Source: Apostichopus japonicus (taxonomy: Eukaryota; Echinodermata; Holothuroidea; Aspidochirotida; Stichopodidae). From it: a DNA stretch of 64,000 bases. The stretch lies in contig NC_092580.1 in assembly GCF_037975245.1 (NCBI RefSeq), positions 20,508,501 to 20,572,500 of the forward strand, given 5' to 3'. Under the pieces are notes generated by a model. The model did not search any database. It saw nothing but the letters and a program-made list of their open reading frames with translations, and was not told where the DNA came from. The position numbers were made by a program, and so were the translations under genes. Positions within the stretch are counted from its first letter, which is position 1. Every line of letters starts with the position of its first letter. Shown in pieces: positions 1 to 64,000 of this stretch.

Positions 1-237
1 TCTTTCTGTTCTTTTTTTCTTCTTATAATAGTCAATATTTCACCAGGTTTATTCATAATGTATCCAGGTGGTTAGTAAGGGGGGGGGGGATAGGCTGAAT
101 ATGGCCAGGATAGAAATACGACGGACCTTAGTTGCAAGGGATTTTGTAAATTGTTCCTATTAAGTGAGAAAATTTGGGGAACCAATGATATTAAATAATT
201 ATACAGCATAATGGATAAATGATATCTTCATATTTAC

Positions 238-449
238 CATTCTGTTGATACTGTTATCATTGCGGCAGGTTTGCGTTCCATCAATGCACTGGTTGCTACG
301 GAGACACCACTGGCAGCCATATTTGTTTTCAGCGCACTGTGAGCAGGATGCCAGTTGGGTACAATTGTAAAAGTCAAATGGAACGTAGGCGATATTCCGA
401 CTGTGGTCGGCTTCCTGGTAGTGCAACTGTAACTCAACGGTTCTGGATC
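238..449 (-). CDS. Plexin L exon 7: IPT1 end and PSI2
   Basis: This 212-nt exon (phase 1/0) has acceptor CGTATTCAG and donor GTAAAT. It encodes TVELQLHYQEADHSRNIAY, VPFDFYNC and CSQCAENKYGCQWCLRSNQC, the PSI2 core. It is the last exon of this gene inside the window. Bases 1-237 are intron with no visible feature except a G9 run. Confidence 0.9.
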
Positions 450-3400
450 CTGAATACGAAGAAAGAAGCACTTAGATGATACATGACAACCACATATAAA
501 TTTGATACATTGAACATGCACAAGACGCTCAAGATCGATACATCAATCTTGATAATTTGATGAGGTCATTCCTTATTTCACGCAGGAAGGCGACGGACGT
601 AAAGGCTCGTGTACCCTCTTGTACCTCCCTGTTACCGTGCAGTACCTTGATGCTTTATTTATGGTATTCATTGGCAGTAGTTAACGGAGTACTTATGATA
701 AAATCTAGAATATATTGATACATCCCCCCCCCCCTTCATTTAGGTGTTGTTACTTTGACTCTGTGTTGTGATATAAAATAGTCACATGATCAGTTTATTG
801 CACTTTCTGAAAAGACACAGTAAGGCCTTTAAAGAAATTACAAGACACCAATTTGTCCTTTTCTTGCAATGTGAACAAGATATAAACAATTCAGACCAAA
901 TGTTAAGTTATTTATATTCAAAGCTTAAACCTTGCTTTAAAATGCCACGTATGATGATTTTAAAATGTATCTCAGATACTGTCAAAGTCACGTACAACAC
1001 TTCATGAACTGATTTTAACTTCCAAAAAACTGTGAACGTGACCATGATTCGAACAGCAGTCTCCGTAAAGCTAGTCAACGAAATATTGTCTAACCATATA
1101 GATGTGACCCTTCCTCTCTTTGTCTTTACACTATTTTGTTTAATGAAAATCACTTAAGTTAGGATAGGAAAAGGGGCAGGGGCAGGAGCATGGCAGGGAA
1201 GGGAAGGGCTGGGAGATTATTAATTAGTTAATTTCATACTTTAATTCATACCTGAGGTGCAAAAATTTATGAGTGACAGGACAAAGAGTGAGCAATAATT
1301 ACTAGATTGATTTCCAACCAAACGAAGATTGAATCAGAAACTTGTAGTATCGCAGCCTCTAACTTAGACTTTCAATTGCATGCATTTCAAATGCTTTACA
1401 AGCTTAAGTCCTTCCACATGAAATTTACCACCGACTTTATGAAATTCTTGATTTCACACTCGTTCGCTTTGTCCAACAAAGGCAATAGCGACATTTTTCC
1501 TGGGGGATATGCCTCGTGCCAGTTAGTTGGGGTGAGAATCCCTACAGACTTATCCTCATGACGTAAAGCACCGTCTGATCGAGCTTAAATTACCATTCAG
1601 TGGTGCAATTTGAAATCACCAAGGATTTACCAGTCACTGCAACTAAGACTTCCACTTAAAAATATTCTCATCATCTTGCTCAACCCACTTCTTAAAATTA
1701 ACTACGTCATTTTCTAAAGATCTGAAGCATTCTTTATGAAACTGCTTACAGTGTAAACATTCTTGGGCGAGAATTTGAATGGGTTAAAATGCAGACATGA
1801 TGTTTATAAGTCCCGTTGTGAATCATTTCACTTTATATCTATTACATCTTTCATGGAATCTCCATCATCCTCTGACAGTTGTCCCCAATCAATATCTGCT
1901 TCAGGGGCCCAATCCATCACACCCCTCAAAAGGAAGGGACAAATTAAGCTGATACTTGATGCTTTGTGAAGAATCAATTAGTCTCTTCTATTTCTGGTCA
2001 TGTAGTAGAATCCAGCTTGTATGGTGTATTGTTCAACTGAAATAGATACTTTGAATTGAGTTGCTCCTCTGTGTCAAGTTTTTGTAAAGATGAGTAAAGC
2101 TAAAAACTATGGAATGTCTGTACCATAGCTAGGATTAGAAACAAACATTTCAGAAAAGGTAATCACCAGTAACATAATTAAGGCAACTAGAATAAGAAAC
2201 CACACACACATAACACCAACACACACACAACACCAAACTAGTACAAAGGATAAAAAAAGAACATCCTCTAAGTTGAATCATGGAAAGTATTCCCATAGTT
2301 TAATTCACTCAAATCTAAGTTTCAATTATAAGTCATTTTTACCTGTTCTATTTGTCTGTTTACTTTCTTATATTTCTGTTTTTTCTGTCTGTTTGAAAAA
2401 TGGTACCCCATAAAACTTACCTTCTGTCGTGGATATGTCCCCAGGGGTATCACAAGTGACCGTTGTCATGTCATGCCCAAATGTGGCAGGGAGTGACCCG
2501 TAGAAAGTGTGACCATCCCAAAATTCACACTTGAGGCTTCCGTCAGGGGGCAGGTTTGAAACGTGAACTGTCAACTGTAAATTAGGAAAGGAAAATAATT
2601 TTTTGACGTGGTACAGTCGCCCGAAAGCAGGAATGTTTTCAATGGTGAAAATGTTAGAAAGTATTAACATTGTAACAAAGTTGCATTAGAAATGAAATGC
2701 AGACTACTCTGGAGGGTTTTAAGTATTACATGCACTGTGTCAAAAAGAAAAGGCGATGCAGCAGCTGCAACACCCCTGCAGCAAGGCAGTACCAAAATAT
2801 CAAAGAATAGAGATTATCTCGGCAGAAAGGCAGTGCCTTACCTGTGTACTTGCAGAGCCGAAAAGATTGACTTTAACCCAGCCTTGCTGCTGCAGTGATG
2901 TAGTCACCACCCCCACCCTCCCCGCTTGATTTGATTCGCGACCGCTTACTGACAGCCAGGCAAGCGCACACATTGTTGCAGAGTTTTTATTTGATGAGAA
3001 GAGACATCGAGTCACAGGAAGGATATATCATATATCTACTACACTCTATTATGTAAAGTGCTCAACTGATGACTGTATGAACAATGTAAACTCTCATATC
3101 TCTTCATCCTACAGCAACAAGCAACGGATACAGTATATGTATTGTCACAGGAAACATTCTCCTCTCCAATGTTTGTTTTTAGTAATTCCGACCAGCAATA
3201 TTTCTCTTTCCTCTCTTCGATGACAGGTGTCCTAGGATTTCAAAGTCCATCGGCTCTTTAGCGTACGGATCGCTATGACCAAGCAGTGATTACCTCCAGA
3301 CAAGAGTGAAAACTTCAAGTATTTAGGAAGTCAAATGATTTTGTCCAACAAAATGTCAAAGTAGCAGTATGAAAGATGAATCATTTGATATAAAAGGAGG

Positions 3401-4095
3401 ACCCATAATATGTAAATTTTCCATATATTGACTTACGAAAACATTCATCTCCTAGTTGAGATACGGATAAGATATTAGAAGCCCAAAAATCAACTGTAAG
3501 CAAACAGATTGTGATGTGACAGTAGTGCATTACTGTACAAAACGACTGTCTTTTTGTTTACTTTTCTTTCTATCATTGTTTTGACCTTGAATTGGGTAGA
3601 ATTCCATGTTTACCTTAGAGGAGGGGGATCGAAACATATTGAACATATTATTATAGATACCTTTTTGTTGAAATAGTCCAACCCTACAATATTGGTAACG
3701 AGATATATTTTTTTTTGCACTCTACATAACGTTTAATGGTGTTCAAAGGTACACAACAGAATGGGATATTAGTCAGAAGGCTGGCAGAGGACAAATCATG
3801 TTTTCCTCTGTTCCTTACCCCAACCCCCCCCCCTCTCCCCCAAAAATAATACAACAGTTCAAAGCAATGATTCCATGAGGACATTGTGCTGTCACGGGTG
3901 GCAATGTCAACACCACTGAATATTGGTAAGACTGATGTTCCACCCTGTCCCCTCCCCACGCCCCACCCCCATCTTACACCTGTGCCAGGAGCCCTGATAA
4001 TCACCAGACCCTACTAAGAGCATTCTCATCTTTACAGTACCAAACCAACTCAGTACATGTGGGCAGTAATTTGGAGGGTCAGAACACCCAGGAAT

Positions 4096-4139
<44 letters not shown>

Positions 4140-4420
4140 AAATGAATATGTAGCAAGTGGTATGACAGATATATATATAAATCAATAAAGAATAACACAC
4201 CAGAAATATTCCACTTCACGACCGGTTTCGTCCTTTTGGGACTCATCAGGCGAAGGTAGGAATCGAACCACGGATCTTCGTGTCACGAACCGAAGTCCGT
4301 ACCACTCGACCACAGTGATTCTACTGGTGTGTTAAAGCGTATAAATTTATACGCCAATGAGTCCCAAAAGGACGAAGCCGGTCGTGAAGTGGAATCTTTC
4401 TGGTGTGTTATTCTTTATTG

Positions 4421-4502
<82 letters not shown>

Positions 4503-7500
4503 AAAACAAATTAATAACAACTTTAGTACTATTCTTTAAGTACATTATAGCTAAATAATTTAAATGGTGACTAACGGCATTAAGTTGAAGGAAAGCGAGA
4601 AAAATTCTGAGCCATTAACCATGTTAAGTAATCTGCAACTTTGTTTTAATCATTTACACGAGTAAATGTTACAGTATGTCAAGGACAAGGCACTGGCAAA
4701 AAATGTAACACACACCCAAATTGGCAAAATTTGTTTACATGGGAGGGGGGGGGGATATTTGCCCTAGCTAGTAGCTACCCTCATTCATTGCCCCATTGTT
4801 TCCTTTCCAAGAGGGGGACTTCAAAGCCTTCAATGAAGAAACAGCTGCCACATGAATTTCTCAATAATTTTCAAGATCAAATAAAGACCATTCTTCAAAT
4901 TTTAATATGATTTGATCTGTTTTCACTGTTACTGTCAATGGAAATCCTGTTTTCCCTGCAGCAGATTACATAGTACACTAAACCTGGAGAAATACTTAAG
5001 AGGAAGATTAAACCCATTCATGGAATTACTTTAATACTTCACTAGTCCTATACATCACTTTTGTTCATACAGATGGGGATCTATCATTACACACGAGCTG
5101 ATTGTAAGCAGGAGCATATGCATTGCTTCTGCTATTGGTTCGTTGTGATGCTGAAAGGTCACTTAACAGCAACCATAGGAAATAACGATTCTTTTTAAAA
5201 TGATTTTTTTTTAAATTAGTATTCTCTTTATTTCACTGAGTACAAAATTACACCACAGATGGGATTTCTAGGTTTATGATCATGGCGTTACATTCTCACA
5301 ATTCCTTCGTCCAACAAACTCTTACATGTGTGACGGTCCCAGCAGGAGCAAACTCTGGTGTCACTGTAGTAATGACCAGACAGTCATCCTCGTTGGAGAG
5401 CCATCGGAGGGACGTTCCGTTCTGCGAGCTTACACACTGTGAATCGATTCTTCTGGTACATCTGCCCAGGCAAAGCAAAACGGTGATAAATGGCATGGTT
5501 TGAAAGATTCCAATAGAGACACAGGCTTCTGGATGTTAGATTTGGAGGTGGGTAATGACCTTAGAAGGTGTCATTGAGGGCGCAGTGCAAGAAAGTTAAC
5601 AGTTATTTCGCTAATGTAAATAGGTGTGCATAGGTAAAGAGCCAGGTAAGTAAGGAGTGAAGAAAATCGTACCTTCTCACTTTTTAATTCAGCAAGCATG
5701 ATTCACATCCCTATCACTGTTTTACTCAACTTTAGAGCATTCCCACCTCCTGATGATCAGTCAAAAGTTATTACTAACAATTTTTTTTTTTTTTAAGGCT
5801 TAAAAAAAACATTTCAATACAAACCAACTTGCAAATAATGTGAACTAATATATAGATAACTTAACAAAAAAAGTATTAAGGAGTTTGTGGGAGGGGTAAA
5901 TTAAAGGAAAGGGATGGAGGTAAGAGTTTTGATTGTTAGAAGAGGGGAGGAAACTGTCCCTACCAAATACCAAACTTACTCAGCTTGAAGACTGCACCAT
6001 CCACAGTATGGATCAAGGGCTTGGTGGCACTCTTCACAGGTCGTGTACTCATGGCATTCTTCCACAGGAACTCTTGTAATCTGCATATGGGTAACACAAT
6101 AAATAGATACAGTGTTATAATTCAACAATATAATAATGTGCATTGTCCATTGTTACATGATTCTCTTTTATTTCATATCATGGAAAATGGACCAAGAGTT
6201 AGATGAAAGAAATAAAAATAGTTAGTTTCTTTCAGTGTTGTTTTTTCTTCTCTTTTTCCCTTATCACTTTATACACTACGACCTCCCTTCCCTCCCCTTC
6301 CCTTGCCTCCTCTACCCTCCCCTTCCTTCCCCTTCCCTTCCCTCCCCTTCCCCTCCCCTCTCATTTCTACCGTTGCTTTTGATTTACCAAATCCAACAGA
6401 TTTTGTCAGCTATACTGTATTTTTTACAGCTATACTGCCTTTTTGGATGTGGACAACCGCACAACATAACAAGGGCGGCACTGATCTTTAACAACATTTT
6501 AACACTGTGTGTGTGCAATGATAGGGTACAGTTCGTAACTAGTAATCATTTCATTTCCATTTTTAGGGGTGGGCAAACTTCTCAGTACAACGATCTCTCG
6601 TAACCTTCTGAAATAAACCATACTGTGCACAGCACTGTACAAAACTAATACTGTGTCTACAGCTAAGGTAGCAATGCCACGCACACTTGGTTGTCACATT
6701 TCGATACGCATCTCTAAATTATTGGAAAGCTTTCTCTTCATTTTCATTGTAAACAAAAGTCATGCCATCCCGAATCGATGAATTAAAACTGATAAACTGA
6801 TAACATATTGATTCAAACACATTGTACATTGATTCATTGGAATGTTTATGGAAACTCATTGAGAAGGCTCGAGTAGCTGCCAGGTGTCTTGAGTCACGAC
6901 TGCTCATTAAAAACAGTACCCATAATTTGCATTGTTTGAGATAGAAAGAAAGTAAACATAGAAGGGTAGATGTACGTCAATGATTTATAAAATGAACTGC
7001 TTGTGTGTATTTGCTTTTCATAATAACATTTCGTGGCAGAAGTTGATATCTCTGTTTTTTTCTCACCTCGTCTATGGAGGGATAATGGTCAAATACTCCG
7101 GGTGCAAGGACTTGGCATTTTACAGTCAATGCAAATTTTTTACACTTAAGTTCTTAACGACACAACTAGTACAAACGGAATCACTACATCATCGTTTACT
7201 TATTTCAATTGTGTTGCCTATCAAACTTGACCAGGACATCTTTGATTCAGCGAGTGATTTGCCACAACCAACTCCTTTTTTTTTTTTTTAATATCGTAAC
7301 ATATCACAAAAACTCAAGTGGATATTTCTTGGACCAATATGGACATATCCACATATATACAAACAAAAAAAGAATGAAAGAAGCTTCTTACGTTAAAAGG
7401 AACACTTTCCCATTTAATGCTTCGGTGAGGACATCTGAAGGGGTGAGAGGACTTGACATATATATGGTAATTAATAAATGTTTCCAGGACGTTACCATGT

Positions 7501-10500
7501 ACTGCCCTAATTTCCTTTAATTTACATAAAGAAGTTTTGCAATTCATGGAAACAAGCAGCTGAGCTTTTAAAGGGCATGAGGTATTGGACACAAGAATAG
7601 CAGGGAAAAGAGACATGAGAAAATAATCAAACTTCAGTAGGAATAAGCAGTCAACATTGACCCAGAAAAGGAAAATAGGGATGCAGTGTTAAAATGTTCA
7701 CACCTGTGTCTTTAAACCAAAAGAAATTATATATACTAAATTGTTATTTCAAAACTTACGAGCCTTTGAAATCTATAATGCATATTATTTCATTGCTCAA
7801 TCTTTGATTGTCTATTATCCAATGTCCATAACTAATAGAAAATATATACATTAAAGGGAGGGCTTATTTTTCCCCCTTTAACAGTCAGCATATGAAATTC
7901 AACCAGCTTGGAATACTGTGATACACACTAAATGTACAAAATACAGCATTTCAGCAAAGAAAATGTGAAAGACAATTTGAACATATCATACTTTACTTTT
8001 CATAGGGTTTTTTTGAGCCATGATGAATTAGTCTTTTTTCTTCTGTGGGATTCATTCTGTGCATCTCTTTAAGATGAAGATTTAAAAATCCTTTCCCTGA
8101 CACCACTTTCACCACTAACCAACTTTCCACTTTATGGACAGTTGACAGACAGATCGAATCAACTGCCATTGCTGGTAAAACTTCCTTGGCTGGGTGACAA
8201 GATGAAGGAGGGGTGGTAAGAGGCAGTTTTTGACCACAGTCAAGAGAAATTATGGAAGTAACCCACACAGTTGCTCTAAAATGGCAGAGAGTTTGAAGGA
8301 CCCATGATGAGTAATTTGTCACGTTAGACACACTTTTTATACATTATTAGATGGACATAGATGTAATACCCGCTTAGTAAATTGATCGATAGAGTTTACA
8401 AAGCCATATTCGCCTTGTTCTCTTGCGGCCTTCCACAGAGCGCCGATTACAAATTACCAGTCCAGAGTCATCACAAAAGGGATATGACTAAAGTTGGTAT
8501 AAATCTTATACACGATTTTAACAGCAGATTACCCTGCAGGCAAACATGTTAAATAATCAGGAGTAAAATGGACCTTCCATTTACTTTCAAAGAGTAAGTG
8601 AAAGATTCTTCAGGCAAGACTCTCAAGGGGAAAATAGAAGTTAAGTAACTGCACCAGTTCTGAAAACAGGTTGTAATGCATGTATGTGTCTTCAAACTTA
8701 TGCAAAACACATGTGATACAGCTGGACTATGCATTACATCTTTTCTTTTTCTTCCAAATGAAGAGAGGGCCAGCTAGCATGTTTTGCAGGTGTGAGAAAC
8801 ATTGAGGCTATCACACTTTCCTCTGATTACATTAATATTTTAAAATTACAAGTATATTTATATACTTATATAAGTAGATTGGTTTGCATCTATGGTGGCA
8901 TACAGTACAGAGGTGTGTTATGGATTACCATTAGATATATAAATGCAAACTATTTGTCTTAAACAACAACAAAATCTTGCTTAAGACAAACCAACACATT
9001 CGACACTAGAACAACATCACTGTTATTTAAATGTATTTCATGTAATAGTATTCCGTGGTTTGAATGAAGAAGCAAAATGGACACAGGAAGCTGCAACTGC
9101 CCACTTCTCAGTAAATACAACCCCATTCCCAGCTGAAATGATTGTCATCGACACACTTGTTCTCAATCAAGAAGTTCAATTCATATTCTGCTCTCTCCCT
9201 AACCTTTATGCTCACCATATATATACCAGCAAGTCTCCGTCGAACCGCTAAGATTCTTGATAAGATTCTTGCTGTGATACACATAGGAGGGATGATTTAG
9301 TGTTTCACAGGCATGTGAATAAAACCCCTGTCAATATTAATTGCCATCCACACAGTTTAGACTTCATCTTCCCTTAGTGATACAGCAGAAAGGAAACTCA
9401 GATATTTAGTGTTCTGGTTTCATAAAACCTATCTGTGAATGATGGAGCATGAAGACTTATTATGTTTGATTTGCCCAATGGTTTCATAGTCAATGTTAAA
9501 AGGTTACCAGTTCATTCTAAGCACGGTAGAATGAGAGTGCTAAGGTTGTAGGGAGACAGGTAAGCGAGGAGTGAAGTAATTTACAGTTAACAGTACTCCT
9601 TTGGGAAAATCCAAGTGTTAATTTAAGAAACTGGTAACAATGTTGGATGGGTAACCAGTTACCAGGTAACTCAGTGCAAAACAATATACAAGAACCAGGT
9701 CTCTGTCAAAACAAGCTTTTCTTTTAAAGTTTGGAAGCATATAGGAAGGACAAAACAGATTCAAAATCTAACCTGATCCTCAGAAGTGATGAAGATGAAT
9801 TCTCCATCTTCTGAAAGGAGTAAGCCGTTCCTGATGACTGGTGTCTCATGGAGATCAAGACTCTCGTAAACCTCTGCTGAAGAACCGTCCAATCGCAACT
9901 GAGGAGAGAACAATCCTTTATACCGTTACCGAGGTTTTGATGAGATCATTCTTGAGAATCCAAAAAATTAATGATTGTATCATGAAAGGATAACAGAAGA
10001 CCCTGAATACTTCTCACATTTATATTAATAATAACAACATGAAGAATACCAAAATCTGAAACTCACAATGTACAATCCGCAAGAGTTTCAATGTCACATC
10101 TTTACATTTGATCTTGCTCCAGGGAAATGCCAATTGTATCGTTGGTATAATGCATACAATGTGGATATAAAGTGTCTGTAACATTTGCTGAGAAATGTGA
10201 TCGTGAAATGTTTGGGGAAATACTCATTCTGGGCATAATAAAAATTCCTTCAATTGCTCGTTCAAAATTACTTTCATTGATCGTACTAATGACAACTGTA
10301 TGAGTTGTTTTACAATGTTGGGAATGTTACCTTCTTGAAATTGCCACTTTCTCCACCAGTGAATATAATTGGTGTCTCAAAATGCTGAACTGCGGCAACA
10401 GCAGTGATGTAGTTGGTGCTTTCATATACTGGCCTGGCTGATATAATGATGGCTCTATTGTCACCTCCGAGAGGGCTCTGAGTTTCTAATGTATGGCAAT

Positions 10501-13334
10501 AATCTGCTGGTGAACTCTGACTGATGCGGTCGAACTACAAAGTAAATAAAACAATAGGATAATCAATTTATAAACACAAGTTAATGCCTTGATATGTTCT
10601 CTAAAGTTGAGATTTACAATTGTAAACCTCCATCCCATGTAAATTGTCAGTACTGCAGAAATTCTGTCTTACTCGATGTGACCATGGATATTAATGAGAA
10701 CTCAGTAAATAAACAGAATAGATAGGCAATTGAAAAATGAAGTGGTCAAATAACAACAAGGAATGTCTTGGGTTCTAGATAAATTTACTTATAAGTAGTT
10801 AGCTTTGCTTGACCATGCTTCTACTTCGAGTTCTGATTATCAATTTTTTTTTTATCAGAAACCAGAAAGCCAGTTAGCTTTGTGATTCCTTGCCATACAA
10901 TTTGCTCAAATTCAAAATAACTATCTGACTATTGTAGAGCAAGTGAGTTAAATTTTTTATAAGAATTAAGTGAGAATCAGAAAAGATATGTAGCAATCCC
11001 TTGTGGGTATAAATCATGTCATTCACACATAAGGATTTTACAGTATAAAATTTGAAAGCGCAATGTTTCAATATCCAGAAAGAACTGTCTTCCTAAGTGA
11101 AATATAGACTCCAATTTTCATCCAGCAAATCCCTTTAATAATTGATGAGAGTTACATTCTTTATACACTAAGAAATATCTTTGAGAAAATGGCCAATTTC
11201 CCCACCATTTCAGATAACCTATTGACCCTTGAGGAGGGGGGGTGTGCCCATTTGAAATAACCTATTGACCCCTTGAAGCTCAGACGGAGAAACCCTTATA
11301 GGAGGTTTAAGTGCACGTTTAAAGCAAGAGTATGAACTCTGAGGCAGATTCTAATACCTGTATGGCAGTTATGTATTATCGTTAAAAACCTATAGAGCCC
11401 CTTCACAGACCTAAACTGAACTGAAATTGACCAATCTGCGTTCACCAAAAGAAAGTCAAAGCATTGGAGAATTCACAGGTTAATCGTAGCTTTAATTTTG
11501 GAGTTATCATATTTAAAGGGTTTTCAGACTTTGATGCATGTTGACCTCATGTGACCTTTGACCTCTACCAATTTCAATAGGATTCTTGCACTTCAAGCTG
11601 GATCTACATAATACGTATGAAGTTCAAGAACGATGTACTTCTTGTGTTATCGTGTTTGCAAGATTTTCAGACTTTCACTTAAATGTTGACCACATATGAC
11701 CTTTGACCTCCACCAATTTCTAAAGGGCTCTTGTACTCAACAAGCTAAATCTACATACCATTTATGGAAATGAATAAAGATGTACTCTTTGAGTTATCAT
11801 GTTCACAAGGTTTTCAGACTTTGACCTCTGTTGACCCCCAATAACCATTAAACTTCACAGAAAACAATAGGCGTATTGAACTCAATAAGACGGATCCACA
11901 AACAAAGTATGAAGATAATCCACCATTAACTTTTGAGTTACCATAATTACAAGCAAGTGTCATATACATAAACACACACACACACCATCGCATAGATTCC
12001 TTTTGCCTTTGTCAAGGAATCAAAAATACATGGCACCAATGATTTATTATTGTCCAAACTTAATTTGTTCTGTGCATAAAATAATACAGGATTGAAGGGC
12101 GAGGCTTTGCAACTAAGAGTACCCTACTATATGATATGGGCACGCGGGCCACTTATGAATATCCACATAATGTTGCAATTCCTAGAACAATGGCAATACA
12201 ACTACTGGTACCTCTACTTACCAGGAAGGGATTGTTTAAACATTCTCTGGATCCAGCCCAACTGATCTCTGTATTATCTGTTCCCTGTTCAGCACAGTCT
12301 AATCGTCTGTCATAGTATGCTTGATTGATGTCATCTACAGAGTATATACAGATAGCTGATTCAGATGAAGGAGTGGGACTGGTGAGTGACTCTGACTTTG
12401 AAAATGATGCCACCAGTACTTCCTTTACTTCTTCATCTCCATCCAGAGAAAGAGAGGCAAGGTGCGCAGACTGGATCAAGTTGTAATCATCATCGTCGGT
12501 CATTCCACCACAGACAAGAGGAAGTTCAATATAGGAATTAAAGTCTGGATCACCATGACAAAGACGAACTAATTTAGAAGTGTATCTACTTATGGTGCTG
12601 TAATCTCTAGGTTGTGATGCAGCAAAGTAGCTGAACTGACCGCTAGTGAAACCATAAATATAACTGATGTTGAATGGCTGATCTGCTGGAGATCCATCCA
12701 GGATACTCTGGGATACTGTTATTTTAGCATCTTTAGAGGTGACTTTAAATAATTGATCATCTGGTCGATCGCGTGATATTAATCTTGTTGATACCCTTGG
12801 TACATCTCTTAACCAGTCACCATATGATGATGCAACATAAAGAACCTTTTCCGTGGCTCCATTAGCAATAAAGGCAACGGCCAGACCAGATGGTGTATTG
12901 GGTACGACCTCTCGTATTGAATCGCCGTATGTAACATTTAGCCTCCCAGGATCTCTGATGCGACAGGTTCCTTGATAAATACTCCCACATGTGATCAGAA
13001 TATTCTGATGAACTACAATAACTTTATTGTAATTATTTGTAGTAGTCTTTGGTTCCGAACAACTAAATGGAGGGGGTCTACACTGTGGACTGTCATCAAC
13101 AGGACCTGTTTGTTCAGATTGTATTAAATCTAAATCATTGTTTAATTTATAAATGTAATTCAGTCCTCCGATATACAAACTACCATCTCTTGGATCAATG
13201 AATTGATTCTGGAAAACAGAGTTGGAATTAGGAATTTGGAAAGTATGATAATTCTGACTTTTAACCGCCTGAACATTTGACGAAAGCAGTGACAGTATAC
13301 AGATATCCAAAAGCACTGAATGTAAGTTAAGCAT
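238..13334 (-). CDS. Plexin-like receptor, copy L (exons 1-7, partial at window start)
   Basis: This is the gene-level span. The second plexin gene is tandem to copy R and in the same orientation. Seven exons are visible (signal peptide, Sema, PSI1, IPT1, PSI2) with the same phases as copy R exons 1-7. All are open, with no frameshift. The rest, including the membrane segment and tail, lies beyond base 1, so whether L has a RasGAP domain cannot be told. Introns 3, 5 and 6 are much longer than in R (about 3.7, 2.75 and 1.97 kb against 0.93, 0.32 and 0.49 kb). The start is the signal-peptide Met at 13334; an upstream in-frame Met at 13436 is not conserved in R. Confidence 0.9.
2421..2574 (-). 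CDS. Plexin L exon 6: IPT1
   Basis: This 154-nt exon (phase 0/1) has acceptor AATTTACAG and donor GTAAGT. It encodes LTVHVSNLPPDGSLKCEF and MTTVTCDTPGD. It is three codons shorter than copy R exon 6 and has about 45% protein identity with it, which makes it the most divergent of the shared exons. Confidence 0.87.
4100..4138. repeat. (TA)n microsatellite
   Basis: A run of TA dinucleotides in plexin L intron 5, just left of the fold-back element. Only a short unique stretch separates the two. Confidence 0.9.
4177..4426. mobile_element. Fold-back element with tRNA-like core inside a TA microsatellite
   Basis: Arms 4177-4246 and 4357-4426 are inverted copies about 70 bp long with about two mismatches. 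They surround a roughly 110-bp loop. Both outer edges run into TA microsatellite. The loop holds a tRNA-like unit on the minus strand. It lies in intron 5 of plexin L and partly explains the longer intron there. It resembles a MITE or fold-back element; no transposase is present. Confidence 0.75.
4249..4322 (-). repeat. tRNA-like sequence (pseudogene or SINE head) in fold-back loop
   Basis: The minus strand shows a type-2 promoter: an A box TGGTCGAGTGG and a B box GGTTCGATTCC at normal spacing. The T stem pairs poorly (CGTGG against CCTAC), so a functional tRNA is unlikely. The promoter boxes could still recruit RNA polymerase III. Confidence 0.55.
4424..4500. repeat. (TA)n microsatellite
   Basis: A TA run of about 38 copies directly continuing from the right arm of the fold-back element in plexin L intron 5. 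Length in the assembly may be unreliable. Confidence 0.9.
5326..5461 (-). CDS. Plexin L exon 5: PSI1 end and IPT1 start
   Basis: This 136-nt exon (phase 2/0) encodes ECTRRIDSQC, GTSLRWLSNEDDCLVITTVT and the first IPT1 strand. The donor is GTAAGA. It is homologous to copy R exon 5 along its whole length. Confidence 0.9.
5980..6080 (-). CDS. Plexin L exon 4: PSI1, first part
   Basis: This 101-nt exon (phase 0/2) has donor GTAAGT. It encodes ITRVPVEECHEYTTCEECH and DPYCGWCSLQ, the PSI1 core. It is about 79% identical in protein to copy R exon 4, clearly less than the Sema exons. Confidence 0.92.
6100..9370. other. Intron 3 of plexin L, extra sequence absent from copy R
   Basis: Copy R intron 3 is about 0.93 kb. 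Copy L has about 3.7 kb, of which 9383-9772 aligns with R. The rest has no counterpart in the window. It contains a C/T-rich tract at 6286-6360 and several poly-T/A runs. I found no coding exon or clear transposon ends. Confidence 0.5.
9773..9898 (-). CDS. Plexin L exon 3: end of Sema
   Basis: This 126-nt exon (phase 0/0) encodes LRLDGSSAEVYESLDLHETP and LLLSEDGEFIFITSEDQ. It differs from copy R exon 3 at only a few residues. It is the last exon inside the highly similar tract; homology with copy R fades within intron 3 near 9383. Confidence 0.9.
10331..10534 (-). CDS. Plexin L exon 2: Sema continued
   Basis: This 204-nt exon (phase 0/0) is flanked by AG and GT like its R counterpart. It encodes the SPADYCHT, SPLGGDNRAIIISARPVYES and FTGG segments of the late Sema blades. 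The surrounding introns are also nearly identical to those of copy R. Confidence 0.92.
11500..12050. repeat. Intron 1 repeat array of plexin L (about 140-150 bp period)
   Basis: Three imperfect units each contain TTTTCAGACTTTGA or a close form, a TGACC-rich stretch, a line like 'ctcaacaagctaaatcta' and GAGTTATCATGTTCACAAGG or a close form. The array ends in (CA)n and a motif ATCGCATAGATTCC. I associate this repeat type with marine invertebrate genomes. A shorter version lies in copy R intron 1 (28710-29145), where the (CA)n end is missing and exon 1 begins almost at once. Confidence 0.6.
11542..11564. promoter_or_regulatory. Three nuclear-receptor half sites (DR4 plus DR1) inside intron repeat
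   Basis: Three TGACCT half sites in a row are spaced by CATG and then by T. This makes a perfect DR4 overlapping a perfect DR1 in the AGGTCA convention. A second DR1 lies at 11697-11709. In copy R the DR4 (28752-28767) and one DR1 (28895-28907) persist, but the first DR1 is lost. Function is untested; the repeat may carry these sites by descent only. Confidence 0.4.
12222..13334 (-). CDS. Plexin L exon 1: signal peptide and most of Sema
   Basis: This exon has 371 codons from the signal-peptide Met (MLNLHSVLLDICILSLLSSN) and ends in phase 0 after NNPFL at donor GTAAGT. It carries GGLNYIYKL, GSIYQGTCRIR, YIYGFTSGQFSYF, TSKLVRLCHGDP and ICIYSVDDINQAYYDRRLDC. The in-frame Met at 13436 would add 34 residues; copy R has ATT where L has one of the upstream ATGs, so those are probably untranslated. 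Confidence 0.92.
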
Positions 13335-13436
13335 CTGTCTGGTATCAACGTTATATATTTCTGTTGGAACATTAAACATCTTGGTTGATTTCCAGCAATG
13401 AGATCTGTGAAGGAAATTCATATTGACGGCTTTCAC

Positions 13437-15395
13437 TTTTATTTCTCAATTGCAGTACAAACTGTTCATGGGCTTTTTTATTTGGGAGGAGAATTTTCAT
13501 GGAAGTAGCCCATGCTCTAAAGGTCTTAGTATCATACTGTTACATAACAATGGTTATATGTATTAAGGAAAGAGTAAACTTTAACTATAAACATATATTC
13601 CCAAACGCAACAAGGAAAATGAAAATAGATATAGAAACCTATTTAATTGTTATGTTGTTACTATTCCACAATGCAATGGTCACTAAGATATAGTTATACA
13701 GAGTAAAATATTAGAGGACAATATCTTTTTGTCACCTCATACCTTTACAACTTGAACACACTTACTCGTAAGCCAATGAAATTTTGTTTTGTGTAATATT
13801 CTCAATGTTCCGAAACATGTGGTTTATCACACGATTTCATGTATGATTACCGCATAAAATAGATTTTGTGTCACCAAACTATAAATCAGTTTTGCAAGTT
13901 TGCTTATTGCTTATGTAGAATGCAAAGTGAAAAACGTAGACTTGTAGTGACCAAGTTTTGCATTCATTGAATTGCTAGAAATCATCAAATTTCTCCAACT
14001 CATTGTTGGTTTGAACTGGATTTATTTATCGGTATTCATAGGCTATTATTCTCTGTAATCTGTCCTCATTTATCGACGGACATGGAATATTATATTGTTT
14101 TGTGAGATGTACACCATTGTCGATCTTCATGTAGCTATCAGGCAAGTCCCCACTCATGATAACCCTTTACGGAACGCTTATTAACGTTAAGCAGTACATA
14201 TGTCCCAATAGTCACAAAGCGACATACACGGCAACTTCCTGCTCCGATACTTGAAGTAAAAAATACATAGACGTTATATATTCCCCTAGTGTAAAAACAT
14301 GAACCTTTTCCATCACATAAAGCTAAAAATTGCATGTAATTGCTAAATAGAAAAATTTAAATCAAGCGGATCGTTCGTCTTCCCTTTTTTCCTTCTTTCT
14401 TTTCTCGCAAATAGTGAACTGCCTTCTGATTGGGTATCGGAAATGCAGACCCTTGAAAACTGCTTTAAAAATTGCTTAAAAACTGCTTTAGCAGTTTAAG
14501 TTTGGATAAAATCTTACCTCAAAATGGTGGTGCACCTTTTTGGCAATAGTAATTTATAAGAAATCGTTGTTCTGAAAGCTGCGTCTAGATATCTTTGCTC
14601 ATACACATAAGGCGTCACCTTCAGTGTCATATGTATAATAGTTCGTGTTATAAAGAGGTGGATTTTTGCCAGTGCTTGCACAAGGAAGACAATTCAAAGT
14701 GTCATGTAAGTGATACTTGATATTCATATATGTAAATGTTACAAGTACTGCCTATAGGCGTTACAATGACGTAAGCATGTATATGTCACAACAAATTACA
14801 CCTTATTCATCCACATTGTTCATACATATTTATATATATATGTATATATACATATGCCAATTTCTATATATATTAAATGGAAAGAGGAACTACGAATTAA
14901 TAATGACTGAATGCACAGCATTGGTTTTCAGAAGCTTTCGTTTTCTTATTTTACGTTAGATGCTTAGATTCAAAATGGTGTTTCATTTCCAATATTTAAA
15001 GGCAGTTTTGTATACGACTTTCTCTGTGCTGTTATAAAATGTACACCATTTGTAAAAAGAAAAAATATGGAGGGGGCCTGAGGCAAAACATTCTCTCTGC
15101 CCTGTATAAATTAACGATATAAAAAACATCATACATAACAGTACGTGTAGGTAGATATACGTATGTATCTCATATCCAAATGACCAACTTGACGATGGTT
15201 AATGAGAAAAACATTATGAGAAGTCGATCACGCTAGGCTATAAGTACAAGTAGCCTATCCAGTATCATATATATCATAGCTATTTATATTTTATTTCACA
15301 ATTTTTTGGGCGGCTCCGTTTTGTCCCCGAAAAAAATCACTGTCATAGGAGCATAAAATGTGAGTTTGTTTATATGAGAACTTATTTTTTAAGTT
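13437..15395 (-). promoter_or_regulatory. Upstream region of plexin L, duplicated with R upstream region
   Basis: About 2 kb upstream of copy L aligns by eye with 30307-32615 upstream of copy R, with small indels and one transposon missing here. Shared strings include CCGAAACATGTGGTTT, GTACACC-TTGTCGATCTTC and GTCCCAATAGTCACAAA. The 5' UTR and promoter should lie here, but I cannot place a TATA box or start site with confidence. Similarity ends near 15395. Confidence 0.5.
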
Positions 15396-16700
15396 CTTCT
15401 GAACGATCATCATAATCCATACAGTGTAGTCCAGGGTTACAGAAGCGTCTACAATTAGGTCGGGTCCAGAAGGTGATTGTGTCACTTGTTGCACTGTCCG
15501 CAATTTCTCAAGTATACGATAAGTATAAGAAATACACTATTCTTTATTCCATATATTCCCTGCCCCGCATCCACCCCTTCCATATTTTCCAGACATACAT
15601 TCATGGAGCCCGGGCCCCAGGCATGTAGCCCTCCTGCCCACTTCAAATGTTGTCAGGCAAGTTCAAGTAGGCTTTATTCTTTCCATATTTTTCTTACCCT
15701 CTATTTGTCAAATCTATTTTAGTGTAGTTGTACTGTTCGTATGGTAAGAAAAAGCTTGAGAAAAACAAATTTGTTAAACGAAATATTAATAATATTTATA
15801 TATTTCAAATTTTATTGCGATTCAGCTCTGAATAATCGTGTGGATAAGTAGAAAGCCCCCTGTTACCTGGAGTGACGTAAGGTTGACCATCAAAATAAAA
15901 ATTAAACAAAAACATGGATGAACATCTTCAGAGAAACCACTTATTAATCAAATAAATTCCCTTCATTTTCCTAATGCTGAAATTCATTTCAACATAAAAC
16001 ACATTTTGGAAGTAATCTCCATTGCGTTACATGTACAAGCGTTCAGGTTGACATGTCACAATGATATGTTTGCTATCAATGTGGTTTTCATCCGGTTCGT
16101 CTCTCTCTCTCTCTCTCTCTGTGACACCTATACTTAAGACCGTAATCCCGGTCTTCACCATTATCACCACAAAGATTACCATCATAGCTGTCTGTCTGTC
16201 TGTTTATCTATCTGTCTGTTTGTTTATCTATCTATCTAGCTATTTAGAATTTCACTCCTTGATGGTGTCTCAAAATTGCGACCCACTGTCACCCATTACG
16301 GAAAAACACCAATGAACCTAATACCGCAACCAGATTGAACCTGCAATAGTACGTTTGTCGTTTAGTGTTCCAGTCAAAGCAAACAATGCAAGAACAGAAC
16401 AATTCTCACAAACGTCCGAGTCACCAGAAACCGCTAACCATTTGTCAAAGGACTTTATACACAAACCAGAACACAACGTTCCATTCAAACGACTTGCTGT
16501 TGATATAATAGTCAACATGTGAGGGTTACCGGGGGTGGGTGGGTTACAGTCTCTCTTCTCAGAGACATATTCAATTAGAAATAAGATTAATTTAGTAAAC
16601 TCAACAAAAACCTGATTTCATAACATTCTAAAACATGAATAATAGTATGATACAATGTTATGGAACAAATCAGCAGTGTGAAAATCGGTAATGTAGGAGC
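15396..16700. other. Intergenic, between plexin R 3' end and duplicated L promoter
   Basis: I see no gene here. It holds a (TC)n tract near 16099-16122 and a TCTG/TCTA tract near 16190-16240. The sequence outside these is unique in the window. Confidence 0.5.
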
Positions 16701-16705
16701 TAGAT

Positions 16706-16711
16706 TTTATT
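16706..16711 (-). terminator. Candidate polyadenylation signal for plexin R
   Basis: An AATAAA hexamer lies on the minus strand about 285 nt after the stop. It is the most plausible signal I noticed in the 3' flank, but a single hexamer in AT-rich sequence is weak evidence. Confidence 0.35.
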
Positions 16712-16994
16712 CCTGATATGTAAAGTTTTGATTATCAGAAGTAGACGATGAAGAAAAGTTAAAAATGCATTTACTATTTGAACACAACACAAACTTCCGT
16801 ACCATAAAAAGCTATTTACAATTGAACCGGATATTCCTTTCTTTACTTAGGGCACTCTGCCTAACAACTATTTAAGATGTAACTTTTCATCTAATTATTG
16901 GTCTTTGATAATGAAACGACAGCATAATCACACTTCTTGATTAATCCCCTGTTGTATTTCTACTATCGTTGGGTGAATGTGATGGCTATAAGGA

Positions 16995-17669
16995 TTATTG
17001 TTTCTCTTCCTCAACTTGTGTTAAACTCTTTGCAGCTGCATCTTCATTCAGTTTATCCACGGGCGTTGAAACACTATGGTCATTATAAATGCGTTTGCTG
17101 TATTCGTCATCTTCTTCAGAAGTTGTCGGTCTTTGCTGCTTGCGGTCACTCTCGTGCGTCTTCTCGTTTACCCTGCTCATGTTTCTCTTAGGATGTAATG
17201 GTAGTTGTTGCTCTTTCCCTGTGTCAAGGCTGATATCAGGCCCAGATCTATCTTCTTCCTTTGAGCTGGATTTTCCAATATCCGTTGAAACTTTTGACTT
17301 CAGTTGGAACAGTTCAGTTGCTCGAGTTCTCTCTGGAAGTGTTGGTGGTTGTGCATCTGTTGCCGCTGTACTGCCTATAGATAAATAGTCCATATCTTGA
17401 CTGCAATTTGTATGATCACTTACATTATCGTCATCCATTCCTGTTTTTCTGGATTTCTGTCGGGAATCCCTATAATAATAGGTATGGAGAACTGAGAGGG
17501 AACGATTTGTAGCTTTTAAATTATAAAGTACCAAAAGACAAAAGCAGAGGAGTACCACTGTGAGAGCACATGAAAGAATAACAATGATCAAAATAGGTAG
17601 CGCCAGAGTCTGGTCAGGGCCTAGGTATTCCACATGACCTACCACGAAGTTAAGGTTACCGTGCTGTAC
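16995..17669 (-). CDS. Plexin R exon 19: membrane segment, GAP-less tail, stop
   Basis: This 675-nt terminal exon starts with the plexin-like stretch GNLNFVVGHVEYLG. A membrane helix follows (about exon residues 22-49, LALPILIIVILSCALTVVLL and onward), then a 175-residue tail. The tail is Ser/Glu/Lys-rich and probably disordered. It holds YYYRDSRQKSRK near the membrane, an acidic DMDYLSIG (YLSI fits a YxxΦ sorting motif) and PTLPER (fits a class II SH3 ligand). No RasGAP sequence follows. Two acceptors six bases apart (17669 or 17663) are possible and differ by the residues VQ. The next 3.6 kb, up to the copy L start, contains no GAP-like exon that I can recognise. Confidence 0.87.
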   Translation of the reverse strand, partial: VQHGNLNFVVGHVEYLGPDQTLALPILIIVILSCALTVVLLCFCLLVLYNLKATNRSLSVLHTYYYRDSRQKSRKTGMDDDNVSDHTNCSQDMDYLSIGSTAATDAQPPTLPERTRATELFQLKSKVSTDIGKSSSKEEDRSGPDISLDTGKEQQLPLHPKRNMSRVNEKTHESDRKQQRPTTSEEDDEYSKRIYNDHSVSTPVDKLNEDAAAKSLTQVEEEKQ

Positions 17670-20600
17670 CTGTCAATGAACAAGTGCAAATGAAAATAGT
17701 TATGTTGTGCATGTTAATTACTTTATCACGCTTGGCGTTTTGAGGGACGTCATGAAGGCCACACTCGTTATTAATTAGTTTCATTTTTTTGTTTTCACTC
17801 TTTTCTTGTTGATGTTTAACGTTCAACTTCACAAATTGTAAATAATTGAAGTTTTGCCAAAAAAAAATAAAACTTCAGCACAAACGAAACTGTACAGACG
17901 CAGTTACTAATGTGTGTGTTATCCCAACGTAATTTGTCGACATTTTGAAAAATAGATAAGCATAATTGCCTTCTAAGCACTTTTCCATTGATACAATTTA
18001 AATAATATATACCTGTACTTGGTGCACTCCTTCAGATAACTTGGGTGGTTGACAAATCAAATAATTGATGAATAGATTTGAGACAAAACATGCCTTGCCA
18101 CCAATAATGACCGACACATCCTCACTGTTTGAAGCAAGAGTTAAATTGTCTCCCTGTCATAAAGATAAAGATAAAAATAGGACAAGAACAAGGACATGAA
18201 CTCACATTTAGCGTAAAAGACATTTACCAACATGATACAGCGTAAGTTGTGCAGCGTCCTTTGGGGTTATTGATTGGACGCTAGGTAAGGGGAATTGTTG
18301 AACCAACCCTAGGCCTGAAATATTAAGCAAAGTAAAGTAACAAACTAGTTTCAAGACGAAGTGTTCCTAAGATAGGAAAAGCATGGTATCATGTGTATAA
18401 TCAAAAGCAACTTTCGCTTTAATAAAATCACATACTTTACCTCTATCGTGATGTTGTACTGGCCTTGGAATTCGTTAGGTACTTTGATTATATTTTCGGC
18501 TGATGGTAAGATATAGTACACAGGGTCTTCGACAAATTCAAAAGCTGTTTCAAGGCTGCCAGGAAAAAACATTCCAAAGTTGATATAACGCGTCACACCG
18601 TCCATGTACAGACTTAAATTTGACGTCGGTAGTAGGAGAGGGTAGTCAGTTTGGGCAACGGAAATGTTTGGAGACTTGCAAATGAGCTTCATTGTGGAGT
18701 CGGAACAATTGGAACAATCCTGAAAGACAAAGAAAAACAGCTATGGTATTGATAAAAGCAAAAAACAAGCAAATGACTTAAATGCAAGATGTGATCACTT
18801 CGAAAATGGACGGTTTGTACCAAAAGGTAGTGGAAATTTGGAAAGAATATGCATGCTTTGAATTTTTGTAATTATAATGACAGTTTAAATCAAATCCCAA
18901 ATCTTTAAAGCAGACTGTCGCAAAACAAAAATTGCATTTATCTGTCAACCAAGTTGAACATATTCTCCTTGGAAACGTACCCCAGAGACCGTATCAGAGC
19001 CAATTCTCACTTCCAACCGGGCTGTTTGTATGATGTCAAAAGATTCCCCCAGAATAGGCAGATCCAGACCACCACTGTTAACGAATAAGTCAAATAACAG
19101 ACTGATATTAAAGTCACATCACGGCAGTATAAACTATCAAAGAGCTTGAATGTATAATAATAATGTGAAAGTGTATTTATTTCACAATTTAAAGGGCATT
19201 CTGAAGACGGATGTAACACTCAGGTAAAAGTATTCTGCATTAACTAATATTCCTGTTACAAGATGTTACCTTCTTCTCGACTTTGAGCTGTTTATTTTTG
19301 GTACACCATTGTTTTTATTTTTGTTTTTGGGAAACGATCTATTTCTTACAACACCTTGAACTGTCTCACAATTCCCTGCAAATTTTGCACTACCTTCACT
19401 GTGTTATTTGTCGAAGCAGCTGTAACCTAACTATTAGTTAAACTATCTTTTTCTATTAGTGCAGAACTGAACGCGGAATCTCCTTTGATGGGCGTAACAG
19501 CACATATTCAGTAATACGGTAAACATCACTTTAACATTCTCAACATTGTTTTGATATTGCAAACAGGAAAGTTGTGGGATGGAAATCAAGGCTGAATAAA
19601 GAAAAAGTGATACTAACCTTGCAATGGCACTCAGTCTATCAAAACTATCAACGATGGGGTCTCCCAGATACGCAAATGTATCGCCATTATATTCACATCC
19701 CAAATCAAAATTGACAGAAAGTAGTAGATTGTCAGTAACATTTGCAGATCCAGTTCTACAAATGATTTCATCGGAATTATTTCTGTAAAATGAAACATGA
19801 TTAAGAATAAATTCATATTTATTTATTTGCTTAGTGTCCACGCGATCCATTTGGATTCCTATCTAAATCTACTTTGTAGTACCCAGTTTCATAAATTTTT
19901 AAACAATTTATTCATTACTATCATTGCCTAGACTCTACAAATGACGGGCTGAAAGAGCATAGAAACTGAGAAAGATGCTTGCAGTTGGTGCAAAACAAAT
20001 TAATTTTACCGAAGAATTGGAATGAAAAAACTATACCATGCAGTTTACCAACAGGTTTACACACCGATCCGAAAAATAAGAGATACTCACTCTTCTATCT
20101 TACAAGAGTATCCGTCACCGGGAACACAAGGTGCCGTACTCATCATTACTGTCCGTGTCAGTCCCGAGTCTAACTTTGTACCTCTTATGACTAGTCTGGT
20201 ACCTCCTGACCGAGGCCCTCTCGTAGGATAAACAGAAAGAACTCTAGGTCTCTGTGTCGCATAACAAGAAGTAACAAAATTAGAAAATGAAATTTACACT
20301 ATTGATTGAATTAACCAGCACTGTCACATTGTATGACTAAACTTTACCGGGATTTGCAAAACGTTATGCATTTATTGCAGAACACGATGACCAAAATAGT
20401 AAACACTGGTATCAGCCTGAGAATATAACTAGGAAACACCATGTATGTTACACACCATGACATATTGTAGACATTTAAATAGATGTGGTTTGATGGATGC
20501 AAACCTTTACGAGTAAACCTACACACGATGCATTACATCGGTTCAAATTAAAAAAGTAAAGACAAAGCGAAAACCCTGCAGAGGTGCACTATCAAGATTC

Positions 20601-23040
20601 CTCTGAAGGGTGTATTTATATAAAATACTCACCACATAAGAGAAAGTCTGTTCCGATAGAGCGGGAAGAAACTGGTTATTTGAAAACTGAACGACGACTT
20701 TACCCGAAAGAATTTGCAAAATACTTCTGGTGGTGCAGTATACCCTAAAGTTACAGTGAGGATAAAAAATGTAGATATTAAGCACATTATTCTATCCATC
20801 ACAATCGTTGTAATGAAAGGACCCAATTGTTTATAGTATGGCTGGTAATGATATCAACATAACATAAAAGTAATGAATACTTATATCGATTTGGTGAGTA
20901 AAGTGCACTGTTTGATTGTCTTTTTCCAAAGATCTGCTTTGAAACATATCAGCTTACATGCATCATCATCTATCGTGAACATTTGGCTAAGAGGAGCCAA
21001 TTGGGACAATAGCTCTTCTCAAGGGTGTTTATGTAAGTCTAATAAAAACGGAGTCCTGGAAAGAAATTTGCCATATACTCTGTGGCATAGTAAGCTTCCA
21101 ACAGTGAGAAAGTGAGCTGGGGTAGAGTAAGAAAGCCAAAATCATTTAGGGCCGTTTCCCAAAATATTTACTCGTGTGGATGCACTCTGAACAATGTAAG
21201 CATTAGTTTCTGGTTTAAACTGTATATTGTGAGCAAATTGAGCAAAAATGAGCTGACATAGAAACTTACAATTGTGGTGAATTATATTCACTGTCTGTGC
21301 ATGAAATACCGGCCACTGATACTGTCGTGATATCAGAAGGAACGAAACCAAGATTATATCCATTAATGGCAATGCGAGTCCCACCAGACACATGTCCTGA
21401 AGTTGGGAAGAACTAAAACAGAGAAAGAATGATACCTCTATTGACATGGTCCGTTACCATTTTTTATTATGCGGTTTGACACATGATTGGTAGGAATTTT
21501 GCAACGATTAAAATAAAATAAAAACCTGACGCAGACAATGAACTTAATCCAGAGGAGCATGTTTACTAAAAAGTACAACTCTGATACTAAAAATGCATCG
21601 AAAGACATGTGGTTGCTGTATAATTTCATTATATCAATATTAACCTACTTCGAATAGCTGGAGTAGAGGTGATGATCATGAACATAAAGAGGTGTGGAAG
21701 CAAAGACGACGATCACCTTATTTAGTCCAATCAACCCTTTTTAAAACTTTCAAAGTAATGCAAAGTTAAAAATAAAGTTGAATGTGAACCTTACACTGGT
21801 TATTGTTGGGTTAGGACAGGTATTCCCCTGTTCGAGTAATTCGTTAGTTGGACAGGTGTTGGCGTCCATCGGTGATAAACAGTCGTTCAGGGGAGGACAC
21901 CAACTACATCCATAACTCTGGTCGACAATCAAGCACATCCCGCAAGTTGGTTTGCTCTCACCATCTAGTATCGTAACAGCCATTCTGTTACATTTATAAA
22001 TAGTTACTGAAATAAGAAGATTTTGTTAGGTAGAACGAAACATTTACAATAAAGTGTGCTCAGTTAATATGACGAAAGAAATGAAGAGCGTTTGGAACAA
22101 AAGGTGAACTGTAATCCATATCACTTGAATAAATCGAATAAGGGCAACAGGGTGATCATATGGCTCCGGAAATGAGGAAAGCAATTGAGAAGCAAATTCA
22201 TTCTATACGCTTTACATTTGTTCACATCCATTTATACAATAGCTTATTTTATTATTTGCACTATAACATACCAATACACTGAATTTAATAATAAACCGTA
22301 TGGTGGGCCTAACTCTTCTGTAGCTGTATAGGGGAATCCGAAAAGAATTGAACGATTCTGACATGAATCGTACGAGGATTTACCTGTCAGGTTGCCTTCC
22401 ATGTCTATGGGAAAGTTTCCCCAGAAAAAGATTCAACTGTTGATGAATAGTTGTACTGCAAAGAAAACAAAGGTACAGTACTTCAGAACGTCACACAATA
22501 TAGAGCCTGGGGTACAAAAACCAAACGACTTGATCCAATCTCAACCCCAGTCCCATATCATTGGGTTATTATTGTATAATCATGATCATATATCAAGTGT
22601 CACAAGTCCCCAAGAAAGAGAATAAAACCTTCACAGGTGGTTATTATATCTCTCCTATGTCAGTTCGTGAAAGTACAAGAAAAACTATGCATAATATCTT
22701 GCGCTGGTTCTTTAGAACGCATTTTTTAAGTGGTAACAACACATTAAGGATTCAAAGCCTTTGTTTTGGTCTCTAAGTACTTTACTTATTCAGAGCATTG
22801 CGTTAGAAAGCTGAATAACAGCGAGTTGAACTTATTGTGAACTTACCAAGTTAGTCTCACATCTGATTTGGTCATCTACAATACTTGCTGGTATTATGTG
22901 TGTTTGTAGTCCTGTGTACTGAATTTGACAGCTGAATTGGAACGACTGCAAATGTTGAAAATAGGCTCAGAGGATTATAGCATGACTGATTGTATTTAAG
23001 GTGAAGCAACACTTATATTCCTGACTTACAACTGTGACAG

Positions 23041-23111
<71 letters not shown>

Positions 23112-26100
23112 GAGTTGGCAAATCCAGAATAGTGCAAAAACGTCCAGCCTCCGCCGGGATTCGAACCCAGTCCTCCTGCTTTATTTGCGGACACCCTAAC
23201 CACTAGGCTATGGATGCTGATTGTACGTCCAGAGGTTCGAAACAGGTAAGGAAGGTCTTAATACCACTGCAGTCGTAAATGTGTATAACAGCGCAGTACT
23301 GCATTGAACAGAAATGATAGTTAGCTTGGAATACAATATGTCGTACAATTCTCTGCTAAAGATATGGATACACCATAGCATATGTAGTTATACCACATAC
23401 GCCAAACACCAGACTATATCTGATTTCAACAAATTCGGAAGATGGTTAATTATTATTAGAACTTACATCATTTGGTAAATTAATTCCTTCAAACTGTAAT
23501 TCTTGACTTTGACCGGCAGGAATCAACACTTCCTCAGTTGTACGAATCAGTGGACAGCTCTGAAGAAATATGACATGTCACAGTATGTTACGACGGATAT
23601 TTCTTTACGCTCTTGGACAAGGTTTGTCTGTTGGGGAAGGGGACTCACATATAATGGTTAGAGAGCCTAACCTTTCAATCCTAGAAGGGTTTCCAGTCAG
23701 CAAAGACAAGGCAGCTTGTCTTTGCAGAATTTGATCCTGTTATGATCGAGACGTCAGATCTTCTAACTTTCATATTTTCCTCAACAGGCTTTTCACATGA
23801 TGCAGTTTGTTCACAGTCTTTCACTTTTTGATAACCGATACTTGTTACTTTTAGTACTATTAAAGGGTTGTGGATTTCATTCTTCTGTTTTTTTGTTTAC
23901 CGAATGTGAGGGGCAGACCTAAACATCTAATATGTCAGTCTTGTTCTTCTAAAGGTGAAGGAAATTACACAATTTACTTCGAGTGGAAGCTATACATACA
24001 GGTAAGAAAGTGTAAGAAGAATAGCTTACAGTTGTAGTGGTAATACAATCACTTATGGAACAGTTCTTTTTTTCATCAATGCACTGGTTGCTATGGAGAC
24101 ACCACTTGCAGCCATATTTGTTTCCAGCACATTCAGAACAGAACGAAATAATGGCACAATCATAAAACTCAAATGGAACGGAGGCAATTGTATGGGTTTG
24201 TTCATTCTCTTCATAAAGCAGCTGCAATTCCACAGTTAGAAATCCTGAAAAGAATTTAACAACTTTTAAAAGAGTTTTCATCATCAATCATCAATCATAA
24301 ACAGTATATGTGTTAGATCACAGGTTTATCCTCGATTTCTTATTTTTCATTGAATACAAGTAGTATTCATAACATAGTAGTAACCTTATTGTAAATAATA
24401 TAAATCGATTGGAATCTGGCTCTTATCCTCTTCTATCATATGTTTGCAGTTAAGGGTGAGCCCATGCAAAAACCTGTCCAGGGATGTTGGTTCCTGAATT
24501 TATCTGATTCGGTAATAGTAATTGAAAATTATACTAGCAAACATCAAAAGGTGTGTTTCTATAATTAGATGAATTTTACTCTAAATGCAAAGCAGCAGTA
24601 TTAAAAATAGCTCCATACAGGTTTCAATACGTATTGTCCAATGTCCCTTATGTTTGAAATATAAACATGATTTGGCAAAATAAAATGGTCTTTGGAACAC
24701 TTTGGAAGCTGACTGGCGATCGGGCTATAACCTCACCAGTGTTTTTAACCGTAATATTTACGGGTGTATTACAAGTAATCGTTGATATGTCCGCCATGAT
24801 TATCACTAGTTTTGACCTGTGCAGAGTCTCACCCTCCAGAAATTTACAAGTCAGGCTTCCGCTGGAGATGGGTGGCAGATTTGAGACAACGACTGTTAAC
24901 TGCAAAGTGTGCAAAAGAGAAAAATATTGTTTTACAAATGAGCTGGTATAAGCAGTTTCTTGGTCTAATACATGGATTGATGTCTTTTCATACTGCTGAT
25001 GTTTTCAATAAAGTTCATTGGAACATAAGGTCGTTGTTGAACATTCCATTTAAATAGATTACAAGAGCTTTTACATATTTATAACAGAGGTCTACATTCA
25101 ATCTTATATAGCTTTCCCTACAGTCTATATTACCCTTCAAATAGAGGAAATTGTCAATTTGGACTTAGAAAGTAGAACAGTTTCTCTTATCGCTCATCAA
25201 ACTCATTATCTTACATTAGTGGTGGTTCTGGAAGGAGCAAACTTTGGAGTAACTCCAGTTATCTCCAGACAGTCATCCTCACTGGAAAGCCATCTGAGGG
25301 AAGTTCCATTCTGTGAGCCTTGACATTGTGAATCTATTCTTCTGGTACATCTGTTGAGGCAAACGGAAACAGATACATGATAATACTACCTTCTCAACGA
25401 AATTGCTCAGGTTTTACTTTACTATCTAAACTAAATCTCATACGTTTCCCTGATGGTTGATACATTCTCTTAACTGCTTTATAAACTACAATGAAAGTCA
25501 GCATTTATGTTGCATATTATTCAAGAATTTGTTTGAAACTCCTTTCAACATTTTTCGTTTGCATTAAATTGGCAGTAAAACCAAACGTTTGCTCTTGATC
25601 GTCATTCCAAAGAACGACCGTTTCATATGAATTCAGAAGCTCTCCACCTACTTTAATGTTCATTTATAATAACACTACAAAACTTATAGGATGTATACTA
25701 TTCCATCGCCCATGCAAACATCTTTGTCAACTTTCTGTTTCATGTAATAATAAATCCTGCAATAATAGATCCTGCAATGACCAATTTTCGTCGTAAATCG
25801 AATACGAAGTAGATTCGTGAAAACAATGATCTGCACTATAATAAAATTTAAGAGCATAGTGTTATGAAGTATCCAAATTCATCGTCTACAATGGTATTGT
25901 CATGTACATAACGTACTCTGTTTGCAAGCTGCACCATCCACAGTATGGGTCCCCCGCCATGTGACACTCTTCACACGTTGTAAACTTGTGGCATTCTTCC
26001 ACTGGAACTTTTGTTATCTGAAAGTGCGACAAATCATGAACCAAGTTTCATTCTTGTTAACAGATCAGTTTTAATTAGAACTGTTACTGTAATAAAACTG

Positions 26101-29100
26101 TTTATTAGAATGATACATTCGGTACTTCCAATCATTCCAACACCCCCCCCCCACCCCCGCAAACCCCTCGGCCGCACCACTCCCACCAAAACTTTTCTAA
26201 ATGGGCTACCATTATTTTGCTCCATTTTTTCCACTGCAACTATTGTTATATGAAAACGTGTAAAAAATGACTTACGTTAGTGTTATTGATCAAAGTAAGA
26301 TCAGAATTTGTCGGTAAGGAATAATATATTTAAGTTATCACCATTCAGAATCATCGTGCAAATAAAGTGGCCAACATTCTATTGAACAATGGCTCATGGA
26401 ATATTCTCCCAATAATCTGCTATTAGATAATAAGTACAACTTCCTCTGGCAATATTTTGTTTTCAATTTCAAATAAATATAATGTAATATAAATATAAAT
26501 ATATCATGAGAAGTGTTTGCACCGCCAGCTTTCAATTCAAAAGTGGGTCCCTGAATTGGTACAGGAGAAAGGTAACAATGGACATTTAGTGATCTGATTT
26601 CATAAAACCTATACTGTGAATTATAGAGTATGAAGACTTAGTATGTGAGATTTGCTCAATGATTTCACAGTCAATGATAAAAGGTTACCAGTTCATTCTA
26701 GACACGGTAGAACGAGAGTGCTAAGGTTGTAGGGAGGCAGGTAAGCGAGTAGTGACGTAAATTTACAATTAACAGAATTACTTTGGGAAAATCCGAGTGG
26801 TAATTTAAGAAACTGGTAACAATATTGGATGAGTATCCAGTTACTAGGTAACTCAGTGCAAAACAAAACGCAAGAATCAGTTCTCTCTACAAGCTTTTCT
26901 TGTAAAGTTTGGAAACATATGAGAAAGACAAAACAGAGGCAACATCTAACCTGATCCTCAGAGGTGATGAAGATGAATTCTCCATCTTCTGAAAGGAGTA
27001 AGCCGTTCCTGATGACTGGTGTCTCATGGAGATCAAGAATCTCGTAGAGCTCTGCTGATGAACCGTCCAATCGCAACTGAGGAGAGAACAATCCTTTATA
27101 CCGTTACCGAAGGTTTTGATAATTCATGAGAATCCATAAAATTAATGATTGTATCATGAAAGGATTACAGAAGACCCTGAACACTTCTCACATTAATGTT
27201 AATAATAACATTATGTAGAATATAAAAAAATCTGAATCTCACAATGAACAAACCGTGGGATATTCAATGTCACATGTGTGCATTTGATCTGGATCAAAGG
27301 GAATGCCAATTGTATCATTGGTATAAAACATATTACGGAGATACAGTGTCTGTAGCATTTGCTGGTACATGATGTTGAGCACGATCATTATATGGTCGTG
27401 AAATGTTTGGGGAAATACCCATACTGGGCATCATCAAAATTCCCTAAATTGCTCCTTCAAAATTATTCTCATTTATCGTACTCGTGACAACTGTATGAGT
27501 TGTTTTACAATGTTGGGAAAGTTACCTTTTCAAAATTGCCACTATATCCACCAGTGAAGAGAATTGGTGTCTCAAAATGCTGAACTGCGGCAACAGCAGT
27601 GATGTAGTTGGTGCTTTCATATACTGGTCTGGCTGATATAATGATGGCTCTGTTGTCACCTCCGAGAGGACTCTGTGTTTCTGGTGTATGGCAATAATCT
27701 GCCGGTGAACTCTGACTGATGCGGTTGAACTACAAAGGAAATAAACCAATAGAATAATCAATTTATATACACAAGTTAATGCCTTGATATATTCTCTAAA
27801 GTTGAGATTAACAATTATAAAGCTCCATCCCATGTAAATTGTCAATACTGCAGGAATCCTGTCTTATTTGATGTGACCATGGATGTTAATGAGAACTCAG
27901 TAAATAAACAGAATAGATAGGCAATTGAAAAATGAAGTGGTCAAATAACAACGAGGAATGTCTTGCGTTCTAGATAAATTTACTTATAAGTATTTAGCTT
28001 TGCTTGACCATGCTTCTACTTCGAGTTCTGATTATCATGGGTTTTTTTTTATCAGAAACCAGAAAGCCAGTTAGCCTTTTGATTCCTTGCCATTCAATTT
28101 TCTCAAATTCAAAATATCTATCTGACTATTGTAGAGCAAGTGAGTTAAATTTTTATAAGAATTAAGTGAGAATCAGTAAAGATATGTCGCAATCCCTTGT
28201 GGGTATGAACCATGTCATTCACTTATAAGGATTTTACAGTATAGAATTTGAAAGCAAAGTGTTTCAAAATCCAGAAAGAACTGTCTTCCTATCTGAAAGA
28301 TAGACTACAATTTTGATCCAGCAACTCCCTATAATAATTGGTGTTATATTGTTTATACACTTAGGAATATTTTTGAGAAAATGGCAAATTTTCCGCCATT
28401 TCAGATAACCTTTTGACCCCATGAGGAGTGGAGCGGGGAGCAGGGGTGGGAGGGGGGTTGCCCATTTGAAATAACCTGTTGACCCCTTGAAGCTCAGAGG
28501 GAGAAACCCCTATAGGAGGTTTACTTCCCCTTTTTAAGCAAGAGTATGAACTCTGAAGCAGAATCTAATACCTCTTGCCAGTTATGGTTTTTTGTTAAAA
28601 CCTAGAGCCCCTTCGAAGAACTAAACTGAACTGATTTTGACCAAATTGCGTTCACCAAAAGAAAGTCGTAGCATCGGAGAATTCACAGATTAATCGTAGC
28701 TTCTATTTTGGAGTTATCATTTGTAAAGGGTTTTCAGACTTTGATCCATGTTGACCTCATGTGACCTCTACCATTTCAATAGGATGATTGCACTTATCAA
28801 GCTAGATGTACATACAAAGTATGAAATAAAAGAAAGATGTACTTCTTGTGTTATCATGTTTACAAATTTTCAGACATTCACTGTTGACCACATATGACCT
28901 TTGACCTCCACCAATTCCTAAAGGGCTCTTGTACTCAACAAGCTAAATCTACATACCATGTATTAAGATGAATATATATGTACTTTTTGAGTTATCATGT
29001 TCACAAAGTTTTCAGCCTTTGACCTCAGATCTGTTGATCCCATTAAACTTCACAGAAAACAATAGGGTTCTTGTACTCAATAAGTAGGATGCATATACCA

Positions 29101-30261
29101 AGTATGAAGGTAATCCACCATTAACTTTTGAGTTTCCATATTTCTACTTACCAGGAACGGATTGTTTGAACATGCTCTGGATCCAACCCAACTGATTTCT
29201 GTATTATCTGTTCCCTGTTGAGCACAGTCTAATCGTCTGTCATAGAATGCTTGATTGATTTCATCTACAGAGAATATACAGATAGCTGATTCAGATGAAG
29301 GAGTGGGACTGGTGGGTGATTCTGACTTTGAAAATGATGCCACCAGTACATCTTTTACTTCATCTCGGTCTAGAGAAAGAGAGGCAAGGTGCGCAGACTG
29401 GATCAAGTTGTAATCATCATCCTCGGTCATTCCACCACAGACGAGAGGAAGTTCAATATAGGAAATAAGGTCTGGATCACCATGACAAAGACGAACTAAT
29501 TTAGAAGTATATCTACTTATGGTGCTGTAATCTCTGGGTTGCGATGCAGCAAAGTAGCTAAATTGACCGCTAGTGAATCCATAAATATAACTGATGTTGA
29601 ATGGCTGATCTGCTGGAGAACCACCCAGGACAGATGGCGGTAGTGTTATTTCAGCATCTTCAGAGGTGACTTTAAATAATTGATCATCTGGTGGAGAGCG
29701 TGATATTAATCTTGTTGATACCGTTGGTGCATCTTTTAACCAGTCACCATACGATGATGCAACATAAAGGACCCTATCCGTGGCTCCATTAGCAATAAAG
29801 GCAACAACCAAACCAGATGGTGTATTGGGTACGACCTCTCGTATTGAATCACCATATGTAACATTAAGACTCGCAGGATCTCTGATGCGACAGGTTCCTT
29901 GATAAATACTGCCACATGTGATCAGACTATTTTGATGAACTACAATAACTTTATTGTAATTATCTGTAGTGGTCTTTGTTTCCGCACAACTAAATCGAGG
30001 GGGTCTACACTGTGAATTGTCATCAACAGGACCTGTTTGTTCAGATTGTATTAAATCTAAATCACTGTTAAATTTATAAATATAATTTAGTCCTCCGATA
30101 AACAAACTACCATCACTCGGATCCAGGAATTGGTTTTGGAAAACAGAGTTGGAATTAGGAATTTGGAAAGTAGTATAATTCTGACTTTTAACCACCTGAA
30201 CATTTGACGAAAGCAGTGACAGTATACAGATATCCAGAAGCACTGAATGTAACTTAAGCAT
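16995..30261 (-). CDS. Plexin-like receptor, copy R (19 exons; lacks cytoplasmic RasGAP)
   Basis: This is the gene-level span, with exons listed separately. Plexins are single-pass semaphorin receptors of the plasma membrane. Joined exons give about 1433 residues from the signal-peptide Met: Sema (about residues 25-480), PSI1, IPT1, PSI2, IPT2, PSI3, IPT3-6, one membrane helix near 1231-1258 and a 175-residue tail. Three PSI domains and six IPT units identify a plexin rather than a MET-family receptor, which has one PSI. Family marks include GSIYQGTCRIR, YIYGFTSGQFSYF, TSKLVRLCHGDP and DPYCGWC. Plexins are usually about 1900 residues with a roughly 600-residue RasGAP region, and none is visible here. 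All splice phases agree except at exon 10, which is one base short, so the gene may be a pseudogene or may carry an assembly error. It is tandem to copy L in the same orientation. Confidence 0.9.
18013..18153 (-). CDS. Plexin R exon 18: IPT6
   Basis: This 141-nt exon (47 codons, phase 0/0) has an acceptor ending in ATGACAG and donor GTATAT. It encodes GDNLTLASNSEDVSVIIGG, then a C-V and LICQPP motif. This matches the G-x-NL, DV-V-IG and C-x-PP pattern of the membrane-proximal plexin IPT. Confidence 0.9.
18441..18719 (-). CDS. Plexin R exon 17: IPT5 end and IPT6 start
   Basis: This 279-nt exon (93 codons, phase 0/0) has acceptor GTCTTTCAG and donor GTAAAG. It begins DCSNCSDSTMKLICKSPN, includes INFGMFFPGSLETAFEFVED and ends GQYNITIE, the lead-in to the last IPT unit. 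Confidence 0.9.
18981..19074 (-). CDS. Plexin R exon 16: IPT5
   Basis: This 94-nt exon (phase 2/0) has acceptor GTTAACAG and donor GTACGT. It encodes SGGLDLPILGESFDII and ARLEVRIGSDTVSG, the second and third strands of IPT5. Confidence 0.88.
19618..19782 (-). CDS. Plexin R exon 15: IPT4 end and IPT5 start
   Basis: This 165-nt exon (phase 2/2) has acceptor CATTTTACAG and donor GTTAGT. It encodes EIICRTGSANVTDNLLLSVN, then FAYLGDPIVDSFDRLSAIAR, closing IPT4 and opening IPT5. NxT/S sites are frequent, as expected of an extracellular segment. Confidence 0.89.
20091..20251 (-). CDS. Plexin R exon 14: IPT4 start
   Basis: This 161-nt exon (phase 0/2) has donor GTGAGT. It encodes RPRVLSVYPTRGPRSGGTRL, then VIRGTKLDSG and CVPGDGYSC, a typical IPT opening with the GP-SGGT loop. 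Confidence 0.92.
20633..20744 (-). CDS. Plexin R exon 13: IPT3 end
   Basis: This 112-nt exon (phase 2/0) has acceptor AACTTTAG and donor GTGAGT. It encodes VYCTTRSILQILSGKVVVQF and ends with EQTFSYV, the usual F-x-Y closing strand of an IPT domain. Confidence 0.88.
21270..21412 (-). CDS. Plexin R exon 12: IPT3 start
   Basis: This 143-nt exon (phase 0/2) has acceptor CTGTTTTAG and donor GTAAGT. It encodes FFPTSGHVSGGTRIAINGYN followed by LGFVPSD and a cysteine strand, the classic P-x-x-G-GGT-x-I-x-G start of an IPT domain. Confidence 0.92.
21795..22006 (-). CDS. Plexin R exon 11: PSI3
   Basis: This 212-nt exon (phase 1/0) has acceptor CTTATTTCAG and donor GTAAGG. It opens with VTIYKCNRMA, like the HLYKC block of vertebrate plexins, followed by the third PSI: CGMCLIVDQSYGCSWC, LNDC and NTCPNPTITS. 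Confidence 0.92.
22384..22455 (-). CDS. Plexin R exon 10: IPT2 end, one-base frameshift
   Basis: The acceptor is strong (TTCTTTGCAG) and the donor is GTAAAT. The exon opens in the expected phase with YNYSSTVES, matching the YNVSVSV block of plexins. As given, the frame then reads SGETFP and a TAG. In the other frame the sequence is FWGNFPIDMEGNLT, which matches the plexin GNFxID block and joins exon 11. The exon is 72 nt, while 73 nt are needed for the phases of exons 9 and 11. The break falls in an A5 run (T5 on the coding strand) at 22425-22429. It could be a sequencing or assembly error, or a real inactivating deletion. Confidence 0.85.
22847..22945 (-). CDS. Plexin R exon 9: IPT2
   Basis: This 99-nt exon (33 codons, phase 0/0) has acceptor CATTTGCAG and donor GTAAGT. 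It encodes FQFSCQIQYTG, IIPASIVDDQIRCET, the central strands and cysteine pair of IPT2. Confidence 0.86.
23044..23216 (-). repeat. tRNA-derived SINE with (TA)n tail in plexin R intron 8
   Basis: Read on the minus strand, a tRNA-like head has A box TAGCCTAGTGG and B box GGTTCGAATCC. A short unique body of about 35 bp follows, then a (TA)n tail of about 66 bp at 23044-23109. Head, body and simple tail fit a short tRNA-type SINE. No flanking direct repeat was obvious. It could also be a tRNA pseudogene beside a microsatellite. Confidence 0.55.
23467..23559 (-). CDS. Plexin R exon 8: start of IPT2
   Basis: This 93-nt exon (31 codons, phase 0/0) has acceptor ATTTCTTCAG and donor GTAAGT. It encodes SCPLIRTTEEVLIPAGQSQE and LQFEGINLPND, the opening strands of the second IPT domain. 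Confidence 0.86.
24030..24244 (-). CDS. Plexin R exon 7: IPT1 end and PSI2
   Basis: This 215-nt exon (phase 1/0) has acceptor TTCTTTTCAG and donor GTAAGC. It encodes VELQLLYEENE, VPFEFYDC and the PSI2 block CSECAGNKYGCKWCLHSNQC. Copy L exon 7 is homologous but about 40% different in protein. Confidence 0.9.
24737..24899 (-). CDS. Plexin R exon 6: IPT1
   Basis: This 163-nt exon (phase 0/1) has acceptor CACTTTGCAG. The donor GTGAGG was chosen because its phase 1 matches exon 7. It encodes LTVVVSNLPPISSGSLTCKF and ISTITCNTP, a standard IPT pattern. It is 9 nt longer than copy L exon 6 and only about 45% identical to it in protein. Confidence 0.85.
25215..25350 (-). CDS. Plexin R exon 5: PSI1 end and start of IPT1
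   Basis: This 136-nt exon (phase 2/0) encodes ECTRRIDSQC, which supplies the remaining PSI cysteines, then GTSLRWLSSEDDCLEITGVT and the first IPT strand. The donor is GTAAGA. Copy L exon 5 has the same length. Confidence 0.9.
25917..26017 (-). CDS. Plexin R exon 4: PSI1, first part
   Basis: This 101-nt exon (phase 0/2) has acceptor ACTTTCAG and donor GTACGT. It encodes ITKVPVEECHKFTTCEECH followed by DPYCGWCSLQ, the diagnostic cysteine pattern of the first plexin PSI domain. Copy L exon 4 has the same length and phases. Confidence 0.92.
26951..27076 (-). CDS. Plexin R exon 3: end of Sema
   Basis: This 126-nt exon (42 codons, phase 0/0) has acceptor CTCTCCTCAG and donor GTTAGA. It encodes LRLDGSSAELYEILDLHETP through LLLSEDGEFIFITSEDQ, the last Sema blade seen in plexins just before PSI1. 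It corresponds to copy L exon 3. Confidence 0.9.
27526..27729 (-). CDS. Plexin R exon 2: Sema continued
   Basis: This 204-nt exon (68 codons, phase 0/0) has acceptor TTTGTAG and donor GTAAC. It encodes FNRISQSSPADYCH, the plexin TP-LGG segment (TQSPLGGDNRAI) and an ETPILFTGGYSGN strand typical of the late Sema blades. It matches copy L exon 2 in length and almost completely in sequence. Confidence 0.92.
28710..29145. repeat. Intron 1 repeat array of plexin R
   Basis: This is the counterpart of the array at 11500-12050, about 90% similar with several deletions. Its edge abuts the splice donor of exon 1 (29146-29151), so the array forms the start of the intron on the coding strand. Confidence 0.55.
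29152..30261 (-). CDS. Plexin R exon 1: signal peptide and most of Sema
   Basis: The start is taken as the Met at 30261, because it begins a good signal peptide (MLKLHSVLLDICILSLLSSN, then VQVVKS) conserved in copy L. An in-frame Met at 30306 would add 15 residues without a hydrophobic start. The exon carries 370 residues with plexin Sema marks GGLNYIYKF, GSIYQGTCRIR, YIYGFTSGQFSYF, TSKLVRLCHGDP, YIELPLVCGG and AICIFSVDEINQAFYDRRLDC-like spacing. It ends in phase 0 after NNPFL at a consensus GTAAGT donor. It is about 90% identical to exon 1 of copy L. Confidence 0.93.
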
Positions 30262-30306
30262 CTGTCTGGTAACAACGTCATCTATTTTTGTTGGAACGGT
30301 GAACAT

Positions 30307-32615
30307 CTTGGTTGATTTCCAGCAATGAGATCTGTGAAGGAAATTAATATTGACTGTTTTGAGTTGAAAAATTTATTACTCAATTGCAGTAAAAATGCTT
30401 TTCTATTTGGGAAGAGAATATTAATGGAAGCAGCCCATGTGCGATGATTTAAGTATGATACTGTTACATAACAATGTTTGTAGATATTAAAGAACAGAAA
30501 ACTTTAATTATAAAGTATATTCCCAAACTCAACAGTAAATAAAGTAAATAGATATAAAAACCTATGTAATTGTTATGTTATTTCCTATTCCAGAATCTAA
30601 TGGTCGCTAAGATATAGTTATACAGAGTAAAATATTAGATCTCTCAATCTTTTTGTCCCCACATACCTTTCCCACTCCGACACACTTGCTGGTAAGCCAA
30701 TGATATTTTTTTTTATATTGTATAATTTGTTCTCAATGTTCCGAAACATGTGGTTTTATTACACGATTTCATATAAGATTACAGATAATATAGATTTTGT
30801 GTCACCAAACTAGAAATTAATTTTGCAAGTACGCTTGTGTGCTGTAGGATGCAAAGTGAAAAACGTAGACTTGTAGTGACCAGGTTTTGCATTTATTGAA
30901 TTGCCAGATATCATCATATTTCTCCATCTCATTGTTGGTTTGAACTGGTGTGTTTTATTGGTATTTATAGGCTATTATTTTATGTAATATGTCCTCAATT
31001 ATCGATGGACATGGATTATCTATGTATTGTGCGATGTACACCTTTGTCGATCTTCATGTAGCTATCAGGCAAGTCCCCACTAATCATAACTATTTATGGA
31101 ACGGTTATAGTAACGGTTAAGTAATATACATGTCCCAATAGTCACAAACAGTGGCGGAGTCTCCATACAGTCAGGAGGCGGATGCCCCCACTGACGGACT
31201 CAAAAGGACTGCTGGCGCCTTTTTCAGCTTTTTACCACTTTTTACTTATTCGCGGTTATTGACAAAACATGAGCACTCACAAAGATACCACAGGGATTGT
31301 GATGAAGCGGATGTACTTTCAACACCCATATTAACTTCCGAGTTGTCACAAATGGCGATGACACCTATTTATTTTTCGTTTATCTGCAAACTAGCAAGGC
31401 CCGGAAAGGGTCATTTCCGGCGATCTAGGGAGTATCTTTACTCAAAAAATTTCCGCTTAGATAGTGTCGAAAGCGCCCCTACAGACCATACTCGCCCCCT
31501 CCCCCCTGACCAATACCCTAGCCCCGCCACTGGTTTCAAAAGCGACATTCACTGCATTTTCCTGCTCCCATACTTCTAGTAAAACATACATCGACATTAT
31601 ATATTCTCCTAGTGTGAGAACATGAAAACCTTTCCTTTGTGACATCACATAAATCTTAAAATTGTGTGTAACTGCTACAAAGAAAAATGTAAATCAAACA
31701 GATCTTTCTTCTTTTGTATTTTTCTCGATACATTATAGATCATACGAATAGTGAAACTGCTTTGTGATTGGGTATCGGGAAAGCCGACCCTTGTAAACTG
31801 CTTTAAAAACTTAGGTTTGGATACAAACTTATCATAAAATGGTGTTGTACCTTTTTGGCAATAGGAATTTCATAGAAGTTGTTGTTCTGAAAGCTACGTC
31901 AAGATATGTTTGCACATATACACCTAAGGTGTCACCTTCGGTATCATGTTTAATAGCCCGTGTTGCAAAGAAATGCTTCAGTACTTGCAAAGGAAGACAA
32001 TCAAATGTGTCATTTTAAGTGTAACCTGATATGCAGATATGTAAGTGTTACAAGTACTGTCTATAAACGATACAATAACATAAGCATGTATATGTTACAA
32101 CAAATTACACAGTATATATCCACATTGTTCATATAAATGTTTTATTTATATCTCGTAAATGGAAAGAGAAGTGGTACTATATAATGACTTATGACACATA
32201 AGTTTCAGAAGCTCTCGGTTTTTTATGCAACCTTAGAGGCAAAAAGGTGTTATATTTCCATTATTTAAATACATTTTGGTATCCAACTTTCTCTACATCT
32301 GTTATAAAATGTAAACCATTTGCAAAGGGAAAAAGAACCAGGTGAAGGGAGCCTGAGGCAAGTGTTGCCATCCTCTCATCCCTGTATAAATTAACGATAT
32401 AAAAATGCATAATACATAATAGTATGTGTAGGTAGATATACGCATGATGGGTAATGAGAAAAACAATATGAGAAGCAGATCGCGCCATGCTATAAGTACA
32501 AGTAGCCTCATAGCTATTTATACTTTTGTTGTTCTCAGTTTTGGGCTGCTCCGTTACTCCCTGCAAATATCACTGTCTTGAGAGAATGTAATGTTAGTTT
32601 ATTTATCTGAGATGT
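30307..32615 (-). promoter_or_regulatory. Upstream region of plexin R, duplicated with L upstream region
   Basis: This is the counterpart of 13437-15395. It contains the probable 5' UTR and promoter of copy R, interrupted by a 384-bp hAT-like element at 31149-31532 that is absent from copy L. Similarity with copy L stops near 32615. No core promoter motif can be assigned with confidence. Confidence 0.5.
31149..31532 (+). mobile_element. hAT-like non-autonomous element, upstream of plexin R
   Basis: The ends are CAGTGGCGGAGTC and, inverted, CAGTGGCGGGGCT. The flanks are GTCACAAA and GTTTCAAA, an 8-bp target duplication with two changes. Copy L has the empty site, a single GTCACAAA followed by GCGACAT (near 14200). 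The 384-bp element encodes no transposase. It is related to the copy at 39802-40178, in the opposite orientation. Confidence 0.85.
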
Positions 32616-33390
32616 GTCTAAAAAATGTCGGTCTTCGCTGCTCTACTCTCAATTGAACGGTGGTGTTACATTTATTATGATATAGCGACCTCTATTACAC
32701 CAGTTGCAGGCAGAGTAATAAACCAACTTGTACTGGTTTGAACTGGTTTTAGCTGGATCAAAATATCTCATGTATCGTTGTAACCACGATGCGTGACAAT
32801 CGTTGGTAGTCCACAGTCCTAGAAAGACTGATCGCCAGAAACGGTTCCAGTATAAATCTTCATCTTCACTCCTTTTTGAGCTGTTATTTATCAGGAAGAG
32901 AAACCTTCCTGATCTATGGGCAGTTCTAGCATTCACTTGCCATTCGTTATACATAGTGGTAGACCTATTTTCAGTAGATGAATACAGAGTTATAGTCATT
33001 CTTTCGTGTATGGTACCAGGGCTCTAGCCATGGCCTACAGAGTGTATACAGAAACGTTGGGCAAGCCTTTCGGCAAATTTTTCTGTTTTCGTTTTCTTAC
33101 AAGGTCCTTAAAATAAGTGTGCCTCAAACCTCATGATTGAGCAATTTGTGAATGGCCCAAACTGAATCATGTGGTCTCTATAATGCAACAAGTAGAGCTT
33201 TTTGGGGGTTATACCATCCTGAGGAAACTAAGAATGAAGGCCATGAATGCCACATCGAACACTGAAGTCTGGTTCATGTGTTTGAACAAGTCTTAAATGT
33301 TCAATAAGCTGGTGGAATTCACTAGTCTAATATCTGTGGCAGTGGTAACATGTATAAACAGCTGTGACCTGTAAATTATGCATCATGTTC

Positions 33391-34844
33391 CAGGCGCGTA
33401 TCCAGGGGGGGGGGGCGTTGGGGGCGCGCGCCCCCTGGTAAGAAAAAGAGGAGAGAAAAAGAGAGAGAAGAAAAAAAGGGAAAAAAGAGGGGGAAAAGAG
33501 GAGGAAGGAGAGGAAGGAAAGGAAAAGAAAAAGAAGAAGGAGAGAAAAAGGAAGAAAAGGAGGGGGTAGAAATTAAACGCCAAGACAAAGGGAAGAGAAA
33601 GAGGAACAGTCATAATTACAGCTCTGATCCCTATTATATACACAGGGTAGCCAGTGACGGATCGAGGATTTCGGAAGGGGCGTGCGCCTCAGCTTACCCC
33701 ATACACCGACAACTCCATTTTTGACGTTTCCATTTTTCCTCTCTCACTAATGTATATATATATATATATATATATATAACGCGAACTGAATGCTAATTGT
33801 TACCCACCCTTAGTACCGTAACTCATACAATGAATCTAAAAATAAATTCGCATGCGATTTGAGAACTGAGCACATTTCCTGTGAATATCATGTAGTGGAT
33901 CCAAAGGCATATCATTGCCGGCGGGAGGGGGGGGGGGAGGCGGACGCACCCATCACTTCTTGAGATTGTTCCCATCTGCATGAAAACGCGCGCCCCACAA
34001 CCCTACGCCCACCCCTCTAATCGCTTCCCGATGAGTTACAAAACCAGACCCATCGTATACAAAAGTCTACTTGGATTTTTTTCTGCAGACGCCCATGCAT
34101 TTCCCCAAACTAAATTTCTAAGCCACGAGATCTAAAACTTAAGGAGGTATGGGAGCATCATTGGGTCTGAGAAATGTCGTTTCCGGCGATCTGGGAGGAG
34201 TATTTGCCAAAAATTTCTTGTACGCTACGCGCGAACCCATGGTCGCGCTCCGCTTAGATAGTATCAGAGACCAGACACGCGTCCCCACCGCATTATCCAA
34301 GACTGATCTGCGCCCATGCACCAATATGTTAACTGTGTCTGAATTTTCGAAATTTCCATGACAAACATTCCTAAACATGGAGGTTTTTCTGCATTGGCTG
34401 TCCATAGATGAAATTTTGTGCAACATTATGGGTATGTTTTTAAGTGAATTGATTTCACGAGAAGTGTGAATTTTCAACTTCTGAACGAATAATGGGCTTA
34501 AAACCTTGAAAAGTGGGGCTGACGGGTATTGTGGGCCGCGGCGTGAAATCACCTACAAAAGCCGTGATCCACAGGAGATGCGATAAGGTCGAACATGATG
34601 TGTGACTGGTGACAATCTTCAAAAAGGTTACGGATGGAGAGAAAAAATATTGGGAAAATACTTGGTTACTCAGGCAATAGTGAACATCTAGTTGGTCATT
34701 TTCAAGCCCGAGATGTGCCATTTCCGGTGATCTGGGGGTGTCAAAACCAGAAATTTTCTTGCACGCTGCGCGCCAACCGATGGTGGCGCTCCGCCTAGAT
34801 AGTAATTCGCGCCCCCGGGTTAGAAAATCCTGGATATGCCCCTG
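33391..34844 (+). mobile_element. Non-autonomous DNA transposon, CAGG ends, 5-bp TSD (copy A)
   Basis: It starts CAGGCGCGTATCCAGG and ends CCTGGATATGCCCCTG, inverted repeats of about 16 bp. The exact 5-bp sequence TGTTC flanks both sides. The 1454-bp body begins with a GC clamp and a purine (GA/GGA/AAAG) tract at 33433-33566. Its open frames there are low complexity. No transposase is visible. A 5-bp duplication with these ends might place it in the hAT5 group, but that is an inference. Confidence 0.82.
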
Positions 34845-35205
34845 TGTTCTTACACCACTTACATCACACAAGTCTAGCCAATTAGATATTACAGTCTATG
34901 CATTCTTACTTCATAGTTAGCCTAATGGAGTAATGGTCACGTTAAGGCTAGACTATTCGATCCTACCCTATATCGTAGTCTAAGCTTTCATAGAAATCAA
35001 CAGGGTGGGGAGAATGAAAGATTAAAATTACCTAATAGCACATACAGCATCGATAACTGTCGTATTGCATGATTTGAGTCGAGTTGCCCGCCCGCTTGCA
35101 TGTGAATTACGATTGGTTCACTCTTTCTTGTTTTTTTATATTAATGTCATCTTTATTGAGGGTAGTCCTGCTCAGTGCAGAAGGAGCCCGCAATATCAAT
35201 TAAGC

Positions 35206-35962
35206 CTCCATTTAGTATCCATTTAGTATCCATTTAGTATCTATATAGTATCCATTTAGTATCCATTTAGTATCCATTTAGTATACATTTAGTATCCATT
35301 TAGTATCCATTTAGTATCCTTTAGTATCCATTTAGTATCCATTTAGTATACATTTAGTATCCATTTAGTATCCATTTAGTATCCATTTAGTATACATTTA
35401 GTATCCATTTAGTATCCAGTTAGTATACATTTAGTATCCATTTAGTATCCAGTTAGTCTCCATTTAGTATCCATTTAGTATCCATTTAGTATCCATTTAG
35501 TATCCATTTAGTATACATTTAGTATCCATTTAGTATCCAGTTAGTATACATTTAGTATCCATTTAGTATCCAGTTAGTATACATTTAGTATCCATTTAGT
35601 ATACATTTAGTATCCATTTAGTATCCAGTTAGTATACATTTAGTATCCATTTAGTATCCAGTTAGTCTCCATTTAGTATCCATTTAGTATCCATTTAGTA
35701 TCCATTTAGTATCCATTAAGTATCCATTTAGTATCCATTTAGTATACATTTAGTATCCATTTAGTATCCATTAAGTATACATTTAGTATTCATTATTATC
35801 CATTATATCCATTTAGTATCCATTTAGTATCCATTTAGTATACATTTAGTATCCATTTAGTATCCATTTAGTATACATTTAGTATTCATTATTATCCATT
35901 ATATCCATTTAGTATCCATTTAGTATCCATTTAGTCATCCATTTAGTCATCCATTTAGTCAT
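35206..35962. repeat. 11-bp minisatellite, about 68 units
   Basis: The unit CCATTTAGTAT is repeated over 757 bp with variants (ACATTTAGTAT, CCAGTTAGTAT, CCATTAAGTAT). Variants often recur every third unit, giving a 33-bp higher-order period. A longer block with ATTCATTATTATCCATTATA occurs twice, about 94 bp apart, near 35787 and 35881. Confidence 0.95.
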
Positions 35963-35999
35963 TTATATGTTTAATAAGTCTTTGGTAAGCCTATTTCTG

Positions 36000-37030
36000 A
36001 GTATCCAGGCGATTTGAACTTGTTTGGGAATAATCTTACTCACAAATAACTATTTTTCTTCTCGATCGAGTGAGTTAACTTGGGTTTACTCGCAGAAGAC
36101 TTCATTCACAGTGATTTAAAATAATTGAAATTGCAATCAACTACTATAAATGTGATTGGGATATACATTAAATCAATTTAATTCACTAAGAAACGAGTGT
36201 TAACAATGAAATTTGCATATGAGTAACACATAATTTACAGATGTGAGTAAGAATGTTATCTTTCCCAAATACTGCTACCCACGTAGAAGTAAAAAATTTA
36301 AATTTCGGAATAAATGTATTCGGGATACCAGTATAATTGTGTATAGTTTATTTGTCCACTTAAAATTAAAATTTTAAGATTGAGTTCCCGTCAACATCAT
36401 AAATGAAAGGCATCGCGTTTGGCTTATGTTTTACTCAGCCTACATATATAACTACTGGAAAATTGCTTTGTCATCGGATAACCTCAAAATCTGTTGTAAT
36501 AGAATTTCGTTTGGGTATTGGCAATATCCTTACCTTAGATGGTGCCACGTTTGGTGGTATCTGTTGTTAAAAGTCGTTGTTTGAAATAATTCACATTTAA
36601 TCCGAACAAAAGCTTACTGCAGGGTCATATGGCTAGGAGCCTAATGTGTTAGGGGGAGGGGGCGGCTCTAACAATTTGCCTGAAAATTTAAATAAAATGA
36701 AGGACGCACTGCTGAATAACCCCCTCACCTTTGAAACTCGAGTTCGTTGTAACATCGCTTTGGAAAGTTTTGAGTGCGAACTGTGTCAAAACTCCACAAC
36801 GTCAATGTCAGATTAGTCGGGCAAGCTTAGAACGTTAGTCTAATTACCTGAGGCTGAGTTTTTTTACGGAAATACTGACTCTCATCAAATTTTTTGCATT
36901 GCCCGAAAAAAACATCAGCATATTGCCTGAATTTTCAGGATCACATTCTGTTGGGGCTGCAGCCCCCTCTTCTACTTCTCCCAACCCAGCCTGCCTCCTA
37001 CACCTATATTCAGGATATGATTGTGGACAT
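36000..37030. other. Intergenic, no gene seen
   Basis: Unique AT-rich sequence lies between the minisatellite and a TA tract. No exon-like block or recognisable repeat end was found. Confidence 0.4.
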
Positions 37031-37033
37031 ACC

Positions 37034-37112
<79 letters not shown>

Positions 37113-37153
37113 TTATTTATATATATTTATATATATATATATATATATATATT
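37034..37153. repeat. (TA)n microsatellite with TTTA interruptions
   Basis: About 120 bp of TA dinucleotides with ATATTTAT interruptions near 37110-37135. Repeated Tyr-Ile reading frames here are artefacts of the dinucleotide. Confidence 0.93.
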
Positions 37154-37159
37154 ATTGAA

Positions 37160-39120
37160 GTAGACTTTTCCGTTTAATAATCAGTTTTAATAAGGCTTAT
37201 ATTACAAGTTACCAAACTTGATAACATTGAATTCTAGCAACTCCCAAGCAATCCTACACACTATGTAGGTCGGCTACATGCAAACAGCAAATCGAACATT
37301 TTCTGAAAAATGTATAATGGTACCAACATAAACTATTCAATCGTCCTTACTGAAGTACTTCAATTATATGTTAACCTACTAACTTAAACTTGCATATAAA
37401 GTGTTTGTTATTAATGACCGTAAATATTCAACCATTTTGTTGGAAGTGAAAGTCAAAAGCACAGTTACCAGTTTGCACAAAGCGAGGACTTCTATTTCTG
37501 CTGCAATCACAAGAAACTCCTGGGAACTTGAAGTCAATATGTTTACGTTCGATCAGGCTAATGATTAATGCACATCCAGATATATACAACGCCAGCAAAC
37601 CAGATTCCTTAACCGCCCTGTCACACCTATCAAGTGATACTAATTCTGCAGAACGCACTCATTTCGAAGGATCCTTCAAACTTGCATAATTTTCATAACG
37701 GTATAGCGTCCTCAATTCTGTCAACGTAAAATTATATTCTGACTAGGAGAGTTTAGAATTCGCCAAATGAAACTTCCCTGTTATCTATTTTGCTTTCAGT
37801 TTGATATTGCTTGGAAACACTTACACTTGTTGTTATTAGATCACTTCAATAACAATATTCTGCTTTTCTTTGCAAAAGTAGTGGATAAAAATGTAAATTA
37901 GCACATCCACATCGTTGATCAATATTGAAAGTAATCCAGGTCACTTTTATTATGTTGTTATATTGATATTATTTTTAGCATTAAAAATAGAAATATATCG
38001 TACAAACATCTCAAACTTATTTTTATAAAATCAAAGAAAGCTGATTAAGTTTACTTTCTACAAAAAAATTGCCCTTTGTGCATTTCTTGAGCTATTTAGC
38101 CTGTTCACTCGAAATATCACGTTGCGAATTCTGAAGTGTTTCTCCTAGACCACGACACATATGTGAAACAAATGCGTTATCTCTTACAACACACAGTTTG
38201 GGGTTGTATAGAGGTCAACACAACTTGTCCAAGATCGCATAACACGATCACAACGGCTCAGTGCACATATAGGAACCACAGTTGAGTGCCAAAGCGTTCC
38301 CTGGTAAAACATTGAATAATTACAAGCTGTCGGCGATTGTCTGGTACTCCTCACATCTCCCTGAATGTTGTTGTAACTGGCCGTCATCTGACTGCATCAT
38401 GTAATATTTTTGCATTGCCGGATACCTGTCAATCTTCCTAACAGACCATATTGTGTCATGACGAGAGTCGAGAGGGGTTGGGACCCAGGATGTACTACGC
38501 CGGGGTAATTATGTCACAGGGGTACATTTTGGCACTCATCTAGACAACAATATGCACAACTCTTTATCCAATACTTTTCTGTGACCATCCACATTTTCCC
38601 GATCCCAGGGCTATAGCCCCCACCCCTCTCTCGCCATGGCCTGGTACGCTGCTTTTACGAATCTAGTTATTCATCATCTCGTCCAAAACAGAACATCTTT
38701 GTGTCCCACAAATTTATTTAAATGTTTTGCAGTCCTTATGGATAAATACATCATTGCCAGTGAGTTTTTGAAGGACTTAAGTTAACAGATAATGTTTCGA
38801 TATTCTTAATCGCTCCTCAAGTTACGGTACTGGTGTCATCAGATTGTGGTAAATTCAACACAGCACAGCAACAGGAGAGCCACAGAACTCAAAATGAAAA
38901 CAGTTTTGAGAACACAAAAACATGGATGCTTCCGAAGGATTGATTTTAACCTGGAACACTCATAACAATGGGACACTATTAGGGTGGAAGGAATTACGTT
39001 TTGTATAAATCGAAGACTTGAGTGATCAATGATATCATTTCTTAGACCGTAAAGTGGAGTTTGAGCTATAATTTACGTAGGTATTGTTTAAATTGCAAGT
39101 TTACAATAAAATTAAGTTGT
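37160..39120. other. Intergenic between transposon copies, no gene seen
   Basis: AT-rich unique sequence. Open frames are short and without recognisable domains or paired splice signals. Confidence 0.4.
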
Positions 39121-39123
39121 ACG

Positions 39124-41240
39124 CAGGCGCGTATCCAGGATTTTCAAACCCGGGGGGCGCGAATTACTATCTAAGCGGAGCGCCACCATCGGTTGGCGCG
39201 CAGCGTACAAGAAAATTTCTTGTTTTGAAACCTCCCAGATCACCGGAAACGGCACTTCTCGGGCTTGAAATGACCAACCATATGTACACTTTTGCCTGAG
39301 AACCAAGTATTTCCTAATAGTTTTTTTTCCATCCATAACCTTTTTGAACCCGGCACACATCATGTTCGACCTGATCGCATCTCCTGTGGGTCTTTGCTTT
39401 TGTAGGTGATTCTACGTCCCGGCCCACAATACCCGTCAGCCCCACTTTTCAAGGTTTTAAGCCCCATATTTGTTCAGAATTTGAAGATTCACATTTCTCG
39501 TGAATAAACTCACTTCAAAACATACCCATAATGTTGAACAAAATTTCATCTATGGACAACCAATATAGAAAATAACTTACTTCAACCCCTAACAGACCGG
39601 TCAAAATTGCACGAGTAGAGGGAAGTGTGATGTAGAATGTTGGTCAGAAATTTTCTAAAATTCAGACACAGTTAATTTATTGGTGTACAAATATTAAAAC
39701 CTGTTATAACGGCTATTATAAAACTTCGTTGAAGGAAATGAAAAAATAGCAGATATTTCCGAAAGCGAACACTACACACATAGGCGTAGGAGGCGCGGCG
39801 GCAGTGGCGGAGCTAGGGGTATTGGTCAGGAGTGGAGAGAATGGTCTGTAGGGGCGCTTTCGACACTATCTAAGCGGAGCGCCACCACTGGTTGGCGCGT
39901 AGCGTAGAGAAAATTTTTGAGTAAAGATACTCCCTAGATCGCCGGAAATGACCCTTTCCGGGCCTGGCTAATTTGCAGATAAACGAAGAATAAGGTGTCA
40001 TCGCCAAATTACACCAACAAAATGTGACAAATGTCAATAAGTAGATGAGAGCGCAATAAAAAAGTCAATAATCTAGAATAAGTAAAAAGTGGTAAAGAGC
40101 TGAAAAAGGCGCCAGCAGTCCATTTGAGTCCGTCAGGGGGGCATCCGCCCCCCTGACCATATGGACGATCCGCCACTGCGCGGCGGGGGTGCAGGCCCTA
40201 ATTCGCCATTACTAATGTAAAAGAGAGTTTTGACATAATTGGACCTCCATGCTTTTTATACATCTACATGAGACATGTCGTTGTTTACATTAGCATCCCG
40301 CGGTATACTGCGCAATTTGAACGGACCGTACGGTACATGATGGCATGGGATGTAATAACCGATGCTTGCTTATATGATATTAACATGAACACGTTGAACG
40401 CGCGCATTGCGCGCAAAAATTTTTGGTTATTTTTTCAGGCAAGTCGGACAGTTTTGAGGCTTTTCATCCTGGAACGCCATTTTCATGCTCACTGATATGA
40501 TGTATATCTGCTGTTTGCGTTACAAATTCGAACAGGCGTAGCGAGGAATTTGCCAAGGGAGGGGCGAAGCCTGTAGGCAAATTATCTAAGCGTAGCGCCA
40601 CCATATATAGGCTGGCGCGAAGCGTACAAGCAAATTTTGGCCGAAAATGTCTCCCAGATCGCTGGAAATGACACTTCCCAGGCCTTGTAAGTTGCCTCTA
40701 AGCACTTTCTATTTTGAAATTACTTAGCGATATCATTTACAAAAATGCTGAATGGGGGGGGGGGGCGGGCGGTCGCCCACATCCCAAATTGCGTCATGTT
40801 CCCCGACGACACGGTCGAGTTCGAGACCAGCCACAGTTGGTTTCATAGCACAATTCTACACACGCGTTATGATAGACCATATATAGTATATATATAGATC
40901 ATTAGTGAGAGAGGAAAATGGAAACGTCAAAACGTGGAGTTTTCGGTGTAAGGGGTAGGATGAGTCACACTTTTACGAAATCATTGATCCGTCACTGGCT
41001 ACCCTTCAGCGCTGTAATGATGTCACTGTTCTTCTTTCTCTTCCCGGTGTCTTCGCGTTTTGCTTTTACTCCCTCTTTTTCTCCTTTTTCTCTCTTTCTT
41101 CTTTTTCTTTTCCCTTCCTTCCTCTCCTCCTCCTCTTTTTTCCCCTCTTTTTTCCTTTTTTCTTCTCTTTTTTTCTCTTCTCTTTTTCTTACCCGGGGGG
41201 CGCGCGCCCCCAACGCCCCCCCCCCCTGGATACGCACCTG
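39124..41240 (-). mobile_element. Non-autonomous DNA transposon, CAGG ends, 5-bp TSD (copy B)
   Basis: It starts CAGGCGCGTATCCAGG and ends CCTGGATACGCACCTG, with GTACG directly repeated on both sides. It is the same family as 33391-34844 in opposite orientation; for example, the purine tract of A appears here as a pyrimidine tract at 41040-41190. It is 2117 bp, of which 385 bp are a nested hAT-like element with its duplication. No transposase is visible. Confidence 0.82.
39802..40178 (-). mobile_element. hAT-like non-autonomous element, nested
   Basis: The ends are CAGTGGCGGAGCT and, inverted, CAGTGGCGGATCG. Both flanks are the exact 8-bp duplication CGCGGCGG, the hAT hallmark. The element is 377 bp with no coding capacity, and it is inserted in the larger element 39124-41240. 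It is the same family as 31149-31532, inverted. Confidence 0.88.
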
Positions 41241-41244
41241 GTAC

Positions 41245-43180
41245 GGTAAATATAGAATGAAGCTACATAATGATGTTACAATGAGGCACCTTCCATATTG
41301 TATCCTCTTTGACATGTTGACATCGAGATGTATATAATGAAAACTATAAGAAAAGCTACTTCCGGTGTGGAGTTATGTTGGTTTTCAACGTCGGTCGATA
41401 TATGAAGTTATAATTGCAATTTAGTTTATGGTTGGTGTAGACATAGAGCGCTCCAGCGGATGTGAAATATTTCACTTTTCTTTTCGTAATGTCGAATGAA
41501 TTTGTTGTGTCTTCGCTTGCCATATTTGCTGTATACACAGTGTATATTTGTATATTATGATTTTTCGATCAACTCAAGAATGAGTATAGCATGATTTACC
41601 TATTCAACACACACTTTACCCTGGTATCCGTATAGAATCACCCGCACCACAAAACTTAAAAAAATCGAGTGACTTCAGACGTTCTAAAAGTTACTTTCAA
41701 CTCTCATTGTTATTATATTTAATGTCTACATGGAAGAAAGTATGTTTCGGCAACTTTGCGGTACCGTGGGAAGGCAAAACATGACAAGCTCGCGACAGGT
41801 GCACGTACCGTTTTCAATTTCGACCCCTGGGTAACTTTATTGACCCATTGACCTGACACGCTGGGGACTAATTTTGTCGTCTGAGTAACACACTGTTTTG
41901 ACGTCATCGTTGGTTTCATGACGTCACGTCGCCTGTTCGAAATCACGGGGTTCAAGTATATGCCTTCCGATATCTAAAGCAAATTCTCTCTATATATATA
42001 AATGTGGGAAATCGCAGGTATCGTGAAAACATTTTGAAGGTTTTCTTGGTAAATAATACCGCAGGCTGTACTGCATGCCGGTATGTAATTATCTGGCGTC
42101 TTGGTGTTTCATTTTATTCCCCTAAAGCTCAACTTCATTTTACCACAAGGTAGCATTAAATTTCAATATGAAAAGAGAAGAATAAAATAGAAAATGTCAG
42201 ATTTGTTTAAAATTTCTAAATCATTCAAGAATCAAATTGTTGTAATTCCAGAGAATCATGAATACTTAATGTTAAATCGACACGTTACAGCAATCTTGTT
42301 CGCGCAACCAAGTGATCAACGAATGTTATATTCCTGTTATTTGCTGTTTGGTGGATTATATAGTGGACCCATGCAGTAGCCTACACCCGGATGGTTAAAA
42401 AAACTTCACCTGACATGTATCTGAATAACGGGGTCAATTTGAAGTATTCTGTGCATGTAATGCTGAACGAGGTTCATCAAAGTAACATAATGATGTTTGA
42501 GTGGGGTCGCCGGGCAGAGAAAAACAAGTTGAGTTGACCAACATTACCCGATTTAACTTGAAAAATGTATAAAAATTTGTCTAAGAATGAAAAAGAGAGA
42601 AAAAAGAAAAAGAAAACAGCAGTAATGCAAATTTGCCTACTGCGTACAAATGCTATATTTCATGTTTATAGTTACTTGTATCCGAAATAGGAAAATCAAT
42701 CTTCTTTTGCTATGAACATGTTTTTCGTACTTGTAGGTATTTGCCTAAATAAGTGACATTGCTTTAGATGTTACACATGACACTGGTGTCCATCACAGAG
42801 AACATGGATGTACTTAAACTTTATTGACAGTAGGAACAGGCCCACAGCCAGGAATCATGAGTACGGAGGACCAACAATTTAGGGAGGGGCACATTGGTGT
42901 TCTGTAACTTTCTTCTAGAACAGAGACGTTCAGATGTTGTTCGCCTCCATGAGCAGCAAAATAACTTTCAAATTGAAAGATATTAAAAAGCGCCATCAGT
43001 TTTGAAACTTTGCTCCGTACGTTAACTGTAGGCGTGACTTTTATGACACCTGTTTCAAAACTTTGACTGGCATTACGTCACTAGGGACCTATTGAACTGT
43101 TGAAATATCTTATCGACCTGTATACGATGTCAGCCACAACGCGACACAGGTACAGTGGTACTTGGCTTGTACAAGTGGTA
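41245..43180. other. Intergenic, no gene seen
   Basis: Unique sequence right of transposon copy B. A short open frame at 42194-42379 is open for 61 codons, but it has no homology I recognise and no supporting splice context. Confidence 0.4.
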
Positions 43181-43189
43181 TTATTGGTA

Positions 43190-43493
43190 GCAGTACAACG
43201 AAAACCATCGGACCGTGCAACCAAAACGGCAGCGGTTTTTACGACATTATATGCTCGATTGTGAAATACGCAAGAAGTTAGTGCGTAACAATATATGATT
43301 TCGTAAATGTCTGATATAGAATATTCTTGTCGTAAGAGGGAAGAAATCCACCACGTATCTTGATTATTAAAACCTTTGGACTTTGCGACTAACGTTAGAA
43401 TGATTGTTGTTGGACTAAGATTAAGAAAGTTGTTGAAGAGCTAATATTTTCTAACAGAACCATCGTTGGACTTATACAGAAAATTTTCATACG
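43190..43493 (+). other. Possible untranslated first exon and promoter of the plus-strand gene
   Basis: This stretch has more CpG than the sequence to its right and ends at a consensus donor GTAAGA after TTTTCATACG. It could be the 5' UTR exon of the gene at 46.9-52.9 kb. There is no coding evidence, and the left edge is arbitrary. Confidence 0.22.
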
Positions 43494-46400
43494 GTAAGAA
43501 AGCTTATGTCTAATGTGCATGACTCTGTTCTGCTTGTGACTGCGTAAGCTAGGCCTAAGTTAAACCTTAAGAGGTATATTAAATCTTTTGTAATTGAGAA
43601 CGACACAGTTAAATATTGGCTTGGTCTGATTGAACTTTGGGCAGTTTAACTGGATGATACTATTATTACTAGGCTAGGCCTATCTTTTCTTGGTGAGTGG
43701 AAGTGAAGTTTAGGACACAACCAAGTTGCGGTAATCTGAACTCTGGCTACAGTTGGCCCTTGAGCCCAGATGTCATAATAATGCAGTTGAAGATGTTTTG
43801 TGAGTATCTGTACTCCTTATATGTTATCCTATAATACCTAGGCCCTAATACCTAGGCCCACATGAAATGTACTTGAAATAACGGACATGGAGCCTAGGCC
43901 TTGATCCAGATGAGTATAGTACTGGTACAGGTAGACCTAGTAGGCATTTAGGCTAATGCTAGCTGAACATGTATCAGTTTGACATTAATGTACCATTTGG
44001 CCAACAGAAAATAAACATGGCCATGATGAAAATCACCATGACTCACAAATTTTCAGAAATTTAAATTCAAGCTACTCTTTTTTATTTCCAACGATCTTTA
44101 TGTGCTGGTTTGCAAGACATTCTGCAATATTTGTGTAGTCACTGGTTGGCTAGATCTATTTTCTTATTTTCAACCATAATATTAGTCTATATCATGCTGT
44201 AAGTGGAAGAATTACTATAGAATCATATGTTGACATCACAGTAGGTGCTAACTTTTTTGAAATTCTTAATGGTCCGAATGATTGTAGGCCTGAAATCCTG
44301 TGTTAATAATATTGCTATTACTCATAACAATTTATAAGCTATTTTTACATTTTTTCCCTTTATGAATAAGTTAACTTGGGTTTGTTACTTATAACTTGCG
44401 TTTGTTACTTACATCAATGGAGGTTATACTTATGTGAAACTTATGTACTTGTAATGTAAACTTGTGGAGTAAGAAATATGAATTTAAACTTGCAATTTGC
44501 CTCCCTTTTTGCTGTTGAAGGACGCGTACTGTATCATCTTTATTAGGCTAAAGGCATATCATTAGTGTATTTAGTACCCTAAAAGACATGCACATACGTC
44601 GTAGCAAGCTACCAAATAAAATCGAGTGAGGCAACGACCTGTGCTGTTCGTGAACCACATTGCATTGAATTGGTATTTCTGGACTATAAAATACCAGATT
44701 TGTGGTTTTCTTAGTCAAGTAAATTTAACCTTATATATGTTGTAGTACTGCTTCAAACGGGTGCTACTGTATGATACATGATGTTATCACATGGACAGAC
44801 AGTACCTTATGTTTATACCTTACCAACCATCCGTAAGCTTTTAGGCCCACAATCACAGAACCTCCTTGAGAATTGATCCACAACTCACCATATCCCCCAG
44901 GACCCATCATAAATGATGCTTAAAATCCCTGGACGATGGACTTAAGTGATGTTACATATAACTTAAACGTCCTCCATATGCAGGCTTCGAAAACCTGACC
45001 ACAAGCTCTCCTACCTCTGGATAAATCCTGTTACCCTTTGCAAATATTTTTTGCAACCCACTTCTGAGTACCATACAGTAGTATTTGGACCCTCAAACTA
45101 CAATACTGTATACTAGCTCTAGTTTTCTAAGTTTGAACCGATGAAACAATGGGAAGTTTTATCATGTAAAAGGAAAGCAAAAGCTGCTATACATTTGTAG
45201 GCGCTGTAAAGTAACAGTGGTGTCATTATAGACGGACATCTGCAATGTTGGGGAGTAAATAAGAGCTGAGCTCTCTCTCCCTTCTTCATACCACACTACA
45301 GTACATCTGTCTAGTGATGAGGCGTAGGGTACAGGTGAATACAGGTGAATTTCTATACAGTACCCTGCTGGGGCTGATGCCTTTTCTATATAGCACTGTA
45401 CTGTACATTCAGAAATTATACTAATACCAGACACTTTGCTTTTAGAATCAGATGCTCAAGGCAATTTAAAAATGAAACTGACTTTGTAGAAAGCTTTACA
45501 CAAATCCCAACAACCTTGGAAATGTTCTTTCATATATGCAGCCTGGCTGTGCAACATTGAAAGTAATTGTATTTCACACCCAATATTTACCTTAACAAAC
45601 TTGAATGATAAAATTAAATCTGTCAGGATCAGACTAGGTCTAAGTTCAACATTTCCCATAATGTTAATTTCACGTAGATGCCAATATCATAATTTGAACA
45701 AATTTTTCATTAATTGCAACAAGACAGACCTAATCTTAAAGGTGGCCAGCCACTCACATTATAACTGGCCATGGATGATACAGGAAGCTTGTAGAAGGCC
45801 CTGGAAGTGCATTCCAATATTAACAAATAAAGTACAAATACATACCACCTAAAAGCCATCTGTATTTCTTTCACTTTTCTAATGCTAGCAAGATGAAATA
45901 TGGTCAGCTCTAGTCTGAATGTGACTCTTTGAATTTCATATCCTCTGTGAGAGCATCTTAGCCCAGATTCACAGAGGACAGGAGACTGCATTTAAAACTT
46001 TCAATCATTCAAATTTACCTGCTAAATGTCTGGGAATATCATTTTTACACTGTCACATTTTACCTTCTAAATGTCTGGGAATACTGATTAAATTTTGGAT
46101 GGGTACACACTCTCAGAAAATAGGGAGTGTAGCAATTTACTAATGATAGAAATTAATGTATTAATTTTGAAGCAGCTTTATGTAGTATTGTTTCTAAATT
46201 TTCTTTGCACATTGTTGGAAATTTGTCAGAGAAAGAAAGATACAGTACTGGACTGTATTTATTTACTCTGGTTTCTGCAGAAGATTGTACTTAGTGGACA
46301 TAAACATTATATATAATACTGAACTTGTTTTTATTGTTGAACTTATCCAGTGTACACCTACTATAGATACGGTACACACACTACAGGCCCACATAAACAA

Positions 46401-46880
46401 ATTCACTTTAATTAAACTTGTCTGTGCAATGTGTGTGATAAACGACTGGCTATTCCTGTTTCCTTGCATCACTTAAACAGTACAGGACTTGTCAAAGTTC
46501 TATGAGCAACAGTAAGTGTTGGAGGCAAATAAGCCATGTAGACAAGTAAATGTGTAGCATACTAATTATTTGACTTTGCGTAACTTATCATACTGTAGTA
46601 CATATAGGCTAAGGCAGTTCACATGAATCCATCTCATGTACACTTTGTCAGTACAAACCGCATGACCCTTGGAATGTGTTACGTTTCTTAGTTTGCCTTT
46701 CACCAAATTGCACAACTTTCTTGGATCGTGGGAGTTCATGCCGTTTCTTCGCCCTGGTCTGTTTACCCAGACTTCGGTTCACCAATTTTGCAAATTGTTT
46801 GTCCAGATTCGTATTAAAAACAATTTTTCAGCCTGTTCATTGAACTGTGTGAAAGTTGAGACTGTTGAAGAAGTGTGGTA
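43494..46880. other. AT-rich, CpG-poor region, no exon supported
   Basis: It holds a cluster of AGGCCTA palindromes between 43550 and 43945. Short open frames on both strands show no domain. It may be an intron if the 43.2-kb exon belongs to the downstream gene. Confidence 0.35.
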
Positions 46881-46884
46881 AATT

Positions 46885-46920
46885 ATGACAAACAGACCAG
46901 TGCAGGATCAAGTAGTACTT
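46885..46920 (+). CDS. Possible first coding exon of an unidentified gene
   Basis: It encodes MTNRPVQDQVVL, starting 3 bases after an in-frame TAA stop and ending in phase 0 at a perfect GTAAGT donor. It can join the next exon only if that exon uses its internal acceptor at 47375. The alternative is that translation begins elsewhere. Confidence 0.3.
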
Positions 46921-47336
46921 GTAAGTACATTATCTACTACATGTAGTTATACTAGGGCAATTCAGTGTAGTTTTACTCTTCAGAAAGAAGCTTCTGGCAT
47001 TTATGATAAAATACCAACAATATTGTACAGTACATGTCATGCAGTACATTGAGTAGAATGAAACATGAATTACATGAAAAGAGTAAAATATGAACGTGAA
47101 TTGTAATTTGTAGAGTTAAGATATTTACAATAAATGATTAACATTATTGTAACTATAGTTACTGTGTAGGTATACAGCACATGACAGGTTATTGTCAAAA
47201 ACTGTGAAATTTGCTGCAATGCTCTCTTACCTGTCTCCACTGTACTATTGCACTTTCCAATGTCATCATAGTGTACACTGACAGTTTGCCAAAACTGCTA
47301 TCTTATATACTATGGTACGAATGTACAATATACTAG

Positions 47337-47439
47337 CTGAGCTGTCAAATCACAGGGTAACTTTGCAAGGACAGACCCTCACCAATGCAAAGGCTGAGAG
47401 CCGTGCAGTAACTATAGCAACTTCAGAGAAGAGCCAGCT
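47337..47439 (+). CDS. Probable exon of an unidentified gene
   Basis: The open block TLTNAKAESRAVTIATSEKS ends in phase 2 at donor GTGAGA. Entry could be at 47337 (phase 1, adding ELSNHRVTLQGQ) or at 47375 (phase 0, joining the exon at 46885). The exit phase matches the exon at 49131. The product is not recognised. Confidence 0.4.
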
Positions 47440-49130
47440 GTGAGAGTTCAGCTGAGTGGTTCCTAAGAACAACCTTTCATTCTCACTCAGCAGAAATGTT
47501 GAGAGTTTCATATCTAATTGCTAATTTTGTGGCTGTCGTAATATTGTGTGTTTGTGCTATTTTGTAACTTGCTTCCAGTGTAAAACACTGAATTGTGTTT
47601 TAAATCAAAGATTTTCATACCAAAAATGAAGGAATATTGTATTAAATTTACCTCTTGAGATTTTTGATAACCAACTAAAAGTAGTATCACAACTGAAGTA
47701 AATTATTTTCAACTATTTTTGCGAAACTTTCTGTAAATGCAACGAAATATGTCGCTGCGATTGATACCCTGTCTCACACTGATTCTGAAGAAATATTCAA
47801 GGTTCTAACTTCTTAAATTAGGTTGCTATCGGATCTGCCATTCTTTTTATGGTCTCTTTCAAATTTGTGATCACAAAATTGGCCAAAACAGGAAGAAAAT
47901 AAGAAAGAAGGCAGCGGTTTAGATTTCAGTGATTTGTGGTTGACTCAGTCCCAACTTTAAGAACATGTCTCCAGGATCGCTCCCCAAGATTGACAGAATT
48001 GCAGTAGAATACAGTTTGTCCTGCTGAGTAATATTTTGACATTTTGACAGTTGAAAAGTGTTCACATTCCTCAGGGCTGTTTCCCTGTCTGGTTTGATTA
48101 AAAATTCCAGCACATGGCAACCACATAGATCTACTGTATGTATAATTTCCATGTACATCTGTCCCAAACATATATATATATACAGAAGACACAACTTGGC
48201 CCAACCTCTTGATGATGGATAGACAGGTCTGTTTATACTGTATGGAGAGTACAAGATGATCCTATAGAAGAAGTAACAGCCTAGAGATTTATCCAGTAAT
48301 AGTTCTGTTGCTATGGTAACCCCATGTTTATTTTGTTGCTGTGGAAAGAGCATTAATTGTACAGGTTATAAAATGGCTGTACACCTCCCCAGCCCCCCGC
48401 CCACCCCATTCTTGCTAAAACCGAATTTAGACTTGCCTCAAAAGAAGTGATATTTTAAAAGATTTCAATTTTGTAGGTTCAGCCAAAGTTCAAGTCAGGC
48501 GTCAAGTAACTTTGTCTTTACCCATACGTGGCGTGTATAGTTTTGCAAGGACTTTGGTGTTGAACCTGTTGTATGCCAGCTAAAAATTCCTGTCCATTTT
48601 ATGTGGCCCTTTTGACTCTCTATCGCTTTGCTTATATTGCGTCCTGTACTGTAGAGTCACGTTTGCTGGTTTCGTTAAGCTTTTATAATACCCCATTTAA
48701 CTTTATGGCATCCAGAAATAGTCAATTAAAAAATGTACATAAAATCAAATGTAGGTTTTATGTTTTAATTTTACTGGTAAAGTAGGGGTGTTAGGGGTGA
48801 TCATACTGTATATGTCCATTTGTATTTTAAGCAATCTGAACACTGTACAATACAGAATCCAGCTCTCTTTAAATCATAGACCCATTTGTAAATTTCAATG
48901 TGGCAATGCCCTGAATGCAGCATTCCAACAGTATGTATAGAAACAAGGCTGTAGCCAACTGTTTGATAAATTGATGTACTGAAGTTACTGTGTGTGCGTA
49001 CATACTATAGAATTGGATGTACAGTATGTATATTGCATGAAGTCACATACATACCTTCTTACTTCTGTTCACGATCCTTTCCCCTGAGTCCCCTCACCCT
49101 GCTCTCCCACCCTACTCCCCACCCTGCTAG

Positions 49131-49205
49131 GGATTTTATGAAATCAGCTCAGTCTTTAAGGGATAAAAGTTATCAACAAGAAATAAGAAAGAGAAGAAGA
49201 TGGAG
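49131..49205 (+). CDS. Probable exon of an unidentified gene (basic, helical)
   Basis: A long pyrimidine tract and CTGCTAG acceptor precede it. It encodes DFMKSAQSLRDKSYQQEIRK and RRRW in one frame, then reaches donor GTAAAA in phase 2. It is rich in Lys/Arg/Gln/Glu and is probably helical or nucleic-acid/coiled-coil-like. Phases match the exons on both sides. The family is not recognised. Confidence 0.5.
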
Positions 49206-49473
49206 GTAAAAAATCAAATGGTTATAAAAAGTATAACATTGTTATTGTACAGATTTGATGCTGTTAGTCCCTAAAACACAAATCAGTTACTGTAGTGCAT
49301 CCGTATGTAACTGTGATAAACCATAGTTAACCATGGTTATAAAAGAGAAGGATTCACTAGTACTGTTTATAACTGGTGATATTTGGACAGAAGCAATTGA
49401 ATTGATCTGCTGCCCCTTTCTGCTGCGTGCACCTCAAAGATTGTACATAATTTGGTGTGATTGTTCTAGAGAG

Positions 49474-49547
49474 GAAGTCGGTAGAAGTTTTCGCCAAAGA
49501 TAAGGAGCGGAATATATATGCACAGGATATAAGAAATAAGCTGGAAT
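49474..49547 (+). CDS. Probable exon of an unidentified gene
   Basis: This exon (acceptor TAGAGAG, donor GTAAGT, phase 2/1) encodes RKSVEVFAKDKERNIYAQDI and RNKLE. It continues the charged helical character of the preceding exon. Of three possible AG positions within six bases, only this one keeps the frame open. Confidence 0.5.
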
Positions 49548-52500
49548 GTAAGTATTGACTACTTCATGATTATAATGTAAAACCAATTTTTATAGATTTG
49601 TTTTTTCAAACAATTGGTTCGTAATGAGCAGATTGTGTTGTATATACCCCTCTTTCTGGTTAAGCTTGTTAGATTTCTTTATGTATGTAATGAATAATAT
49701 CATAGACGTTTCCAACTTTTCTCGTACAGCATATATAGTGTATATCACTAAGATCCTATTTTAACTTCGTAATTTTTAAGTTTATTTCTAGAGTACCTTA
49801 TACAGTAAGTAACTACAAGTGGTAACTGATGCATTCAGGTAGTCAGCTTGTTAATGGTTATTTCTTTTGAATAGCAACTGTCACTTGGCTCCATATCACA
49901 TTCCACCCCTCTCATGTGTGATATCACGGTGTAACATACTGTACAATGTAAATACTGTAAATTCAATCTGCTACAGTATATATGCTAACATTTAAGTATT
50001 ACTATACTGTTTAACCATTCCCCAATGTGCTAAAACAGCACACTGTAGTCCACATCACAGATTTGCCTAAAATAAAATATCTGTCCACTCTCACCCAGAG
50101 TTGAGTCGTTAGAGAGTTGCAGGTTGCACTGGTGGTGATGAATTCACCTTTCGGAATCTAAATAGCAAAAAGAAGGAAGTTTGAGTATTTATGAAAGTTT
50201 CAAAGAAGTAAGGAGGAGAGAGAAACACAAACACACACATATTATATCATTTTTTTTCTTCCACACCCACCTATCTGCATTCTTGCTAGAGCCTCCCTGG
50301 TGTGTAAGTTCAAAAATGTGACCTTAAGTAGACTAACCCATAAGTTGGAATTAGCCCTAAATCACATCCTTAGAACCAAGTAATGAGATGGTATGTGTTA
50401 AGTTTTCCCACAGCAATGGTTTATTGGCAGATCTGGAAAAAAAAAAATTGCTTCTACTCTGATGGGTACTAAACCATTCAATAAGCTGTATTAATATTAG
50501 ATGTAAAGTAAGTTTATGGCGATGGATGGTATTTATACCCTTGAGATGTACTGTAACTGTAGCTGCCCCCAAACCAAGTAACTGTAGAAAATGAACATTT
50601 TTATTTGAAGTTGTCTTTTTCACACAGTCCATTATTTCTTTTTATGAACTTCCTTGATAATTGATTGATCTATCGCAATTTCGATGAAGGATGTAGACCT
50701 TTCCTTTTGTTTTATAAGAATGGATTGTTGTCCCCATTTGATGACACTTACAGTAAGTTGGTGATGATACAATGCACAGCTTTTACAACAGCAGAAATCC
50801 ACACAAAGGCTTTGTACATCGGCTATGTACAATACTACAGACCATGTGAGATGCATATTCAATAGGATTAAAGTGATCAAAAGTGACAATGCGAATTACA
50901 GACTTATATTCTTAGTACAACAGCATGAGCTTGGGTGCAAATGTAATTCCCTAAGTTGGTACAAGTGTTTGTACAAGGCTCTAAGCATCTTACATTATAG
51001 CAACTTTATACCGTACTAGAATTTCAAAGTTCCCCACATATGATCAATTGCAAGTACTGTACAAATCAAATGAGGGCGAGTATGGAAACAAGAAACTGCT
51101 GGAAGATTGATGAATCATATCTGAACCTTGGTATTATTTTCAAGATTGAACATGGGGACCCTGTACCAATAGTCCTTGAACACCTTCAAAGAGGCTAAGA
51201 TCCCTCCTACGATATTTGTTTGTGTTACTACTTGGAGCATGTTGCCTCAATCCACAAAACCAGTACCTCCTGGGTTAATATTTGATTATAGAAGCCAATT
51301 ACTCTCCAAACCTTTCTATTTCTGAATCTGTGTGTGCTCGACAACACACTGTGTTTAATAGTCTGTCGTAAAAATTCCTTTGGTGTTTAGGAAGATAAGG
51401 CGAGTTATTTGTTTCATGAATGAATTGTGCATAAATTTTGGAAATTGAATCATTTCAGGCAATTGGATAATGGCATCCATGGTTGTATATTTGAATCTCA
51501 ATATTTACTTTACTTGTGTGTTCATGTGTGTCTTTGGTGGGGGGGGGGGGACGGGGGAGGGAGAAGCTGGTGAACAGAATCAGATGATCCATTACTGGTT
51601 TGGTTATGGGTTTCTGTAGGATGTAGCTGAACAACTTGAATTAATGCATTAGAGTGGGCATCACCTTAATAAACTATAGAGAGCTCTTGAAGAGGAACTA
51701 TACAAGTGGAAATGTGTAGAAACAAAAACTAACACCTCAAGTGGCAAAAAAGGATTCAGACAAAAACATGCTAGTCCTCCATAAATTGTGATATCAGGCA
51801 TTGGCCAATTTCTTGTATCGTTAGGACTCAAGCATGTTCAAAGGGCGAGTAAAAATTTGGGAATATTTGCGATATTTCATTTTGTCTGAATGTACTGTAC
51901 ACATGTATGTATATATCAGACCTAAAATCTGACAAAAGTTGGTACAAGAACATCCCAGTTGCACAACCGGCAGTTTGGGTATTTTAGTTAATAGCTGCAA
52001 CATCGTTTTGGATCTTCTACTGTAGTTTCATTTGTTATAATAGTTGTGGTTATAATTGCCAGGTATAAATAAGACTATTCTGACATTAACATGGAAAATG
52101 AGAAGATATGTACAGTATCAGCCTGTGGCTGGTATGAAGCTTTTCATTTTAATATACTTGATTTTTTTATTTTTTTTATTGTGAAGTTATACAACTTTCT
52201 TGTCTAGTTTTAGATGGTTCATTTAAATTTATGCAGTAACTCAATTTTAATTTGCTTGATGAAAAGCATTGGAAACATTTTGTTTTAAAGCATTACAAAC
52301 TTACACTACTAAGACTACATTTCTGAAATTCATTATGAATTTTTAAAATGTTAAAAGCTCTAGGTATATACAGACATCGCTCAATCCAGGGGCTATATGG
52401 GACTGGTAGGGATTAATTTACTATGGTATGCAAATCGGAAGTCTACCTTATCTTAAATTATTTGTTCAGTGAGATAACCGGACATATCACCTCCAGTTGT

Positions 52501-52680
52501 ATTTACTAATGTCCTTAAATATCTTGACTGCAAGCTTGACTATTGGATGTTTTCAGGATGCGTGGCTATTTACCTAAAATGTCCATCACTCAAATAAACT
52601 GTTATATCTGAACTGTTTCCTGTGTGTGAGTTGTTAGCACTGTTGACAATAAACAGGAACACCAACACTATTCCCACAGC

Positions 52681-52925
52681 CCCAGTTCCCTCTTGCCTTT
52701 GAAGGGTTTTGTGTACCTGGACCTAGTAATCACTCCATGCACACTTTTGGTATGGTGGAGAACTTTCCACAAACTATGATATTTTACAAGAATGAAGCCT
52801 TCAAGGCTCTGGAAACTGTGTTAGGTGTCATAGCTGCTAAACTTGACAATGTTGTTGATCTGTTCCTTGGACCAGGACGACAAGCACCCCTACCCAAAGT
52901 AAAGAAGAAACAATTGAATTACTAA
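52681..52925 (+). CDS. Probable last exon of an unidentified gene
   Basis: The acceptor TTCCCACAG is followed by 81 codons including the stop, entered in phase 1 as the exon at 49474 requires. It encodes QFPLAFEGF, MVENFPQTMIFYKNEAFKAL and a hydrophobic helix ETVLGVIAAKLDNVVDLFLG, with a basic end KVKKKQLNY. AATAAA follows at 52967. With the upstream exons the protein would be about 150-165 residues. A donor GTAAAG at 52899 is an alternative exit. Function is unknown, and intervening exons could be missing from this model. Confidence 0.45.
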
Positions 52926-53247
52926 TTAACTCTCTCATTATCATTCATGTGGTATATTTACTGTAGAATAAAAGCGGATATCAAAGGTTTGATCAATTTA
53001 GCAATCTTATTTTGAGTAATTCTTGCTAACTGCATCATCATGTATACTGTAGGCTTTAAAAGAAGGCTGACAATTTCAGCTGATAAGTGAGAATTAGTTT
53101 GCTAATAGTAACTAGTAAGAAAGATGATAGTAATATTCTTGAAAGTACAGATAAATTGATGCATATATTTGAAACACAGGAAAAATAAAACTATCAAAGG
53201 ATGATTTCCAATTTCTAGTTGCACTTTCACTTGTGTTGTTGATTTGA
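52698..53247. repeat. Tandem duplication, unit 1 (contains last exon)
   Basis: A roughly 550-bp unit starts TTTGAAGGGTTTTG and ends at TTGTTGA, directly followed by a diverged copy at 53248-53735. Shared strings include GTACCTGGACCTA, GATCTGTTCCTTGGAC and TTGCACTTTCACTT. Confidence 0.8.
52967..52972 (+). terminator. Candidate polyadenylation signal of the unidentified gene
   Basis: AATAAA lies 42 nt after the TAA stop of the exon at 52681-52925. The tandem copy of this segment has ATTAAA at the corresponding place. Confidence 0.4.
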
Positions 53248-53735
53248 AGGGTTTTGGGTACCTGGACCTACCAGTCATCTGCATACACTTATTATTCAAA
53301 GAACTGTCCATACAATTGGATGGTGTGGAAACAGTGTTTAGGTGTCATCTAAATGCTATAAAACTTGATGATATTACTGATCTGTTCCTTGGACTTTGAA
53401 GATGTCCTCCAATGAAAACAATGAAATTGCAAATTATCCTTCTCGTTAGTATTCTTGGATTAAAAGAGGATATCAAAACAGTATCATCAATTTAGCAATC
53501 TCTTTAAGTGAGTAACATGCCATCATCCATGGTCTTAGGAAAGCTGATAATCTCAGCTGAAAAACAAGCACTAAATAATCTGCTAATGGTATTAAGAAAG
53601 ATGACTGTAATAGTCTATATGTGTCTGAAAGTAAAGGTAAATGGCTAAATGCATATTTGAAAAACAGGAAAATAAAAGATATGAAAATATGGCATTCAGT
53701 TTCTAATTGCACTTTCACTTTTGTTGTTGACTTGA
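53248..53735 (+). pseudogene. Tandem duplication, unit 2: decayed copy of the last exon
   Basis: It aligns with 52698-53247, but the part matching the exon is frameshifted and stopped. LDDITDLFLG remains recognisable opposite LDNVVDLFLG and is followed at once by a stop. The splice acceptor segment was not included in the duplication. It is therefore a non-coding exon relic. Confidence 0.65.
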
Positions 53736-53749
53736 AATCTAACAAACCT

Positions 53750-55800
53750 TTTTTTTTCCTTTAATTAATGAGAATGATCTAAACTGGTAAACAATTGAAA
53801 GAAAGTGAAAGAACAATTGACAGTTTCGAAAGAAGAAATACAGTTGTATTAATATATATATTGTGGGCTCAGTCGTTTTTGAAGATCTGGTGATTGTCAG
53901 TTTGCCCTATTTTGTTTTACTGATTGTTGTTTGGATGTGAACAATGCATGGTTCGTATCCTGATGTACAGTACATGTAGCTCTAGACGGCCATGCATAGA
54001 GCTATCCACTCAAATTTGTTTGTAACTATCTCTCTTGTTGTTGATTTAGTATATAACCTATCCATGAGTCATCATGGATGTTCACAGGGTGTTGTTGATC
54101 ATGTCATAAAGTTACATCTTTGCTAACTTATAGGAGACAAACTGTACAAACCCAATTCCCATCATCTAAGGTTTAATTATATGACAGTTAAGGTCTGTGC
54201 ACACGATGAACCTAATTAGATTAGAAAATTCTTGATCCAGTTGGTAGATGGGCTAGCTACATCATTTTGGCATATATAGCTGTGATGTCATACTTACCGC
54301 TAAGATCTGGAGCGATTTACTTTCTCTGTTTTTTGTCTCAAATACCTGTAGCTTCAAGGTAAATATATACCAATTATTTCAGAAGGTCTTGTTAAGGTCA
54401 TGTTTTGTTACATTTAGCAATTTGCAAAACCCATCTCCATAAAAAACAACCATTAATGAATTCAGTAAACCATAACAAATTGAAGCACATTATCCTCGAT
54501 GATGTCATATTTAGACTTTCAAGTCTTCAGCCTTGCGTGTAAGGAACATAAAATCTGCCATTTCTCCCAAATAGAATACAAAATGTTTACTAAGCTACTA
54601 AGCTGTCAGAGGAAGTTGTTCGTGACAGTTTATCTCTATCACATAAACATAGGTATCGTATTTCGCATAAATGCTGTTTGGCTTCACTTTTAGTCTTGGA
54701 TCATGTTTACAGCTATAATGGTCAAACCCTGCACACTAGTGTTCAGCATTAAAATTTATTTTGAAGCACAGGGCGTTGACATTAGACCCTGTGCTCTATA
54801 TCAGATCCTGCCTGTGATCACCGAACAGGAAGTTGAGTTTTTGTAAGAGAATATTTAGACAAAGCCCACAAGCCATGTAACTTGCTGCGCTGAAACAAAC
54901 AACAACGGATGTTTAAGGTCATCGCTGATTCGGGTCAACCCCAAGCTGTGTTTACCGTACAAATTGAACACCGAGCGCGGTATGTGATGGCGGTCTGATC
55001 CTCCCTGGATCTTAGTCAATGGCAGGGTTCAATTCTTGGGTCTAGTTCCTGTTTAATTTAACATTTTAAGCCCAATCTTGGATTTCCACACCGTGCTTGG
55101 ATTCTGATATCAACAAAGTTTTCCAGTCACTACATTCTTGTGGTCATTATCGTAATCTTACAACTAAGAAACGAACAGATTATGTTTTGGATAATTGACT
55201 GATTGGCATGAATGAGTTAACCAGCTGTTTGTTTAATCAAGCTGACTCAAATGGAATGAACTCTTGTCAGAGATGAGATTATCACTGCCCTTGGCTAAAG
55301 TTCCTTCTGCTAAAACTTGCAAGGACCTGCCACTATCAATATGAGTGACCCCAGAAAGCTACCGCAGCTATTATGTTTGAAATAACACAGTTGATAATAT
55401 CTATCCTCTGTTTGTTTTTACCACCTTTAAAGCCAAAAGATAGCTTAAAGAAGTGTACTTGTTTTCAATGTAACCACTCGCTGTTTGTATTGTTTGCCTA
55501 CAGTATCCGTAATACCAGGCTTAATTCTGCATGAATGCAACTCTAATGTGTGTGAATAATAACAAGATGGATGATAAAGTAAATGGGATTATTTTCAGAT
55601 TAAACTGGCTTGAAGTTTATAGTTCTTAGTCATTTGTTGGTTTGCTGATTATCATGTCAGCATTTTTGAAAAACAACTGTCAAAGGGTTTACAGTGCAAT
55701 ATGTATATAAGTTGTGAAATTTTCATCAAAATGTACCAACTTTGAAATTCTTGTATAAAAGGAAGCAACCAATGAAGTTGAGCATACATGCATATAAACA
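53750..55800. other. No gene seen
   Basis: AT-rich unique sequence with short unsupported open frames on both strands. Confidence 0.4.
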
Positions 55801-55829
55801 TAAAAATTCTGCCATTGATAGTTACAGCG

Positions 55830-55915
55830 CCATGGGCAGTTACTCGTTTCCTGGAGTGGCGCTATATAAATCTACATTTTTATTATTATTATTATGATTA
55901 TTATTATTATTATGT
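55830..55915 (+). repeat. Retroelement-like 3' end, GGCGCTATATAAAT then (ATT)n
   Basis: A GGAGTGGCGCTATATAAATC motif followed by TTATTATTATTATT resembles the 3' end of short interspersed elements I know from marine invertebrate genomes. The 5' boundary is not clear. Confidence 0.45.
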
Positions 55916-56929
55916 CATTTTGAAATACTCTATTTGACTAATTTTGTATGACTCTTCACAAGATTTCAGCACGATACTGTAGATTCAAAAAGAAGCAGAA
56001 ATTGCTGGGGACCCAAACTTGAGTTTGCGGGGATGCAGTGGAATAATTTTTACCAAATTTTTAAGCTAGGTAAATCAAAGCGCATACATCTAAATATGAG
56101 ACAGGAAAATGACATGGTTCATGAAATGCTGAAAGTGGTCCATGTTGAGATGAAATTGTCTATAGATGTAGGGTGTCTTCATATCTAGAGTAGCATTTGA
56201 GAGAGATATGTGTCAATTGTCTCCTGGATGTTACTGTACCTTTGTAGCATCACTCCAGCTTTGTGTTTAGGTTAATACATATCTTTATCCCATCAGACTA
56301 GGGACATTAGTCTCGTTTTTTTTTTAGATGCTGGGCTATTAACACCCATTTGCATTGACCCACATAACTGATGTGACATTGAACCAATTAATAAGATTGT
56401 CTCCCAATTGGATAGTTATAGATTTTAATGAGCCGAGAAAGGATTTATGGAGGGATACTGTCTGCTGGCAGTCTGACAAATCTTAGATAAAAAATGGTTT
56501 ATGAAAAGTTGTTGAAGTTAGTGAAGCTATAACCTCAAGAATTATAGGTCAGGGAATAAAAAACTTCATATGTGACAGAAATATTCCTAAAAGAATGTCA
56601 TGAGAAGAAAGGGAGTTTCACTATTTTGTTCAGATTGGGAGATATGATGGGTCTTAAATCATGGGTGGTAGGCTGGCAATGGCAAGGAGGAATCCATACT
56701 GCGTAGTTGTTTCATTAGTTTCCCCTCCTTGGGAAGAAGGCATTCTTATTACTTTATTCAGAAGTGAATTTATGATGAAAAAGAGCATAGTTTACATTCA
56801 ATGACAAAACCTCATATTTACCACATACTTGACCTTTGGATATAATTGTTACATGCTGTATGAAGGTTACATTATTGCTACATATTTGCTGGGAGAGATG
56901 TGGTGCTTTGGCTTTTAAAGTTTTCACAG

Positions 56930-57080
56930 AATCTGCTGTGATGATGCAAAGTCCTGTCTCCAGTAAGGTCAAACAGCTTGACTCTTCGCCATTGCTGATA
57001 AAGATTTCCTACCCCCACCCATATTTTATTGAATTATTTACACATTTCATTGTCCACCCACAAACTAATCTGGCAGAGTG
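56930..57080 (+). CDS. Possible exon of unknown protein
   Basis: It is open for 49 codons between an acceptor TTTTCACAG and a strong donor GTGAGT (phase 1/2). It encodes SPLLIKISYPHPYFIELFTH and FIVHPQTNLAEW, a protein-like hydrophobic/aromatic pattern. Its entry phase does not match the exon at 52681, so it is either another gene or needs a missing exon. Confidence 0.35.
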
Positions 57081-57360
57081 GTGAGTGTGGTCCATACAGT
57101 AGTTTCACAGAACACCTTTTTTAACTCAGCTCAGCTAAATATTAAATTAAAATGGCTAAAAATTATGCTTCATGGGTTTAGTGAGTTTGTAGTTTTACAT
57201 GAACAAAGTGCAATAGATTGAAGCCCACACACTCCTTGGTTTATTTTGATGTACTGTAGAAGATCTTGATGTAAACCTCAACTATAAGTCCATCAATGTT
57301 AACATCTTTTCACCTTTATAAAGATAGGTGCAGTTAAAATTCTTATCTTCTTCTTCTTAG

Positions 57361-57406
57361 GGTATTTGGATACCTGCTTAGATTTGAGACTTCCACCCAC
57401 TCTTAA
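57361..57406 (+). CDS. Possible terminal exon following 56930-57080
   Basis: A very strong acceptor (CTTCTTCTTCTTAG) precedes a short frame VFGYLLRFETSTHS and a TAA. Entry phase 2 matches the donor at 57081. I saw no clear polyadenylation hexamer just after it. Confidence 0.3.
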
Positions 57407-57419
57407 TAAGGAAGGAATT

Positions 57420-60400
57420 TGTTGATATTCATACTACTACTGTATGTAGCACTGGGTTACTACATGCCCTTGCACTTCACACACACACACACAGCCTTAG
57501 GCAATTAAGCATCGCTGGAGACAGACTCGGGGAGGAAACAGGTTAAAAGAAAGAATGAACCGTGGGAATATTATTGATCCTTAGCTGCAGGTACTTGAAA
57601 ACAGGACTCTGGTCAATTCCTGGCATAAATCAACTGGACCTTGGTCTTATACTGATTTGTTGACCACTATTGTATTTGTAACCACAAAGGAGACCCCATG
57701 GCAGACTGGACATGTACGGTAACTGTGAGTTAATAGTTGCTTAGTGAAAATACCCACCGCTGTTTTATACATTGTACACTGTTTGTATACCATTGGGAGA
57801 GCCTTGTAATATGGTGTTTCCACTCTGCAGTACAAGAATGCATTGTAGGCATATCTTATTATGGACAGTGCCTTATTACTGCAATGAACTTGGTGGTCTC
57901 TTCTTGACCTCTGTACATACTTTGTATTGGTGATGTTTATTGTCAAAACATAAATTTTGTGTTGGTAATAGTTTGATAGCAGTGGATGGGTAAACAAGGA
58001 CGATGGCGGATTAGATCAGAATTAAAGGGCCATTATGAATTAATCCATATAGGCTTTGGTCTTGAGATGGGAAGGATATAACTTAAAAGCAGCTTTTTGT
58101 CTAAGTTTTTTAACTTGATGGTTAAAGTTACCGTAAAGTAGCACCCAAAAGTGGTGTTTTGGAGTGAAAAAAAAAGTTGAGGGAGTGGGAGCGGGGGGGG
58201 GGGTTGGGGAAGGAGGGGTGTTGACAATGGTATAACATGGCAATGATAATATGCTACATTTAATATGAAAATGGACAAATATAATATGAACTATAAAGAC
58301 CCTCCCTCCATGTCACTGATCTAAATCTTAATTACATTCCATCACATACACTTGTACAGTTTCTCAGGAAACAGCAAGTTTTATGATTGTCTGACCAAAG
58401 GTATAAAAAAACAAACTTTTGTAGGTTAGTAATAGTAAGGGGGTGGGGGAATGGGGGAGGGGGAGAAAAGCTGATAAAATAAGTATTTTCCAATTTGTAA
58501 AGACTTTGGTGGCTCAGGACAGGGAATTTAATATAGTAATATCCACATTTTGTGTACTATCTCTGGTTTAGGAAATTTATTTCAACTGGTGCACAAAAAC
58601 TGTTTCTTCGATTTTGCACTCATGAACTTAGGGACCTGAATTTCACCAGTCCCGGCTTAAATTTGCACTCAACTAAGTAACATATATTGTACACTGTACT
58701 GCATCTAGCCTGCCTTTAAAAATTTTGAATTCTGCCTTAGCCAGTTCTTGCCCCAGTTTCAGTCAGGATCAAGTCACTGTGCCAGTTTGCATGTGGTGTA
58801 CAAAGCCATTGAGCACTATGGTATCACATGATACAGCCAGGACCTCTGCAGGGATGCACTTATCTTTTGATATGAAAGTTACCTCTTAATATAAAGAACT
58901 CTTAAAATTAAACTTTTTATATGAAAAAATGATTCTGACGCAGCGTGAGTGAATGACAAAATAATCCTTTCATTTTGATCGAAACTTATCTCTGCAAATT
59001 TTGAGAATACAGGTGTAGATATGCTTACATTGTACAAATATTTTGGTCGTATGGTCATTCTATTTCCTTGATTTCCTGAGATTCTGGCGATTAAACAGAA
59101 ACAAAAAGTGCAAAAAGTGCAAGCTAGAGAAATAAACTGACCATCTTTGACAGGGAGCCAATTTTTCCCATGAAAACTCTGTTTATTTGAACCATTTGCA
59201 TTGTGGGTGGTGTTCTTCTGCTACTGTGAGTGTGGTTAGTGTATGCAACAACTTTAATGATGTCCTGCCTGACATATATGGCTCTGCTCCTTCCTGTGTT
59301 GATAGATAAACAGCGGATTATAAACCCTCTGAAGGACCTGGGAAATAAGAATTGATTCTTAAGTGATGATACAAAGACATGCATGCAAGAAATCATAACT
59401 TCCTTCTTTTTCCTTCTGGTCAATAGGGATTTAAAAAAAAAATTGTTTTTATTGTAAACAACTTTTGATGAGTAGAAAGTCCACAACTACTGTATAGTGG
59501 TTGAGTAAGTGTCTTGACTGTTACATTCTGCTGGCATTTTCCATTGTAAGTCAAAATGTTTTTAAAATCTTGGTACTGTGAAGCAATATTTCTGATTAAT
59601 ATAAGTGCACACGTTGGAAAAAGAAGAAAAAATAGTTCATAAAATATAAGATACATGCTACAGCTATCAGAGGGAATTTTGGACAATTAATCAAGTGTGG
59701 ATAGGTTTATGTGTTGAGGGTAGCACAGGGGTAATAGAACACTTACGTTTGAAAAATGTGAACGTGACTTTGGGTGACCACTGTTGGATTTTCTAGCATG
59801 TTTTGGCTCAACATTGACAGCTGAAGAATTGCAACAAAAAACAACATAAACATTACTCTGTAGTGAAGATTTCTTCTTGAAACAAATATTTTGATGTAAG
59901 TAAATTACTAACAGCATTTTTCAGTTCTCTCTGTTGTAAAATAAGACACAGAATCTATAAAGCTGCCATACAGTGTTGTAAAATGTATATTTAAGGGGGG
60001 GGGGGGGGGGAATCAATGAGAAATTGTATGATAAGATATAATTGACTGTTAAAATAATGGTTCTACCTGCTTGAGTTGTAGTTGATTCTTTGCAGGAAAT
60101 GGATCGAATTGGATTCAAAAGTAATGAGCACAGCTGTTAAAAAGTTGTCCAGCTATTGAAACCCAGTGAACTTGAAAAAACACTATCTGCCCTTTGCCAA
60201 GGAAATATTGCTGACATGACTGACGTACACATGACTTGACGTTTACTGTTTTAAAGGTAAAAGTTCAATCTCTTGGAAGACGTATGTTCTATGCAATGAC
60301 TCATAACTTGTTTTGAATATATATTGTCATATACAGCTAACCTGTTTTTAACTTATAAAAGAGCTGAATTTTATAAGGACCCGTCTTTTAAAGAGGAAAT

Positions 60401-63400
60401 GTATGGTTTTTTACTCAATTGCCATTTTACCTTCACTGATTTTGTAATATAATTTAATATTGTTATTTCCTAGAATACGTCTTGTTAAGTCAGGTTTTGT
60501 TTACTTGAGCTATAGATTTGTATCCTTTGAGTTTGTTCATTCAGCCATGTTTTGAACAAATACAGTCCTCAGAGATGACTGAACTTTGTGATGAATTGGG
60601 TTCACAAAGACGAGTATAAGCACAATAGTCCATTTTCTGTGTGGAAAGACACAATGTTTTAGTGAGATATCAATAGAAATTTTGAAAATGGTACCATACT
60701 TTTGAAATACCATAGTTTGGTTTGTCAGGCAGAATCACATATTTTGATCATCATGGTACAGGCCCTAGCAACCACAACATGGTCACACAGTACAGCATCG
60801 GTACATAATTCGGCGGTACCTGCTTGTCTTCATTTACTGTACAAGGCTGTATTTAGGCATTTTCAGCATGTATATTGCTTAAATGGTTTTTAAAGATATT
60901 TGTGGGATATTTCTACCAGGATGCTAACAGACAGCAGTAGCTCCCTTCAAATCTATGTTGAAAAGAAACAGCTCACAAATCATGGTCATACCATGCATAG
61001 CAAACAGAACCAGGTTCCTAAGTTTGATTTAAATTGGAAATCAACTATCACAGCAGTAGGTATCACTTAATGTATACCTAATCAGGAGTTCTGTGGAAAG
61101 TTGCAAAAAATGTTTTTGATTTTTTTTCAGAGTTTAATGAAATTATAATGGAGTAATATTACATTATTTATGGATTTTTTTATAAAAATATGTGTGGATT
61201 GTGTGTTTTTTACTCAGTGGTTGCTCGTATATATCTGCTAAGTATAAGTACTGTACTGTTGGGGGATGATGTTACATTGTGTGACGTACAAGTTGGGTGA
61301 AGGTTCACATAAATTTTCACTCATCTTTGTACTGTGTACATATATGTGTGTCAATTTCAGCCTACAACTGTGCCTATCCTACAAAAAAAGTCACAACTTG
61401 ATTATGTTGCAGATTATGTATAAAGCAAGATATTTAAGTACACAGCTGACTCACAGTCAATATCTTCCAAGAAATGAATATATACAGTATGATACTTAGA
61501 AGTATGTAATGACTTCCTAGCCAATTGACTGTCTTCAGGTCAGTATCTGGGATAGAAATCTACATTAAGGTTGTTTTTTCGGTGAAAAAAATTGTTTTTG
61601 AACCTGTATAAACTGTTGACTGTTTTGTAACATTATTGTAACAAAATTCTAATGCTTCAACTGAGCTATATAATATTACAACTAAATTTGTGTCTTTTTT
61701 AATGAAACGGTTACAGTATCAACTAATATAACTGATTTTTCCTGATATAGAAAATTGTTTCTCACAAATTAAATGTAATGGACATCACAATTGTCTTTTT
61801 ATTGTCAGGTGCAGTTTCCATCTGGTTGTACCTTTGCATTCATCTGATTCTATAACCAAGTTACATACAGTATTTGGACAAGTTTCCTCAATCACATATT
61901 TGCAATTTCACATTACAGTAGGTTGAATTGTGTAAATGTTTTTTTTTCCGTCAATGTAAACCGAAGAGATAGAGACATTTTAACTCAACATGACAGTTGT
62001 TTACTTAAAACTATACTCATGCCTAGATATATACAATAATAACATTAATTTTTGATAAGTGACTGAGATAAACGGCAAACCTAAATTTTGTCATGCCATG
62101 TTAAATGAAACACACCACTATTGCTTAACAAGGTGCGATATACACATACAGTACTCTTGTAATTTTTATCTCAATACATTACATGTATAGAGATATTGTA
62201 ACAGTAAATGGGACTCTCTCTTCTCTTAAAACTTTTTCAGCATCTTCAAACAAAGTTCTTTTTCTCTGGAATTTCCAGAGCAAGAATATATCATATAGAC
62301 CAACAAAAGTTACTATTTTTTATTCCAGAATTGTATCTCATTCTGTGACTTTTTCAGCGATTTATGTCCAAATCGGGCCAATTCGGGCTGAAAACACACT
62401 TTGGCAAACCTTTTTTGCACACGCTCCAAAACTTATGTTTTATGAAAGAGAATAGAATTGTCTTTCAACAGTGGTATCGTCTAAGATAGGGTCCTATGTA
62501 TTATATATTTTATTAACATTTTAAACTTTCATTTGTTGTTTACAGGTAGGTATTAATAAGAATATTTTACTAGATGTATATGACATTTTATGGCTTTTAT
62601 TTGCTTTATTTGATGTTTAAATGATTTTTCTTTCTTAAAACAACACTGAGCTGCCGCCCCTACTTTTAGTAAAAAGGTCCGTTTTTGATGATTAAGCCCC
62701 GCCCCCAAGTCTGTTTTGTAGCAGATTGGCTATGACTCATGACAGCTACATGTTAGATATATGAAAATGGCTACCCTCACGACCAATTTTCTGTACTGTA
62801 GTTGGGTACGCCAGGTGTAGTGTATTGCCACATTCTGTACTGCTGAATTCTACGAAGTGCATTTAATTTATATTAGGCCTTCGTTTTTGTAACATCCATT
62901 TAAGGATAGTACTGGTGTTCAGGTAGCTTTTCAGAGCATGGGCCATGATAAGTTTGTTTGATTGCCCTTCATGTATTTAGTATAATTACGTATACACATT
63001 CTAAGTTCTTGTATTTCTGAAGGCTACTTACTGAAGGCCTAGTGCATTTAAAAAAAAATATATATATATAGGCCTAGGCCTATTAGGCTTTCAGTGATAG
63101 CCACATTAGCATTATACTGGTGTTCAGACAGCTTTTCCTAGGAAGGACCAGGGTAAGTTTGTTTGATGGGTACATATAAAAGAGGAGCCGGCCATAGCAT
63201 CACAACTTTTATAAGACTATCAAAATTGTATAAGGTTATGTTTTATTTATAATGATATAAGATGTATAAGGTTATAAGAAGTATGTTTAGCTTTCTTTTG
63301 AACTTGTAATGTTTGACATCAAATGTACAAAGAATTAAAATAAAATAACAAAATGGAGAGGAACTGAGGTGGCTATGAGGGGAGGAGGAGGCCACCCATC

Positions 63401-64000
63401 ACTTGCATATAAAAATTTGTAATCTTGTTTTACATTATTTTTTCCAAGTCATAAATCCATGAAATCCATGTCAGAAAAATTGAGATGGAAAAACGTGGGT
63501 TGTTTTGATATCTAGAAGTGGACACAGTTTTGATGGTAGTCACCACTACAGTCTACAGTAACATACAGTAGGTCAATAGGCCTAGCTCTCAAGGCAGGCA
63601 TCAGGAATATGGTTGAGTTGTTCGCCTTTTCTAATTTGGCCGTTGTCATTGACGTCAAACTATATGACCAAAAAGTCCAACAGAGACTGACCCAAGATGA
63701 AGGATACCACATAAAAAACAAGTTCTTAAATATTCTATGACATTACTAAACCTTGCAACGTCGTTCTTTCGACTAACAGGCAATGAGCGCTAAAGGCAAC
63801 ACTAGCAGGATAAAGTGTAACCTGCAGAGACTATTCGTGGCAAAGTAGCAAAAATGCAAGGTATATATTTGTTGTACCATGATTGATATTGATAATTGTA
63901 GAGACAGAGCAAAGATATGAAATTAGGAATCAAAATTAAAACTTCCAGTATTGAGATACTGCGTCATTGATGCTCTTGTTGAACCATGTTGTGTTGTTGT
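57420..64000. other. No supported gene; AT-rich and CpG-poor
   Basis: It contains an (AC)n tract near 57480, poly-G runs at 58192 and 59996, a TA tract at 63059-63070 and AGGCCTA palindromes near 62870-63090 and 63576. Open frames are short and without domains. A distant intron of a gene beyond the window is possible. Confidence 0.35.

Follow-up and report, generated by a model that had tools for sequence, protein, structure and literature searches.

The window analysed here is a stretch of 64,000 nucleotides from Apostichopus japonicus (C20:20508501-20572500; C20 coordinates are those of the whole contig, all others those of the window), and it holds on its minus strand a plexin-type gene, A, and the first exons of a second one, B. 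Searching the genome (671,581,487 bases in 35 contigs of one assembly) with the terminal exon of A gave 4 matches among the 15 best candidates, which were those scored; all 4 are open, lie on one strand and are 100% (A), 99% (T3), 96% (B) and 86% (T4) identical to the query. They belong to a tandem array of 4 genes, which follow one another along the minus strand in the order A, B, T3, T4 with an intergenic spacing of 3.5-3.6 kb (Table 1). Among the scored candidates, the ~175-residue tail predicted from this exon is found nowhere else in the genome. On the plus strand, head-to-head with A and 41 kb apart from it, lies the neighbouring plexin P (about C20:20580171-20641017), which we call complete in the sense that its Sema, PSI/IPT, membrane, juxtamembrane, RBD and RasGAP exons were identified individually and unspliced, the counterpart of exon 18 not being located.

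Table 1. Coordinates of the array genes and their features (window positions, or whole-contig positions where prefixed C20)
Feature	Position	Strand	Basis
Gene A, 20-exon RasGAP-less plexin type, frame broken in exon 10	16995..30306	-	gene model, AG/GT at every internal junction
Gene A, model ends	C20:20538806-20525495	-	model ends
Gene A exons 1-3, signal-peptide-like start and Sema, near P including introns	26951..30306	-	A versus P alignment, dS 0.22
Gene A exons 1, 2, 3	30306-29152, 27729-27526, 27076-26951	-	gene model
Gene A exons 4-19, PSI and IPT/TIG repeats	18013..26017	-	gene model; Pfam PSI/TIG taken on sister T3
Gene A exon 10, 72 nt versus 91 nt, frameshift, in-frame stop	22384..22455	-	alignment
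Gene A terminal exon 20: membrane-proximal residues, membrane helix, ~175-residue tail, stop	16995..17669	-	model, genome search
GTAAGT in tail, possible splice donor, also in B	17418..17423	-	alignment
AATAAA poly(A) signal, 283 nt 3' of A stop	16706..16711	-	alignment
A-B interval, no cytoplasmic plexin domain found in the three minus-strand frames	13380..16994	-	PF08337 search, tblastn, Pfam
Gene B, model ends	C20:20521879-20498550	-	as aligned to A
Gene B exons 1-7 as modelled	238..13379	-	open frame
Gene B exons 1-7, singly	13379-12222, 10534-10331, 9898-9773, 6080-5980, 5461-5326, 2574-2418, 449-238	-	
Gene B exons 8-20, outside the window	C20:20507995 to about 20498495	-	
Gene T3, model ends	C20:20495025-20479494	-	as aligned to A
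Gene T4, model ends	C20:20475897-20458471	-	as aligned to A

In our model of A the terminal exon follows 19 others, not the 18 counted in the initial annotation. That annotation had correctly described the exon as running through the membrane helix into the tail and a stop. The exon is preceded by an AG acceptor, stays in frame with exon 19 and ends with the TAA at 16997-16995. Counterparts of the poly(A) signal lie 283 nt past the stop in T3 and 286 nt past it in B, and T4 lacks one. In B, T3 and T4 the frame is open from exon 1 through exon 20, and the proteins predicted from the first Met have 1490, 1473 and 1486 aa, respectively. Exon lengths are equal in A, T3 and T4 apart from exon 1 (1155, 1158 and 1164 nt, in that order), exon 10 and exon 20 (675, 675 and 653 nt), and those of B deviate also in its P-like exons 6, 7 and 9.

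The copies carry different marks of damage. In T4 the donor of exon 18 is GC, 15 nt are deleted, and a -1/-8 pair in the tail puts about a dozen codons out of frame; B and T4 are each one base short near the stop and extend 18 residues beyond the end of A. A comparison of 52 cysteine columns, outside exons 10, 18 and 20, gave six that vary: T3 is without one exon 7 cysteine and T4 without one in exon 6, both kept in P and the other copies, another exon 7 cysteine is found in neither B, T4 nor P, and three columns differ between P and the array. Among the candidate receptors B, T3 and T4, the one with the fewest such marks is B. Past the stop of T4 there is an insertion of ~680 bp (C20:20458409-20457729), GA-rich where aligned, and below T4 lies the fragment of a fifth, decayed copy (C20:20455789-20453492) that has an exon 1 interrupted by stops and parts of exons 2 and 7.

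A plexin-type ectodomain in the predicted proteins

Pfam analysis of the T3 protein identified TIG (9.5e-25), TIG_2 (5.8e-16), Sema (1.1e-11), PSI (3.4e-10, in two stretches) and TIG_plexin (2e-9), which make up a Sema, PSI and IPT/TIG ectodomain; at E<=0.1 it showed no domain of the cytoplasmic plexin type. Residues 41-1123 of the T3 query align to the plexin-A4 structure (E 5.7e-125), and the best matches among solved structures are plexin-A4, -A2 and -A1 (5.7e-125 to 2.6e-109), with plexin-B1 (4.7e-48) and MET (8.3e-38) behind them. The B, T3 and T4 models combine this plexin ectodomain with a short, domain-less cytoplasmic part, as a RasGAP-less plexin would. A neuropilin-like C-terminus (PF11980) was rejected, the match falling on the membrane stretch with 17.9 bits for exon 20 and 15.3 bits for T3 against a cut-off of 28.5. 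Elsewhere in the genome, Sema-like open exons 30-32% identical to exon 1 of A occur at C19:30255137-30278090 and C16:27487360-27572295, perhaps from semaphorins or Met-type receptors.

Exchange with the neighbouring plexin

The similarity between the array and P changes along the genes. Over exons 1-3 of A, introns included, the pieces that align with P are 74-91% identical, and the A-P dS (dN/dS, w, and its components are Nei-Gojobori counts throughout) rises from 0.22 in this block to 1.13 in exons 4-9,11 and 2.58, a saturated value, in exons 12-17,19; T3 and T4 give 0.17-0.18, 1.06-1.20 and 2.35-2.38 for the same blocks. B, introns included, resembles P as far as exon 11 reaches (pieces from intron 3 onwards are 79-90% identical), with a dS to P of 0.13 in exons 4-9,11 and of 2.73 downstream of exon 11, where it is array-like. 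The dS blocks and the hybrid structure of B thus make it likely that an old 3' lineage and P-like 5' parts were brought together in two or more exchanges. The Sema block has a w of 0.45-0.59 against P, which fits a relaxed or changing ligand contact. A partial second copy of the exon 11 end lies within B at C20:20503797-20503753.

Signs of constraint and decay in the array

Over the ectodomain without exon 10, w ranges from 0.35 to 0.62 in the six pairs of copies, and in exons 12-19 alone from 0.33 (A-B) to 0.98 (T3-T4). Between B and P, exons 4-9,11 differ by 24 synonymous and 21 nonsynonymous changes (w 0.22), where 44 nonsynonymous ones would be expected with a neutral B and an even clock (P=1e-4); with an uneven clock, P becomes 0.07 if 8 of the 24 synonymous changes fell on B and 0.48 if 6 did. 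We then pooled the private changes of each copy and compared them with the neutral share of synonymous to nonsynonymous. The counts were 24:20 (A), 6:13 (B), 8:16 (T3) and 12:20 (T4) in exons 1-3; 4:9 (A), 7:12 (T3) and 14:25 (T4) in exons 4-9,11, with B left out; and 4:3 (A), 10:9 (B), 3:9 (T3) and 2:5 (T4) in exons 12-17,19. Pooled, they amount to 32:32 in A (p=1e-6), 16:22 in B (p=0.008), 18:37 in T3 (p=0.052) and 28:50 in T4 (p=0.004), and neutrality fits T3 and T4 in exons 12-17,19 and B in exons 1-3. These counts point to purifying selection on B, on T4 and, prior to its breakage, on A, and to borderline constraint in T3, the weakest case; the strong signal of A mostly predates its breakage.

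For the tail, the four copies pooled give 10:16 synonymous to nonsynonymous changes (w about 0.43, p=0.034), a count that leaves out the last codons and the shifted stretch of T4; unmasked pairs have a w of 0.85-1.32 with T4 and 0.37-0.53 among the others. A and B differ at 9 of 518 positions in the tail, at 5 of 300 in the first 300 nt past the stop and at 93 of 592 in the next 600 nt, and in introns 17, 18 and 19 at 14/155, 5/72 and 23/340, respectively (the A-T3 pair is too close to be informative and T4 has its insertion past the stop). Because the adjoining 3' region is equally low, gene conversion may explain part of the low tail divergence.

The array might alternatively consist of dying partial duplicates without present function, with a tail that arose by accidental read-through and with A just further along. 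We regard this as possible, if rather unlikely. In its favour are the broken frame of A, the fifth remnant with its stops, the single cysteines lost in T3 and in T4, the GC donor and tail frameshift pair of T4, and private changes in exons 12-17,19 that look neutral in both T3 and T4. Against it are the 20 open exons of 3 of the 4 copies, the pooled synonymous excess of A, B and T4 (borderline in T3) and the similarity of the A and B terminal exons, which drops past the poly(A) signal in bins of 300 and 600 nt; the pooled tail w of 0.43 points weakly in the same direction.

A 19-bp deletion in gene A

Exon 10 measures 72 nt in A and 91 nt in B, T3, T4 and P, the alignment showing a 19-bp gap. 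Consequently, the reading frame of A ends after residue 780, N-terminal of the membrane helix, and skipping exon 10 does not rescue it, since a stop then follows residue 764. The initial annotation had assigned a complete ectodomain to A and described it as a receptor; neither description fits the gene in the present assembly, where A is unable to make a membrane receptor because the deletion puts a stop before the helix. We infer that A is a recently broken or null copy which would produce at most a secreted N-terminal fragment, and the mark of constraint in its private changes means that it probably broke recently. A deletion of this size can be missed when a single copy is read, and the finding is the array rather than copy A.

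An assembly or haplotype artefact, with A intact in the species, would be another explanation of the gap, and an improbable one. The deletion is seen in one assembly; against an artefact, 19 bp is atypical for a long-read error, and a published chromosome-level assembly of Apostichopus japonicus was built with PacBio HiFi and Hi-C, according to PMC10344927, so that HiFi reads would lie behind the present sequence if the genome is the same.

The cytoplasmic tail

No Pfam family reaches its cut-off on the tail, no solved structure is related to it at E<=1, and 76% of its residues fall within the set AEGKNPQRSDT. The initial annotation had drawn attention to a YLSI (YxxPhi) sorting motif, a PTLPER SH3-type motif and several tyrosines. 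We compared the motifs with 20,000 shuffled tails, and the two arguments fared differently: YxxPhi arises in 73% of the shuffles and for this reason says little, whereas at least one PxxP SH3-type motif appears in 8% of them, the actual tail has two (PTLPER and PLHPKR), and both PxxPxR-type motifs are kept in B, T3 and T4 (the second as PIHPKR in T4). Seven tyrosines were counted in 179 tail residues, and scans for ITIM, YxN and dileucine motifs were all without match. An origin as an exonised intron of P was rejected: the first 47 nt alone match the membrane exon of P, other matches being short and not significant.

Two PxxPxR-type motifs retained in 4 of 4 copies, the seven tyrosines and the pooled tail w of 0.43 (p=0.034) could indicate an active module, through which adaptor-coupled receptors would signal via SH3 proteins and tyrosines instead of RasGAP. 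We give this reading a slim chance, given the frequency of YxxPhi and, to a lesser degree, of PxxP-type motifs in the shuffles, the lack of ITIM, YxN or dileucine matches and a tail without a Pfam domain above cut-off or a solved structure.

RasGAP and RBD exons

A genome search with PF08337 (Plexin_cytopl) gave 23 matches among the 41 best candidates, which were those scored, and the minus strand of the array and its surroundings has none of them; within the 234 kb studied there are six, all in P on the plus strand. This HMM search for the GAP domain, suggested in the initial annotation and with P as a positive control, thus agrees with its claim that the RasGAP/RBD region is missing. Likewise, when eight GAP/RBD pieces of P were compared with the 234 kb by tblastn, P alone fell below E 0.03, the next best hit having 0.037, and in the control 7 of the 8 pieces reached the plexin at C20:4.645 Mb below E 1e-3. 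Translated in its three minus-strand frames, the 3.6 kb A-B interval gave no cytoplasmic plexin domain in Pfam analysis, a lone FERM_F2 match being sub-threshold (E 0.019, 15.3 bits versus a cut-off of 26); the 10 kb below T4 gave no such domain either, with one sub-threshold Sema fragment from the remnant, and the same method detected Plexin_cytopl and Plexin_RBD in P. The B-T3 and T3-T4 intervals were covered by the PF08337 search and tblastn. RasGAP (PF08337) and RBD (PF20170) were accordingly not found in the array after the terminal exon by any of these searches, and as the loss is common to four tandem genes it is not a local annotation gap.

Splicing in cis or trans to RasGAP exons, the outcome that the initial annotation had named as contradicting it, is without genomic support and hardly credible: the internal GTAAGT of the A and B tails, which we ruled out as a donor to such exons, is GTAAAC in T3 and GTTAGT in T4, no GAP/RBD exon was found downstream of the copies (PF08337 search and tblastn, with Pfam scans below A and T4), and P sits on the opposite strand.

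Other plexin-like loci came to light in these searches. The one at C20:4645061-4768014 (minus) is a probable plexin with RasGAP exons and, ~120 kb off, a Sema exon 38% identical to that of A; C20:6596984-6938015 and C20:22072329-22222338 hold divergent Sema and plexin RasGAP exons, possibly from more plexin genes.

Discussion

At the sequence level, the locus comprises a four-gene array with three open frames and a common tail, a deletion in A and mosaic exchange with P. The reading that we consider, on balance, probable is a tandem birth-and-death family of plexin-A-type receptors in which the RasGAP/RBD half has been replaced by a disordered-looking tail of ~175 residues and which would act by sequestering semaphorins or by non-productive pairing. 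The open copies B, T3 and T4 would sit in the membrane via their helix, their P-like Sema domain would bind the same semaphorins as P or similar ones and, without RasGAP, they would be unable to act on Rap GTPases; they would then sequester ligand from P or pair non-productively with it, and the tail, perhaps through its two PxxPxR motifs, would govern adaptor contacts or the amount of receptor at the surface. Competition for ligand or non-productive pairing would be the simplest action because the Sema block is close to that of the signalling neighbour P. RasGAP-less receptors of this kind are probably semaphorin binders without signalling, decoys or co-receptors, and for B, T3 and T4 decoy, co-receptor or adaptor-coupled roles could all apply.

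With the ectodomain and helix kept, the enzyme absent, tandem copies and Sema exchange with a neighbour, the array would amount to a natural decoy or dominant-negative system, in which the role of the plexin ectodomain could be tested separately from RasGAP. A bolder version, which we put forward tentatively and hold to be more doubtful than not, interprets the region as a 'paired receptor' locus for semaphorins, in which the signalling plexin P and, head-to-head with it, the RasGAP-less array, with Sema blocks matched by repeated exchange and a membrane-near ectodomain and tail that are old and distinct, would together form a copy-number-tunable brake on semaphorin signalling. If true, this paired-receptor locus would be a genetically encoded semaphorin brake in an animal group known for regeneration.

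Comparison with known systems

The usual view of plexins ties them to their RasGAP half. The array shares with a complete plexin-A type such as P the Sema, PSI and IPT/TIG ectodomain and the membrane helix, and differs from it in having neither RasGAP nor RBD and a tail of its own. Paired activating and inhibitory immune receptors are encoded by neighbouring genes with common ectodomains, differing tails and sequence exchange; the layout is similar to that of the array, in which pairing is inferred, and the protein family is different.

Among the matches listed in open-licence PMC for plexins with echinoderms, sea cucumbers, decoys and gene conversion, no title concerned a tandem array of RasGAP-less plexins, and the word "plexin" is absent from the main text of the Holothuria glaberrima genome preprint PMC13228809. 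As described in a passage of PMC1838422, truncated human plexin-B1 was proposed as a decoy, its short form being surface-bound and partly secreted; those truncations are forms of one gene, whereas the array consists of separate genes with a membrane helix and their own tail. Passages of PMC6374515 report a starfish plexin expansion and the echinoderm Met-LP receptor tyrosine kinases, which join a plexin ectodomain to a non-RasGAP cytoplasmic part and one of which lies beside a starfish plexin gene. Met-LP has a kinase domain, and a kinase tail of this type was rejected for the array, with no kinase match in T3 nor in the stretches below A or T4.

A further likeness is with Amphimedon queenslandica Plexin-A1 to -A4, which have short intracellular parts with no conserved domain, as a passage of PMC6374515 describes them. 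Likened by description, not by sequence, these sponge plexins and the array are alike in a short, domain-less cytoplasmic part; in the array, the tails are related among copies and the genes are mosaic with a complete plexin. RasGAP-less plexins are thus already described in a sponge, and the present case differs from them as a tandem array of genes that have a tail of their own and form a mosaic with the plexin next to them.
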